Of a stretch of 64,000 bases of DNA, positions 1-64,000 are shown piece by piece (the first letter of the stretch is position 1; the number at the start of each line of letters is the position of its first letter). Source of the stretch: Prostheceraeus crozeri (lineage: Eukaryota; Platyhelminthes; Polycladida; Euryleptidae); the NCBI GenBank assembly GCA_907163375.1, contig CAJQUW010001810.1, forward strand, positions 310,001 through 374,000, in the 5' to 3' direction. The translations under genes and the position numbers were made by a program. The notes beneath the pieces are model-generated. The model was not told where the DNA came from. It saw only the letters and a list, made by a program, of their open reading frames with translations, and did not search any database.

Positions 1-1
1 A

Positions 2-133
2 ATTGAAATTTTTCAAGCAGCTACTGAAAAACCATACGGTTACTTATTCATTGACTTTACGCAAGAGTGTCCGGAAGAATTTAGATTTCGAAGTGATATT
101 TTGAAAACTCCCATGATTATCTACAAACTATGA
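2..133 (+). CDS. DNA-packaging ATPase, C-terminal end only
   Basis: The first 43 codons of the window are open and end at TGA 131-133, overlapping the next start codon as ATGA. The translated tail includes the stretch YGYLFIDFTQECPEEFRFRS and ends in MIIYKL. Position directly before the conserved Polinton protein, and the type of ending, match the end of an A32/FtsK-HerA-type packaging ATPase, which pumps DNA into capsids. Walker motifs lie upstream of the window, so the assignment rests on context and tail similarity. It is partial at the window edge, not broken. Confidence 0.55.
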   Translation: MEIFQAATEKPYGYLFIDFTQECPEEFRFRSDILKTPMIIYKL

Positions 134-822
134 GTTCTTATTCTCGCATGATTGTTATTCCTCAGGATGAATATGTACAATTGACTGCCATGCAGCAAGT
201 AAAGCAACCTCTTGCAAATCAAATGTATAGGAAAGAAATAGATTATCAGCAAAATGTTCACATCAAAGATCCACATCGTGCTGTATTATTACAATCGGAA
301 ACTGTTGAGCAATTGAAAAACTTGAAGAATAAGATGCGTGACTCTGTATCGACTGCTACACCTTTAGCATCTCGCGCACATGCCATATCTCTTTTCAACA
401 GTATTGAACCCCATCTCAATGTAAATGATAGAGGAGAAATCATTACAGATGAAAATAAAGTGATTGATGCTTCACGTTATGAAGACTTGATTCAGTATGC
501 GACACGTAGAAAGCGCCGTCAGGGCTATGTTCCACCTGGTTGGTCATACTTTCTTAAACTATTGAAAAAGCATAATGTGCCAAAATTTGCTTTAAATAAT
601 GAGACATTGAAAGAACTTGATTCAACAGTGGCTACTACTCCAATGCTTCAGGCGATGAAAATGCCAACAAATTGGTTTAAGACGTCACCTGCTACATCCC
701 CTCCCACACTCACTAAGCAAACAAGGGGAAGAACTCGACGTAGATCTGTATCGCCACTAAAACTGGTAAAAGGAAAACGTAAAACAGCTCCTCCCAGGAA
801 ATACATGTTCTCAGACTATTAA
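130..822 (+). CDS. Conserved Polinton protein of unknown function (ATPase-integrase interval)
   Basis: 230 residues, beginning inside the stop codon of the ATPase (ATGA overlap), so translation or expression may be linked. The N-terminal part is polar and helical. The middle (about residues 95-150) resembles the 'IDASRYEDLIQYATRRKR' and 'VPPGWSYFLKLLKKHN' type segments seen in a hypothetical protein that recurs in Polintons next to the ATPase or penton genes. The C-terminus (about 185-225) is rich in Arg, Lys, Ser and Thr, suggesting nucleic acid or capsid contact. Element B has a probable counterpart at 45,412-46,221. Function is not known; a virion-associated role is inferred only from its neighbours. 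Confidence 0.75.
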   Translation: MSSYSRMIVIPQDEYVQLTAMQQVKQPLANQMYRKEIDYQQNVHIKDPHRAVLLQSETVEQLKNLKNKMRDSVSTATPLASRAHAISLFNSIEPHLNVNDRGEIITDENKVIDASRYEDLIQYATRRKRRQGYVPPGWSYFLKLLKKHNVPKFALNNETLKELDSTVATTPMLQAMKMPTNWFKTSPATSPPTLTKQTRGRTRRRSVSPLKLVKGKRKTAPPRKYMFSDY

Positions 823-823
823 T

Positions 824-1039
824 ATGAAGCAGATGTGTTGCTTGCCATGTAATGAGCCGCCAGAGGTGAATGTCGTTGTCACTTGCACTTGCTGCGCCAG
901 CTCTCATAATGAAACCCCTAAGCAATGTGAACACGATCGCAAAACCGCTAAAGCTAAATGCTGCAGTTGTTGTAAATGTAGAAAGGGAAGAAAACAAAAA
1001 GATGAGAAGGAGGAAAAAGAGTCAGCCGTCATCGACTGA
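824..1039 (+). CDS. Small cysteine-rich protein overlapping the integrase
   Basis: 71 residues with 12 cysteines, starting one base after the previous stop codon. Cysteines are clustered (MCCLPC near the N-terminus, TCTCC, then KCCSCCKC around residues 45-52), followed by a Lys/Arg/Glu-rich tail. The CxxC-like spacing suggests metal binding, but no family is recognised. The last 38 bases overlap the most probable integrase start (1002) in another frame. The tight head-to-tail placement after the upstream gene favours a real gene. Alternatively it is a chance ORF across an integrase leader, because the integrase frame is also open from 870. Confidence 0.4.
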   Translation: MKQMCCLPCNEPPEVNVVVTCTCCASSHNETPKQCEHDRKTAKAKCCSCCKCRKGRKQKDEKEEKESAVID

Positions 1040-2090
1040 ACGTTTGAAGTCAATCTACTATGATGTAAAACATCCGGCAGGATTTGCATCTATCAAGAAA
1101 TTATCAAAAGCGAGTGGTCTTCCACAATCACAAGTGAAACGATGGTTAAAGGGTCAGGCTACCTATACACTCCACAAACAAGCGAAAAAGAAGTACCGCA
1201 CCCGCCATTATATTGTTCATGACATCGATGAACAGTGGCAAGCAGATTTGTGCGATGTTGCCTCCATTTCAAAACATAACTCGGGCAATAATTTTATTTT
1301 AACCGTCATTGATATTTTCTCGCGTTATGCGTGGGCTCAACCTTTAAAAACTAAAGAAGGGAAAGGAGTAGCAAAAGCATTCCAAACAATTTTTCGAGAA
1401 GGTCGCATTCCAAAAAGAATTCAGAGTGATCAAGGAAAAGAGTTTGAAAATCAGCATGTGACAAGATTATTTGAGAGGCATAACATTGAGTTGTTTAGTG
1501 TAAAGAGCGCTTATAAAGCTGCACTCGTTGAACGTTTTAATCGCACATTAAAAAATCGTTTGTGGCGACATTTTACTGCCAACTTGACACAAAATTGGAC
1601 AAAGGTTCTACAAGATACACTCCATGCCTACAATCACTCTATCCATCGTTCTATTGGACTCAGACCAGTAGATGTAAATGCTGACAATGTAGATAAAGTG
1701 CGCGAATCATTCCAACGTAAACGCACTCATGTGAAAAGTGATGTGAAAATTGGCGATAAAGTTCGTATCTCAAAAGTGAAAAGTGTTTTTGCTAAAGGGT
1801 ACCTCCCGAATTGGACAGAGGAGGTATTTACAGTATCAAGGATTAATCAAAAAGACTCTCCGACCACCTACAAGTTGAAAGATTACGATAATGAAGAAAT
1901 TGAGGGTAGCTTTTACCGCGATGAGATTGAGGTAGTCACTGAAAGTGAAACATATTTGGTAGAGAAAATCATTCGATGTAAAAAACGGCAAGGTGAAGAA
2001 TGGTGTCTTGTTAAATGGACTGGTTATCCTTCAAGTATGAACTCTTGGATGCGTCGTGCCGACATCTTTCATCTAAGTGATCGACAGTGA
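1002..2090 (+). CDS. Retroviral-type integrase with C-terminal chromodomain
   Basis: Inserts the element into host DNA. From the ATG at 1002 it is 362 residues; the frame is open from an ATG at 870, but the 1002 start gives the usual basic leader followed by the 'YYDVKHPAGFAS' segment typical of Polinton integrases. Catalytic core: D82 (WQADLCD), D143 (QSDQGKEFE) and E177 (LVERFNRTLK), with 33 residues between the second Asp and Glu. An SH3-like region follows (about 245-310), then a chromodomain at about 317-355 with VEKIIRCK, WCLVKWTGYP and SWM, which normally guides integration to methylated histone tails. No damage seen. It overlaps the Cys-rich ORF by 38 bases. Confidence 0.95.
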   Translation: MRRRKKSQPSSTERLKSIYYDVKHPAGFASIKKLSKASGLPQSQVKRWLKGQATYTLHKQAKKKYRTRHYIVHDIDEQWQADLCDVASISKHNSGNNFILTVIDIFSRYAWAQPLKTKEGKGVAKAFQTIFREGRIPKRIQSDQGKEFENQHVTRLFERHNIELFSVKSAYKAALVERFNRTLKNRLWRHFTANLTQNWTKVLQDTLHAYNHSIHRSIGLRPVDVNADNVDKVRESFQRKRTHVKSDVKIGDKVRISKVKSVFAKGYLPNWTEEVFTVSRINQKDSPTTYKLKDYDNEEIEGSFYRDEIEVVTESETYLVEKIIRCKKRQGEEWCLVKWTGYPSSMNSWMRRADIFHLSDRQ

Positions 2091-2094
2091 TTCA

Positions 2095-2101
2095 TGCAAA
2101 G
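2095..2101 (+). promoter_or_regulatory. ATGCAAA octamer-like motif upstream of core protein gene
   Basis: ATGCAAAGTTG lies about 37 bases before the core-protein start. The same 11 bases recur at 5608-5618 before the structural gene at 5637, and ATGCAAAC occurs at 7034 before the gene at 7074. ATGCAAA is the core of the POU/Oct site. Regulatory use is inferred from repetition only. Confidence 0.3.
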
Positions 2102-2131
2102 TTGTAACTAACAATGTTTAGGGTTTGAGCT

Positions 2132-2587
2132 ATGAATCCAACTGCCTCATTTTATTCACGACCCTCCTACGTAAGTGGTGGAGGACAAATTTACATCGGT
2201 GCTCGCCGCCAACGTGGAGGTAGCATACTTGGTGCACTGAAATCTGTTGTAGCACCTCTCATATCCAATGTCGGTAGATCTTTAAAACGAAATGTTTTAA
2301 GTAATGCCGTTGGCTTTGCTGGTGATGTTGCTAGTGATCTTTCCAGAGGTAGAAGTTTTAAGAGCAGTTTGTTGAATCGTGGGAAGGAACGCGGTTTAAA
2401 AACATTGAAGCAGACCATTGCTGGTGTTACTCAAGGAAAGAAATCACCTAAACGAATGAGAAAAGGAAGGAGGAAACATCGCGGAGCTGGTAAGGTGCGA
2501 TCTTCAGTCAAAAGGCATTCACGCAAACGTCGCAGAGGCTCTAATCATTCATCAGGCGCTAAACGACGACGCTGCTATAACTTCTAA
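2132..2587 (+). CDS. Basic core / minor capsid protein (adenovirus core-like)
   Basis: 151 residues, extremely basic toward the C-terminus (RMRKGRRKHR, KRHSRKRRRG, KRRRCYNF). The N-terminus has the glycine-rich GGGQIY and RRQRGGSILGALKSVVAPL, followed by a helical part with NAVGFAGDVASDL and FKSSLLNRGKERG. This combination of a Gly-rich amphipathic start, a 'VAxD...G.....L..RG' module and an Arg/Lys tail is typical of a Polinton virion protein placed just before the major capsid gene, comparable in role to adenovirus VII/X-type DNA-condensing proteins. It ends two bases before the capsid start. A DNA-binding virion role is inferred from composition and position. Confidence 0.7.
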   Translation: MNPTASFYSRPSYVSGGGQIYIGARRQRGGSILGALKSVVAPLISNVGRSLKRNVLSNAVGFAGDVASDLSRGRSFKSSLLNRGKERGLKTLKQTIAGVTQGKKSPKRMRKGRRKHRGAGKVRSSVKRHSRKRRRGSNHSSGAKRRRCYNF

Positions 2588-2589
2588 TC

Positions 2590-3867
2590 ATGGAGTGTAA
2601 AACTTCCGGTTTTTGTTTGTTCGATCAACAAGCCATACAGACAGATATTCTTAGTTCAAGTATTGTAGATTATCATCCTCGAACAGCTGAGAATGCTGGC
2701 CCCATTGAATTTGTTATTCCTGGTGGTAGTGATGACTACATAGATTTGAGTTATGCGATGCTTGATTTGAGGTTTAGAATTCAGCAAGCAGATGGAACTG
2801 CTATTGACGATGCACATAAAGTTGGACTGAACAATTTACCATTGACTACATTACTTCGCGATGTTTCTCTAACGATTGGAGAGCAGCAGGTGGAAGGTGG
2901 TCAAAGCGATTATCCCTATAAATCATATTTCAATCATGTATCACAGTTTCATCCAGCAGCACAAAAAAGTCATATGGAAGCCATGGGATGGTACAGAGAT
3001 GAAGCAGGAAAATTTGATGTTGAAACAAACAGTGGCTTTGTAAAGCGATCTGCTATGATTAAAGATAGTAGAGTATGTCAGCTATATGGTCCGCTGAATT
3101 TAGACTTCTTTAGACAGTCAAAGTTTTTACTCTGTAATACCAGCATGCGACTCAAGCTGACATTGAATAAGCCTGAATTTGCGCTGAATGCATTTGCTAA
3201 AGTTGACAATTTTAGAATTCATGTGGAAGATATTGCACTTTACATTCGTCGAGTAGTACCGAATCCAAGTGTCATTAGAGGGCATGCTGAAGGTCTTAAC
3301 CGCCAAAATGCCATTTACCCCGTTCAGCATACAAAGCTTCTCACCTTTACAATTCCGAAAGATCAAAAGAGTTTCATGAAAGATGGCCTCTTTCCATCGG
3401 AAGCACCGAAGCTCCTCATGGTGGCAATGGTTGAAAATGATGCATTTAATGGTAATATAAAGAAGAATCCTTTCAATTTTAAACACAATCAGTTAAGTGA
3501 AATTGCTTTACGTGTTAATGGTGTGAGTCATCCTGGTCCACCCTACAAACCAGATTTTGCTTCGGATCAATTTATGCGCAGTTATGTTGATTTTATGGAT
3601 GTCTTTGGCTTTTACAATACGGATGATACCAACGGACTGACTATGAAAGAGTTTAAGAGTGGATATACTATTTATGCATTTGATTTGACTGCTGACAGCG
3701 ATATTAGTGCACCCTATCGTCAAGCGAACGTGCCTCATAATATTCGTTTGGATTTGACGTTCAAAAGAACACTACCTGAGACGATCAATGTATTAATTTA
3801 TGCAGTCTTCGATTCAAATATTGAAATTACAAAGTATCGTGACGTGATTCTTCAGTATAATCGTTAA
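2590..3867 (+). CDS. Major capsid protein (double-jelly-roll type, F54H12.2-like family)
   Basis: 425 residues, intact. The N-terminal third has the family hallmark 'GPIEFVIPGGSDDYIDLSY' followed by LTTLLRDVSLTIGEQQVEGG and YPYKSYFNHV. Further on come SAMIKDSRVC, FFRQSKFLL and a C-terminal half rich in beta-strand pattern. This matches the invertebrate-genome protein family derived from Maverick capsids (often annotated F54H12.2-like), the hexon-like shell protein of Polintons. It follows the core protein by two bases, and its stop codon overlaps the protease start (TAATG), a compact virion-assembly cluster. The assignment as major rather than minor capsid rests on remembered family knowledge. 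Confidence 0.8.
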   Translation: MECKTSGFCLFDQQAIQTDILSSSIVDYHPRTAENAGPIEFVIPGGSDDYIDLSYAMLDLRFRIQQADGTAIDDAHKVGLNNLPLTTLLRDVSLTIGEQQVEGGQSDYPYKSYFNHVSQFHPAAQKSHMEAMGWYRDEAGKFDVETNSGFVKRSAMIKDSRVCQLYGPLNLDFFRQSKFLLCNTSMRLKLTLNKPEFALNAFAKVDNFRIHVEDIALYIRRVVPNPSVIRGHAEGLNRQNAIYPVQHTKLLTFTIPKDQKSFMKDGLFPSEAPKLLMVAMVENDAFNGNIKKNPFNFKHNQLSEIALRVNGVSHPGPPYKPDFASDQFMRSYVDFMDVFGFYNTDDTNGLTMKEFKSGYTIYAFDLTADSDISAPYRQANVPHNIRLDLTFKRTLPETINVLIYAVFDSNIEITKYRDVILQYNR

Positions 3868-4328
3868 TGAGTTGGTTGACTGCTGACGATATTAAGACTA
3901 AAGTGCAGCGTAATGCAGACGAAGCGACGTTGAAAGCTTTCGATAATGTCTATTCACTCGATACCTTACCACCTGCAGTAAATCACTATCCCATCTTTAT
4001 TGTGCTAAACACTCATTCACAGAATTTAGGCGGTGAGCATTGGAAAGCGATCTTTATTGGAGAAGACCGACGTGGTGAACTATTTGACTCTCTTGCTCAA
4101 CCTCCAAATATACCAACACAGCAGTGGTTGAGAAAACATACGCGTCAATATCAGCGAAATGAACGCATACTACAACATCCACTTTCATCAACGTGTGGTG
4201 CTTTTGTACTGTACTTCATCTTAAAACGTTTACATGTATCTCGATTTGCATCTGTTATTCAAAACTTTTCATGTAATCCATCCTCTAATGAAAAAATGAT
4301 TTGTAAGTTCTATCATGATTTGAAATAA
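3867..4328 (+). CDS. Adenain-like (Ulp1-fold) cysteine protease
   Basis: 153 residues; processes capsid precursors during virion maturation. Catalytic residues are visible and complete: H58 in GGEHWKAI, D74 in ELFDSL, Q103 in RILQHP and C110 in SSTCGAF. The Gln-Cys spacing of seven matches adenovirus protease. The length is short, close to the minimal fold. The start overlaps the capsid stop by one base. A poly(A) signal AATAAA (4324-4329) overlaps the stop codon. Compare the element B copy, where the His position reads Asn. Confidence 0.92.
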   Translation: MSWLTADDIKTKVQRNADEATLKAFDNVYSLDTLPPAVNHYPIFIVLNTHSQNLGGEHWKAIFIGEDRRGELFDSLAQPPNIPTQQWLRKHTRQYQRNERILQHPLSSTCGAFVLYFILKRLHVSRFASVIQNFSCNPSSNEKMICKFYHDLK

Positions 4329-4358
4329 AAACATCATGTTGGAAAAATTGTTTTTTAT
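4324..4358. terminator. Convergent poly(A) signals between protease and TBP-like gene
   Basis: AATAAA on the + strand (4324-4329) overlaps the protease stop codon. AATAAA on the - strand (TTTATT at 4353-4358) overlaps the end of the TBP-like gene. Both convergent genes therefore end within about 35 bases. Confidence 0.6.
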
Positions 4359-4900
4359 TTTACAATCCGCTGGGTACGTACATACTCAATGAGATAGTCT
4401 AGGATCATATTTGCTTGTTCATGAGATTTTAGTCCAGTAATGATCACTTTACTATTATGAAAGATTGCCACATGCACAGGCAACCAACAACTAATGAGAG
4501 CTGCAGGAAAAAGTTCGGGTTCATAACACAAACTGTAACTGCTGGTACGAATCTTCAAAAATGATAGACTGTCACTCAATTGAGTAGAGATCACCATATT
4601 GTCCACAGTCAGATTCGACATCACACACCTCTCCCTCTTCCATATCCGACGTAGTAGTCTCTGTAGCTCTAAGCGCATTGACTGCGCCGATGAATGAGAA
4701 AGGGCGCCGAGAATCTGTACAGTCCCATTTGGGAAGAGTTGAAGATTCCGTGAATTGTTCATCTTCACCACTAACATTTGAGGACGGCCCGGGTAATACT
4801 TGCTGTTTGGAAGCTGTTGGCGTAATGTTGTGAGATCGATTTTGGTGTAGAGTCTGAAGCGACGGAGAATGTTGACGATGGTGTAGCGATGGCGCTTCAT
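4355..4900 (-). CDS. TATA-binding-protein-like transcription factor encoded by the element
   Basis: From the Met at 4900 it is 181 residues, the size of the TBP core domain (about 180), and shows its two-fold repeat. Repeat 1 (about 6-88) has YTIVNILRRF, KYYPGRPQMLVVKM and LFPNGTVQILGA. Repeat 2 (about 95-175) has LTVDNMVISTQL, CYEPELFPAALI (126-137) and FHNSKVIITGLKS (147-159). The pairs 'F.NGTVQILGA'/'FHNSKVIITG' and the YEPELFP segment are diagnostic of TBP, which binds the TATA box to start RNA polymerase II transcription. The frame is open further upstream, but that extension covers the coding part of the neighbouring gene. A TATAAAAG lies at 4936-4943 (minus), about 36 bases upstream. 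Several expected TBP phenylalanines and basic DNA-contact positions are altered, so DNA preference may differ. Confidence 0.9.
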   Translation of the reverse strand: MKRHRYTIVNILRRFRLYTKIDLTTLRQQLPNSKYYPGRPQMLVVKMNNSRNLQLFPNGTVQILGALSHSSAQSMRLELQRLLRRIWKRERCVMSNLTVDNMVISTQLSDSLSFLKIRTSSYSLCYEPELFPAALISCWLPVHVAIFHNSKVIITGLKSHEQANMILDYLIEYVRTQRIVK

Positions 4901-5222
4901 GATGAAAGAATGAGTAAATTGAGCGATGTACCTTCCTTTTATACTTTTCCCAACTACCTTGATGAAATGTGAAGTTAGTATGAAGTTGGGAATGATAGAG
5001 TTGAATTCGCCGATTGTTGACGCGCAGCCAGATGCGATTTCCAATACGTGAATGTCTTTTCATATAGAAGTATTTCAAGTCCTTCATGATATGATGTAGA
5101 GATTGAAAATGACGATAAGATAAAACAAACTCTCTTCTCACATTTCCAGTTGAATCTTTGAAATAGACGTTTCGATCATGATCCGTTTCAATACGTTGTA
5201 GGGAATCTAATTTCCAACTCAT
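4572..5222 (-). CDS. Putative PC4-like protein 1 with tail overlapping the TBP-like gene
   Basis: 216 residues. Residues about 1-107 are clearly paralogous to the next gene: W-LDSLQ-I, NVYFKDSTGN, LSYRHFQSLHHIMKDL, IGNRIWLRVN, and SWEKYKRKVHRSIYSFF. The pattern 'strand - G - I/V.L....F..L..IM.DL' resembles the PC4/p15 transcription coactivator fold (single-stranded DNA-binding beta-strands plus helix), possibly twice per protein. This is my inference, not a firm match. The rest (about 108-216) is low-complexity, Ser/Thr-rich and acidic at the end (MEEGEVCDVESDC). It is encoded entirely inside the TBP-like gene in a different frame. The paralogue stops where the shared domain ends, so the tail may be a recent overprinted extension or may not be used. 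Confidence 0.6.
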   Translation of the reverse strand: MSWKLDSLQRIETDHDRNVYFKDSTGNVRREFVLSYRHFQSLHHIMKDLKYFYMKRHSRIGNRIWLRVNNRRIQLYHSQLHTNFTFHQGSWEKYKRKVHRSIYSFFHHEAPSLHHRQHSPSLQTLHQNRSHNITPTASKQQVLPGPSSNVSGEDEQFTESSTLPKWDCTDSRRPFSFIGAVNALRATETTTSDMEEGEVCDVESDCGQYGDLYSIE

Positions 5223-5244
5223 GGTGCGTGGTAATCATATCTGA

Positions 5245-5598
5245 TTAAGATTTGCATAGTAGGGCGATGAACTCACGACGAATAAATGTCATGATGGAGC
5301 GATGTATGTATCTTCTATACTTCTCCCAATTGTATTTGCGAAATGAGAAACAGTTTGCGGAATGAGAATGGTAGATTTGAATTTCATTTCTGTAATGTTG
5401 AAGCCAAACTTGATCACCCAAGGAGATGAATCTTAATGTTTCAAAATATTCCAAATCCCTCATGATATCATTGAGGTTGACAAATTGTCGCCATGTTAAT
5501 GTAATTCCTCTTGATGTATGACCATGAGAATTTTTGAAATGTACGTTTCCATCACGATCAACTCTGATATATTGTAGAGAGTCCAAAATCCAAGTCTT
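5245..5598 (-). CDS. Putative PC4-like protein 2 (paralogue)
   Basis: 117 residues from the Met at 5598, chosen because it aligns with the start of the paralogue (M-x-W-x-LDSLQ); the frame is open to 5613. Shared positions include NVHFKNSHGH, ITLTWRQFVNLNDIMRDLEYF, SLGDQVWLQHY, and YNWEKYRRYIHRSIMTF. The protein ends just after the shared domain. It is a tandem duplicate of the neighbour 22 bases away and is divergent to the structural gene at 5637 with only about 38 bases between. A role in transcription or single-stranded DNA binding is inferred from the PC4-like pattern and from lying next to the TBP-like gene. An unrelated virion function is the alternative. Confidence 0.65.
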   Translation of the reverse strand, partial: KTWILDSLQYIRVDRDGNVHFKNSHGHTSRGITLTWRQFVNLNDIMRDLEYFETLRFISLGDQVWLQHYRNEIQIYHSHSANCFSFRKYNWEKYRRYIHRSIMTFIRREFIALLCKS

Positions 5599-5636
5599 CA
5601 TGATGTTATGCAAAGTTGCAGATTAGCAATATAAAA

Positions 5637-7034
5637 ATGTCGTTTTATCATATTTTGCTTAGCAATGCGGCTACAAAGAGATTTACTAGCAATCGAGCCG
5701 CACTCTTTTCTACTCCCATTGATCATGCACAACAGCTAAATGGGAATTGGGAAGTGGGTGTCACTCAACTTGTTTATAGCAACTGTGTCTATACTTTTGA
5801 TCATGAGGTGATGACTATTAATATGAGACGTACAGCTGCTTACCAATGTGAAAAGGGGTGCCGAATATACATTCCACAGTGGCCAAAGAAAGATCTCTTA
5901 TCATGTAAAAAGTTTATATATGATTTCTTGAATAAAGCGTGTAAACATATTGCCCAATTTACTCCGCACAATGATGATTATAATTATGTACATCATGTAG
6001 TTGAGAAAGATTGGATTGTTGGTTTAAGTCCAAGTTTAAGAAATGATTTAGGCTACCTCGCTAGCGCCTTAACAAGCTATGATAATTTTAACGTTAATTA
6101 CCACATAAGTGGTCATAAACAGTTAATATATCGAGAGGAAGCTTATTATGTAGATCTTATTCCAAGAAATGAGAAGACGTTGGTGAAGAAGATTGTGATT
6201 AAGCCAAGAAAGACAAACATGACTCCTGAAACATTATTGAAGAAATTTAATTATCTCCTTCGAGTTGATGACAAACAAGTGGCAACATTGACTTATATTA
6301 AATCATCTAATCATATTGCAATAAGCAAATTAAATGATGATGATCTAGTATTAGTTTGTTCAAAAGATTTTCATCAGTTCTTACGACATCGTTCTGCAGC
6401 TGTTCATGGAAAATCTGATATGCAACATTTACCATGTGAAAGGTCAAATCAATTTGATACAGAATGGGCCGTATCTTTATACAGAAAGTGTGTAGAGCCT
6501 TTTGGTGGTTTCTTACATGAAACAAGAGTGTTGATGCCTCGCATTATTACTTCGGTTAAATTGGTTGTAGATTATTTAAATGAAGTGATTAATGAGCAAC
6601 ATATTTCATTTTCTGAAAAAGAAGGTACTTTGTCTCTCACTATAAATGGAAAAGGTATTGAACTAATTATGGATAAAACTCTAATGGACATTTTGGGTTT
6701 TGACCAAAATATCTTTAAAAGTGGTACTGTAACCAAAGCTAGCGCAGACATGTCGCTATCGCGTCGTATTAACTATTTTCAGATATATTCCAATATTGGT
6801 GAAGATGTACGTGTGGGAGATGTTGAAGCTCCATTGCTAGCAATGATACCATACCAGCCAAAAAGCTGCAGTATTTTATCTGAGCATACTTTCAAGAAAG
6901 TGCATTATACAAAGCTGAAATCAAACTACATCCCACAAATTGATATTGCCATTTATGATGATGCTGGTGCGTTGATTCCTTTTCATAAAGATGCTGTGAC
7001 AAGTATTACACTCCATTTCCGAATGAAGAGTTAA
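5637..7034 (+). CDS. Polinton structural protein (penton/fibre-type family), copy 1
   Basis: 465 residues from the Met at 5637 (frame open from 5616). The N-terminus has the family module 'SFYHILLSNAATKRF' then LNGNWEVGVTQLVYSN, a conserved start in Polinton virion proteins where an externally exposed peptide is followed by 'G.WEVG'. The C-terminal half repeats a jelly-roll-like pattern: LTINGKGIELIM, DILGFDQNIFKSG, VGDVEAPLLAMIPYQPKSC, and the closing IDIAIYDDAGALIPF and LHFRM. This end matches the minor-capsid/penton-type family, to which the shorter element B protein at 46,339 also belongs. It is followed by a clear paralogue. The exact position in the virion (penton or spike) is inference. 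Confidence 0.75.
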   Translation: MSFYHILLSNAATKRFTSNRAALFSTPIDHAQQLNGNWEVGVTQLVYSNCVYTFDHEVMTINMRRTAAYQCEKGCRIYIPQWPKKDLLSCKKFIYDFLNKACKHIAQFTPHNDDYNYVHHVVEKDWIVGLSPSLRNDLGYLASALTSYDNFNVNYHISGHKQLIYREEAYYVDLIPRNEKTLVKKIVIKPRKTNMTPETLLKKFNYLLRVDDKQVATLTYIKSSNHIAISKLNDDDLVLVCSKDFHQFLRHRSAAVHGKSDMQHLPCERSNQFDTEWAVSLYRKCVEPFGGFLHETRVLMPRIITSVKLVVDYLNEVINEQHISFSEKEGTLSLTINGKGIELIMDKTLMDILGFDQNIFKSGTVTKASADMSLSRRINYFQIYSNIGEDVRVGDVEAPLLAMIPYQPKSCSILSEHTFKKVHYTKLKSNYIPQIDIAIYDDAGALIPFHKDAVTSITLHFRMKS

Positions 7035-7073
7035 TGCAAACGTATGCTAATATATTTTTCCAATGTGAATAAT

Positions 7074-8594
7074 ATGGAAAGTGAAAATAAGGACTCGTTT
7101 CTAATCTACTTGCCCAGTAATGCTTCTATGAATAAATTTCCCAAAAATAAACCATCAGACTATCGAGTAGAATTAAATCGGCCACTGCATTTAGAAGGTG
7201 AATGGGAGGTTGGCGTTTCTAGTATTTGCTATGATAGCAATATTCAGAATGTGAATGATTTGGAAGAAATGATATTGACTCCTCGCACCCATGATGGAAT
7301 AACGATGAATAATGCATTCCAGTTCCCATACAATTTAACATCAGATGGAAAGTGGAACTATGAATGGATTCAGATAAAATCAGATTCTTATGAGCCATTT
7401 GGGAATGAGAAAATTATTAAGGCATTCAACAGTGGTAATACTTCCATCATGAAGAATAAAAATCAGAAAGCTTATGAGTTTACTATCTATCATTGGAGTG
7501 GGAGACAGTTCCTCCGCTTTCATTCTTTTACTAAAGGTCTTACGCTGAGGTTGGATAGTGAATTCTATCCGCATCTCGGTTTTGGTCATGGACTACATCT
7601 AACGTCAATTGCTACTGCAAATGTTAAAAAAGTTTATTCAACTCGAATCAACAAATTTCATTATAGATTTAAAATATTTGATGAAGATGTTGTAGAATGC
7701 GAAGAACGCATCATTTTGAAAAAGCGTGGTGTTCAACCTTTATCACTTATTGAGTTAGTAAAACGATGGAATGAGACTGTGGGTAAGAAGTATGGAGAGA
7801 AAATTATGGCGGACAAAAATAAGTTGGTTATTCAGAAATATAATGACAAACTTACAGTTTATTTCTCTCCAACCTTGCGTCATTTTGTAAGACATTATAC
7901 ACCTATTATTGGAAGCGGTGTGGTGTATGCTTCTCATGAATATCACACTAAAGCTGATTCAGTTAATGATGAATGGTGGGTGGACATCTATGGCGATCGC
8001 ATCAAGAAAATTTACCAGTCTTATGAAGAATCTAAAGTTGCTATCAATATAATGCCGCGTCTATATCATACAGTTGAAAGCTTCATTCATGTAGTAAATC
8101 CTTATATACAACAGAAGTTGAAGCATGTGATGAAAAGTAAATATGATGTAAAGACACACCACATTTCGTTTTCAATTGAAAATCAACGCGTTGTTCTGAA
8201 ACTGGGTGATGACATTCAATGTCAATTGAGTAAAAATTTGAAAAAACTCTTTGGCTTTTCAATGCTACAAACTGTGTTTGCTGCTGCGCATACGATTGGT
8301 ATAGAAACACCAATGACACTTGATAAACATGAACAACACCTTTACATTCAAAGTGATTTGATTTTACCTATTTCTGTTGGCGAGAAAAAAGAATACATTT
8401 TACGCGATTTCATTCATGATAAAGACGCTTCATATGGAATAGTCGAGAAGATGTTTGAATCTATTTTCTATCATCCCGTCGTCAAACAAACTATACCCTC
8501 TATTGCTATCAAAATTACCAATGGTTTACAAGAGTGTATCCATGTGAAAGATACTAAATCCCTCGTAACTTTAGTGTTTCGGAAAACAAAGTGA
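7074..8594 (+). CDS. Polinton structural protein (penton/fibre-type family), copy 2
   Basis: 506 residues from the Met at 7074; an in-frame ATG at 7044 is less likely because the homologous module begins right after 7074. The N-terminus reads DSFLIYLPSNASMNKFP and LEGEWEVGVSSICYDSN, parallel to copy 1. Middle and C-terminal parts also align: VECEERIILKKRG, EWWVDIYGDRI, LKLGDDIQCQLSKNLKKLFG and AIKITNGLQECIHV. Copies 1 and 2 are therefore an old tandem duplication with strong divergence, perhaps two spike or penton variants. The gene is intact and ends before a bidirectional poly(A) signal. Confidence 0.72.
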   Translation: MESENKDSFLIYLPSNASMNKFPKNKPSDYRVELNRPLHLEGEWEVGVSSICYDSNIQNVNDLEEMILTPRTHDGITMNNAFQFPYNLTSDGKWNYEWIQIKSDSYEPFGNEKIIKAFNSGNTSIMKNKNQKAYEFTIYHWSGRQFLRFHSFTKGLTLRLDSEFYPHLGFGHGLHLTSIATANVKKVYSTRINKFHYRFKIFDEDVVECEERIILKKRGVQPLSLIELVKRWNETVGKKYGEKIMADKNKLVIQKYNDKLTVYFSPTLRHFVRHYTPIIGSGVVYASHEYHTKADSVNDEWWVDIYGDRIKKIYQSYEESKVAINIMPRLYHTVESFIHVVNPYIQQKLKHVMKSKYDVKTHHISFSIENQRVVLKLGDDIQCQLSKNLKKLFGFSMLQTVFAAAHTIGIETPMTLDKHEQHLYIQSDLILPISVGEKKEYILRDFIHDKDASYGIVEKMFESIFYHPVVKQTIPSIAIKITNGLQECIHVKDTKSLVTLVFRKTK

Positions 8595-8609
8595 AGTCAT
8601 TGTGATATG

Positions 8610-8623
8610 TTTATTGAAATAAA
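8610..8623. terminator. Bidirectional poly(A) signal
   Basis: TTTATT (8610-8615, minus-strand AATAAA) is followed immediately by AATAAA (8618-8623, plus). It serves the converging structural gene (stop 8594) and polymerase gene (stop 8773). Confidence 0.6.
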
Positions 8624-8772
8624 AATATGTATATGAAAAAGTCTTTTCACAGATATAGGGGAATGGGCTGACTGTAGGCATATATTCACAAGGAAGAAAC
8701 GATCTCATGCGATACATAAAACAACCATGTATATCTACAAAAAGCAACATCAAAATACTGAGTTAAAGTTGA

Positions 8773-11700
8773 TTATGTCAATACATCTCCTGAATGTGGT
8801 AGCGTGAGTTTTATTCTTTTGGGTGGAGGTATGTTTGTGTCAGGATGTCCATGTGGAAGAGATGTGTTATGTCCTATCCAACACCTCTTATCCTCCCATG
8901 CTGAAAGTGCTCGTTTCTTGAACGTGTACGTTTTCACAGTATGAACTTGAGATTTTAAGATTGTCATATTGACAAACGTTATAGTTTTATTTTTATAGGC
9001 CTTCTTATAGGACCGATGTTTCATTTTATGAACAATGGATTTTGATATACCTTTAGCACGCTTAATACTATCTGCACATTCCTTTAGTTTCATGGAATAC
9101 ATTTTAGGACGGAGGAGAATCATTTCATCTATTTCCTTTCCTGCTGTTTCATCCTTAAAACAACCAAGTTTGGCTTTATTCTGTATGGAATAGAGTGGAT
9201 GAGTGGGATTGTAGTTAGATGTATCGAAATATTTTTCTAATGACTTACCTACTTCATTAAAATTTAAATCTTTTTGAGTGGTAATTCCTAAAAAGAAACT
9301 ATCTGTATCACCACCCAGCAAGCGAACCTCTTTTACGAGAGGGCATGGTTTTAATATTTTGTAGAAGAGTTGATACATTTCAAGCTTGGAATAATCTAAA
9401 ACGGCTTGCCCAATATAGATGGGTTTGCACAACTCAACTTCTGATTTAATCATTTTAACACCTACAAGATCCTCATCGATGATGTCTCTATCAATGAAAA
9501 GAGGTGATGAGGTCAATTTGTGATATTTTTGTTCATCAACGACTAGTTTGTAATTCATACGTTTTCTAACATCCTCCATGGTCTTTCCGAATAGACTATT
9601 ATTCTTATATTTATAAAAATCCTTTTCAAAATTATTTTGGGCGAGTGCACGTTTTTGACTGTTACTATCTATGTAGGGTTTGAGGAAGGCTTTCTGTCTA
9701 AATTTGATAATGCGGTGAACTGACTTTAGAAGCATGCCCATTTCTAAATAGAATTTTAATATGCAGAAGTGTACGAGATAATTTTTCTTATCATATTGGG
9801 TGAGTAAAAGTTTGCGGCATGGTTTGTACCTTGGCTGTCCACACTCTGTTAAGTTATTATGAAATTGTGACATGAATGGTGAAAACATATCTTCAGTCAC
9901 TTCGCCAGATTCAGGTGCGAGTGGGAAATCAGCAGTTTTATTTTTAATACTATTTGGATAAATCAAATCCACTTCAAAATAATATCCCCAATCACCTTCA
10001 TCTGGAATATTCAGTATGTTTGAAGGGTTGGAGTAATACTCAAGCTCATTTTGATTTAACCAACTAAACTCGGAATGAGGTAGTGGTTTAGACAGTGAAC
10101 TACCATATAAATTATTTTGGTCATAGTACTTTAGGTGGATATGATCATCACCTACTGTTTCAGATTTTATATGATGTTTATTTACAAATGTGAGACCACC
10201 GCGTATTCCGCGCTCAAATATATTATACATCTCCGGGTCTTGTAAGAGATGAATGGTCTCACCAGTCATTTTAAAGGCTGATTTAAAGGACATGGCTGGT
10301 AGACTGACAAAGTGGACAGGATCTAATTTGTCTTCTTCTAATGCCACTCGTCGAAATTCCTGAAAGACATCAGCCAGCAAAATGACATCTAATTCTAAGT
10401 AAGCGATCATATAATCGCCAAACGTTTTACAATTAAATTTTAACCATGCCTCTTGAGCATGTTCATAGTCCTCTACTGGACAATCTTCACCCGTCAAATC
10501 GTTTTTGAATTTGTCAATGGAAGGAAGGGTTGTTTCATTTAGTTTAGACATTGAGCTAAAATACGCATAAGGAAAGACTCCTTTGCGAGTGATTATTTCA
10601 TCCGTTAAGTTTGGATAGTGTTTCTTCAAAGTTTGACTATGGGGAAGAAACTTGAGATTACGAACGAGAGAAGCTAGTGACGCTGACATGAATTGAAATG
10701 AATCTAAAAATTTTATTTCGAAGAAGACTATCTTATTTTCTTTAGTTTTATCTACTGGTACTTTTGCTGTCATTGCCATGAATTTTTCTCTCGTTTGTGC
10801 TATTACATTGAACTGCCACGATTTCATCTGGCTCAACCCTCCTTTTATGAGCATATGACTGTCATAGCCCTTAAAGTTATGAAAAATGACGGGTAGTACA
10901 CGACGTCTCAACCTAAGTGAAAAGTTACATTTGGAGCAGAGTGCGTTTCTAAATTTACCAGTGATGTGATCATGATCACGCACTTTCTTAATTTTATCGT
11001 CATCAAACGTTTTATGACATTTAGGACAGGATGTGCAACTTTCAAATTTTTGTTTGTCTTCATCTGACATATGTAGTGACTTACGCTGCAATTGGGAATC
11101 ATATGATTGTTGAAATTTAGCAGCTTTATCGAGAAATTCTAGAAATTTTGAAATGCAATCTTCACCTTGCCAAGTATGCATTTTGTTTTGTCTATTCCTA
11201 AAGTGGTCATGCCATACTTCATAGCAGGATATGGCTGCTGGCTTGTGGATGATATCATCAATGTAGCATTCTATGTCTGCGTAAATGACACGCAGGGGAC
11301 TTAATTCGTCACCATTATCCCTATGTGAAAATATTTTATCTTTGGGCATGCGTTCCATTTGTAATTTACCTCGCTTGCACCATTCATAGTGAGTTTCAAA
11401 TTTATCTTTACTCCAAAATGAGCGGATGCAGCGGTCGCATACAAAATGTTCACCTCTTTTAGAGTGCCCCAAGTGAGTGTACAAGCGAGAGATTTTGGGA
11501 ATACCACAGTAGTGCCATTCCTCGCTATCATCTTGTTTTACTAATAAGAGGTTGACTACACGTTCATAACAAGTTGAACGTGAATTATAGCGGGCACCCT
11601 TCAACCCCTTCTCCCACACGTGAACGACAATTTTAATCTTATTATGTTTTTCGAACGTTTCTACATCTTTGATTTTCATGTTGTTACTATCACAACCTTC

Positions 11701-12745
11701 AAAGTCTAGTTCATCCTCCCACTGTCTATAGCTATAGGTGCGATCTCGATGCGCGTTGATATCATTATAGTGAAGGATGGATAGGACTGCATATTTGAAA
11801 CACTGTGATTTACAATCAACATTGATGACAGCTTTCTTATTATACAACGTTTTTGGAAGTTTAAATGTGCCTCGAGCTGCATGACTTTCTAATAGGGAAA
11901 TTTTGAATATGGCTGAGTCCACACCATCAAAAATGAGAGCGCTGTCGCGTTGATTGAATTTATCTACATTTGATTTTAAACATTGAATGTGAAAATTTAG
12001 CCAAGACTCGCAGTCTACAACTTCGGTTGCGGAAGAGGAAGGAATATGAAACTGTATTCTCTCCGTCACTTGACCCGTTTGAAAATCTATTTTAATATAT
12101 TTTAGTTTAAGGTAGATGAGCGCCTTCATTCTAAAATTGTCTAAATTATTGAAGAGCGCTTCGATAATGTTAGAATTTTGAAGGAGCCACTCAGGAAAAT
12201 CTACAATTTGAGTATTGGACTCCATGCAGTAGTCGCGTACTAAATTATTATGTGAAACATTAATGAGGGAGATGGTAGAGGTACCGTTGGTGTAGTGATC
12301 ATTTGCATGCGTGTGTTGAAGTCTGTGCGAAGATCGCTGAAAGTGACTATCAAAAGAAAGAGGGCACAAATCGCAAGGAAAGGAGATGTCATCGTCAGAA
12401 TCAACTTCACCTCCGGAGATTGACGCCGCTTTGCGTTGACACACACGTTGTTTGATGTGTCGAAGGAGACTGTGCTTCCTTGTAAACATATGTCCGCAGT
12501 CGGCACATTCCCACTCGTTGCCTTGCCGCGAGAGTCCTGAGCTGGAACTCACATCACCTGAAAGAGAAATCATTCTTTCATCTCTGTTCAAGCCTCAGTG
12601 TAGTGTTACAACCTACCTTGACTCAATAACTCTAAACTTTCCTCGAGAAGAGAGGGCGTTGGTGATGAAGTTGATGCCTGAAATTGAGGAAGATGCTATT
12701 AGTCACACGTTTGAGGGAGATGAGAGGAAATTTTCAACTTACCAT
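8773..12745 (-). CDS. polB: Protein-primed DNA polymerase B, spliced, intact
   Basis: Replicates the element from a protein primer. The uninterrupted frame (12,557-8773) has no nearby ATG at its 5' end. Two introns with canonical signals (12,678-12,742 and 12,558-12,616) join it in frame to a 61-base exon and then to an ATG at 12,743-12,745 that is the last codon of exon 1. The product is 1282 residues. Order: two zinc fingers (about 39-61, ECADCGHMF...; about 83-105, CDLCPLSF...), an endonuclease-VII-like Cys/His module (about 529-562, CPKCHKTF and VRDHDHITGKF), exonuclease motifs ADIEC (about 450), FHNFKGYDSH (about 580) and YLELDVILLADVF (about 740), then polymerase motif A YYDQNNLYGS (about 834), motif B KNNSLFGKTMED (about 1008) and motif C GGDTDSFF (about 1104). 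All catalytic Asp residues are present. Confidence 0.93.
12558..12616 (-). other. Predicted intron 2 of polB (59 bp)
   Basis: On the minus strand the exon ends CAAG and the intron begins GTAGGT. It ends in the pyrimidine tract TTTCTCTTTCAG at 12,558. Removing it keeps the polymerase frame. Confidence 0.75.
12678..12742 (-). other. Predicted intron 1 of polB (65 bp)
   Basis: On the minus strand a perfect donor GTAAGT directly follows the start ATG; the acceptor is CAATTTCAG ending at 12,678. The sequence upstream of the ATG has an in-frame TGA and no other ATG, so this is the first start codon. Confidence 0.75.
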
Positions 12746-12882
12746 TTCAACGAAATCAAGTTTAAGGTTGATACTTCTACAAGATAGAGACTTCACTCAA
12801 ATAATAGTCAAAGAGAGAGAGATCGTGCGTTCGTCACTTGTATGATTCACAGATTAAATGAAATGACCTGAATGTCACTTTG

Positions 12883-12930
12883 CTTATATACTTTCATCCT
12901 CTTCATTCATTGGATGTTCATTCTGATTGG
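12883..12930 (-). promoter_or_regulatory. polB promoter: TATA box with two CCAAT boxes
   Basis: On the minus strand TATATAAG lies at 12,890-12,883, about 140 bases before the ATG. Upstream of it are two CCAAT boxes (12,913-12,909 and 12,930-12,926). This is a textbook RNA polymerase II core promoter in the right place and orientation. The same short intergenic region must also serve the divergent gene at 13,004. Confidence 0.7.
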
Positions 12931-13003
12931 CTGCTTGTGTATACTTAAGAATTAGAAAAATGTTAAAGTTATCATTATTCAAAGTCAGCATTTCAAAGAC
13001 AAC

Positions 13004-13445
13004 ATGACAAGTCCTCCAACAACACCAAATACCGCATTGGAGTTCTCCTCTCCATATACATCAGCAAAGGTGCTCGTTACACCAAATGCACCAAGAAAGG
13101 CGAAGGTGGAGAAGACATACAATCTCGACAATATACGAAAGTTATCATTATCGGAGGAGGATGAAGAGGAGTTGCCCGACCTAACAGGCATACGGTGGAA
13201 ATATTTACAATATGATGCCGAAGGGGTGATGGAGATGACCAGCAAGTCGCACTTGCATCAAATATGGGAGTGGTACACCCCTAACTCCCAACCGCGAACC
13301 GTGGCGGAGTGGGCGTACATTGAGAAAGTGAGGGACGCTGCAGAAGAACGTTTAAAGCAGCTCAACTGTTTTTGTAATCTATGTGAAGCCAGACTCTGGG
13401 ACGATATTGACGATGAAGACCTTTTGAAATACATGCCATAATAAA
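13004..13445 (+). CDS. Acidic protein of unknown function, divergent from polB
   Basis: 145 residues (stop 13,439-13,441). The N-terminal 40 residues are Pro/Thr/Ser-rich (MTSPPTTPNTALEF), then KTYNLDNIRKLSLSEEDEEELPDLTG, a Trp/Tyr-rich middle (IRWKYLQYDAEG, HQIWEWYTP, TVAEWAYIEKVRDAAEERL) and a C-terminus with CFCNLCE followed by DDIDDEDLL. AATAAA overlaps the stop (13,440-13,445). No family is recognised. The disordered start, acidic patches and CxxC-like pair recall small regulatory proteins of DNA viruses, but no canonical LxCxE motif is present. As the first gene of the accessory region it may be early-expressed; this is inference. Confidence 0.65.
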
Positions 13446-13510
13446 TGTTTATTTCGTATTATCTTTGCTTTCATACTGACTTACTTGAATGGGGTTTTAG
13501 TGAATAATTT

Positions 13511-14105
13511 AACCATGTATACTTTTTCATTTGGAAATAGTAGCACGCTTAGTTTAACTTGTAAATCTTATAACATTTCATATGGACGATGATGGTAGAT
13601 AAAATAGTGTCAAATAAATTAAGATAGCTTACACTTCTGATATAGGGATAGCAATCGACTGCGATCCATGTGTAAAGAGCTTGTTAGACTATGGATGGGC
13701 TTAAGTGGATGATTTAACCATGTATACTTTTTCATTTGGAAATAGTAGCACGCTTAGTCTAACTTGTAAATCTAAAAACATTTCATATGGACGATGATGG
13801 TAGATAAAATAGTGTCAAATAAATTAAGATAGCTTACACTTCTGATACAGGGATAGCAATCGACTGCGATCCATGTGTAAAGAGCTTGTTAGACTATGGA
13901 TGGGCTTAAGTGGATGATTTAACCATGTATACTTTTTCATTTGGAAATAGTAGCACGCTTAGTCTAACTTGTAAATCTAAAAACATTTCATATGGACGAT
14001 GATGGTAGATAAAATAGTGTCAAATAAATTAAGATAGCTTACACTTCTGATACAGGGATAGCAATCGACTGCGATCCATGTGTAAAGAGCTTGTTAGACT
14101 ACGGA
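13511..14105. repeat. 205-bp tandem repeat, about three copies
   Basis: Copies start at 13,511, 13,716 and 13,921 (AACCATGTATACTTTTTCAT) with only a few differences between them. The third breaks off near 14,105. Each contains GGGATAGCAATCGACTGC, which also occurs outside the array at 14,946, so the array shares a motif with the neighbouring small-gene region. No ORF of note. Possibly regulatory or near an element terminus. Confidence 0.85.
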
Positions 14106-14446
14106 AGAGAGAAGTGTGTTATGTTGCGTGTGGCGCGTGAGTGTCCTCCCATTTCATTCCATTCATCAATTCATCTCATTGATAGAGACAGGTAGAACTC
14201 ATGGTTCTCATAACGTATGCAATGGAAAGTTTTAGGCAACCTTCGACAGTTGGCTAAATGTCGCCCTGGCGCGAATGCATACTACGTTGAGACAGAGGCA
14301 ATCACTTGCAAACATGACGCAGAGAGGTTTAACAAGATTGACCATTGCCGAATGTCCCTTGCGGTATACATAGCTACGGGTTTCACCGCCGCCCTTTACA
14401 GGAACGCCCGTCGAAAGGAAGTATTACACCGAACTTCATTTGCAAC
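14106..14446. other. Region between 205-bp array and first 141-bp repeat
   Basis: An ORF of 126 codons (14,217-14,597, +) crosses this region, but half of it is the 141-bp repeat and its product resembles nothing. On the minus strand the first repeat is followed by a weak TATA-less leader and only a short reading frame, so a former small gene here may have decayed. No feature I can support firmly. Confidence 0.4.
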
Positions 14447-14587
14447 GTTCAAGTTGACTGATAGCAGATTCAACTTAATGATAGTATTCGCCAGTCCGAA
14501 GACTGCCCAGGGCAAACCGCGAGGAGGTTCTATCATGTCTTGCCCCATGGTGGCCCTTAAGAGAGCCGATGGTTCGTTCTCGGGAGT
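14447..14587. repeat. 141-bp dispersed repeat, copy 1
   Basis: First of three nearly identical 141-bp copies (others at 14,969-15,109 and 15,443-15,583). It begins GTTCAAGTTGACTGATAGCA and ends TTCTCGGGAGT. It lies downstream of the small gene at 14,598-14,852 and would be upstream of a lost minus-strand gene. Confidence 0.9.
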
Positions 14588-14597
14588 AACAAGATGA

Positions 14598-14852
14598 CTA
14601 TTGGCTTGAATAGTCAATAGGTATGACGGTTAGGTTCTCGTATACCCTATACCGCCGAGGTCGTACTGGTGCATCTGGCACCTTTCGGATGCGGGTGGTT
14701 TTAGGAGTCCACACCCCATCCGTCCAAATGATCTTCTTGATCTTCCCCTTCTTCTCATCCTCTTCATCCCACTCGTCGAGGATGATGAAGTTGGGAATGC
14801 CGTTGTCTTCATCGGTGAAGACGGGAATGTTGTCGGCAGATGTCGCTTCCAT
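14598..14852 (-). CDS. Small acidic protein of unknown function
   Basis: 84 residues: acidic first half (VFTDEDNGIPNF, LDEWDEEDEKKGK) and basic/Tyr-rich second half (KTTRIRKVPDAPVRPRRYRV). No signal peptide, membrane segment or recognised domain. A TATA box (minus TATATAAG, 14,893-14,900) lies about 41-48 bases upstream of the ATG, and behind it a 141-bp repeat at 14,969. The same arrangement is seen for the next gene to the right, which supports a real transcription unit. Function unknown. Confidence 0.6.
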   Translation of the reverse strand: MEATSADNIPVFTDEDNGIPNFIILDEWDEEDEKKGKIKKIIWTDGVWTPKTTRIRKVPDAPVRPRRYRVYENLTVIPIDYSSQ

Positions 14853-14892
14853 CGTGACTTCAAATTGAATGAGAAGCGCTACAATCTTCTGG

Positions 14893-14900
14893 CTTATATA
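14893..14900 (-). promoter_or_regulatory. TATA box of the 14,852 gene
   Basis: Minus-strand TATATAAG about 45 bases upstream of the start codon; identical to the polB TATA box. Confidence 0.6.
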
Positions 14901-14968
14901 GGGTTTTCAACAATGAATTGCTCAACAGCGAATCAGAATGCTTCAGGGATAGCAATCGACTGCATAAT

Positions 14969-15109
14969 GTTCAAGTTGACTGATAGCAGATTCAACTTAA
15001 TGATAGTATTCGCCAGTCCGAAGACTGCCCAGGGCAAACCGCGAGGAGGTTCTATCATGTCTTGCCCCATGGTGGCCCTTAAGAGAGCCGATGGTTCGTT
15101 CTCGGGAGT
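14969..15109. repeat. 141-bp dispersed repeat, copy 2
   Basis: Same 141 bases as copy 1. It sits about 70 bases upstream (minus sense) of the TATA box at 14,893-14,900 and just past the end of the gene at 15,117-15,383. GGGATAGCAATCGACTGC from the 205-bp array lies beside it at 14,946. Confidence 0.9.
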
Positions 15110-15116
15110 CGTCATC

Positions 15117-15383
15117 CTACAGCCTACCAATTCTGCTGAGAGAGTCAAAGACTCTCTCTTTGGTAGCACTGTCGACTTCCACACTAACTGGCACATGACT
15201 AAAAATTGGAATGTAGCGCCATTCCGTTGGATTGACAGCAGTTGCTGTCATCGGATTGCCAATCCGAGCAAGATTATTAAAAACTCTGTCTTGCTCCTCT
15301 AGCCTGACGAACTCCTCAAATAAATTTCGCGGCCTTAACTGCGGTCCGCGAGGAGAGCTGACTTGACTGTTCGGCGTCTGCAT
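15117..15383 (-). CDS. Small protein with internal repeat, unknown function
   Basis: 88 residues. A motif of the form (D/E)RVFxxLxRIG occurs twice: DRVFNNLARIG (about residues 32-42) and ERVFDSLSRIG (about 76-86), so the gene may have arisen by internal duplication. The N-terminus is Ser/Pro/Arg-rich. No domain recognised. TATATAAA (minus, 15,415-15,422) lies about 35 bases upstream of the ATG, and copy 3 of the 141-bp repeat lies about 20 bases beyond the TATA box. Part of a series of repeat-TATA-small-gene modules. Confidence 0.6.
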   Translation of the reverse strand: MQTPNSQVSSPRGPQLRPRNLFEEFVRLEEQDRVFNNLARIGNPMTATAVNPTEWRYIPIFSHVPVSVEVDSATKERVFDSLSRIGRL

Positions 15384-15414
15384 GATTGAAATGAAATGAA
15401 ATGAGAGGCAGTGG

Positions 15415-15422
15415 TTTATATA
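15415..15422 (-). promoter_or_regulatory. TATA box of the 15,383 gene
   Basis: Minus-strand TATATAAA, 32-39 bases upstream of the start codon. Confidence 0.6.
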
Positions 15423-15442
15423 CCCCTCTAACGCGACGCAAC

Positions 15443-15583
15443 GTTCAAGTTGACTGATAGCAGATTCAACTTAATGATAGTATTCGCCAGTCCGAAGACT
15501 GCCCAGGGCAAACCGCGTGGAGGTTCTATCATGTCTTGCCCCTAGGTGGCCCTTAAGAGAGCCGATGGTTCGTTCTCGGGAGT
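15443..15583. repeat. 141-bp dispersed repeat, copy 3
   Basis: Same repeat with a few changes (for example CCCCTAGG instead of CCCCATGG). Located just upstream, in minus sense, of the TATA box at 15,415-15,422. Confidence 0.9.
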
Positions 15584-15615
15584 AAATTGATGGGGTGGTG
15601 AAGGCGGGCAAAGAT

Positions 15616-15675
15616 CTGCAATGAAAATGATATGTATTAGAATAGGATATACTATCTTATTTGCTTTTCACTTAC
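15616..15675 (-). other. Predicted 60-bp intron just after the coiled-coil gene stop
   Basis: Minus strand: donor TTG/GTAAGTG at 15,675, acceptor CATTGCAG ending at 15,616. Length and signals are like the polB introns. It begins only a few bases after the stop codon, so it would lie in the 3' untranslated region unless a different frame is used. Confidence 0.4.
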
Positions 15676-15679
15676 CAAG

Positions 15680-16870
15680 TTAGTCATCCTTAGGTAGTCT
15701 CGCGGGCTTCCTGATTGAAAATTTATGGAGATGGCCGCGCATTCGTAAGCTTGCATGCAGACACTTTTTCGTGGGATGACCGTTATAACATATTATAGAT
15801 TCGTCGAGGCTTTTATTTACCAGTACTTCGCCGGCCAAATGATTGTCCCGAATAGGGATGTGGAATTCAAACAAGCGATCCTCATTCACACGCTCCCACT
15901 CATCCCTCATGCGCTCCAACTTCTCACACGCCTGCCTCTCATCACCCCGCCGAGCCACAGTCCTCTCCAACTCAACATTCCTCGCTCTCAACACACTCAT
16001 CTCCTTCATCATCTCCTCAAACTTCGCCTCTGCATCTCTCATTCTTCTCTCCGCAGCACTCGCCCTCTTCTCACACGCATCATTCTTCTCTTCCAACTCT
16101 CGCGTCTTATTCTTCAAATCAGTCACACAACGCCTCATTCTAATGTTTTCATCCGCCACCTCCTTCGACTTCAAATCCTTCTTTTTCAACTCATCCAACT
16201 CCTTCACAACTTCATCCTTCACTTTCTTCAAACTCTCAAACTTATTCACTAACAACTCATGCGCCATCTGCTGCGAAACATGCCTCTTCTCTTCATCCTT
16301 CAACCACCTCGCCGACTGCACACGAATCCCACCACTCTTCACTTTTGGGGAAGATGAGCTCTTCGGGGGGTCCTCAACAACGATGTTGGACACCTCCGAT
16401 GACGAAGAGCTCAACTTCCTCACACGCTTCCTCACACGCTCCCTATCTAAATCCACATCATCCTCATCATCACTCTCAAGCACTCTCTTCCGCTGCTCAA
16501 TCTCACCCTCCAACGACGCAACCGCTCTCGCCAACTCATCATTCTCAACAACATTCTCAACAACATTCTCAACAACATTCTCAACAACATTCGCAACATT
16601 CGCCAACATTCGCTCCCTCTCTTCCACAATCAACTGCGTAAACCTCAAATCAGTCACTAAACCACCACTACACTCACCATGCACTCTGTAGAAACGCGCC
16701 TCATCCTCACCACCCTTCAGCACTCTACACTTCACGCACGCAACCCTATTCAAGACAATCATGTGGCCGGTGCCCGCCTTCTTGACGTGAGCCTTGGCGT
16801 CCGCACTGCGATTTATACGACCGCACACACACATTTTGATGTGAAATTTTCGATTTTTGTCGTTGGCCAT
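15680..16870 (-). CDS. Coiled-coil protein with N-terminal Cys/His module
   Basis: 396 residues. The N-terminus has CVCG, then a conserved-looking KKAGTGHMIVLNRVACVKC and a later HGEC (about residues 13-68), a possible zinc site. Four copies of VEN(V) come from a 12-bp repeat (about 95-110). An acidic/basic linker with a run of serines (SSSSSEVSN) follows, then a long predicted coiled coil (about 190-330; VKDEVVKELDELKKKDLKSK, heptads rich in E/K/R/A). The C-terminus (about 335-396) is basic and His/Cys-containing. Not recognised as any Polinton family. The long open frame on the opposite strand is a composition shadow. It may be an accessory or attachment protein of element A, or a separate gene at its border. 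Confidence 0.6.
   Translation of the reverse strand: MANDKNRKFHIKMCVCGRINRSADAKAHVKKAGTGHMIVLNRVACVKCRVLKGGEDEARFYRVHGECSGGLVTDLRFTQLIVEERERMLANVANVVENVVENVVENVVENDELARAVASLEGEIEQRKRVLESDDEDDVDLDRERVRKRVRKLSSSSSEVSNIVVEDPPKSSSSPKVKSGGIRVQSARWLKDEEKRHVSQQMAHELLVNKFESLKKVKDEVVKELDELKKKDLKSKEVADENIRMRRCVTDLKNKTRELEEKNDACEKRASAAERRMRDAEAKFEEMMKEMSVLRARNVELERTVARRGDERQACEKLERMRDEWERVNEDRLFEFHIPIRDNHLAGEVLVNKSLDESIICYNGHPTKKCLHASLRMRGHLHKFSIRKPARLPKDD
16547..16596. repeat. 12-bp minisatellite inside the coiled-coil gene
   Basis: ACATTCTCAACA-type unit repeated about four times, giving the VEN(V) peptide repeats in the minus-strand gene. Confidence 0.8.
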
Positions 16871-17487
16871 GATAGATTTTATTGTGAACTGTAAGATAAT
16901 GAAATTTGTATAAGTTTGGAATCATGTAGTACAGTCATATTCCTAAAGAGTGTAGTGAGTGGCACTCGATCCCGTCGACAGCCCGAAGGCCTTGTACCGA
17001 TCACTAGGGAAGTGAGAGATCTTCCCCGATACCCGCTCTTTACAGCTGAAGACATCATTGTCACTGCCCCGAAGTGGTAACAGGAACGCCGAGTCAAAGG
17101 TAGTGATCAGTAGCTGGGATCTAACCCCTCAAAGCTGCCTTAGACTTAGTTAAATTTCAAATCTGATAGCAGATTTGAACTCAGGATACTTGAAAACCTT
17201 AGTCTACATGTTAAAACTTTGAAAAAACTGAAAATTAAGAATTTTTAAAAAATTCCGCATTTTACTACTCATACTACTTTTAAAAAATTTTATCAGTAGT
17301 AAAGACACTATCAAACTCTATCATACAAACTTTGAAGTAGCAAGATAGCTTGCCTACTTCAAAAGATAGAGTCCTTTGCACCCGATATCGGGAGCTCAGA
17401 GCGACGACCGTCGCTTACCTCGTCTTTCGATGAAGTGATCAGACTTACGTTGTCGCGGGTTTATATATGCTCGGAAGAAAACTTAAA
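16871..17487. other. Non-coding border region of element A
   Basis: No gene seen. It contains short inverted repeats (AAGTAGCAAG...CTTGCCTACTT around 17,335; GCGAC-GACC-GTCGC at 17,401) and a CTGATAGCAGATT echo of the 141-bp repeat at 17,163. It may hold the right end or a replication/regulatory region of element A, but no partner repeat is inside the window. Confidence 0.3.
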
Positions 17488-17628
17488 ATGGCTCTATCTC
17501 CGAAAGTATTCATCGTAGCGACATGCGGTTTGTTGCAAACGATTTGTCTCATCATTCTTTACAATATGACACCTCAACCATTCTCATATGACCACGGGAA
17601 GTTGGTGTGTCAGCACATGACCATGTAA
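17488..17628 (+). CDS. Possible 46-residue membrane micro-ORF
   Basis: ATG at 17,488 follows a TATA-like TTTATATA at 17,460-17,467. The product has one hydrophobic segment (KVFIVATCGLLQTICLIILY) and a polar tail. The TATA-to-ATG distance is too short for a normal leader and similar wording appears in the downstream tandem repeats, so it may be chance. Confidence 0.2.
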   Translation: MALSPKVFIVATCGLLQTICLIILYNMTPQPFSYDHGKLVCQHMTM

Positions 17629-17639
17629 CATGCCACAAG

Positions 17640-19860
17640 TGAAAAAATTCCTAAGTGTGGGAGCTCCAGTGTGGTGAAAATTTTGAAAAATTTAAAACTT
17701 CCGAATTTTGACCTGGGACCTTTACCAAAGTTTGTTTCAAGAAATTTTGTCCGAACGAGGGGGGGGGGGTCAGCGAAATTTGATGAAAAATGTTTTGGTG
17801 ACGGTCCCAGGTCGAAATTCCACACTTTGGAAAATTTTCAAATTTTTACCCATACAAAGTCACTCTGACACTTAGGATTTTTTCAGGTAAGCGAGCTCCG
17901 ACCTAAAATCTTGTAACCGCTCTAACTTTTGAACGAAGACAGATAGGAACAAGCCGATTCTTTCACTGAATTTGTCTCACTCTTAGCTTTCAAACGAGCT
18001 ATCGCACGACAAAATCCGTCCACTAGAAGCCAAAATCGAAGCAAGCTGTCCAGAGGGGGGGGGGGGGGGGTCGGTGAAATTTGATGAAAAATGTTTTGGT
18101 GACGGTCCCAGGTCGAAATTCCACACTTTGGAAAATTTTCAAATTTTACCCATACAAAGTCACTCTGACACTTAGGATTTTTTCAGGTGAGCGAGCTCCG
18201 ACCTAAAATCTTGTAACCGCTCTAACTTTTGAACGAAGACAGATAGGAACAAGCCGATTCTTTCACTGAATTTGTCTCACTCTTAGCTTTCAAACGAGCT
18301 ATCGCACGACAAAATCCGTCCACTAGAAGCCAAAATCGAAGCAAGCTGTCCAGAGGGGGGGGGGGGGAGGTCAGTGAAATTTGATGAAAAATGTTTTGGT
18401 GACGGTCCCAGGTCGAAATTCCACACTTTGGAAAATTTTCAAATTTTTACCCATACAAAGTCACTCTGACACTTAGGATTTTTCAGGTGAGCGAGCTCCG
18501 ACCTAAAATCTTGTAACCGCTCTAACTTGTGAACGGCTGGTCCGATTGACTCGCAACAAAAAATGTTGTCGAGCAGTTTTTTCTCCTCTTTCAAACGAGT
18601 AGCTGTAAGACAAAATCCGTCCACTAGAACCAAAGTTAGAAGATTGTTGTCGGGGGGGGGGGGGGGTCAGCGAAATTTGATGAAAAATGTTTTGGTGACG
18701 GTCCCAGGTCGAAATTCCACACTTTGGAAAATTTTCAAAATTTTACCCATACAAAGTCACTCTGACACTTAGGATTTTTTCAGGTAAGCGAGCTCCGACC
18801 TAAAATCTTGTAACCGCTCTAACTTTTGAACGGCTGGTCCGATTGACTCGCAACAAAAAATGTTGTCGAGCAGTTTTTTCTCCTCTTTCAAACGAGTAGC
18901 TGTAAGACAAAATCCGTCCACTAGAACCAAAGTTAGAAGATTGTTGTCGGGGGGGGGGGGGTCAGCGAAATTTGATGAAAAATGTTTTGGTGACGGTCCC
19001 AGGTCGAAATTCCACACTTTGGAAAATTTTCAAAATTTTACCCATACAAAGTCACTCTGACACTTAGGATTTTTTCAGGTAAGCGAGCTCCGACCTAAAA
19101 TCTTGTAACCGCTCTAACTTTTGAACGGCTGGTCCGATTGACTCGCAACAAAAAATGTTGTCGAGCAGTTTTTTCTCCTCTTTCAAACGAGTAGCTGTAA
19201 GACAAAATCCGTCCACTAGAACCAAAGTTAGAAGATTGTTGTCGGGGGGGGGGGGGGGGGGTCAGCGAAATTTGATGAAAAATGTTTTGGTGACGGTCCC
19301 AGGTCGAAATTCCACACTTTGGAAAATTTTCAAAATTTTACCCATACAAAGTCACTCTGACACTTAGGATTTTTTCAGGTAAGCGAGCTCCGACCTAAAA
19401 TCTTGTAACCGCTCTAACTTTTGAACGGCTGGTCCGATTGACTCGCAACAAAAAATGTTGTCGAGCAGTTTTTTCTCCTCTTTCAAACGAGTAGCTGTAA
19501 GACAAAATCCGTCCACTAGAACCAAAGTTAGAAGATTGTTGTCGGGGGGGGGGGGGGTCAGCGAAATTTGATGAAAAATGTTTTGGTGACGGTCCCAGGT
19601 CGAAATTCCACACTTTGGAAAATTTTCAAAATTTTACCCATACAAAGTCACTCTGACACTTAGGATTTTTTCAGGTAAGCGAGCTCCGACCTAAAATCTT
19701 GTAACCGCTCTAACTTTTGAACGAAGACAGATAGGAACAAGCCGATTGTTTCACTGAATTTGTCTCACTCTTAGCTTTCAAACGAGCTATCGCACGACAA
19801 AATCCGTCCACTAGAAGCCAAAATCGAAGCAAGCTGTCCAGAGGGGGGGGGGGGGGGGAC
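17640..19860. repeat. ~297-bp tandem repeat array with long G runs
   Basis: Eight G runs of 11-19 bases near 17,759, 18,054, 18,354, 18,652, 18,949, 19,244, 19,542 and 19,842 mark units about 297 bp apart. Every unit has AATTTGATGAAAAATGTTTT, GGTCCCAGGTCGAAATTCC and CTCCGACCTAAAATCTTGTA. Between G runs there are two unit types, in the order A A B B B B A, differing after 'GAACG' (AAGACAG or GCTGGTCCG). Short ORFs here are by-products of the repeat. Looks like host satellite DNA next to element A. Confidence 0.9.
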
Positions 19861-20580
19861 GTCAGCCGAAAATTTTTTCTCTCCGATTTCGCTGGAAACA
19901 TCCTTCCTAACCCAAAATTTCACGTAGATTCCGAATCTGGACTCCGTTTTCTCATCCGATGCTTCGTTTGGGCGCTACACACCAAAACGTCCCACATTCT
20001 ATGTCAAAATTTTGAAGAAACAGTTTTTCTCGCCGATTGCCTTGAAACTCACCCTACCGATGCAGAATTTCACGCTGAATCCGAATCTGACCTCCGTTTT
20101 CTCATCCGACCACTCCTTCCACTCGAAACAACCCATTTTACAACCCAACATTCAGCAGATTGCACCAAAAACATCACACACTATAGCCTCAAGACTAATC
20201 CTGGCGGTCGCCCACGTCCACCTAGACGGTCGCCCACGTCCACCAGGCGGTCGGACCCACGCACCCGAGTCTCACACTCTGTCGTTGCAGAGGGGGGGGG
20301 GGGGACGTCAGCGAACATGTTGTGAACGTGGACCCACCCGGCCGGCACACCACGACAGACCACAACCTCTAGCGTTCCAGAGGGGGGGGGGGGGACTCAG
20401 ACACGAAGCACCACGGCGGCCGACCACGACACTCTACCGTGCCAGAGGGGGGGGGGGACGCAGCCACGACGGCGGCCATCTTGCGCGGTCCAGAAGTGGA
20501 GTTTTGCTTACTACTGACATGGGCATTCAACTACGGTTCCTTTGTACCGCCGTCTTAGTCGTGTGGATGGAGCTTTCTAG
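19861..20580. repeat. Degenerate region with three ~80-bp G-run cassettes
   Basis: After the array, G runs recur at about 20,291, 20,382 and 20,446, each in a GC-rich context with CCAGAGGGGG or CAGAGGGGG before the run. An ORF of 190 codons (+, 20,012-20,584) spans this but is repetitive and GC-driven; I do not call it a gene. Confidence 0.5.
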
Positions 20581-20584
20581 CTGA

Positions 20585-23500
20585 CTTGCATTGTTCAGCT
20601 TTCTAAATGACTTGTGTTCGAATCCTGATCAGATAAATTGTGGTCGGGAAGAGGGTGTTGGCGATCATTAGGAATTAAGTAGTGCTATATTTGTGTTAAG
20701 TCCATTATATCAAAAGTAAACTTATCTATCATTAGGATATCAGCTTGTGCTGCATCGCTTCTGTACTGCGGTCTGGTTGAAGCCATTTAGTGTGACAGAT
20801 GTACTAACGGCGGAATTCGAAATATTCGTAGCATTTCTCTATTTAATGCAAAGTCCTAAAACATTTGATAAAAAGTGAAGTTATTGCTAAAATATTTAAT
20901 TCACTATTTGATAAAAAAAATCAGATTCAGATAATCGCACTGGCAATTATAAAGCTATTCTATCCATAAATTTCCTTGAAAATGATGATGGAGCTGGAGC
21001 CCATCAACGAAACGATGAACTGGAGCCCTTATAGAAATGTTGTCACGATCTTCTTCTGTGGCTGTTTTGAGCTGTCTTCGAGCAGGTATTGAGATCTGCT
21101 CTACCAAAAGACTCAGGCACGGAGCCTGATCAGGAGATCGAGCTGAGACTTCCCTTCCGCCGACTCAGACTAAGACAGCTTGCTCTAACTTAGGGCCCGC
21201 AGCTGCCCTACAACGACTCAGCACCTCTGCCCACATTGCAAGCTCATAAATATTCTGATTCATGACCGATATCAAGTCGGCAGTTGCAGTCTATCCATGC
21301 AGATGAACAGAAGGCATTCTGCTTACCTCTGTCGGTTAAAACTGGCTGGCTAGGCTCAATTCTTCACGGTCAGAGCTTGATCGGTTATGACGAAATACAG
21401 TCGGCCGATATTGGGCAACTCTTCTCGATCCGTGAACAAATCTTTTTAGTTTTTACGTTACCATTTTAGCCCTCGCTAGTCTGCCATGGCCTTGAACAGG
21501 ATGTTTCCTGTTCACTTACTGTCATTTATGGGTTCTATGTGCTATTTTATGGCATTATTTCTTTCTATATGATTAACTGTGAATGAATTAGAAATTAGAA
21601 ATTGGAATATTTCCATTAGAAAGAAATTAGAAATATGCTTTCTAGGTTTACTTTAGCTACTTTTGTTACAAATTGCTCAAAGTAAAAGTTAAACTTGTAA
21701 CCATAGACAGGCCTTCGGAGTCTAGTCTTCTACGGTCGTTGTTCGGATTGGCCATCGTACTTTAAAGTAGGTGATTTTAAATAAGCGCCGCTGCATTTGT
21801 TCGAGGAAATAACTGACCAGTCGTCGGGAGTTTTTCCAAAAAATTTTAAGCAAATATCTTCAAAGTTTGGTATAAATTTCGCTAAGTTAAATCAACTACA
21901 AGTTTGACGGGCCTTCGGTGTCCTGCGCCTTCTATCGGTCGATGGTAGCGACTAAGATGCAGCCATATGAAGGTTTATTCTAAAGTGTGAGTATATTGAG
22001 AGTTTTGACTGCATGGATTAGGTCTAGAGCCATAGCTTTTGGATAGAGTGCTTCCATGTCATAAACCCATGTGTTCATGCAACCTTGATTATGAAGCTAC
22101 AGTATAGCCATTTTGATTTGGAGAACACAGGCAAATGCAATCGAAATATCGAAAATCGAAGTCTGCCTCGAAAGAGAACTGAACGGAAGAGAACCGGTAG
22201 AGAACCGGGTGAAATTCGGTAGATGTGCAGATTCGTAGTCCATTTACACCATCCCTTGAAAGTCTAATTTTCGGCCTCGTTTCGTGTAGAAACTCTTGCT
22301 AGCAGCCGCACTTCTGCAGCAGCAAGCTAAAAACTACCGAACGTGACCACACATCAATTACCACACAATAATAGAGCTGTGGTTTACTGTTACTTCCATT
22401 ATTTATCAATCATGCTTTGTTCTTGGATAAATGTGCAGCTTTTTACAGCAAAAAGGGTGTCAGGTCCCATCTTGAAGTTGAGCACTTCCCTCAACGGCTC
22501 TCTACAACAATTACATTGAAGAAATTCGATTAAGGAAGTATTGTTGTTGTTCATCACATTTCACTGTGCTTCACTTGCAGTATGATATCCTAAATGCTTT
22601 ATCTTCCACTCTCCTCTGGAGACATGCTTTTCTCAGACTTTTGAGGTGAGTACAGTCGTCGAAGTAAAGCTTTAGGCGTGTCTACATGCTATTGCACTTA
22701 AGTAGCAGTCATCCGCTGTAGAAGAATACTGAAAGATGTGTTTCTGTCTCCAACTGACAGCATCTTTTCAAAAGAGCTTCTGATGATTGATTCATGATGA
22801 ATATATGTCGCAATGAAAAGTTTTGATAAATAATGCGAAATATAGGCTCAGTATACTTTTTGTATAAAAATCCAAATGGATAATTCATAGTCGATGATGC
22901 CTGGAATTTTATACACAATTGATTCCTTAAACAATTCAGGTCAAATATCTATATGCCTATGCCGCATTTCATTGTGACCATCCACCATCTTCTGCTCCAA
23001 ACAATGCTTATTACCATCCTAATATTTTTCAACATTTCATTCAGACACATAGATCTTTCGGAGCATGATCATCTCAGTCTTAAAGCAACATAAAGCTAAG
23101 TATTGTGTAGCACAGATCGTGTGCATAGAATAATCATTTTGTCTAGCAACCAAATTAACATCAAACTTCTGATGCTATCACAAGTCCGGCAGCCAGAACG
23201 AGTTTCTGCAGTGAATGCGGAGTCATAATTTTTGGCATGGAATGTCTTCAGGTCATTTCCTTTCATCTTCATGCACCCCTGTCAAAAATTATCACTCTGG
23301 GCTTAGTACTTTTTGTCTAATTATAGAAAAAATACAAAATTATATTTTTGCCAAAAACTCCAATCTGCGTCCCATTGGATTTACATGTTGTTTTTTTGAG
23401 CCTGTCTGACAGGCAGAGGAACTCACTAGAACTCGGCAGACGCACCGATTCGTAGTAAGCATAGGGTGTACATCACTCTGTGAAAGTCTCACTTTCGGCC

Positions 23501-24117
23501 TCGTTCCCTGCAGAAACACGTTGTGGCTGCCGGACTTTAAGGACACGAATAGCTTGTTGGTTCAATTTTCATATTGCCGAGTGTTTATGTCCAGAGGCAC
23601 AGAGGACAAGCCTAATAAGCCGTAAGCCATTTGGCATCTCCTATATTTCTTGTCACGATCTATCTATCACATGCCATAAGGCGTAAAAAATAATGCATAG
23701 GTCATTGTTAATGGAATATTTTTTGCTATCATAGAAATGTATATGTGTGAATTCTGAATGCAGTCTTATCAGCATTATCAGTATTATCTTATGCAGACTT
23801 ATCTAGTGTGCCACCAGCCAAAATGCGGAATTTAATTGACCAGCATGCAGCGGGCTGCTGCTTCAGTCCTACTAACTAAAGTAAAATAGAAAAGTCGATT
23901 TATCTTGAAGAGTATCCGATCACAGTGATAATCGAATAAAACTCATCTGATGAAGCGGTTCATGACAATCAAAAAATGGCTCACTTTTGGCATAATCGTC
24001 TCTATGATTAGTCAAAGGATTTGACGGAGCGTCGTTATGAAGATCTGTCCATGCCCTTTCTGCTATTGTTCCAATAAGTCCCAAAACGGCACCAATGCAC
24101 AGTAAAATTTGAATTGC
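20585..24117. other. Host-like non-coding DNA
   Basis: No supported gene. Two diverged copies of a dispersed repeat lie near 22,190-22,320 and 23,415-23,535 (shared GATTCGTAGT, GAAAGTCT and TTTCGGCCTCGTT). A smaller duplicate pair lies near 21,710 and 21,910 (GGCCTTCGG). ORFs are short and unconvincing. Confidence 0.5.
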
Positions 24118-24144
24118 CATTTCTAACGGTAAATATAGTCCCAT
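23920..24144 (-). CDS. Small gene or first exon with hydrophobic N-terminus
   Basis: 74 codons from 24,144 (a second Met at 24,120 gives 66). Begins with a hydrophobic segment (AIQILLCIGAVLGLIGTIAE) like a signal anchor, followed by a polar part (LHNDAPSNPLTNHRDDYAK). Upstream on the minus strand is a TATA box (TATATAAA, 24,202-24,209) and a CCAAT box (ACCAATGGG, near 24,244), correctly spaced. A GTGAGC donor-like site follows DDYAK, so this may be only a first exon. Family not recognised; likely a host gene. Confidence 0.4.
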   Translation of the reverse strand: MGLYLPLEMAIQILLCIGAVLGLIGTIAERAWTDLHNDAPSNPLTNHRDDYAKSEPFFDCHEPLHQMSFIRLSL

Positions 24145-24209
24145 ATTCTAAATAAAAACGCCATGCACTCTCAACGGATTTCAAGTGTTTGCAAATCCGT
24201 CTTTATATA

Positions 24210-27200
24210 GCAACAACAGCAACGTGTTGACGAAAGAATATTCCCATTGGTTGAAGAGCGAAATGAAGTTGCCATTCAAAAGTCGGTAAGAGGCAACTGT
24301 GACAAGAAGAATGTTATGAACGAAAAGTAAACAGCGCGGCATATCTTTATCATTCATTCATCAATTTCTCAACCATTTTTTCTGGTCTACTCAAAAGGCA
24401 TTTAGCCAAACAGGGTGTATTTTATTTATGTTAAAAGGATTTCTACTTCCTGTTTGATTCCTTTCAATTTCTACATTCTTTCGAGAATGAATTTGAATGA
24501 AGGAGTTATTGAATTTTCATTTTCTATCTTTATCTGCAATTACTATTTATCTAGTGTAAAATATTTGCCAGTTAAGTTAAAAATATATTCAGTCTCAAAT
24601 TTATTTAAATTAGCATGAGTTTTTCATGCAGATTTCGCGATTTACATGTTGGCCTCAACTTCCTCTTTGTATTCTACTTAAGAGAATGGAAAAAATGGGC
24701 GCAGGACTGAAGAATCAAATGTAGGGAGGATGAGCTTGCAATCACTAATCTTTTCATGCTCTCAGTATGGGCAAGGTAGAATATAGGTATAAAAATAAAA
24801 AATGATAATGAATAAGCATGTCTTATCAAGCTAGATTAGATCAATAAAAAGGGCATTTCGTGCCTGGTATCAGAAGAACAAATATGCATTTGTTTCGACC
24901 ATTGCTATAAGCGACCCATAACGACCAGAGCCATTCCACATCAGGAACCTGGATGACAGTGCCAGATACCTTTTCTAAATTCTTAGCTTACTTGTCTAGA
25001 TCGCTGTCGAAATATCAGGGAAGCTATGCTCCATTTAGGAAAACTTAGCCTTTATTAGTTAACGTACAGGACAGTATACTTCCTGTAGAAGTCAAAGTCA
25101 TTTAGCACCAGATTAGCTGGACCAGTTTTTACGGTGATTGCTGCCTCGGTAAAATCTCTAATGGCTCACTTTTTACTTAATCATTTGTCACTTTCTTCAT
25201 TCTGATTTCTTTATGATTTATGTTTTTATTTTTATTTCTCTGTTTTGATCCGTCCCGGTTGGTTTTGCTTCTTTTAATTGCTATTGTGTTTCATTGTTGA
25301 TGTCATCTGCCATTGCCAACATTTCTGTGCATTCGTAAGTCAAAGTTATGTTCAAATTCTGTCTAAATGTCTGATGCAATTTCATTCCGCATGCAAATTT
25401 ACCAATAAAAGTGGCGTGGCCATGAAAAATGAAATTTGTTTCATTTCAATATTGTAAACAAATAGGAAAGGTGGTTAATTTGTTATGTGTAGCAGAATCA
25501 TTAACACATGTTGATTGTTTTAATTTTCTCAACTCTTACTAGGAGGTGGTCTACCAGAGTTATAACTGTTACAGTCTTGAGCTACAGTGATGAACTTCTT
25601 CATTCGCCTTAAGAATGGCAATAAATTTCTTCATTTTTTCGTATTAAAACATTGAAAACATTAAACTGGTTCAGAAAATTATCTATTTTACCATTACAAT
25701 CAATTGGCCTACATGTATGTAAATAGCAAGAGCCCGAATTATTTTACCTACGTTTAAGTATGCTTAATTTGATTGGTTTTGTAACGCAGAATAGGCTTAC
25801 TACGGTACTTCCTGGGACTGATTTGAATGTGCAAATTGTACTAACTGTCAAAATCGACATGTTTGGTGTATTTCTACAACAAATTGGTAAATACATATTA
25901 TAAAAAATCAAGGCGTATCCGTTATCTGTTACTTTGAATTCATGAGCAGATGAGGGCTAAAGTAGGACTATTTGTAAATATAAAATATTAGATCTTTCAT
26001 TCGGCTTAGTTTTTCACTTCAGTGTTAAAATCCTGTAAATTAAGACTGCATGCTGTCGTACTTCGAAAGTATAGATTTCATGGTGTGTAGAAAAAATAAT
26101 CCACTAGCACGGTATGTCTACAAAATGTGGAGACTCAATTTGTATGTTTTTCGTCTAAAGTAAACCAATTAGAAGCTATTTTATTCTAAATCTGACGAAT
26201 TACATGAAATGCCGGCACTCCGTTAGCTGTAAAGCAGGCGCCGAATTAAGGAAAATGATGAATGATAAGCCTACGATGTCCATTTAAGGAGATCGTTTAG
26301 TACTCGCTAAATGACAGATTTGTGCAGGTTTGAATAAATTCGCACATTTAAGTAGGTAGAATCGAATTTTTGTAAGTGGATTCTACGTCTCTGTGTCGTT
26401 TCAATTAAGGAAGCCAAATCGCATCCCCTCGTTGATATCTATTTAGTAAAACAATATCAAAGTTTGCGTATCCAGCAATCGGTAGCCCAATTTTAGCTAT
26501 TATGCAGCCCTTGGATGTGCAGGCATATTACAGTGGATCGATCCTTGTTAGCGTTCGTGACAAAATAACTGGAGTGACTAACAAGATGATGATCATAGTA
26601 TAGTAAAGAAGCCCCAGAAAGTTCAACTACACAGAATCCTCCTCTGGTAGGACAGCGATGACAAAAATTTTGTCATTGATTAAGTTTCAATCAACATGCG
26701 CAATGCGCATATGGGGTTGTTGTATCATGGCAAAGTAGACCTACTTTTTTTACCAGTATGACCGGTACCAGTCACTAGGCTCGGCCTGGCCCAGTATGGA
26801 ATTTTTCATACCGGTTTCACCTCTGGTCGAAGGAACCTACACTTTAAATACACGAAGATAATTAGGAAGCAACATCGATTTTCTATGAGCTCCCTCAACT
26901 ACATAGTCACTAAAAAAATGATATCTTTCCATTCGCATTATTATTGAATTCATTGCTGCCGTCTCTCTCGAGATCGAAAAGAGACACCTGAATAAAATAT
27001 CTTACTACCTCACGCTTCTGGATTCCCTCTGTCTCTTTTGCCCTAGACATTATTGTCCGTTGGCTATCGCTGATGCTGTCACTGGTGCAGAGGAAAAATA
27101 AATCGAAAGCTACACCTATACTTATTTCGTTTTGTAATTAGGACAGCGCGAGAGACAAGGCGGCAAGGCGACAAAGCTCTCTCTCACTCACTCTCTCTCT

Positions 27201-29670
27201 CTCTTTCTCTCACTCACTCACTCACTCTCTCTCTCTCTCTTTCTCTCACTCACTCACTCACTCACTCACTCTCTCACTCTCAATATTTGATTTCTGATCA
27301 CTAATTGATTTCTGTTATTTCCTTCCATCTTAATCGATCGTTGCAAAATTGTAACATATCCGCTGGTTCTCTCTCGGTGTATTTTCTATAGCCTTCAGGA
27401 ACGTCATCTGTTGTCTGCCCCGTGCACGCTTCATTCCGATCCCGTCAACACTAAGTGCTCTAGCTGCTTCTTTCGCATCAAATGTCCTAATTGTAGGTGT
27501 CTTCTCCTGATGTATTCGACCAGCTCACGTTTTATATAGACCATGTGAAGAACCTCCTCGTCAGATTTTCACTCTACCCATGAAATTCTCATCATGCTCC
27601 TTTAGCACCACATCTCGCAAGCTCGCAGCTTCTGGATTAACAACGAATAATGGCTTCCCAGCTGACAATTGAATCAAGTCATCGGAATGCTTACCCAGCA
27701 GAACAACCAGGAAGCAGACTGGAGCATTAGTTTCATGATTTTTCCAGGAAAAGTGTGGCGTTCGGGCACGCATGATACTCCTGGTGAATTTCACGGTATA
27801 CATATGCATGTATTGATCTTTAGCAGATCTAGCTATGTAAGTACAATGAATTAATGTTGTTTATTTATCCTTCAGCATCGTGAAATATAATGCATTCTAG
27901 ATAGCTTGACTTTAGCTAGGACAGGCTGAGTCTTCATACTATCTCGATTTAAATTTTAACAATGAATCGCTGTTAACACGAAAATAAGACTCGACTGCAA
28001 TTGTCAAAACTCGACCACGAATGACAAGTCTCAATATAACACGAAACACAGTGGACTTCTAGTTGCTGCTTTTTTTCATAATTTCAACATGGATCTCAAG
28101 CTAAGCAAATTAATTATTTGGTTGCATGTTAACCTTGAACAAAATTGGTTGAGTAATCACTCAGTTTAAAATTACTAATGACTGAGTGATTTTCAATACA
28201 AACAATATAAAAAGGTGTGTCAGCTTTTCAGTAACGAAACAAACTATCTGTATGAACCTTAGCTGTATCAAACGCCGGAAATTCCTGATTACATTAAGAA
28301 TAGCGAAATGATAGAGCAAAACAATAAAAGGGATTAAAATCATTCACCAGACAGGTTTGAATTTAGCATTTGCGAGCAAATATCTTTCGCATCAAATTTC
28401 AGTTGACATTTTTATTTTGTCCTGGTTGAGAGACATGTGATTGCTTGAGTACAGTGATTGTTTACGAAGCGTACCTTACATGTGAAGTGATTGTTTGACT
28501 TTGGCATTTCGTGAAGGAGACCGCTATATTGTCAATTTGTAAAACTTACTGCCAATTGCAGGTTGTGAGAAGAAATTATTTGAATGGCGTTTGTCCATTT
28601 TTCTATTTTTTGTCTCCAAATTTGTAGCTTGTCTTCTTTCGTAGCTTTGCGATTTAAGTCATTAAGAAGCATTGATCCACTCATCTGCTCTGAATACAGG
28701 CCCGCAGCGTCGGGGGGGGGGGAGGGCTTTGCTTGAAAGGTATTTTCCTTGTATTAATGGATACATGCTGTATTATCTAGTCATTGAATTTACTCTTTCG
28801 AACATTTCGTGATCTTTTAGAATCAAACAGCAATTCGATGCAGATTGGTTTTGTAATTATTTGATTAAACATTGTTTATTATTCGTAAATGTCACATTTC
28901 TCTTATCACATGCTGTTTTGATCACTTTAATTGAAACATGTTATTACAAGCTGTGATACTATTCTTCGCCGTTTCAATGATAGAAAAAAATCGCCGTCTG
29001 CAATTGTTCTGGATATATCGGATTTCGTAATTATTTGGCAAGCTTTGATTTCTACATTCAGATGAACATAAGATCTTTATTATACTTCTCTAATCCACTT
29101 ATTACCTTCCTTGCAGTAAAACAGAGGCCGATATACCGTCTTCAGAATACGAGTATAGTATGTATGATATAAACTTTTAGCTGCGTGTTTCTGCTTGATC
29201 AACAAGCCATGAAAATACATTGACATGTAGGCGTAAATAGAGGTGATTATATATATCTTAAATGTAATAACACAGATATGACAAGAATATACAAATTAAT
29301 GATTTCACGAGTTTGAAATTGATATGTTCGTCTAATTCTTTGACATCAGATAGTGCCCCATCATCAAAGCTCAGGGCCCCTTGCATATAATGGGCAGGCT
29401 GCGGCCCTGTCTTAATAGCCCGTCAACTGAGTAATCAGTGAAGCAAGGGTTCTTCCTAACGTCAGTTACTTTAACTATTTGCCCGTCGTGGGCAAGTACC
29501 ATGCCAGGTACTACTTGTCTAACATTTTTGAGCTAATTCTAGCTAGCTGCACAAATAGACTTTCTGCTTCACTAAATCATGATATTAGACAATAAAGGCT
29601 TCCGTCTCAATATGATATTTTTCATACATTCACCGGAGCAGCTCCTGTATTGATTCTTTCCGCATTAGCT
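24210..29670. other. Host-like non-coding DNA with a CT-rich microsatellite
   Basis: No supported gene in about 5.4 kb. A (CT)n/(ACTC)n microsatellite covers about 27,176-27,284 and a nine-G run is at about 28,711. The 82-codon ORF at 27,561-27,809 has no recognisable motifs. Confidence 0.5.
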
Positions 29671-29674
29671 TATC

Positions 29675-30862
29675 TAAAGGCGCGTTTACACGTGAAACTT
29701 TATTGCTGCTACCTGCAATCAGATTGCAGAGGCCGTTTACACTTGACACTAAAAGGTTGATGATACTCGAGGAAAAATTGCTACTGACACTTTATCGATC
29801 TATGATGAGTCAGAAAATTGCGGGTGATTGCAGGAGCATTTACACATGACGCTTTTAGTCGACACTTATTTCTTCACGATGTCATCGAGAAAGTGGACGG
29901 CTGCAGCAGCTACAGTATACATTTTAACGAGAAAAGAATGCGTTAACAGCGAATGTGGGTTCGTGATTGGATTATGAGAGAACTGGCCTTTTTATTCTAT
30001 CTCGATATTCGTAATTGTGCACGTTCCACAAACAGGGAAACTGCTCGCATTCATCAATCAGGTCATCGGTTAACGTCCTTGCCATTCAATTTTCGTTTGT
30101 GGCATTTCGTTGTCAGTCATTGATGAACCAGTTATCATCGTTTTACTGACTTTTACTGAATGCTGTATAAATTTATCGATGTCGATATAACAACCAAACA
30201 ATCAAAGATTCATTTTATTCGAGAAAGATGAGTCCCACCAGCTGATGCTTTTATCTATTGCACAGTTGCCAAGCGGCCTTGTACCGATACACGACTGTAA
30301 ATTCGAGAATTAAATTCCCATGCAAAAGTAAACAGATGTAAGTCATGTCTTGTGATGAGATATTCCAAATCAAACAACGCTAGATGCTCCCACAAGCAGG
30401 TGGAGCTTCTTGTACAAGTATATTCAGGGAAAAAATCTGTCCTAGTAAAATGAAGCTGGAATTTATGTAAACTGTAAACACAATGGTACGCAGTAGCAAT
30501 GCAGAAAATTGGTGAATTATGTACGAGTACATCAGCACATCATTAGTAATTTAGTGACTGGTGATAATGAAAATAGCAAGAACAAATCCAGCCTCCAGGA
30601 AGTCAGGTCGCTGTGTTCCGATCACGTCGTATGAGCACTTTGTGTAATTCAACTTTAGTGACACTTGTGGCAGACACTTTTCAGAAAGTGTAAGGAGCCG
30701 TTTACACGTGCAATATTTTCACTGACACTCGGTTGCAGCAACTGCTAAAAATGTCAGCAATTTAGTGTCAGACGAGAGTGTCAGTAGCGTTTACACGTGC
30801 AATTTAGGTGGCAGCAATAAAGTGTCAGCAATAAAGTTTCATGTCTAAACGCACCTTTAAGC
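29675..30862. mobile_element. MITE-like non-autonomous DNA transposon
   Basis: Left end AAAGGCGCGTTTACACGTGA at about 29,678 matches, inverted, the right end near 30,858 (AAAGGTGCGTTTAGACATGA in reverse complement), and GAAACTTTATTGCTG continues the match in both. CGTTTACACGTG phrases recur inside. No transposase is inside 1.2 kb. Target duplication not clear. Confidence 0.6.
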
Positions 30863-32109
30863 TTGAAACAAAAAAATATGGAGCAGAATATCTGTATTAC
30901 CTTTATCATCTGAATGACATTGCTCTTGCAGGCAGATGGTGGCGCGACCAAACAGATCGTTCGAGATTGTCTCTGTTCTCCACCGCGCGCTGTTCACCAG
31001 GTTCAGATAAGTAGGGCAGAGTTAATGAAAAAAATAATACATAAGTACTAAAAAAGCATGATATTGTTATCATTGCATTTGACCTTTTGACCTCTAATGA
31101 CCGGCGGACCTATCGCATTTGTCTGATAAAATCAAAATGTTTTGACGTTTAATCAGTTTTTTCTACTCTCCATCGACTGTGTTTTGGAGATAGTCAGACT
31201 TTTCTAAGCAGTCTTATGATAGATCTAATAGACCGGAGGGTCCAGCTTAGCTGAAAGGGGTGCCAATTTTCATTCATATAGTGATGTTCAGCATGCTTCC
31301 CCACTCTAGGAACTAGACGTCTGCCGGGTCGGCGTTGGTGAGTGTAGCCACGGGGCAGAAAAAAGGACCCCAAAAAACACTCTAGATCAGCTGAGAGGGG
31401 TACCGATTGAAAACAATTCCAAACCAGTCATGATCCGCCTTAACAAGGATGGACAATGACAGACGTCATCGGTGATGGAGGGCTTCAGACAGACACTCCA
31501 AATATACCCAAAAAGTAAACCTATAAGCTGTCAGCCAGGCAAGATTAGCTTAAAGTGCCAGATGCAGCTTGAAACCAATGCCAAATCGTACATGATTGCA
31601 TAAGTCTCAAATCCAGTGGTGGATCAACTCCACTGTCAATTCCACTGGGGTCAGATTAGTACTTCAACTACATCTTTCAATCATAAAAAAAGATAAGCCA
31701 ATATAAGCCAACATGTAAGCCGTTACTTTGACATCAAAACAGGAATATTTCTTACTCAGATATATCTATTGACTTCTCAATATTAAAAAGTTCAAAACAT
31801 CTTTCAATATATGACTGAATATAAAAATCGTGATCAGAAATCAATTATAAACGGTTTGCTATATCAAAAATAATCCAGATTATGTACAACAACTACCTGC
31901 AACAAAATTGAAACAAGCATATCAAAACGTTGCATCTGCACCATTTCAAGATTTACTTCAGGAACTGCGCCATTTATTCGAGAAGTCATAAGTTATAATA
32001 CCTAATATGCGTGTAGTGTATTTCAAACAACGAGAAATATAGTTCAGATTAGTAGAATAAATGTGTTCCAGAAAGTACAATATGTATAAAGTATAAATGT
32101 ATAAAGTAA

Positions 32110-32850
32110 AATTTCAGACTTCGTTTCGTATCTTTCAGGAACGTAAAATGCTTTGTATTTAAATGGCAGTTTATTTTCAGAAATATGATATGAATTTCAG
32201 GAAGTATTTGTTGCATTTCAGAAAGGTAAAATAAATCTCAGGGAGTGCCACTTCAAGCTTTGGAGGTGACAGCATTATTTCAGAAATGTGACTTGTATTT
32301 CAGAGAGTGTAATTTGTATTTCAGAATGCACAAGATGTATGAAGGAAAGAGTTACTTCAATTTCAGTCATGTAAAAGAGTTACAAAAAGCATTTCATATT
32401 TTTCAGAGCCGTAAAATGAGCTTTAGAAAGTGCTGATTGTTTGTAAAACAGAAGATGTAATATGTATTCAGTAACTTCAAGTGTAGTTGAGAAACTGTAG
32501 GTTATATTTCAGATGTTTAAGGTACATTTCAGATGATCTCAGATGCATTTCAGAGACGTTGAATGGATTTCATGATGCATTAATTATATTTTATACATTG
32601 GATATTAACTTCAGAATATGTATTATTCATTCCAGATTTGCAATATGTAGGCCAAGAAGTAAGCTTACTACTTTCTTTTCAGAAGCAGGATGTGTATTTC
32701 TTAATGCATAATTTACATGTCAGTTTCATAAAATATATTTCAGAAGTTTGACATGTCGACATATGACATGTCGACATTTGACATATTTCGAATGTGTAGA
32801 ATGATTTCGAGAAAGCGCAAAATGTATTACAGAAATCGTAAATTGATTTC
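32110..32850 (+). repeat. Internal sub-repeats of the left TIR arm
   Basis: Words of the type GTATTTCAGAA / ATTTCAGAAATG recur every 25-45 bases. The inverted counterpart on the right arm runs from about 34,290 to 34,720. Confidence 0.6.
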
Positions 32851-33045
32851 AAGAAACTGTTAAATGATTTTCATTAACCAGGTTCCCATTTTTTACTAAT
32901 TTCAGATTAGCACATAAATCAAATGCATTTCTATGAAATGCTATTAACTTATTGAACACATATCAACTTCTAAATTGAAACTCAAATCAATCCCCTTTAT
33001 CAATAAAATTAAATGTTCGAGTCGAATTGTTGAAACATTACAGAA

Positions 33046-33267
33046 GTGAATCCTCAGGATAACTGCTGCATTTGTCGACCATCAATGTTGCGGAAGTCAG
33101 TAACTAGGTCTCTTCCTTGCCTACATCTCATTCATGAGAATTGCAGCATACAAGTTTTGGCAAATGATGATCCTTCTTGCCCGCTTTGTCGAGAGACATA
33201 CAATTGTATATGTAAAGGAAGATATATACATGTAAGAAGAACACGGAGAATCGTGACTTATCTGTGA
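33046..33267 (+). CDS. RING-finger ORF (probable internal/last exon)
   Basis: 73 codons without a good ATG; it opens just after an acceptor-like ACATTACAG. RING pattern: CCIC at about residues 8-11, then CLHLIHENC (C-x-H-x2-H-x2-C) and CPLCRE closing the cross-brace, C3H2C3 type. RING domains act mostly as ubiquitin ligases. It is inside the long-TIR transposon, 130 bases before the transposase remnant. It could be cargo captured from a host gene or a host exon into which the element expanded. Confidence 0.55.
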   Translation: MNPQDNCCICRPSMLRKSVTRSLPCLHLIHENCSIQVLANDDPSCPLCRETYNCICKGRYIHVRRTRRIVTYL

Positions 33268-33359
33268 CTTACCGTCGAAGCTGCCAATAAGGGAGAGGAC
33301 TTTCGTAAGTGTTAGGCGTGAAATTCAAAACAGCCTACACGTGAGTCGGTTCTGATGAG

Positions 33360-34152
33360 CCGACAGAAAAACGCGAAGGTGGATACAAGCCGAAGAAGTT
33401 GAATGAAGAGGAAATCGACGACATCACTGCTCTGGTTAAGACCAACCCAAATCTTACCCTCCGATCCCTTCAAAGTCACGTCCTAACTACCTTCCATAAG
33501 TCGGTTTCAACCACCGCGATTGGTAATGCACAGCAAAGTAGACTTTGCACTGTCAAGGCAGTACATCAGCCGCCAGTGACAATGAATAGTGCTCAAAACA
33601 AGGATTTGAGGAGAACATTCGTCCGAAGTCTCAATGACTATATCCGCGAAGGACGACAAGTGGTGTGGGTGTGTACTTCAACCTCTTCTTCAGAAGAAAG
33701 ACTGGTTGGTCCAGAGCGGGTCAGCGAGCAGTAGTCAACTCCTCAAATGGTGTCGTGAAGATAATTACCAGACGAGGCTCATTCAGATGGGAGAATGTGA
33801 ACGAGATGGGTTCAAGGTCTATTAGAGCAGTGCACTACCAGCGGCTTTCGACTTCAAGATCTTTTTGCTGTAATAGACAACGCTCCAAGTCATAGCCGTT
33901 TAGCTGCTGTGTTCGGTGGAAATGAGGTCGCTCTTCTTCAACTCGCACCGCACACCCCTATCGAGGCAATCTGGACAAAATTGTGAGCTGAAGGTCCGCA
34001 ATCGCGAGAGCAAATGATGACATACTTCAAAGGATTGATCGAAGAAACCATGACCTCAATAACAACGGGAGACTGTGTGCGAGCTGCTCAACGTGACACT
34101 TCATTTCATGAAGCTGCCCTCAATCTAGAGGACATGAACGTGGGACTTTGAG
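33360..34152 (+). pseudogene. IS630/Tc1/mariner-type (DDE_3) transposase remnant
   Basis: N-terminal helix-turn-helix-like region KREGGYKPKKL then EEEIDDITALVKTNPNLTLR. The catalytic part is broken by frameshifts but still recognisable: VWVYFNLFFRRKTGWSRAGQ, RGSFRWENVNEMG, IDNAPSHSRLAAVF and EVALLQLAPHTP followed by PIEAIWTKL. The IDNAPSH and APHTP..PIE..W blocks are hallmarks of the DDE_3 superfamily. At least two frame changes are present, so it is inactive. Confidence 0.8.
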
Positions 34153-35198
34153 TTTTCTGTTAATAAATAGTGATCGATGGAAATATTTTTATAATACATT
34201 ATGATGCATATAACCTAAATAACTTTAATAAATTTGAGATAAGATGGAACTGAAGTCAACGTAGTTAGTAAATTAATAATTTGCGATTTCTGAAACACAT
34301 TTTGTTACTTCATAAGAATATTTCAATCTTTCTGAAATATATTTTATGAATCTGAAATACAAATTATGCATTAAGAAATACACATCCAGCTTCAGAAATA
34401 AATATCCAATGTATAAAATATAATTTATACATTATGAAATCCATCCAACACGACTGAAATTGAAGTAGCTCTTTCCTTCATACATCTTGTGCATTCTGAA
34501 ATACAAATTACACTCTCTGAAATACAAGTCACATTTCTGAAATAATGCTGTCACCTCCAAAGCTTGAAGTGGCACTCCCTGAGATTTATTTTACCTTTCT
34601 GAAATGCAACAAATATTTCCTGAAATTCATATCATATTTCTGAAAATAAACTGCCATTTAAATAAAAAGCATTTTACGTTCCTGAAAGATACGAAACGAA
34701 GTCTGAAATTTTACTTTATACATTTATACTTTATACATATTGTACTTTCTGGAACACATTTATTCTACTAATCTGAACTATATTTCTCGTTGTTTGAAAT
34801 ACACTACACGCATATTAGGTATTATAACTTATGACTTCTAGAATAAATGGCGCAGTTCCTGAAGTAAATCTTGAAATGGTGCAGATGCAACGTTTTGATA
34901 TGCTTGTTTCAATTTTGTACTCTGAACTTTCTAATTTTGTACCTGTCTGAACTCACCCTTCCCACTACCGAAAATGTCTGTCATTTGACCATTCTTGTTT
35001 AGGTGGATCATGATTAGTCACTGTTTTCAACCTGTACCCCTCTTAGCTGCTGATTTAGCGTGCTTTTTGTGGGTCCTTTTTTTCTGCCCCATGACTACAC
35101 TCACCAACGGCGACCCGGCAGACGTCCAGTTCCTAGAGTGGGGAAACATGCTGAACATCACTATATGAATGAAAATTGGTACCCCTTTCAGCTAAGCT

Positions 35199-38100
35199 TG
35201 AACCTCTGTTCACCCGCTCTGTAATGCGATTGGATAACATTATCCCTGTTTAAACATTAGTCAAGAAAAACCGGAGGTAGGGGCAACAAATGACACAACT
35301 ATTTGATGAAAGCCGATTCTCTCGGGGTCAATAAAAAGTTGAATGCACCATTGTATTAAACTGGCATATTGCATTTCAATCAGGTGAAAATTTATATCTT
35401 CAATATTAAAGAAATTAATTGGTTAATTTGCTAATTGCCATTTTAGTTTTGTCGGTTACCATTTATTTTCCATCTCTTTCCAAATGCTCATCATTCTATT
35501 CTTTGAATTTACTCATAAGTAGCATAGGAAGTTGTTTAGTTCCGATATACAATTGACGGTGCTGAAATTTTTAGTCTATTGCATTAAAGTGACAAATCAA
35601 TGAGGTCATACAATAAGCTAATTTGACGAATGCTTTAGAAGAAAAGGAGCGTTTAACTTCCAGTGTCACGACGGAAGTGTGCATACGAACACCGACGATT
35701 ACCCAAACTCAATCCTTGAGATTATCTGTGAAGACGAAGCGCGTCAGGTGTCACTACTTTTTAATTTTGGATACACTGTCGTCTTTCTTACTTGAAACTT
35801 TCACCATAATCATCAGTACTCATAATATAAATTTTCAATTATTATTAAGGATTCAAAGTTTTCATAATTATCTCGGTTCAGCTGATGAGTCCCAAAACTG
35901 AGTCGAACAGAATTTTTGTTGCGTGTAATGCATTTTCGAAGCACCGCAGATTTCATTTTAGGTGATCAGACAGTATTTAAAGTGCGATGCGTCACATTTT
36001 TCAAAAAATTAGGCACGTTATAGTCTATGACATGTAATTTCACTATCTAAGCCAAATCAAATAGGATTAACAACACCATTTTGCTTGAAACGCAGTTTTG
36101 TGAAGTCATTATTTTAGCTTTTAATGATTCAATCCTCGGTTATGCATAGAAAACTGCATTTTTCTTACTGAGTCGCAATGATGTCCTGTCGAATAAAAGG
36201 CCGTGTACTGAGCAGGCGATTGTAGTAACAGGCCGGGCCGCTTGTGGGTCAGCTAGGCCCTTAGCCAATTCTGTTGTGCACATGACGCAGCACTGCCAAG
36301 TCGCCCTATAGTACATGACGTTCATGGCATTTCCACTATATTGGAATTTTGCCGCGATTGCAGGTGATGACGGCGAGTACTTCTGCGACTCACCTTTGTT
36401 ACAGTTCTCTATTCTTCAGAACGCTCCTCAATGTTAATTGCTCACATTCCTTTCTTATCATCTTATATGCCCTGGAGAAGTATGGAGCAATTAACTTTTC
36501 TTTCACGTCTGATTTATTTCAATGTTTTGATTAATTGTAACATCTGTCTTCCCTTCAGCTGTGAAGGATGATGGCCGTTAGGAACCCTTGTGAAAGGACA
36601 ATATTGAAGATAAGCGGAATTCTTATCTTTACGAGGTCAAAGTAACTTAAAGTTAAAAGCGATCAGGACGGAAACTATATGAAGCAGTTGTCTGCGATAT
36701 TGATTTGTCGTATGCAAAATATGTCTTATAAATCACTCGCCAGTTGCCTATTTTCTTTCTGTGAATGGAATTTGAATATGGAAATATCCACCTTTATTTA
36801 ATGAGATTATGAATCATGATGCTTGTCTTAAATTTAATGTGAATCGAGTCTATCAGTACAGCAACTAAATATTTTGAGTACATTTTGAGTTAGGAATGTT
36901 CTTCAGCGACAGTTATGTGTGTCACATCTATGGTCACTATAGAAAAACGTGGGGCATGCAGAGCAGTGTATGAAACAGTGTAATTCTGGCATGACTAGCT
37001 CAGCAAAGTGTCCGTATCTTTCGACCAATTTGATTTTCAGAGCTAACTCTGGATAGCTATCATTTCAACGTAACATGTTTCCTGGAAAAATAAGATACGC
37101 TTTGCAAAATATCAAAAAGTGATTATGATCATTTATCATGGTGATCATGATGATTTTGATCACAAAACTTGCAACAATGGGAGGAAAATGTCACGGTGAA
37201 ATTTGAAATACGTGGTTTCAGCGGTTATTTTTCAATGAATTGATGTTCCTTTTTTAATTTAATTTCAAATATATATATTCCGTTTCAATGGAGATAATAA
37301 TTTTCCAAAAAGGTCGTTTCGGAAGAATTGTGTTGTGAATTGTCCAACTTTAAGACAGAACACATCAATTTTTTGTACATTTTTCGATTCAGCTCACGAA
37401 AAGTAGGCCTACTCCTGAAAATTAGATGGAACCATGGAAATGGACGTATTTTTCATTTTAAAAGGCGTTTATATGTAAAACTGTTTGTTAGTATTTACCC
37501 TAGTGATCATTTTCTATGGAAATCCCATAAAATTTCGCAGTAGAATTATCGCGCATTGTCTACTGCAAAAAGCAGTAATTTTCTACTGCCAAAAAGACCT
37601 ACAGACATCAATCGTCTACTGCCAAAAAGGCCTACAGACATCAATTTATAAACGCATTCAGACAAGCAACAATTTTCACGATATTTTGCGATTAATTAGG
37701 AATAATATAAATGCCGATCGAACCTCAAGCAAGCGTAATTTTAAGTCCTGTGGATATATTAAATCATCCACCAGGATTCAAAACTACCGAATTTGAGGTA
37801 TTGAACAGTGCCTAAAAATAATAATAAAACTCACATTATATTTTCCATTTTCTCCAATCCTCCTTCAGAGATTCAACTTGTATTATTCGATTATTTGTTC
37901 GACTGTAGCGGTGTGTGGATCGAATATTTGATTACAATATAATTTCACTTCAAATGACTTTTCAGCAATATAATCAATCACTTGTTTAATGGTTTTCAGC
38001 GAAAGTGAAAAGATATTAGGTAGTTGAGTCAGAATGATGCGAATCAAAACGTGTAGATGAAGATGATGTTGAAGGTTAGGAACAGGAGGTAGTTCAATTT
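35199..38100. other. Host-like non-coding DNA
   Basis: No supported gene. A 33-bp unit (TCTACTGCCAAAAAG...) is repeated twice at 37,582-37,647. Other ORFs are short and lack motifs. Confidence 0.5.
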
Positions 38101-38103
38101 TCC

Positions 38104-38365
38104 TGGCATTGTGCTAAAAACAAGCTGGTCTCTCGTTTGTATTTGCCTTTTATTTGAGGTTATGTGCAAGATAAAAATCCAGCAAGGTAAAACCACAGCG
38201 CTTCGTGTCAGGTGGGACCGTGCGGTAAACATTCGCACTGCAAGGTCCCACCCCTTGATGTGTCTGTGACACGAAGCGCTGTGGTTTTACCTTATTGATT
38301 TTCTATCTTGTGCATAACCTCAAAGGCAAATACAAAGGAGTGACCCGCTTGGTTTTAGTACAATG
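38104..38365. mobile_element. Foldback/MITE-like inverted repeat
   Basis: Two ~120-bp arms are inverted copies: AAGGTAAAACCACAGCGCTT pairs with AAGCGCTGTGGTTTTACCTT, and TTGTATTTGCCTTT with AAAGGCAAATACAA. The centre is near 38,235 with CGGTAAACATTCGCA. Typical of a small foldback element; no coding content. Confidence 0.75.
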
Positions 38366-38974
38366 TCAGGAAAAGAGAAGATCGGGAATTATTTCCAGAA
38401 TGAAAAGATGCGTCGGCGTAATCCTGAAAATGGTTGTGAAAGTCGAATTGTACGACAGAATCCTCTGAATGTTCAAAGCACAAATGACTGACTTGAGGCG
38501 TAGTTAAAAGTTTTGTAAATCCACAAGTATAAGACAGTAGAACGACTTGTATTGACGCTGCTGGGATGACTGAAACACGCACGATGCACTGAGAGGAATG
38601 ACTCTGCAATTGATGACGCCTGGTTGATATAGCACACACAGTCTCCGCTCGCATCCTCTTTGTCGTGTGACTCATGGACCGAAGGTCGTTATGAGGGCAT
38701 TCATTAGTCATTAACAGGCAGGCGATCGACGAGTTGTTTATTCCACAGTAGGGAGAGAGATGTGTGCAGAGAAAAATTGTGACGGATATCGGTATATACA
38801 TTACGTCCTTTAGTCATCATAGTCTTGCAAATAGGGAAACAACTGATCCGCATATTGTGACCTTGAATATTCCAGCTAAGATACATTCAAAATCAGAAAA
38901 TCAGCTTTCAAATGGAGAAAAGAAAATAAAAGAAGTTGAATGGAGAGATGGAGATAAGGAGAGAGAGAGAGAGA

Positions 38975-39014
<40 letters not shown>

Positions 39015-39158
39015 AAAAGAGGAAGCTTGTTCCCCTGTGCTTCGCGCACTATGGCCCCGATCAAAAACAAACAGTTCTAGGAGACTCCGGAGTTTCCGGA
39101 GAGAGAAAGAGAGATAAGAAGAGACTAGAAGGACTTAGTTCTGTGCCTCGTGCATTGT

Positions 39159-39217
39159 GACACTCCATCAAAAGCGAATCATTTAGAGTCTAAATGATTC
39201 GCTTTTGATGGAGTGTC
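39159..39217. repeat. Perfect palindrome, 29-bp arms
   Basis: GACACTCCATCAAAAGCGAA(TCATTTAGA) is followed after one base by its exact reverse complement. It could extrude as a cruciform; likely the joined ends of a small transposon. Confidence 0.9.
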
Positions 39218-41755
39218 AAGAGGAGACAAAGTAGCAAGAGAAGGGACGCATGTATAAAACGAAATGTTCTTTTTACAGGTGTAAAGCAAGTAATAAATGA
39301 ATATAATACATGCACATTTACATATCACATTCATTTATTCATGTGATATTTAATATAATAAGTATTAAATGTGATGTAGACATAATATCAATATATCAAA
39401 TATATAAACATAAAAATATATTTGATAAGATAGAATTTTGTAATTGCGTATAAAATTGTAATACATGTATATATTCCTATGAATACATTAGATGGTAATA
39501 ATACGAGATTTATATACAAATATCTTTCTTTTGTATATTACAGTAAAAGAATTGCTGTATTATACAAAAATGCTTGAGTTCAACGTTCTTGTAGAGGTTA
39601 TGTCTGTCGTCGATAAACATTTACAGATATATTTGCCTGCTAAACATTATATGGATGCCATGAATGCCAGTAAGAATTCTCTAGAATTGCAGTAGGCATT
39701 CTTAGATCATACAAATGTCTCTAAAAACCATAAAATGCTTACTGCCAAATCAAATATCTGTAGCGATTTTGAAAGGCAGTAGAAAATCGTAAAATCTCTA
39801 GAAAATGATCACTCGGGTATAAAGATTCATTTTGGTCGGGTGAGCCGAGGCGCGTCGCTGCATGTTCAATCATGAGTCTCTACTCAGCCGGATAGATGCA
39901 GGAATAGAAATAGTCACGAAATTATGAAACATGCAGCTGCGATTTCATCATGCATTAAAAAAGTATAATAACACGCAATGTGATATAATATCACTGCGCA
40001 TGCCGCCTCTTCAATTTGTCACATCATTAAAGAAAAGATTATGGTTTTGGAATGAATCAACATGGTTTTCATATTACACTTGATTTCACTGAAAAAATCA
40101 GCTCTACATTGTTTCGTATAATAAGTGTGATTTGTAGAAAGCTCTTGCGCCATCTAATGATATGCGCAAATGAAATCGAAACAGGAGTTGAATAATAGTC
40201 ATTCCATTGACCACAAACATGCGCTACACACTTTGTACACTTTGGGGTGGGGAGACAAAAAATAGCATTACTGCACACACTTGCCAGTACATCGACTGAA
40301 GCTTCGATGAATCTGTCCTTGTATGTCCTTAACAAGGAATTCCTAGCTAGCGAGGGCGATAGTGATCGTAGGCCTTCATTTAGAAATCAGGTAAAATCAA
40401 TATTGACCGATTTTAACAATCTTTTCCTCTCCTTTGTTTCACTTGAAATTGATGTGCATCTTAATTATCTGTTCAGCTACGCAAAAGGCTAGATGTCTAA
40501 AAGTGCCAAAATACAAGATAGTCCTATAGTAGTTAGTGGTGCATTATTTTGAAAATGCGAATACTGCAGCTGATGCAGCTGCTGAATGGTCAACGTAATT
40601 GAGCTAATTATTGTCTGTCAAAATTAAATATTGCAAACTACACTACTTTATATTTTTATACAGTAGCCTATATTTACTGTTCTTTCTGTTAAAGATTCTG
40701 TGTTCGGGAGGAAACCGGTGGCTTCGAACAAATTGATGAACCTTTTCATGATTCATTGATTCTCAACCAGAAAATAGCGGGAATATCATTCGCCTCCAGA
40801 TAGCCCTTGAGAATCCAGGAACATTTTTTCTCTTCGGAGTCATGGTCAGAGGCTCATTAAATAAAGGCAGGTGACCTACGAATTAATGTGAGATCACGGC
40901 CTAAAATAAATTACCAATGCATTTTTCTATAACATTATGAATTATTGATATCTCTATTTCATGAATTTTATCGTCAGAACGTAGCTAGTGAAATGAAGTT
41001 TTATTCGGTACATAGCTTATCGATTAGCGAAGTAAGGGTAGGTCCGTCTTCATCTTTAAAAAATAATAATTCTTGGTTTGCTCTGTAGGGTTTCAGAAGA
41101 AGGTTTGAAGATTTGAATGCTTTGAATCTCCTTGAATGGGTAAGTTGTTGTATTCATCTCAAGAAACACAGACAACAGACGATTGCTAAATGACGTCTCT
41201 GAGAGGGTCATGTTGAAAGTAGCAGATGATGTGCTGCAACGAAAAGATTATTACGAGATATTGAAGCTTGACTACAATAGCTCCCCCTTCCATCGTTTTC
41301 ACTTGAGGAACGTTGATTCAGAACTGTAAATGACATCCTAACCAAGAGACAATGCGTTTTTATGTGATGGAACAGACTTGTGCTTCCAGTTGACAAACTC
41401 TCGATAATGTTGATTTTTTTGGGGTATACATGTACATGAACATGTAATCTATATGAACAAAAACCAAAATGATAATCAGAAACTATGAGCAGAGTAAATC
41501 CATATACGGAGGATAAATTACACGAAGTTTGAGTGACATTAACATAAAAGCGTTGCTCTATCTTCTGTTAAGTTAGTAACCATCTTAGTACAGTTGTAAA
41601 TTATGCTTGAATAACGAATCATCATACTTCAAGATTCACTCAACATGTTGCCCTGTTCAGAATGAGGGCTTTTGAGCATTCATGGACTCATATATACACA
41701 GCCACCGACTGCATGCAGTTTTTGATTAGCATGATATATGCATGAATTCTCATTT

Positions 41756-41812
41756 GTAAATAATATTCACTAAATACATATTCATGATATGTATTTAGTG
41801 AATATTATTTAC
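41756..41812. repeat. Perfect palindrome, 25-bp arms
   Basis: GTAAATAATATTCACTAAAT(ACATA), spacer TTCATGA, then the exact reverse complement. AT-rich cruciform candidate. Confidence 0.9.
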
Positions 41813-42312
41813 TAAATATATTCATAATACGAAAATTACAAGTGTGTGCTTGTAAACCGAACAAATCAAGCAGCACTATGCATCAAGTTCACGAGGAAGT
41901 CAAAGAAGGCCCAGTTTCTAATCTGGTTACACTAGCCAAGCGGCAAACGGCTGAAAGCTTGCAACCTGCCGTTCAACGTCGAAATAGGCAGATATTCCGA
42001 TGCTCCCCAATGCATAAGTCTGTAATGTATGATATATAAGAACCAATGTATAAGTCTGGTCGTATTTGAATTCATCTGAGAATAAGACGTCTTCCTTCTC
42101 AGAAGAGGGAGAAATATAGCACATCAACATGGTATGAATTTTCTAGCATTAGCCAGGATATAATCAAATAAAACATCGTGTGACTTAATCACAAGTGATT
42201 AATCGCACGACTTACAAAACAGTCATTAGGCGATTGATCTCTCACACTTAGTGTACATGCACTTTTATCGCAGTCTATTCTGACCCCGAAGTTCTGTTGA
42301 TCGAGCCTGGGC

Positions 42313-42354
42313 TGGCTTAGTTCGCATATTTTATAGAATTTCAGGTTCGAGCCC
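42313..42354 (+). other. tRNA-like A and B boxes (possible SINE remnant)
   Basis: TGGCTTAGTTCG (A-box-like, 42,313) and GGTTCGAGCC (B-box-like, 42,344) are 32 bases apart, shorter than in a functional tRNA, and flanking stems do not pair well. Perhaps a decayed tRNA-derived SINE. Confidence 0.2.
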
Positions 42355-43805
42355 GTTTTGAGTTTTGCTCGGCCAGCTATAACTTACTCGATTGAAAAAT
42401 AAAATTATTCACTTTGTCAATAAAATAATCTACGTTGCATGGTAAACACAAAACATTCTAGACGAAATCATTATGGCTTGTGCTGAAAAGTATTCTTAGA
42501 TGTCGCAAATTCCTGTCGTATCAAGATTTAAATTACTCTTCTGATGCATGTATGAGGTAAATCGCATGGAAATGATGCAAAATCTTCAAAATCTCTTTAA
42601 TCTAAAATCATCGTGAATAGCAATAAATACATCAAACTGTAACGACATATAATATGAACCGTATACGTGGAGGACTGTGCTCAATGTCACATTGCGATCA
42701 ATACCAGCAGTTATGTATATACATGTAATATATATATACAAGTTATATTATATCAATATTGATCGTATGACCTCAAGCACTTTATCTATCCACTTTGAAG
42801 ACTTAATTTGGAAGAACGATGTTCCTTTCTTCATGCTTGGAAGTTTTTCATGAATAAATGATGGCATGATTTAGCTTGTCCTGCCTCTTATTAATGTGCG
42901 CGTTTTAAGATTTCATTTCACACCTATTGAAAGATGTTTGTTGATGATACCTGACGCTCTCGTCAACTCTTGAGTTGAGAACGTAATTAGTTGATAACTC
43001 ATTATTCCCTTCTTAGCAGGTTGCCTAAATGGAAAGTTGACTCAATTAACTCAACAATGATGAAGTTTCTAATACTTCCCAAAACAGCTGACTCAAAAAT
43101 GAAAAGATCTAGCTGCATACATTCACAGCTAAAACTTCTGATCGTCCGACATGCATGTGTGTTGTATCTTTGCAGACTAAAATGCTTTGACAGAAATTCA
43201 CACAGCATATCCGCATTCTACAATATTGTATCCACAACTGATGGTGCATGTTTTTGTACACCTTTAGGATCAACTAAAAGCATATGAAGAAAACAAACAA
43301 TTTTGTTTTCTCTAATTAATCTTTTAATTCAAATGAGCATATTGAAAAGTTGACTTCAAGAAAATGTCCAGATCCTATTTATCGCAGTAGTCAAGGAGAT
43401 TTATGCTTTCTGTTGTCATACATCAGCTGAGAATGTACTGAGCGATCAAATCTGGCTGAGTATATACGATTGAAGAATACGCTGTGAGTGAATCAACATA
43501 GGCTATAGGATTTGCTAGACAGCATGGGAGTAACAACCGGCCCCGCTGACCCCGCGCGGCGTGGCGGCGCCTTACCCTGACTCAAATTGGGGGCCCCTAA
43601 CCTATTTCAAAAATATATACGTGTGCTCGTAATATAGGCGAATTGTCAGATTGAAAATTTTTATCGACAAAATTCAATGTGAATGAAAAGTATGCTTAAA
43701 AGGGCAACATGAAGGTCAGTTGAATATTATAAAAAATTGGAAGCTCTAGATTGATCCATTTCACATATTGTCACAGCATGCGCCTTGACATGTGATCCTG
43801 TGTGA

Positions 43806-44098
43806 GTGCGCGTGCATTTACACAAGACGCTTCGCATCCAAACGATAAGCTTCGAAAATATTCTTTTGACTTCATCAGCAGGACAGACAGCATCAGCTAT
43901 TGCCAAAGATAGGAAGACAGAAGCCAAATTTACTGAGAAGAGAGTGAGAAGAATAAAGCGGTTCCACGATGAACGTTTCTGTGATGAACGTTTAATTAAT
44001 CCAGAAGCAGCATTCGGGGTTCATGTATTCTATCCAGGCGTTGACACCGCATTGGAGCAATTGAACTCAACGGTCGAGTCGATCAAAAGGTCTGGGAG
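43806..44098 (+). pseudogene. hAT-type transposase, left part, interrupted by element B
   Basis: The reading frame contains SAIAKDRKTEAKFTEKRVRRIKRF, a later FGVHVFYPGVDTALEQLN and STVESIK, wording typical of the middle of ZMYM1/TTF-type hAT transposases. It runs into the left end of element B at 44,099. The continuation is found 16.4 kb away at 60,509. The GC-rich patch at 43,540 may be near the hAT 5' end. Confidence 0.65.
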
Positions 44099-44688
44099 AG
44101 TAATGGGCAAAAGACCGTTCCAGGACACCATAAAATTCAAAAAAATAGTATCTTTAAAAACGACATAAATTCATGAATTTAGACCCCTTTTCAGGTTTTT
44201 AAGACCTAAATACATGAATTTAGTCCATTCAAAAAGTACCATTTTTTCAAAAAATGGTATTTTTAAAAACGACATAAATTCATGAATTTGATCCCTTTTT
44301 CAGGTTATGAAGACCTAAATTCATAAATTTAGGCGTTTTTAAAAATACCCAATTTTTCAAATTTTTCAAAATCTCAAAATTTGAGAATTACATTTTTCAC
44401 CCGCCCTTAAAATCATGACCGTTCCAGGACACCGAAAATCATAAAAGTTAAGAAACTCAAATTTGTGATTGTGACATTTTACTTTGAAAATCATGACCGT
44501 TCCAGGACACCGAAAATCATAAAAGTTGAGAATTTCAAATTCATGAATTTTATCCATTTTTCAGGTTTTTAAAATATGAGATAACTAAAATTATGTGTCT
44601 AATAATATTTCTTTAAAAAATGGAAGAAACAAAAATGGAAGAAACCGCAAGAATATATCCTTCGTTGTCATATGAACGTAGTTCTACT
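44099..44688 (+). repeat. Left terminal inverted repeat of element B
   Basis: About 590 bp, matching 59,857-60,508 inverted. It contains the word CCGTTCCAGGACACC three times (44,115; 44,419; 44,497) and the hairpin TACCATTTTTTC/AAAAAATGGTA near 44,240. The inner end extends over the first ~23 codons of the membrane-protein gene. Confidence 0.95.
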
Positions 44689-45243
44689 TTAATGGACATT
44701 GAAAAAATGAACAAAGAAAAACACAAAGATAGAGTTAGGTATATGAAAGATAAGGAATCTCAATTATTATTAAGATTAGAGCATTATAATAAATTAAGAA
44801 AGAGATGGACGATAGCTAAGAATGTGACACAAGGCGTTGGAGCATGTTTAACAATAAGTTTGGGTGCTTTAACAATTGTTATATCTTCAGGTGTTTTATT
44901 AATTCCTGTAGTTGCTACAGCTTTAACAGGTACGGGTGTTTTTGCAACTTCACTTGTTACAATGTTAGATAAATCTTTAATAACTAAGAAACGAAAATCA
45001 TTAAAAACTAAGCATTTACATATTAAAGAAGTCTATGACAAATTGCATTACTACTTTCAAAGAGTATGTGATGATAATGTTATTTCGTTAGATGAGATTG
45101 AAAAATTTGATCAAATGGCTAATGAAGCTAATAAAACGCCATTTCATTTAAAGTCCGAAAAAGTTGATGATAAGAATAAAAAGGATGATAAAACTTTTAG
45201 TGATGGTAAAATTTCTAATGAAGAAAATGATAAAATTTTTTAG
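44620..45243 (+). CDS. Polinton membrane protein (two hydrophobic segments)
   Basis: 207 residues. The polar, charged N-terminus has a coiled-coil-like stretch (RLEHYNKLRKRW, about 52-63), followed by two hydrophobic segments (about 72-88, GVGACLTISLGALTIVI; about 90-114, GVLLIPVVATALTGTGVFAT), then a helical region and an acidic/Lys-rich tail. A similar hairpin-membrane protein is common near the ends of invertebrate Polintons; function unknown, possibly membrane association of the virion or host-cell membrane change. One of the few open frames of element B. Its first codons lie within the TIR, and the right TIR carries the corresponding sequence without the ATG. Confidence 0.7.
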   Translation: MEETKMEETARIYPSLSYERSSTLMDIEKMNKEKHKDRVRYMKDKESQLLLRLEHYNKLRKRWTIAKNVTQGVGACLTISLGALTIVISSGVLLIPVVATALTGTGVFATSLVTMLDKSLITKKRKSLKTKHLHIKEVYDKLHYYFQRVCDDNVISLDEIEKFDQMANEANKTPFHLKSEKVDDKNKKDDKTFSDGKISNEENDKIF

Positions 45244-45411
45244 AAGAACTAAAAACTTTATTAAACAAAACTTTATTAAACAAATCTTTAGACGAGAAAA
45301 CTTTAAACGAAAAGATGTCGGACAACAAAGCAATAAAAAAATAATTTGTTCAGTAAAATGTTTTTGCTGTATTCCAATGTTACCACAAAATTCAAATATT
45401 ATATTTTAAAA

Positions 45412-46221
45412 ATGGATAAAATTAGAGCTGATAATTTTAAAAGAATAAAACAATTAGAAAAGTTAATAAAACAAAGAAATCTTATGAAAGAAAATCATCT
45501 TCAACATAGAATGATAAAAGCTGGTATTCAATCTGATATGTTTGAAAAAATGCAGCAAACCGAGCAAGTAAAAACTGATTTTGAAAAAACTATGAAACCA
45601 TTTAAAACTCTTGAAAAAGAACTTACAAATAATGATAAACAAATTGATATAACAGATCCAGAGCACAAAACTATATTAGATGACTATGGATTACTAGAAT
45701 CAAACATTAATAAGAAATTACCAAAATCTATGCAATTTGAACATTCTATTTCATCTATAGATGGAAAAAATACCTAGATTTTATCTCGGACAAAAAGAAA
45801 TATTTCCACAACCTTTTCGTGGTTTAATTTTTCACCAGATAAATCTCCATTTAATTTAGATAGAAATTTTGTTGATCTTTTAAGAGGAGCAGATTTAAAA
45901 AATTATGCTGTAGAAGATCTCATAAAATATAAAGCTATGTTAGATAGAGTTGGTGCAGTAAAATCTCTTAGACGTTATAAACAATTAGAAAATTTATTAT
46001 CATCGGGAGTTCAAGTAGGAACAGGATTACAAAAAGAAACAACTGTATTTTTACCAGATGATCCACAAGAATTACTAAATAGATTAAATATTTTAATATC
46101 TGCAATAAAAGAAGGACATAATTCTAGTTTCAATGAAATTCATGCTATATTGAAAAGACTGTTAGAAAAGAAGATTCTAAATGAAGAGGATTATAAAAGT
46201 GTAACTAACCGAATGTTCTAG
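45412..46221 (+). pseudogene. Conserved Polinton protein (ATPase/penton neighbour), one in-frame stop
   Basis: Start ATG 45,412 after TTTTAAAA. The frame runs for 121 codons to TAG at 45,775-45,777, then continues open in the same frame to 46,221 with LLRGADLKNYAVEDLIKYK, TTVFLPDDPQELLNRL and FNEIHAILKRLLEKKIL. The second half, with its 'LPDDP...LL..I....' phrasing, matches the hypothetical protein common in Polintons, and the whole is the likely counterpart of the element A gene at 130-822. A single nonsense change splits it. The final codons and the stop codon come from a double-hairpin repeat. Confidence 0.7.
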
Positions 46222-46231
46222 GGCTTCGCCC
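46207..46231 (-). repeat. Double-hairpin repeat, supplies end of upstream gene
   Basis: Minus orientation copy: AACC-GAA-TGTTC, TA, GGGC-TTC-GCCC. The stop TAG of the upstream gene is formed by its central TAG. Confidence 0.8.
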
Positions 46232-46338
46232 GTAGCTGAAATATGTTGTTTCTAATTTTTATCTATAATTTTTTTTATCTATGATTTTTTTATCTACGAT
46301 TTTTATCTATAATATTTATTCAAAATTTTAACTAAAAA

Positions 46339-47127
46339 ATGTGTTCAGCAGATTTAGACAAAATTAATAATCATTTAGAAAATTTGACAGAGATTTTGTG
46401 TTCATCAAAATTTAGTGCGACGTTAAAAATTATAACAACTACTTCATCACACACTTGTAATTTAGAACCCATTCTACATTTGGAACAAAATAAAAATTAT
46501 CAAATTGCATTGACTAGTTTCTCTACATTTAACACTATTCAAAACGTTATCAAAGATGTGAATGATCAATTTAGATATTCTACTGATAAAGGCAAAACAT
46601 GGAAAATACAAACTTTTCTTCCTGGTTCTTACGAAGTTGAATCAATATCAAATGAAATTAAGAGACATTTAGGTATACCATTTAAAGATAAGAAACAATT
46701 ACATTTTGCATTTGAACCGGCAGTTAATAAATTTTCTCTTACTTTGGACGAAAATCATCTAGTTGATTTTAATCATGATAGATCATTGTCAAAGCTATTA
46801 GGATTTAACAAACAAACCTATAGTCAAGGTTATCATTTAGGTGAGAAGATTCCAAAAATAACTGAAATAAATTCAATTGTTGTACATTGTGACATTATTG
46901 AAGGAGGATATATAAATGGTAAATTGTCAAATTTGATATTCAGTTTTCCAGCTTTTACTGTACCCATTGGTTATAGACTAAATGTAATTCCAAAAACATT
47001 AATATATTTCCCTATTACAAGAAAAACTATTAACAAAATTAACATTAGAATCACTGATGAGAAAGGACAAGAAATAAATTTTGGAGGTGAAGAGATTATG
47101 ATAGATCTTTTGGTTCGGGAGGTATAA
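46339..47127 (+). CDS. Minor capsid (penton-type) protein
   Basis: 262 residues, open. Family signs: CNLEPILHLEQNKNYQIALT near the N-terminus, FRYSTDKGKTWKIQTFLPGS, YEVESISNEIKRHLG, KLLGFNKQTYSQGYHLG, and the end INIRITDEKGQEINFGGEEI. These are typical of the single-jelly-roll penton-like protein of Polintons and match the C-terminal half of the element A structural proteins. The last residues (REV) and the TAA stop are read from the first unit of a 22-bp palindromic tandem repeat, so the natural C-terminus may have been altered slightly. Start ATG in the context ACTAAAAAATG. Confidence 0.8.
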   Translation: MCSADLDKINNHLENLTEILCSSKFSATLKIITTTSSHTCNLEPILHLEQNKNYQIALTSFSTFNTIQNVIKDVNDQFRYSTDKGKTWKIQTFLPGSYEVESISNEIKRHLGIPFKDKKQLHFAFEPAVNKFSLTLDENHLVDFNHDRSLSKLLGFNKQTYSQGYHLGEKIPKITEINSIVVHCDIIEGGYINGKLSNLIFSFPAFTVPIGYRLNVIPKTLIYFPITRKTINKINIRITDEKGQEINFGGEEIMIDLLVREV

Positions 47128-47178
47128 ACTCCCGTTCGAGAGGTATAAACTCCCGTTCGAGAGGTATAAACTCCCACG
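47113..47178. repeat. 22-bp palindromic tandem repeat, three units
   Basis: GGGAGGTATAAACTCCC-type units (first GGGAG, later GAGAG), each followed by GTTCGAG. Each has arms around GTATAAA. The third ends CTCCCACGCGAAGC. It begins inside the minor capsid coding end and provides its stop. Confidence 0.85.
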
Positions 47179-47245
47179 CGAAGCTAGAGAAGTTTAATTT
47201 TCTTCTTCTTCTTTTAAAATAAAAATAAATTTTTTTTATTAAAAA

Positions 47246-48014
47246 ATGAGTGAAATGCTACCATTAAATAAAAAAAAACTCAAATTTAATCATCATCCAA
47301 ATTTATCTAATATAGTTTTGTCAGTTATTTGCGGAAGATCAGGATGTGGAAAAACATATCTATTATTTAAAATTTTAACGACTCCAAATTTTTTGGATAA
47401 TAACAATCTTATTTTTTATACAACAACAGCAGAACAACCCGTCTATCAATTTTTAAAATATGGATTTTGAAAATAATCTTAAAAAAACAGCAATTGCTTC
47501 ATTATTCTAAGAATATGAAAAATCTGAAGATGAAGAAGAAATAAGTTCGTGGTGTGAAGAAGCAGCAAAAAATAGTCAGTTAGTAGAATCCAATAAAAAT
47601 AAGCATATAAAGATACAATTAATAGATGATAGTGGTAATATGCAAGATCCTAGTAAACTAGATAAAACAATGAAACATTGTGTAATTTTTGATGATTGTG
47701 TTAATGATAAAAATCAGTCAGTTCAGAGAAATTATTTCACAAGAGGTAGACATAACAACTGTAGTGTATTTTATTTAACACAAAGTATGTATTCATTAGA
47801 TGGAAGTGTTATTAGAAAGAATGCAAATATATTTATACTATTTGAAATAAATGCAAGAAACTTAAGTGATTTGTTAAGAGATTTATGCGTAAGAAATAAA
47901 GATGAATTTAAACAATCGTGTAACAATGCTTGGTCAAAAGATTATGGTTTCATTACAATTAATATTGATAAAAAAATTCATGATAGAGTTATAGAACATT
48001 TGTTTGCCGTGTGA
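47246..48014 (+). pseudogene. DNA-packaging ATPase (A32-like), frameshifted
   Basis: Start ATG after TTATTAAAAAATG. Walker A GRSGCGKT at about residues 30-37; after a frame change near 47,465 and a TAA at 47,508-47,510, Walker B MKHCVIFDDCV, the sensor-like FYLTQSMYSLDG and the C-terminal FITINIDKKIHDRVIEHLF remain. Matches the FtsK-HerA/A32 packaging motor of Polintons. Neighbour order minor capsid - ATPase fits Polintons. Inactive as it stands because the two Walker motifs are in different frames. Confidence 0.9.
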
Positions 48015-49233
48015 TAAAAATATAAAAATATAGTGTTATAATATTTTATTTTTTTATTTTATGTATATATCAAATTTGTCTATCTTAGAAATTAGAAAAT
48101 TAAAAAGGTAGAGTAGTTATTCCATCAGGTAAAATTTTTCTTTTATCATCAAATGGATTTAATGCTAATTTATGTTCTTCTTTTAAATACATTTTATGTT
48201 TCTTTGAATTAAGTCTATAATTACATGCTGTTTTTATTTCATTATTAAATAATACATTTTTATAATCTTGAAATGTTATTTGATTAGCCACTGATGCCTT
48301 TGAAATTCCTTTTAATGTTTTATGTGTTTTAATATTATTAGTTGTATTATAACAATAATATTTAGATTTTAAAAATATAGCTTCTGTTATGAAATCTTCA
48401 TTTCCTTCTAGTTCATCTTTTACTTTACATAAATCAGAAGGATGAATGATATCTTTTATTTTATCTATTTCTTTAACAAGTGTAGAATTATACGGTATTG
48501 TTAATTCTAAGAAAACAGAATCGGTATCTGTAAAGTGTAATTTATAGTTTTTGCCATAAGCAGGTTCTAAATAATCATATATAAATTTATACATAAATAG
48601 TTTAGCTAATTCTAATATAGTGAATCCAATAAAATTAAACTTATCATGTTTTACGCTAATTCGACGTAAGTGTACAGCACATAGATTATCACTAAATCTA
48701 GTAGTTCTTTTATATGGAGGTGTCCTTGTTAAATTTTGAAACCTATCTTTATCATAAACTATTTCAATATTTTGTTTATTACGCACATTTTCTAAAGTCT
48801 TACCATAAAATGCATTATTCATTAATTTGAAGAACACGTTTCCAAAATCATCTTTATTTCGTTTAGCTATTTTACGTTTTTCAATATTGAACTCTATATA
48901 ATTTTTTAACCATTTAGATTTTTGATAAAATAGTTTTCGATGTATTTTGGTGAGAATCATTCCATGTTCTAAATACCAATCTAGCATTCTTCCTTCAACA
49001 ACATACTTTCCTATATTACTTTGTGTTAACATAAGTTTTTTTGTTGGTCTGTATTTCTTAGGAATTATAGATTTTTGATAATCTGAAAAATCTTCTATAT
49101 TGGGAATTTCGTTTTCGGGACAGAAAGGAAAATATTTTGTTTTATCTTTTATTTCATCAGGGTATACTAAATCAACTTCATATATGTAACCATGATTATA
49201 ATTTCCATCATATGTTTTTTGATAATCAAGAAC

Positions 49234-49266
49234 GGGCGAAGCCCTAGTAGACATCTCTGACGACGT
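49234..49266 (+). repeat. Double-hairpin repeat inside polB
   Basis: GGGC-GAA-GCCC (49,234-49,244), then an imperfect second hairpin GACATC-TCT-GACGAC. On the coding strand it reads SEMSTRASP in the polymerase frame, in the variable loop after motif A. Confidence 0.8.
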
Positions 49267-50682
49267 ACGAATATTACACCATTCCATCTCACCTGTTGGT
49301 AATTCTTGTATCATGCAAGAAGAATATAAGCTATTAAAATCATGATATAACAAATAGTTTTCGCCCATGATTTCATCAACTGCTGCTTGACTCTCTTCAT
49401 TTGATATAAGTCCTTCTATATTTTGATTAAACAATTTTATAAACTGATCACTTTCTTCTGGAGATAAAGGTTTCATTATTCCATAATCATCAGGATTTAC
49501 TTTTTTATTGTAACACTGTACATTACGATTACCTAAAACTGATGAAACTTCACCTCTAATTCCAGATTCAAAAAGTAATAATTTATCATATGTATTCTCT
49601 TTATAATGTTTAAGTTTAACATTTGTATGTTTTAATCCTGCTAACCATGTTAAACCTGGTGTAGAATAACAATAACATGGATCTATTCCGTAATATTCCA
49701 AACACATGTCACGAAAGTTTTCAAAAAGATCAGCTAGTATTAATACATCTATCTGAAGATATTTCATTGTATAATCATACATTGTTTTACAATTTAACTC
49801 TCTCCAATTTTTTTCAGCTTCTGCATAATCTTCTTCAGATAATTGTGATTGCTTTAATGCTGATTTAAATTTATTTATTGGAGGAAGTTGTTTTTCTTCC
49901 ATAATTTTATTCACAGAATTAAAATCTCCAGTTAAACTAGTCTTCGACTGTGAACCACAGGTTAAATATTCATACGGAAATATTCCTTTTAAAGGTTTTA
50001 AATTATATTTATTTAATATTTTACATTGTTCACATTTCAAAGTTTTTCCCATAACATCTAATGAATAAGGAGTAAAAAATCGGAATGCATCTAAAATTCT
50101 AATACAACCTAATTGCATTGAAAAATATTCTTCTTCTGTTTTACATAGTACATTTATTTGTTGTTGTTGAAATTTTTCAGATGAAAATAAATCTTTCATT
50201 ACTAGATGGAAATCATATTTAGAACCATTGTAGAAATATAGAGAAATAAAGTTATATTTAAATTTATTAGCATTAAGATTACAAGAATTATGTGCTGCAC
50301 CTCTATATAATCCATTTAGATGATCATGATCTTTTACCTTATCAAGATATCTACCTCTGCCATTTTTATAATTTTTTGTAAATTCTTTTCCACAGTAATA
50401 ACAATTTGTTTCATTAAAAAAATTAATTTTTTCTTCATCCGTTAATGGAAGCATTGGTATATTTGTTTCAAGCAATTGTGAAAAACGTCCTTGTAATTCT
50501 TCTACTTTCTTTGTAAACATTTCTGAACTATCTTCACCATAGTATTGATAATATTCTCATTTCAATAATTCAGGATAATTTGAATGAATGTACATTCCCC
50601 AACATAATGGTTTTTGTTCAAATAAATATTTTTCTTTACTTTGTTCAGGTGTACTTTTCTCATAATTATCATTTTCAGAATC

Positions 50683-50713
50683 GGGCGAAGCCCTGGAAGA
50701 CATCTCCGATGTC
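50683..50713 (+). repeat. Double-hairpin repeat inside polB
   Basis: GGGC-GAA-GCCC and GACATC-TCC-GATGTC, both perfect. Read in frame as SEMSSRASP, just after the exonuclease I region. Confidence 0.9.
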
Positions 50714-52239
50714 CCGTGCTTTTGTGTCATATTAACATTATATGCTTCGAAATCACAATAAATAGTAAAGGGTACTTTATTTTTCAAATAATGTCTATTA
50801 TATATTAAATAATCATCTTTAGGAAAAGTATTTTCAACTGCTTCATTTTGTTGGCAATTCTCCAAATGTCTATTCATTTCTTCTAAAGTTCTAAAACTTG
50901 TCATACATTGAAGACAAGGAAAATTTGTATTATCTGAAGTTTTTGTAAATATAGAAAAATCTTTACACAATATAAAATGACCCTGATAATATAATATATT
51001 CGCTTGTGCTGGTTGCTTTGTTTGTTTTAATTTTTCAAATTTATCTTTATATATTTCATGTGTTTCATCAATTTGTCTTTGTAAATCTTTTTCAGACTGT
51101 TGATAATTTTGATTTAATATTTGTAGCTAATGTTCATATTCTTTTTCATATTGTTCTTTATATTGCTGTTGACATTTTTTTAAACATTCATTTATTTTTT
51201 GATTGGTTTCATTTTCTTCATTATTTGATTCTTTATTGTCTTCATTTAATTTTTGAATCGTTTCTATCTTATTTTGATATTTATGGCCATATTCTTGTAC
51301 TAATATTTTTGTTTGTTGTTGATAATCTGTTTTACATTTTTGTAAAATTTCATTTAAATTTTGTAATTTTTGTTGATATTCTAAAGATAAAGATGAATAT
51401 TTGTAATTATAATCATCATTACGTCCTTTATAATTATTATGATTAATCATTATTGGTGATAGTGTTTTAACAATTTCAAATTTTTCAGTACATATTATAT
51501 TTCCTTGGTAAAAAATATTATGATCGATGTAATTTCCTCTTTTATTGTATACTATTTCTGATTGACATAAATTTTTATTATTCAAATAAAATTTTTTTGA
51601 ATCTGAGTAAAGTGGAGTAATTTTACCAATAGAAACATAATTCACATTTAATTCAAAAACATTTACTTCTATTAAATTTTTATTCTTTTTATGAAACTTT
51701 ATTAACCTATTATAATCATATGGAAATTCATCTAAACCATCCGAAAGATCAAATTCCTTTATATATTCTTCTTTATTATAATGACTTAGTCTCTCTTTAT
51801 GATATTCTGCAGGATGTAAATGTGCTATAATACTCCACAGAAAACAATAATCATCTTCATTTTTCATGTTGATTATTTGTGGTGAACTGAAAGGTAAAGG
51901 AACATAACTACCACCAGTATTATTTTTATATTTATTAATTACTATTTTCTTGGACAGTATTTTAACAAATTTCCAACCAGATTCACGTAACTGGGCTTCA
52001 ATTATACAATTTTCTAATTTAAGTATCATTTGTTCAAATATGGGTTGTATATCATTTACATTATGAATTTCTTGTGAATTTGTAAAATGTCCTTGTATTA
52101 TTTCTTCAGGAATTCCATCAGGTCCAGTTTTTGTATAAAGTACTTCTACATTCATATAACATTTGAAAGATTTCTTAAATATTTTGAAAAAGTTGGATAG
52201 AATATCAGAAAAAGTTTTATCGGTTTCATTATGTTCAAC

Positions 52240-52265
52240 GGGCGAAGCCCTAGAACCTTCGGTTC
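52240..52265 (+). repeat. Double-hairpin repeat inside polB
   Basis: GGGC-GAA-GCCC and GAACC-TTC-GGTTC, both perfect, separated by TA. Read in frame as RTEGSRASP. Confidence 0.92.
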
Positions 52266-52371
52266 GTACCGATTCAGTAAATAAATATTTTATATTTGCT
52301 AAGGCTTCATCGGTTCGTTCAGCTTCATCAAATTCATCAGTATCGCTAAATAAATATCTTCCATCTGGTAC

Positions 52372-52397
52372 GGGCCAAGCCCTAGAACCTTCGGTTC
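52372..52397 (+). repeat. Double-hairpin repeat inside polB
   Basis: GGGC-CAA-GCCC and GAACC-TTC-GGTTC. Read in frame as RTEGSRAWP, 44 codons from the previous copy. Confidence 0.92.
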
Positions 52398-52797
52398 GTA
52401 CATGTTCATCTTCACTATTAAAAACTTTTTTATATTCCGAATGTGAATAATCATCAAACATTTTTTTAACTTTTATATCAGTAGGTAATGCTTCTAGATA
52501 GTTTTTATAACTATTTAATTTTAATATATTTCCTTCATCAACTCGATCTACATTTTGTAAATGCAATTTACTATTTAAATGAGATTGATAACTTCTTTTT
52601 GTTTGCAATTTTTTTTTACATAAGACACAATAAAACTTGGTATTTTCCACTTTTTTTATTTTTTAAAGAAAAAAATTGTGTTTTAATTTTAGATATAAAC
52701 ATTCTAATATCAAGGACTTGAGTGTTATTTTATATTATTATATATTACACGTTCTTAAGTTATTTTTATTTTCTTTATCATATTAAGTTTTATCATA

Positions 52798-54188
52798 TTA
52801 AGTTTTATCATATAACGTTTTATCAAAAGATAATTTAAATTTATTTTCACTAACTATTGATTCTTCATCATCATCATCATCAATTGATTCTTCATCATCA
52901 TCATAAATTGATTCTTCAACATCATAAATTACACTTTTTGGTATAGGATGCCATTCCCTGATAGGATACCATTCTCTTATTGGTATGTCTAACTCTAAAT
53001 TACATTTTTTATCTGATAATAATATAATAGAGAAAAATATTGGTCTTTGATCTCTTTTGGAAAATTTAATAACACCACCATAATCTGAATAACTTTTAGT
53101 TTTTATTAAAGATGATAAAATTTTAAATTGATTAGATGTAAATCCTAATTTAAATTTTGTAGACCCGACACATAGTTGTCTAACAATATCTTCAACTATA
53201 CCATCATTATTATTTTCAATTGTAAGAAAATGAAATTTAGATAAATTTTGATTATATGTAGTATTAATATCATGTACATCAGTGTGTGATATAAATTTTT
53301 CTTCACTTAAATTTTTATAATTACTAATATTTTTATAATCTTTTTTACCATTTACACCATTTTCAGATGTTTCGGAATCATCATCTATATTATCATCATT
53401 TATATTATTATCATCATTATTATTATAAGATTCTTTAAGATCGGGCAAAGCCCTAGAACCTTCGGTTCGTTTATTATGATTATGATTATGGTCATTGTTA
53501 ATAGTATAAGGTGTTGTCCACATATAAATTTTCTCTTGTTGAGCTAAACCATTGATGTAAGATTTTAACAAATTGATATTTAAGTTTGAATATAATCCTA
53601 TATACGTATCATCATCATATCTTTGCGGCATTTCTAATATTTCTTGTTTATAAATTGTATCTCTATAATAAACTTGACATAATAAGTCTTCATTATGTTA
53701 TTTACTCTCTATGTGAATATTATATTGATTATGGTCATCAACAAATAATCTTATTTTTTCTTTGAAAAAGATTTTAATTTTTTAACTAATTCTTTAATAT
53801 TATTATAATTAATAATTTTTGTTTCTATCCAATCAGTATTACTAATTGGTAATACTGCTCTAATAAAACCATAAACATTATTATGACCTATTATAACCAT
53901 ATTTTCTTTATTTAATTCAACATAAGCTACATCATTATATTTACTAACAATATCCATAAATTTTATAAATGGATCACCTGGGAAAATAGAATAATTGGTT
54001 TCTATAGAAGGTAAACCTTTTGTTTGTTCTTTAAATATTTCAGCTTGTAATTCAAATAAAATATTAACATCTATACATGGATTATTATCATTATCAAAAC
54101 ATTTATTTTCAAATCCCGTTGATCTCGTCGAATAAGAAGAACAGGATGATGCGGGCGAATATAATTTTTTAAAATTTGCTTTATCCAT
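52798..54188 (-). pseudogene. Unknown gene upstream of polB, one frameshift and one stop
   Basis: Starts with ATG 54,188 (AAAAAAATGGATAAAG). The first frame runs to 53,751, where a frame change in an A-run leads into a frame that has one TAA near 53,700 and then is open to 52,798. Content: N-terminal Ser/Cys-rich part; FPGDPFIKFMDIVSKYNDVAYVEL and MVIIGHNNVYGFIRAVLP; later FHFLTIENNNDGIVEDIV, STKFKLGFTSNQFKILSSLI and an acidic tail of Asp/Glu repeats. It sits directly upstream of polB on the same strand. The alternating-strand pattern could suit a sliding-clamp-like or capsid-associated protein, but I do not recognise a family. A double-hairpin repeat is inserted in frame at 53,443. Confidence 0.55.
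53443..53468 (+). repeat. Double-hairpin repeat inside unknown gene
   Basis: GGGC-AAA-GCCC and GAACC-TTC-GGTTC, perfect stems. Read in frame as RTEGSRALP. Confidence 0.92.
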
Positions 54189-54345
54189 TTTTTTATTTTT
54201 ATTAGAAAAAAATTTTTATTTTTTATTTTTATTAGAAAAAATTTTATTTTTTTATTTTTATTAGAAAAAATTTTATTTATTTATTTTTATTAGAAAAATT
54301 TTTATTTTTTTTCTCATTATATAAAAAATTTTATTTTTTTATTGT
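54189..54345. promoter_or_regulatory. Divergent AT-only intergenic region with direct repeats
   Basis: TTTTTATTAGAAAAA(TTTT) is repeated four to five times at about 30-34-base spacing between the divergent minus-strand gene (54,188) and the fibre-like gene (54,352). Nearly pure A/T; probably the bidirectional promoter. It resembles the T-run then A-run leader before other element B genes. Confidence 0.45.
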
Positions 54346-54351
54346 TAAAAA

Positions 54352-55238
54352 ATGATGCTACCAAACTTGGTGGAGGTGCATATATCCCGAATAATCGTGA
54401 AATAGAAATAGAGATAGAAAATTATATCATGAAAACTGGAGACGTTTTATCTGGTCCATTGCATCTTTCTATTCTTCCGCAACAAAATACAGAGTTAACA
54501 AATAAACAATATGTTGATACACAAATCAATGACTTAAAAAAAATATATATAAACGATGTTATGGTTCCACTGATGAATGAATTAAAGTTGCTTAAACTTA
54601 ATGACAAATCATTAAACGAAAAATTATTAAAACTTGATAAAAAGGATAGAGAGCTAGAAGCAGATATAGCAAAACTTTTTAAAAAGATTTCTGAACAATT
54701 AAAAATTTTAATATTACTTTCTATAAAGTTAAAATCTGCAGTCATTAAAAATAAATATCAGATACAACTATTAAAAGAACAATTAGAAGATGAAATAGAA
54801 AATCTACCTGAAAGAATTTAAAAAAAATTAAAGCAGTTACAAACTACATTCCAAAAAAGTGTTGATGAATTGAGTTCTAAAATTACTCAACAAATGAAAA
54901 AGATGAATAGAATAATAAATGAAGTAAACTCACTTAATCAAAAAGTTGATAAAATGAAAACTCTTAAAATCAATTTAGAAAATGAATTAAAGAAAAATTT
55001 ACAAGAAAACTCAAAAGAAAATAAATAACAGTTAGATTCTGTTAAAAGACAACTAGATGTTCTTAAAATTAAGTTAAATGCTCTTAAAACGGCGTTGAAG
55101 ATGAATCAGGAGAAAATGCAAGTTAATAGAAAAGAAATTAAAGTACATCACACGCTACTTGACGCAATAGATAAAGTGCAACAGACAATTAATAAAGTTA
55201 TCTCGAAGTTGTTGTTCATTCACAAACGTAAATCTTGA
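54352..55238 (+). pseudogene. Fibre-like coiled-coil protein with tail-fibre motif
   Basis: The only suitable ATG (54,352, after TTAAAAA) is out of frame with the body, which is open as GGGAYIPNNREI onward, so there is a frame change near the start. The body has KTGDVLSGPLHL and ELTNKQYVDTQI (about residues 25-65), the 'GDxLxGPLxL...xxNKxYVD' motif of phage and Polinton/adintovirus fibres, followed by over 200 residues of heptad coiled coil. TAA stops at 54,819 and 55,026 interrupt the same frame; it ends at TGA 55,236-55,238. Likely receptor-binding or virion-surface fibre, no longer intact. Confidence 0.7.
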
Positions 55239-55310
55239 TCATAAACGTAAATCTTAGCGTAAATATTAACGTAAATATTTTTTCCCAAAAGTCAAATTTA
55301 TTCCTAAAAA

Positions 55311-55877
55311 ATGCCTATAATTTATAAACACAATCTTAAACATTTTGCTTCAAATCAAAGAATTGCTCATGAACCACGTATGAATCCTGTTTATCATTAT
55401 GATAATAGAGAAACAGTCGGAACACAAAAGTTCCTAGGCACCGCAGGTGCCGTTCACACGGAAGGAGCTGGCATCTTTTCTGGTATTGGAAGTATCGTTA
55501 ACTTAATTAAAAATAATAAAGATTTGATTACATCTGCTGCAAAAGGAGCAGCTGTTATAGGTAGTACAGCTAGTGCAATATCAAATGCTGTTAAGTCTCA
55601 AAACGAATTAAAACAACTAGAAGCTATTCGTAAACTTAGGAATGATTCTGAAGAACTAAAAAATTTAAAAAAACTTTCAGAGGAAACAAAAAACAAAATT
55701 GCTAACATAGCTGCGGGGGAAACCTTGAGGAGCGGAGCTCCGTCTGATAGTAAACATAAGAAGAAATCAGGCGTAGCCATAAAACGTTCAATTGAAGAAA
55801 TAAGAGGTAATGGTGTTAACAGCAACCTTCGGTCTAACCAGCAAAGCTGTAGCGGAGCTGGTCTAGCAAAATTCTAA
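55311..55877 (+). CDS. pVI-like minor virion protein 1
   Basis: 188 residues, open. N-terminal basic/aromatic part, then GAGIFSGIGSIVNLIKNN and LITSAAKGAAVIGSTASAIS (about residues 50-90), an amphipathic/hydrophobic region like adenovirus VI-type membrane-lytic or minor capsid proteins of Polintons, then a charged helical region and basic tail. Three hairpin-like inserts are coded in frame: GGCACC-GCA-GGTGCC (55,437), GGAGC-GGA-GCTCC (55,729) and a larger one forming the C-terminus (55,825-55,862). These may have lengthened the protein without breaking the frame. Confidence 0.6.
   Translation: MPIIYKHNLKHFASNQRIAHEPRMNPVYHYDNRETVGTQKFLGTAGAVHTEGAGIFSGIGSIVNLIKNNKDLITSAAKGAAVIGSTASAISNAVKSQNELKQLEAIRKLRNDSEELKNLKKLSEETKNKIANIAAGETLRSGAPSDSKHKKKSGVAIKRSIEEIRGNGVNSNLRSNQQSCSGAGLAKF
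55437..55451. repeat. Single perfect hairpin in coding sequence
   Basis: GGCACC-GCA-GGTGCC, six-base stem with a three-base loop, in frame in the pVI-like gene. Same design as the double-hairpin repeats. Confidence 0.7.
55718..55741 (+). repeat. Hairpin repeat in coding sequence
   Basis: Weak first part GGGAAACC, then a perfect GGAGC-GGA-GCTCC (55,729-55,741). In frame (RSGAPSD). Confidence 0.65.
55825..55862. repeat. Hairpin repeat at C-terminus of pVI-like gene
   Basis: ACC-TTC-GGT followed by ACCAGC ... GCTGGT (55,837-55,862) with further internal pairing. It codes most of the last 15 residues. Confidence 0.55.
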
Positions 55878-55988
55878 AATATATTTTTTAGTAAAATTTT
55901 TTAGCAAAATTTTTTCAGTAAAATTATTTTAGCAAAATTTTTTCTGTGTTTGAAAAAAAAACAAAAAGTCAAATTATTTTTCATAAAA

Positions 55989-57323
55989 ATGTCTTCGCTT
56001 ATCGAAAATAAATTTGAATTAGATAAACCACCAGGTGTTAGTTATAATCAAAAAAAGAATGACTATATAAGAATTGCTATGAATCCCGGATCTTCCAGTA
56101 GAGTAAATACTGGAGGTGATTTAATTTTTGAAGTTGATAATCAGCAGAGTTATTTATATTTATCTGATTCATTTTTACACTGTGAATATTCTTTATATAT
56201 TGATGCCAATTTTACAACACCATTACCAGATACCGATAATATTGCACTAGAGAATAATTTTTTTCCAAGATTTTTTACACAAATGCGTTTAGATGTTGCA
56301 ACTCAAAATATAGAAACAATAAGTGATTCTCCAGGTGTGATTGATACAATGCTTAGATTTGTAACAATTGGTGAAAATAATATAAAGTATGAAATCGAAG
56401 GATGGTTTCCTGATACTAATGATGGTATAATTATACATGATTTAACTTACGCTGGAACAGACGCAGCAGGAATTGCGAAAGATGTAGAACAAATTGCAAA
56501 ACATTTAAATAAAACAAACAATAGTGCATATAAAGAAAGACGTGAGTTTAACAAGAAAAGTAAACAGACAGTAAATTGGTCATTGTCTCCATTATTCGGA
56601 TATTTAGATTATGATAAAATATCATATCAATTAAAATTTAAGTTAATAATTCATCGTACAGCAAATAATGAATTAATCTTTTATGGTAAAACTGGAAAAA
56701 AAAGCATATTTAAAAATTGATAGACTTGAATGGTGGATTAAGCATATTACTCCTAGTTTAGAGGTTGAAACAGCTATTGCAAAAAGATTAAATACTAACA
56801 AACCAATTCCAGTAAATTTCTAAAGCGTACTGCTAGTTCAGTAACTTTTTCCGAACAAAGATTTAACTGGCATTTTACTAGAACTGCGAATACTCCAAGA
56901 TATTTATTACTAACTTTTCAAAGAAATAATTCTCCAAGTTTTGATAAGAACAACAATCTTTTTCATATTAATACAATTCGAAGTTTACAAGTTTCATTAC
57001 ATCAAACCCGATATCCAATTGATCCATTAAGATTCGATGATACCAATAATCAATTTATAGAAGGATACGATTCTTATCGAAATCTTTGTATAGAATTTGG
57101 AGTTGAACCACAATTAACTCCTGGAGATTGGAGACATTTATATCCTGTTTTCTGTTTCGATTTTAAGTGCACAATCTGAAGATATTATCAAGACTGGTTG
57201 TGATGTAACAATTGATATTGAAAAAAAAGATTCCACAACTTCATTGATGGCTTATGGTTTATTGCTAGAAGATGTAAAATATTCTATTGAAATTCTTAAT
57301 GGAAAGATGGCTAGGATCGGCTG
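55989..57323 (+). pseudogene. Major capsid protein, frameshifted
   Basis: Start ATG 55,989 (CATAAAAATGTC). The first frame is open to 56,720: PGSSSRVNTGGDLIFEVDNQ, YLYLSDSFLHCEYSLYIDAN, NWSLSPLFGYLDYDK. Beyond a frame change in an A-run near 56,700 the product continues with LEWWIKHITPSLEVETAIAK. After another near 56,820 come RYLLLTFQ, INTIRSLQVSLHQTRYPID and FGVEPQLTPGDWRHLYPVF. A third near 57,155 leads to the end. The 'TPRYLLLTFQ...YP.D...F' and 'D..HLYPVF' phrases are typical of Polinton double-jelly-roll capsid proteins, of a different subfamily from element A. The stop TGA (57,321-57,323) lies inside a double-hairpin repeat. Confidence 0.8.
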
Positions 57324-57345
57324 AAGCCTCGAGGAGCTTCGCTCC
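57319..57345 (+). repeat. Double-hairpin repeat at end of capsid gene
   Basis: GGC-TGAA-GCC and GGAGC-TTC-GCTCC. The TGA of the first loop is the capsid stop codon. The second stem differs from the polB copies, but both arms changed together. Confidence 0.85.
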
Positions 57346-57455
57346 GATAAGTTAATTAAATTCTTAGATTAAATTTTTTTTAGTAATTAGTAATAAAATT
57401 TTTTCATAACTAGAATAGAGTAAAAATTTTTGATAACTTAAATTTTTTATTAAAA

Positions 57456-57938
57456 ATGTCGCAAGCGAAAAGTAATAATAATAAAACTGTTGAATTAAAA
57501 TTACGTAATATTGTTGACAAAAATACCCCTAAAACTATTACGATTAACAAAAAAAAGTATTACATAAGTAAACCAATGATAGAGAATATTCAATTACAAG
57601 AAGAAAAGAATGGCGGGATTCTCCCATTAATTCCACTAATAATAGGAGGCATAGCAGCTGCAGGAAGTGTTGCAGGTGGGACAGCTGGTATTGTCCAAGC
57701 AGTAAATAAAAATAAATCAGAGAAAGCAGCATTAGAAGAACAAAAACGTCATAATAGAGAGTTAGAGAAAGTTGCTAGGGGTGACGGAATAGTAGATAAT
57801 TTTATTAGTAAATTAAAATTAGTTGATGAAGGAAAACGAGTTCTTAAGAATATTCTCCACAATGTTGATGATTTAATTGAAATTAAAGAAACTAAAGATG
57901 GTTCTGGAATATATCTAAGTCCTAGTATGATTCGGTAA
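57456..57938 (+). CDS. pVI-like minor virion protein 2
   Basis: 160 residues, open. The N-terminal half is basic (TITINKKKYYISKPM). The centre has NGGILPLIPLIIGGIAAAG followed by GSVAGGTAGIVQAVNKNKSE (about 50-87), a hydrophobic/Gly-Ala segment running into a charged helix KAALEEQKRHNRELEKVARGDG. It ends with DGSGIYLSPSMIR; 'GsGiYL.P' is a recurring C-terminal tag of Polinton minor capsid proteins. Probably links DNA or core to the capsid or disrupts membranes on entry; inference from family. Start in TTATTAAAAATG. A double-hairpin repeat follows 26 bases after the stop. Confidence 0.7.
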   Translation: MSQAKSNNNKTVELKLRNIVDKNTPKTITINKKKYYISKPMIENIQLQEEKNGGILPLIPLIIGGIAAAGSVAGGTAGIVQAVNKNKSEKAALEEQKRHNRELEKVARGDGIVDNFISKLKLVDEGKRVLKNILHNVDDLIEIKETKDGSGIYLSPSMIR

Positions 57939-57963
57939 TAACCTCAGGACTTTGGGTCCGATC

Positions 57964-57987
57964 GGCTAAAGCCTCTGAACAAGGTTC
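57964..57987 (+). repeat. Double-hairpin repeat, intergenic
   Basis: GGC-TAAA-GCC and GAAC-AAG-GTTC, between the pVI-like and PLA2-integrase genes. Confidence 0.8.
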
Positions 57988-58019
57988 GATTAGGTAAAAC
58001 ATTTATTTTATCTTTTAAA

Positions 58020-59309
58020 ATGAATTCTACAAATTCCGAAAATTTATTTAAATTAAAAATTGCTAATTTAGATTTATTGAATTATCTATTAAACAAAAAT
58101 AAAAACTCAAATTGTCAGAATATTGGAGGTGACATACAAAAAGCATTAGAAAACTTTCCTGGATTTATTTGGAGTAAATATTCGAAAGAAAAACATCTTC
58201 CTGGTCATTCATATACCGGTCCAGGAACTCGATTAGATATAAGACTAGATGAGAATAATAATCCGAAACCAGGTGAAGAACCAATAAATAGAGTAGATGC
58301 CGCAGCTTACAGGCATGATTTAGCTTATCGAAATCATGACCTAAGTTCTCGACATGCAGCTGATAAGAAGATGATTCAAGAATTAGATAGTATTCAGAAT
58401 CCTTCCTTTAGAGAAAAAATTGAAAGAATGTTTGTTAAGAAAGCTTTACAAGCTAAAATATTATTCGGTCAGGGTTTAAATGAAGCGACATCAAAGCTGT
58501 CTGAGAGCAACGCTCGAACCTACGCGTCTGAAATTCATAAAGAATATAGAAAGCCTAAATATTTATTGAAAGTAAAAGTATTTAATAAAGATGTTATTTG
58601 GAGTGCTGATTTTATTCATATGCCGAATGATTCTGATTATAAATACGCATTGACCGTTATAGATTTATATACACGATACGCTTGGGTAAAGCCTTTAAAA
58701 AACAAAAGTGGTCTATCAGTTAAATATGCGTTTGAAGAAATCTTTAAAGAAAGTAAGAGAAAGCCAAAAAAATTGTTTGTTGATAAAGGGTCGGAATTTT
58801 ATAACCGAAACGTTCAGCCACTATTTGAAACTGTTTATTCAACTGAAAATGCAGGGAAGGCCGTAGTGATAGAAAGATTCAATAGATCATTGAAAAATAA
58901 AATTTTGAAAAAATTTACTGAGCGAGGAAATCAGAAATGGTTGAAGATATTACCAGGAGTTGTAGAAGAGTACAATAATAAAGTTCATTCTGGTATTGAA
59001 GAAACTCCAAAGAATGCTTCTGACGACCCAGATTTAATACGAAAGAAAATATTCGAGAATAATTATTCGAATGAGAGTAATCCGAATTTACAGTAACTTA
59101 AGCCGAAATTTAAGATTGGAGATAGAGTTAGAATATTTAAGTATAAGAATAAATTCGAAAAAGGCTTTGTTGGCTATTGGACGAAAGAGATATTTGAAGT
59201 TTGTAAAATAAATCAAACTTATCCGATTACTTACGAAATCAAAGATTTAGATGATGAAGATATCAGAGGCCGATTTTATCAAAATGAATTACAACGAACT
59301 GATTTTTAA
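58020..59309 (+). pseudogene. Phospholipase A2-like / integrase fusion with one in-frame stop
   Basis: One 430-codon frame from ATG 58,020 to TAA 59,307, broken by a single TAA at 59,094. The N-terminal part (about residues 45-125) is a parvovirus-VP1-type phospholipase A2: Ca loop YTGPGT (65-70) and catalytic RHDLAYRNHD (H99, D100). From about 172 onward it is a retroviral-type integrase: D197 (WSADFIH), D255 (FVDKGSEF), E285 (VIERFNRS). D-to-E spacing is 29, four less than in element A. The usual N-terminal integrase segment is absent. The part after the stop has the SH3-like end (KIGDRVRIFKYK) and no chromodomain. The joint (about 162-170) is a degenerate double-hairpin repeat. Confidence 0.85.
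58505..58528 (+). repeat. Degenerate double-hairpin repeat at PLA2/integrase joint
   Basis: GAGC-AAC-GCTC (perfect) followed at once by GAACC-TAC-GCGTC (partly decayed from the GAACC/GGTTC form). In frame. Confidence 0.65.
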
Positions 59310-59358
59310 TTATCACTATTATTGGAACTAACGTTTCGGGAATGAAATTCCCTTATTA

Positions 59359-59383
59359 GGCGTAGCCATAGAACCTACGGTTC
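59359..59383 (+). repeat. Double-hairpin repeat, intergenic
   Basis: GGC-GTA-GCC and GAACC-TAC-GGTTC, just past the end of the convergent protease gene. The loops differ from the polB copies, the second stem is the same. Confidence 0.85.
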
Positions 59384-59803
59384 GTTCAATTCTAACATAA
59401 TATCAAGAAATGGTACTCCTTTTTGTAATTTAAATAAAACATAAAGACATAATTGACCACAGTAAGTAGTTCCTGGTTTTTGAATTTGAAATGTATTATA
59501 AATTCCATTCCCAAGTAATTCTTTTACTTCTTTTGTAGGTGGAAGACCATAAGAGTCAAAACAATAATTATCTCCGTTTTTATTAAAGATACCTGCTGAC
59601 CAATTTACTCCTTTTTCATCTGATGTGTGAAGATTTGTTATGAAATTTATAGTTATTGTTGGCTTATTTTTGATCAATTGTAATTCGTCTCTCATTAGAA
59701 CATGAAAATTCTTTATTCATAATTGATTTGCAATTTTCTTTAGATCAAAATTTGTAGTTGTTTGCGTTCCATATAATTTTAAAAACTTATTTATGTTGTT
59801 CAT
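59375..59803 (-). pseudogene. Adenain-like protease, one in-frame stop and His-to-Asn at the active site
   Basis: Frame from ATG 59,803 (ATTATAAAATG) to 59,375, 142 residues, with one TGA at 59,717-59,719. Conserved parts: GVNWSAGIF, YCFDSYGLPP, FQIQKPGTTYCGQLCLYVLF. In this family the first block reads H-W; here Asn stands at the His position. Asp in FDSYG, Gln in QIQ and Cys in TTYCG are present, with Gln-to-Cys spacing as expected. Both changes predict no activity. The last few codons overlap the second hairpin of the repeat at 59,359-59,383. Confidence 0.82.
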
Positions 59804-59856
59804 TTTATAATAAAAAAAATTCTTAAGGGACCCCTAGAAGTTATAAGGTAGGGGGT

Positions 59857-60508
59857 AGTAGAACTACGTTCATATGATATTGAAGGATATATTCTTGCGG
59901 TTTCTTCCACTTTAAAGAAATATTATTAGACACATAATTTTAGTTATCTCATATTTTAAAAACCTGAAAAATGGATAAAATTCATGAATTTGAAATTCTC
60001 AACTTTTATGATTTTCGGTGTCCTGGAACGGTCATGATTTTCAAAGTAAAAAATAATCTTAATCACAAATTTAAGATTCTTAACTTTTATGATTTTCGGT
60101 GTCCTGGAACGGTCATGACTTAAGCGAGAAAATTGTAATTCTCAAATTTTGAGATTCTTAACTTTTCTGATTTTTTCGGTGTCCTGGAACGGTCATGATT
60201 TTGGGAGTAAAAATTGTAATTCTCAATTTTTGATATTTTGAAAAATTTGAAAAATTGGGTATTTTTAAAAACGCCTAAATTTATGAATTTAGGTCTTCAT
60301 AACCTGAAAAAGGGATCAAATTCATGAATTTATGTCGTTTTTCAAAATACCATTTTTTGAAAAAATGGTACTTTTTGAATGGACTAAATTCATGTATTTA
60401 GGTCTTAAAAACCTGAAAAGGGGTCTAAATTCATGAATTTATGTCGTTTTTAAAGATACTATTTTTTTGAATTTTATGGTGTCCTGGAACGGTCTTTTGC
60501 CCATTACT
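59857..60508 (-). repeat. Right terminal inverted repeat of element B
   Basis: About 650 bp, inverted copy of 44,099-44,688. The word GGTGTCCTGGAACGG occurs four times (near 60,017; 60,097; 60,178; 60,478) against three in the left copy, so one subunit was gained or lost. Confidence 0.95.
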
Positions 60509-61017
60509 AGGGAGAAGTTTGTAAAGCGTTTGAATTTTTGAATCCGTCGAATCAGATTATTCACCATCTTCCATAAAAGCCGGTGCCACATCCCTTTTGA
60601 AGCTATTTCCGTCAGTTCTTTAGATCCAGAGACTGATTTGGGGCAATTCGCTCATGAATTTAATGTGGAGCTGAAAAAGTTGTCGTCAATGCGATCACTG
60701 CATGCATGAGTTGCTGAAGGAATCACATTGTTGTCTTCGATGCTTGGAGCTGCTGCAGCGATTTCACTGTTTCTAACATTACCAGTAACAGCTGCTAGTG
60801 CAGAACATTCCTTCTTAAAATTGAAGATAATTATGAACTACTCACGCCCATCGGTGTCTCAAAGTCGATTAGATGGCTTGCCCCTGCTAGCCATCGAGAA
60901 CAAGGAGACTCAAAGCACTGCTTGGGATGTTGTCATTAACATGTTTGCGTCCAAAAATGCCTCTCGGAGTGACAGATTTAATTTATGTAGTTTATCGTAC
61001 TCCTTGAACATGGTCTG
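60509..61017 (+). pseudogene. hAT-type transposase, right part
   Basis: Continues the gene broken at 44,098. EKFVKRLNF follows the element end; later LGQFAHEFNVELKKL and, after stops, the dimerisation region ISLFLTLPVTAASAEHSFLK, SVSQSRLDGLPLLAIENKET, the 'LPV..A.AERSFS.LK....R..M...RL..L..L.I' signature of hAT transposases. Several stops show that it was already decaying or decayed after insertion. Confidence 0.8.
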
Positions 61018-63433
61018 AGACTGGATTTTAAATATGTGATGTGACATCACATCTCAGTTAACATAACTCATCCGCTGATTCCTTACGCAATCGAAGTTTT
61101 CTGCAATGATGCAATTAAATTTTTGACATGTGAAAATGATTTACCTTTGACTGTTTCATCATGAGCAATTTCTATAACGGTACAAATATCGATTGGTATC
61201 ATTCTAACATTTCTTTAACATGGATTTCTCATAACTTTAGCTTATTGAATAATGTTTATACATGTATACTTGTAACTAATATTTATACACTGTACGCGCG
61301 CATAATGATAATAGTCAGTGCACCGATCGGCCTATTTTACAATGCAATGTGTGGGACCCCTTACAAAACTTGCCGTGGGTTCCGTCGATCAGCGTTACGC
61401 ACTGCTTGAGAGATGGAGTATTCTATTGTTGAATCAATATTGATTGGTAATGATACTTTGAGTTATTCAGACACTTAATATTATTATGGCAAACAGCACA
61501 AAAATACAATATTTTCATTGTGCAAAATATCACACTACATTCTCAACAATTTACAAATTCAACAGAAATGTGCCATTGCATTTTATTAACATTCACCTTA
61601 TATGAAGCTAACTTAAAGACCCCCAACCGAGAGTTCAATCAGAATGATTGTATAGTTTCACTGTTTGATGATATTTAGAGTTTTAAACAATTTCCATATG
61701 ATTTCGTATGAAGTCTATTATCGGCAGATCTATCAAAGGTTGTGAAATTCTGTAAGTTTATGAGAATCTTCATTACTAAATTCGTTATGATGTTCTTATC
61801 GGATGGAAAATGCACTACTACATATACATGTAGTTGGTCAAATTGTAGTCAGCATCTTGAAAAGGGTTGTGGTGGTGCCAACATTTCAACTTATAGCAGC
61901 AATACCTGTTAATTGATCTAGAAATAAAAACTGTTGATATTAATTTGACTCTGATCCTCAGAGACCTCAAGATTCGCATCACTCTCATTAATAAGATGTG
62001 CTCAAGAAGCTAAGAACTTGACACTTCTTAATTTCCATTAATCATGTTATGGTCTAATGATCTAGATTCTAGAATATCATTTTTCACTCATTCATCTCTT
62101 TTATAGATTAAAAATTGAAATAGATTTCGTCGAGGATGAACTGAAGAAATCGCAAAATGATTTCCAAACAAAAATAGTGTTCATCATTCTGTAACAAATA
62201 TCAAACATCGCAAGGCAGAAATATAAAAATGCTTTGGGAGGCCAAATATTCAGTCATAATTTTGTAATGTATAAATGCATGTCATGTATAAAATGCTGTA
62301 AATAATCAACATTTAGCGTAATATTTGAAAGATAATTGTCGAAATATCACACTAATAGGATAGATTAGACTAAAAACGTCAGGAAATTAAATAATATGCA
62401 CAATCAAAAATACAAATAGTGACAGATCACAGTAATAAGATATGGTTTGTAAATTTTCGACATTAGGTCAACAATAAGTCATCAGGTTGGAAAGACAACA
62501 TCTTTCGGCGCTTTTACACAACGATTTCATCAAATATCGGCTTAAGAACGGTATGTTGGTATATGAAGTAGCAAATATTACCTTGATAAACTCTGTCTCG
62601 AAATTCGACTTAGGAAACAAATCCTGTGTCTGGATTAATGACGAACATAATGCTACTCCAAATAGACTGAGCTGTTTGCGATTATACCAATATCATTGCA
62701 GCAACAAAAAATTATCATCTTTAATGTGTTGTGTTGAAATACGTATATTAAGATAGCGCATCTTTCTATACAATTTATTTTTAGGATTCCATACAGAATT
62801 TAAGTGTCAAATACTTTCAAAGGAAGATATTAAAAGGAAAATCTGCTTTACCCTATGACGAATAGTCAACGTTGTTTGTGTTGTGTGTAACAATATCAGA
62901 AAGCAGCACAGGCAATTCTGTGAAAACATAGAAACATTATGAAGTTTCACACTCAATCAAGTAAAAGGAATCGATAAAGGGGTTATCGAGCAAAAGGGAT
63001 GAGCGTGCATGCCAATGCTCATGGGCATAGACATTACTTCGAGGGAGTGTGACTGCTTGTATTAATGACTATTTTTCAATCATCATAATGGGCGCAAACT
63101 TGGATATCTAGGTCTAAGTTAGGCATGCTACATGCCAGTAATAAAAAATCTAAGATTTCAAATTTCTTGACTGATCCCTACAATTTCAATAAACCGTTTT
63201 ACAGATGCATGTACGTCAGTTCCATACTTTGTTAAGCATTGTTTGAAGGATGAGCAATAGATTTTCATGCACAAAAACAGTAGGCTACTTATCAAAAGTT
63301 TGTAGGGGATACAAGGGGATTTGCGCGATACACAACTCGCAAAACGTGGGCTGAAACTTTTATGATGAAGCAAAAATTGCTGTGATCGATTTGAAATGAC
63401 ATTCTACAATGCTATTTTCTTTGCTTTATTAGA
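61018..63433. other. Host-like non-coding DNA
   Basis: No supported gene. The ORFs at 61,161 and 62,487 have no recognisable motifs and ordinary AT-rich composition. Confidence 0.45.
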
Positions 63434-63583
63434 ATGCCTCGCAAATGCAGTGCTGCCAATTGTCGCAGAAATTATGAAACGGATGAAAAGAAAGTTGTTT
63501 TCGAATTTCCTCAGTGAAATAAAGAGAAGTTGAGGAAATGGCATGTGGTATTGTCAAATGTCACAATCGTCAGAGAATGGTAT
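63434..63583 (+). pseudogene. THAP zinc-finger domain fragment
   Basis: ATG 63,434 begins MPRKCSAANCRRNY, then KKVVFEFPQ, a TGA stop, and after it NKEKLRKWH and REW. The N-terminal MP-x-K-C...C, F-x-FP and later W are hallmarks of the C2CH THAP DNA-binding domain found in THAP proteins and P-element-type transposases. The stop and lack of continuation make it a remnant or a damaged exon. Confidence 0.65.
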
Positions 63584-64000
63584 CACCTGTAATATTGGAA
63601 TTCGTTCATCGCATTGGCCAGTTGACGGAAAATTTGAGTCATACCATAGAAAATGACTCCTTTTGAGCCAACATCGAATTTATCGAGCTTTTCAGTCAAT
63701 TGCAGACGTGCTACTTCATCTAGCATGACGTTTCGTGCCTTGTCGGAACATCAATCACATATACAGGTTGAAAAATTTTGAATGTATAATGGAAAGCTTT
63801 CAAGTGACTATGAATTATTGTTCGTTTTGAAGCTGAACAACGCAAGTCCAATGGCACTTGCGCTACATATGACAATAGTCTGTTTCTTTTGTCTTTCAAT
63901 GATACATAGGCCTATCGACAGGTAGACACGTCTATTCAGGTAAATACTGATTTCACTGTCACAGCGTGGAGATTAAGTGCTGAAGTCACAATTCCACATT
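63584..64000. other. Host-like non-coding DNA
   Basis: Nothing recognised to the end of the window. Confidence 0.4.

Follow-up and report, generated by a model that had tools for sequence, protein, structure and literature searches.

Ultrashort double hairpins are mobile insertions in a Polinton/adintovirus family of the flatworm Prostheceraeus crozeri

Among known systems, the insertions described here come closest to the palindromic GC clusters and double-hairpin elements of mitochondria. This phenomenon had been known for about 40 years by 2015, when it was still called poorly understood (PMC4478555). As that account portrays the yeast GC42 family, its members are GC-rich palindromes of 42 bp, present in high copy number in AT-rich mitochondrial DNA and mostly intergenic, that vary in presence or absence, are flanked by short direct repeats (AG or ACT), and merge and shuffle units with a common 5′ part (PMC4478555). 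Two adjacent hairpins also make up the organellar elements known from mtDNA of fungi and sponges (DHE in Allomyces, RHE in sponges), which are regarded as mobile; flanking duplications are reported absent from the Allomyces DHE, as told in PMC2800124. Short blocks inside coding sequence are described as byp inserts of Magnusiomyces mitochondria, which disrupt frames and are skipped by ribosomes (review PMC5009743). In DNA viruses, the reported counterparts are giant-virus MITEs, such as Submariner of Pandoravirus (243 bp, TA duplication, ten of 30 copies in genes; PMC4495683) and Pithovirus M1/M2 (54- and 47-bp terminal repeats, duplication putatively TA; PMC10664404).

We analyzed a window of 64,000 nucleotides (the whole stretch, from contig CAJQUW010001810.1) of the 2.05-Gb host genome, where an initial annotation had noted small double hairpins in an element, B, that is present in the genome in many copies. 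Element B has the type-B DNA polymerase, rve integrase, terminal inverted repeats and 6-bp target duplication (TGGGAG / AGGGAG, one mismatch) of a Polinton/adintovirus. Its inverted repeats lie within 44099-44617 / 59911-60508, and 509 of 526 aligned bases are identical over 44092-44617 / 59911-60517, with 81 bases of the right repeat unaligned. GC content along the element is 22-32% (2-kb steps). The PolB relatives include the Ladona dragonfly adintovirus PolB (33% identity); endonuclease VII (PF02945) is marked in many of them and falls below cut-off in element B PolB. One IMG/VR search for polB relatives returned none and the other a single relative at 27% identity (L001), which holds 2 hairpins versus 3.9 expected. 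As regards capsid and packaging ATPase genes, 7 of the 10 ORFs searched, 55950-56720 and 57456-57938 being two of these seven, had no Pfam match; the ten did not include the ORF near 47247-48015. A search for protein relatives of the unknown gene found none.

Hairpins are strongly enriched in element B. Between its inverted repeats, GC hairpins scoring 8 or more numbered 17, versus 1.8 expected and a maximum of 6 in 200 shuffles, while back-to-back pairs numbered 4 versus 0. The shuffles thus rule out chance hairpins, the outcome that the initial annotation had named as damaging to its reading. All 6 window occurrences of GGGCNAAGCCC fall within 46221-53453 (0.00 in 100 shuffles). GAACCTTCGGTTC has 9 matches with at most two mismatches (0.8 expected), 3 of them outside element B, and is exact at 52253, 52385 and 53456. 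The start of the window showed no GC-hairpin enrichment (5 versus 7.1 expected in 1-14000; 7 versus 8.4 in 1-15000), and a mild excess was found at 15001-30000 (19 versus 10.8) and 29001-44000 (13 versus 7.3). We delimited ten double-hairpin units, close to the at least eleven copies originally claimed; the lone hairpins mentioned with them were recovered, as were tandem hairpins (Table 1).

Table 1. Element B, its polB frame, hairpin units and empty sites (window coordinates)
Feature	Position	Strand	Remarks
Element B	44099..60508		Polinton/adintovirus-like; long terminal inverted repeats; DNA_pol_B_2 and rve domains
Empty site in window	44326..44327		Other copies' terminal repeat holds 28-bp unit CGGCTAAAGCCAGAGGAGCTTCGCTCCG; AT duplicated
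Empty site in window	44391..44393		Other copies' terminal repeat holds commonest 28-bp unit; AT duplicated
28-bp double hairpin	46205..46232	-	TAG at 46219-46221 is stop codon of frame starting at 45412
Three tandem 21-bp single hairpins, GGGAG-GTATAAA-CTCCC	47113..47175	+	Loop holds stop codon of ORF 46339-47127
polB reading frame	48100..52650	-	Five of the double-hairpin units within; two internal stops break this copy
37-bp double hairpin in polB	49233..49269	+	Read SEMSTRASP; AA duplicated
28-bp double hairpin, other sequence, in polB	49935..49962	+	Read CGSQSKT; exact ends ambiguous
37-bp double hairpin in polB	50682..50718	+	Read SEMSSRASP
28-bp double hairpin in polB	52239..52266	+	Read RTEGSRASP
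28-bp double hairpin in polB	52371..52398	+	Read RTEGSRAWP; TA duplicated
28-bp double hairpin in unknown gene	53442..53469	+	Read RTEGSRALP
Lone hairpin GGCACC-GCA-GGTGCC	55437..55451	+	Inside ORF 55311-55877
Lone hairpin GGAGC-GGA-GCTCC	55729..55741	+	Inside ORF 55311-55877
29-bp double hairpin	57318..57346	+	Flanks AT/AT; first-loop TGA seems to end upstream frame (by eye)
26-bp double hairpin	57963..57988	+	Flanks AT/AT
28-bp double hairpin	59357..59384	+	3′ of integrase gene; read in window copy

Several unrelated unit sequences fold to the common geometry.((((...))))..(((((...)))))., typically two adjacent GC hairpins laid out as 1+4+3+4+2+5+3+5+1 = 28 nt; units of 37 bp and 34 bp also occur. 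The proposal that structure is kept while sequence is free held up, as pairing is kept in 96.3% of cells across twelve distinct 28-mers, with a covariation score of 0.667 versus 0.278 in shuffles. One of the five measures, further pair types, showed no excess (12 versus 12.6 in shuffles). By eye, the two hairpins of a unit are mutually inverted with similar ends (CGGGC-GAA-GCCC / CGAACC-GAA-GGTTC). Most triloops in the window's element (12/17, several being copies of one unit) match C[GNA]G when read on one of the strands. Loops of this type form very stable DNA minihairpins, an example being GCGAAGC.

The claim that these hairpins are a spreading family was borne out by occupied and empty sites in sister copies of element B. 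Between copies with and without a unit, the commonest difference is exactly 30 nt, made up of the 28 bp of the unit and a duplicated 2-bp target that is usually A/T; in one example, CATCTGGTA / unit / TACATG in the occupied copy corresponds to CATCTGGTACATG in the empty copy. The length step is 39 nt for 37-bp units and 36 nt for the 34-bp unit. Separate searches with the flanks of 43 distinct occupied sites matched an empty counterpart for 26, with an offset of -2 in 58 of 73 comparisons. Among 129 events with flank identity of at least 0.85, which count several copies per site separately, 50 were exactly 30 nt and 13 were 39 nt; the gap slides by at least 2 bases in 77 and by only 0 or 1 base in 52. 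Presence/absence polymorphism was found at 17 sites. We conclude that the double hairpins in element B are mobile insertions.

The duplication is a rule with exceptions. Near-identical units are flanked variously by AT/AT, TA/TA and TT/TT; flanking dinucleotides are unmatched at 46205 (TA/TT), 52303 (TA/TT) and 53442 (AT/TT), and match in just 1 of 10 exact units among those listed outside terminal-repeat context. By eye, the 52239 site fits an AC rather than an A/T duplication (pair L101/L099). The 50337 unit is a single 24-nt hairpin with ill-defined ends, and the 44599 site differs by 31 nt in one copy (L069), with no clean duplication.

Individual sites document the same behavior. Their occupancy ratios are not frequencies, since loci were fetched by similarity to unit-bearing queries. 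Only reads of empty or unit lengths were counted; loose anchors gave unrelated matches, mostly at 44392, 49617, 49923 (12 dropped) and 49935 (37 dropped, leaving 31 usable reads with 14 occupied and 17 empty). With occupied queries, the terminal-repeat site at 44326 was occupied in 35 and empty in 5 of 43 reads (3 misreads dropped), and that at 44391 was occupied in 39 and empty in 3 of 75 (33 dropped). Among 34 copies read at 49233, 32 have the unit and L002 and L007 lack it, a ratio biased by the occupied query with which most loci were fetched. At 52239, 7 of 10 reads were occupied and 2 empty (L099, L104; 1 misread dropped). At 52371, which nine loci cover, 5 of 8 reads were occupied and 3 empty (L003, L006, L114), with L003 giving a clean pair. 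The 53442 site is empty in L006, the sole other copy covering it, and the 57963 site in L004, with 2 of 8 covering loci readable.

Some units lie inside others, some stand in tandem, and some have exchanged second hairpins. The 47990 site forms a stepwise series: 17 copies are empty, 2 carry a 30-nt unit and 4 carry such a unit into which another is nested. At 46205, the unit is not intergenic but supplies the upstream frame with its stop codon (that frame also has an internal stop); of the 18 copies read there, 5 had a single unit of 28 bp, 8 a single unit of ~35 bp and 5 tandem units, and none was empty. The copy number of the 47113 tandem single hairpins differs between element copies. Over 30 loci (window included), the second hairpin of the 50682 unit is GACATC..GATGTC, GAACC..GGTT or GGAAC..GTTC by copy, and L022 has an internal deletion. 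Differing units at one site could reflect conversion instead of repeated insertion.

Within genes, the usual 28+2 step adds exactly ten amino acids. The five in-frame minus-strand coding copies first described, four in polB and one in the unknown gene, are present in the window, as is a sixth, overlooked in polB at about 49935-49962. Their single orientation applies to the five window copies; elsewhere it fails, as a unit at site 50669 of other copies is reversed and read GQALEPSV. Nor do polB inserts avoid motif regions, as had been supposed: the 49233 unit lies inside the DNA_pol_B_2 match and, in other copies, the 50337 unit lies just before the DHDH of an HNH-like stretch. Every polB insert that was translated keeps the frame and contains no stop, largely owing to a step divisible by three; the translated set excluded two alignments of lengths not divisible by three (L034, which measures 30 nt in the site table, and L025). 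As 30-nt steps also occur in the noncoding terminal inverted repeats, the frame-neutral length is largely intrinsic, and frame selection as its sole cause is ruled out. Since the translated inserts are stop-free, ribosomal bypass is unneeded.

The commonest 28-mer unit occurs 3,001 times in the host genome, the search for which the initial annotation had called, versus 0 times when reversed; GGGCGAAGCCC occurs 13,298 times versus 36 reversed. Most of the 3,001 full units sit in terminal repeats (90 of 100 among those listed) and are not separate insertions. Among 48 sampled places of the commonest first hairpin, taken from the first listed contigs (C2-C62; up to 583 kb), 46 lie within the element B family (8/8 and 38/40); the other two, L075 and L081, are not units. 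Five further regions chosen for clustering (L040-L044) also match element B. General spread through the host genome is unsupported by this sample, in which residence is in Polinton-family copies rather than a mitochondrial genome. An IMG/VR scan with the unit's first 18 bases gave 0 matches.

We consider it very probable that the units are ultrashort, non-autonomous mobile elements living inside this Polinton/adintovirus family. The hairpins would be recognized as folded DNA, perhaps on single strands exposed by Polinton strand-displacement replication. An enzyme acting in trans would make a 2-base staggered cut, and the unit or a copy of it would be inserted there; speculatively, this enzyme may be the HNH/endonuclease VII-like stretch of the Polinton's own PolB. 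Units would then be amplified passively along with the Polinton. A length of 28 bp leaves very little room for two transposase ends, which counts against a mobile element. Far more tentatively, and with considerable doubt, we raise the idea of a transposable-element class almost without sequence identity of its own, in which any ~28-nt DNA folding into two minihairpins would be inserted with a 2-base stagger by machinery that reads shape and size, not sequence, and that belongs to the carrier Polinton, perhaps to the endonuclease VII-like PolB stretch.

Possibly, though we think it unlikely, no dedicated enzyme exists and the element's DNA polymerase, switching at two-base microhomology to a hairpin template close by and then returning, copies the unit elsewhere. 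Long stretches of single-stranded DNA are generally assumed to arise as Polintons replicate, and copying errors would account for tandem and nested units, second hairpins that vary at fixed sites and flanks that are not always matched. However, the donor dinucleotide should then travel along, yet near-identical units lie between different dinucleotides, and the 28-bp length recurs at many sites.

The 2-bp duplication and inverted hairpin ends, together with the occurrence of MITEs in giant viruses in these reports (PMC4495683, PMC10664404), would fit MITEs of the ordinary kind, reduced to the minimum length and derived from a Tc1/mariner-like transposon of the host. This is improbable given the 28-bp length, duplications other than TA, one geometry shared by several unrelated sequences and the confinement of 46/48 sampled places to one Polinton family. 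It is still less probable that the hairpins are transcription terminators or RNA processing sites maintained by selection rather than mobile DNA: those at 46205, 47113, 57318, 57963 and 59357 do lie at the 3′ end of a gene or include a stop codon, but presence varies among close copies, stem sequence is free to vary, and insertions occur mid-polB, in terminal repeats and inside another unit. Most likely the units lead a selfish life, and use as gene ends would be secondary. That the peptides are ancestral protein segments folding at the DNA level by coincidence, a reading that the initial annotation had said would undo its own, has next to no chance of being right, as, despite being in frame wherever translated in polB, they are missing from PolB relatives and from sister copies, whose empty sites already refute it, and units also lie in noncoding repeats.

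Like GC clusters and double-hairpin elements, the mobile units are short GC-rich palindromes with two adjacent hairpins, dispersed in AT-rich DNA, that vary in presence with short direct repeats (2 bp as a rule, not at every site) and show merger and shuffling in their differing second hairpins and tandem and nested copies. Unlike GC42, they are mostly 28 bp, often in genes and in frame, with mostly A/T dinucleotide flanks. The resemblance to mitochondrial double hairpins originally proposed thus fits far better than the one to Rickettsia palindromic elements. The latter are palindromic and in frame inside genes, but bacterial and about 100-150 bp long, whereas the units are 28-37 bp as a rule and reside in a Polinton. 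Rickettsia palindromic elements are also mentioned in PMC5799277. In contrast to the byp inserts as reviewed in PMC5009743, polB inserts are multiples of three, so plain translation suffices. With giant-virus MITEs as reported, the units share inverted ends, here two mutually inverted hairpins, and a 2-bp A/T duplication in a non-autonomous element of DNA viruses; those MITEs are about 140-243 bp, with TA duplications and long terminal inverted repeats that hairpins replace in the Polinton units (PMC4495683, PMC10664404). Our search of the open-access literature, which leaves out most subscription papers, found no description of elements this small in Polintons. MITEs are usually roughly 50-800 bp long, and the units are 28 bp as a rule; to our knowledge, they would rank among the smallest mobile DNA pieces.

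The mitochondrial GC-cluster/double-hairpin phenomenon is now seen in a virus-like element residing in a large genome of eukaryotic type, whose many near-identical Polinton copies permit comparison of occupied with empty sites. It shows a route by which a parasite of a parasite can spread in crowded viral genes, adding ten residues and leaving the frame intact.

Homologous sites with and without the double-hairpin unit were common among the host copies of element B, the Polinton-like element that long inverted repeats bound at 44099-60508. The initial annotation had called for a search of these copies for occupied and empty sites, and both were found, at 17 sites. When the flanks were searched separately, their offset was -2 in 58 of 73 empty-site comparisons. 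In alignments of copies, exactly 30 nt (a 28-bp unit plus a 2-bp target duplication) was the commonest event size (50 of 129 events with flank identity of at least 0.85, several copies of one site being counted separately), followed by 39 nt (13/129), and the gap could be slid by at least 2 bases in 77 of the 129 events.

Presence/absence sites among element B copies (window positions; misreads dropped; occupied/empty ratios are biased by the way loci were fetched)
Site	Occupied	Empty	Flanking dinucleotides
44326	35	5	AT duplicated, clean
44392	39	3	AT duplicated, clean
44599	L040 and L069, different units	28 loci (two overlap)	
47990	2 with a 30-nt unit; 4 where another unit is nested in the first	17	
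48323	2	31	AA duplicated, clean (34-bp unit)
49233	32	2	AA duplicated, clean (37-bp unit)
49617			AA duplicated, clean
49923	14	17	
49935	14	17	
50337	16	14	
50669			
52239	7	2	duplication fits AC
52303			unmatched
52371	5	3	clean: CATCTGGTA-unit-TACATG vs CATCTGGTACATG in host locus L003
53442			unmatched
57963			
58133	1	2	

At 46205, none of 18 reads was empty; the copies hold either one unit, of one of two types, or units in tandem, and the flanking dinucleotides do not match. Across ~2 kb, the occupied copy at 44599 in L069 and the empty copy L050 differ by 6 mismatches and one further indel. Since they are so alike, the gain of the unit in L069, or its conversion from another copy, is recent. 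As clean and unclean cases coexist, the 2-bp duplication is the rule where a close empty copy exists, but need not hold at every site; outside the terminal-repeat context, matching dinucleotides flank just 1 of 10 listed exact units.

The most economical reading is a transposition-like insertion, in which the unit would enter at a cut with a 2-base stagger. Its main rival is that polymerase template switching places the units, which would suit the unmatched flanks at some sites but sits poorly with the varied dinucleotides that flank near-identical units. The integrase that the Polinton itself encodes is an unlikely agent of transposition-like insertion because element B is flanked by a 6-bp duplication (TGGGAG/AGGGAG, one mismatch). 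That integrase domain (rve) is fused to a phospholipase A2-like domain in the ORF at 58020-59096, and a lone hairpin lies between the two domains (58505-58515). Element B also encodes a type-B polymerase, whose gene is broken by two internal stops in the window copy. Among the relatives of this PolB are adintovirus and arthropod proteins that have names and share ~30-33% identity with it; three close relatives are unnamed, two of them aligned along the full query piece (74% and 62% identity) and the third along 22% of that piece (73%). Many of the relatives carry PF02945 (endonuclease VII), which falls below cut-off in element B PolB. As endonuclease VII is a resolvase for branched and cruciform DNA, this domain is a natural suspect, and no more.

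Unrelated units share the fold.((((...))))..(((((...))))). We examined 12 distinct sequences chosen as 28-mers, some of them variants of one unit, so that pair cells are not independent: standard pairs occupied 96.3% of the cells, both sides changed in 7/9 pairs, and the covariation score was 0.667, compared to 0.278 when shuffled; sliding gave no more than 0.141. In this set, pair types were no more numerous than in shuffles. These paired changes and the covariation score bear out the proposal that the hairpin is kept while its stem sequence changes. The two hairpins of a unit face each other, with the first GAA loop on one strand and the second on the other, and C[GNA]G on one strand makes up 12/17 triloops in the window element. 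DNA minihairpins with a C[GNA]G loop are very stable. The second hairpin behaves as a module: three versions of it occur at 50682 across loci, and 28-bp and longer versions share one and the same site at 46205, 52239 and 52371. Separately, a similar compound unit of more than two stems was seen near 55279 (L091) and near 57786 (L004, L093); since it occupies two different sites, compound units seem mobile too.

Translated at ten sites, the polB inserts were all stop-free (peptides include RTEGSRASP, SEMSSRASP, QADGSRTKSV, CGSQSKT, RSDGSAV and GQALEPSV), while 2/6 frames of the commonest unit (the most frequent 28-mer) contain a stop. Because noncoding repeats show the identical 30-nt step, unit length is an intrinsic property of the unit; selection works on unit orientation and frame. 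The peptides had also to be weighed as ancestral protein sequence. The 49233 peptide is lacking in 5/5 PolB relatives covering the site (P0003-P0007) and that at 52371 is clearly absent from relative P0119, and thus the direction at both sites is gain. At 52239, P0119 lacks a longer stretch, and P0004 and P0005 are poorly aligned.

Ten double-hairpin units were delimited in element B. Hairpins of the form GGGCNAAGCCC numbered six there, zero elsewhere in the window and zero in shuffles. Between the inverted repeats we counted 17 GC hairpins versus 1.8 expected and 4 adjacent pairs versus 0; shuffles with equally many double hairpins, which the initial annotation had set as grounds for refutation, were thus not seen. 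Over the rest of the window the excess was absent or merely mild (19 vs 10.8 and 13 vs 7.3 in shuffles at 15001-44000), and it was not found in a distant relative in IMG/VR. Tandem 21-bp palindromes at 47113-47175, whose loop includes the stop codon that ends the upstream ORF, vary in copy number across the 5 element copies read.

In the host assembly (2.05 Gb, 14,165 contigs), GGGCGAAGCCC matched 13,298 times and its reversed control 36 times; the full 28-mer, counted with a required non-G base three places out on both sides, occurred 3,001 times versus 0. The terminal-repeat context AAT..ATT holds 90/100 of the full 28-mers listed. Copies of element B contained 8/8 of the first hairpin places taken as loci and, with the hairpin masked, 38/40 further regions picked from the hairpin list. 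The first-type hairpin was not found outside the element in 30 terminal-repeat loci, flanking sequence included. At L075 and L081, GGGCGAAGCCC lies in other sequence (AGGGCGAAGCCCGAG), possibly another repeat, outside the Polinton family. Terminal repeats at nine places besides the query (L045-L053) match it at every base across 381 bp (100% identity), indicating that this family amplified very recently in the host.

No description of such units in Polintons was found in searches of the open-access literature. Giant-virus MITEs (Submariner in Pandoravirus, PMC4495683; M1/M2 in Pithovirus, PMC10664404) share the 2-bp duplication but have five to nine times the length, and, in other mitochondria, double-hairpin elements (Allomyces DHE) and repetitive hairpin elements (sponge RHE) are alike in form. 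The best match is to the GC clusters of yeast mitochondria, palindromic, proliferating sequences that have short flanking repeats, merge and shuffle, many with a common 5′ part (PMC4478555).
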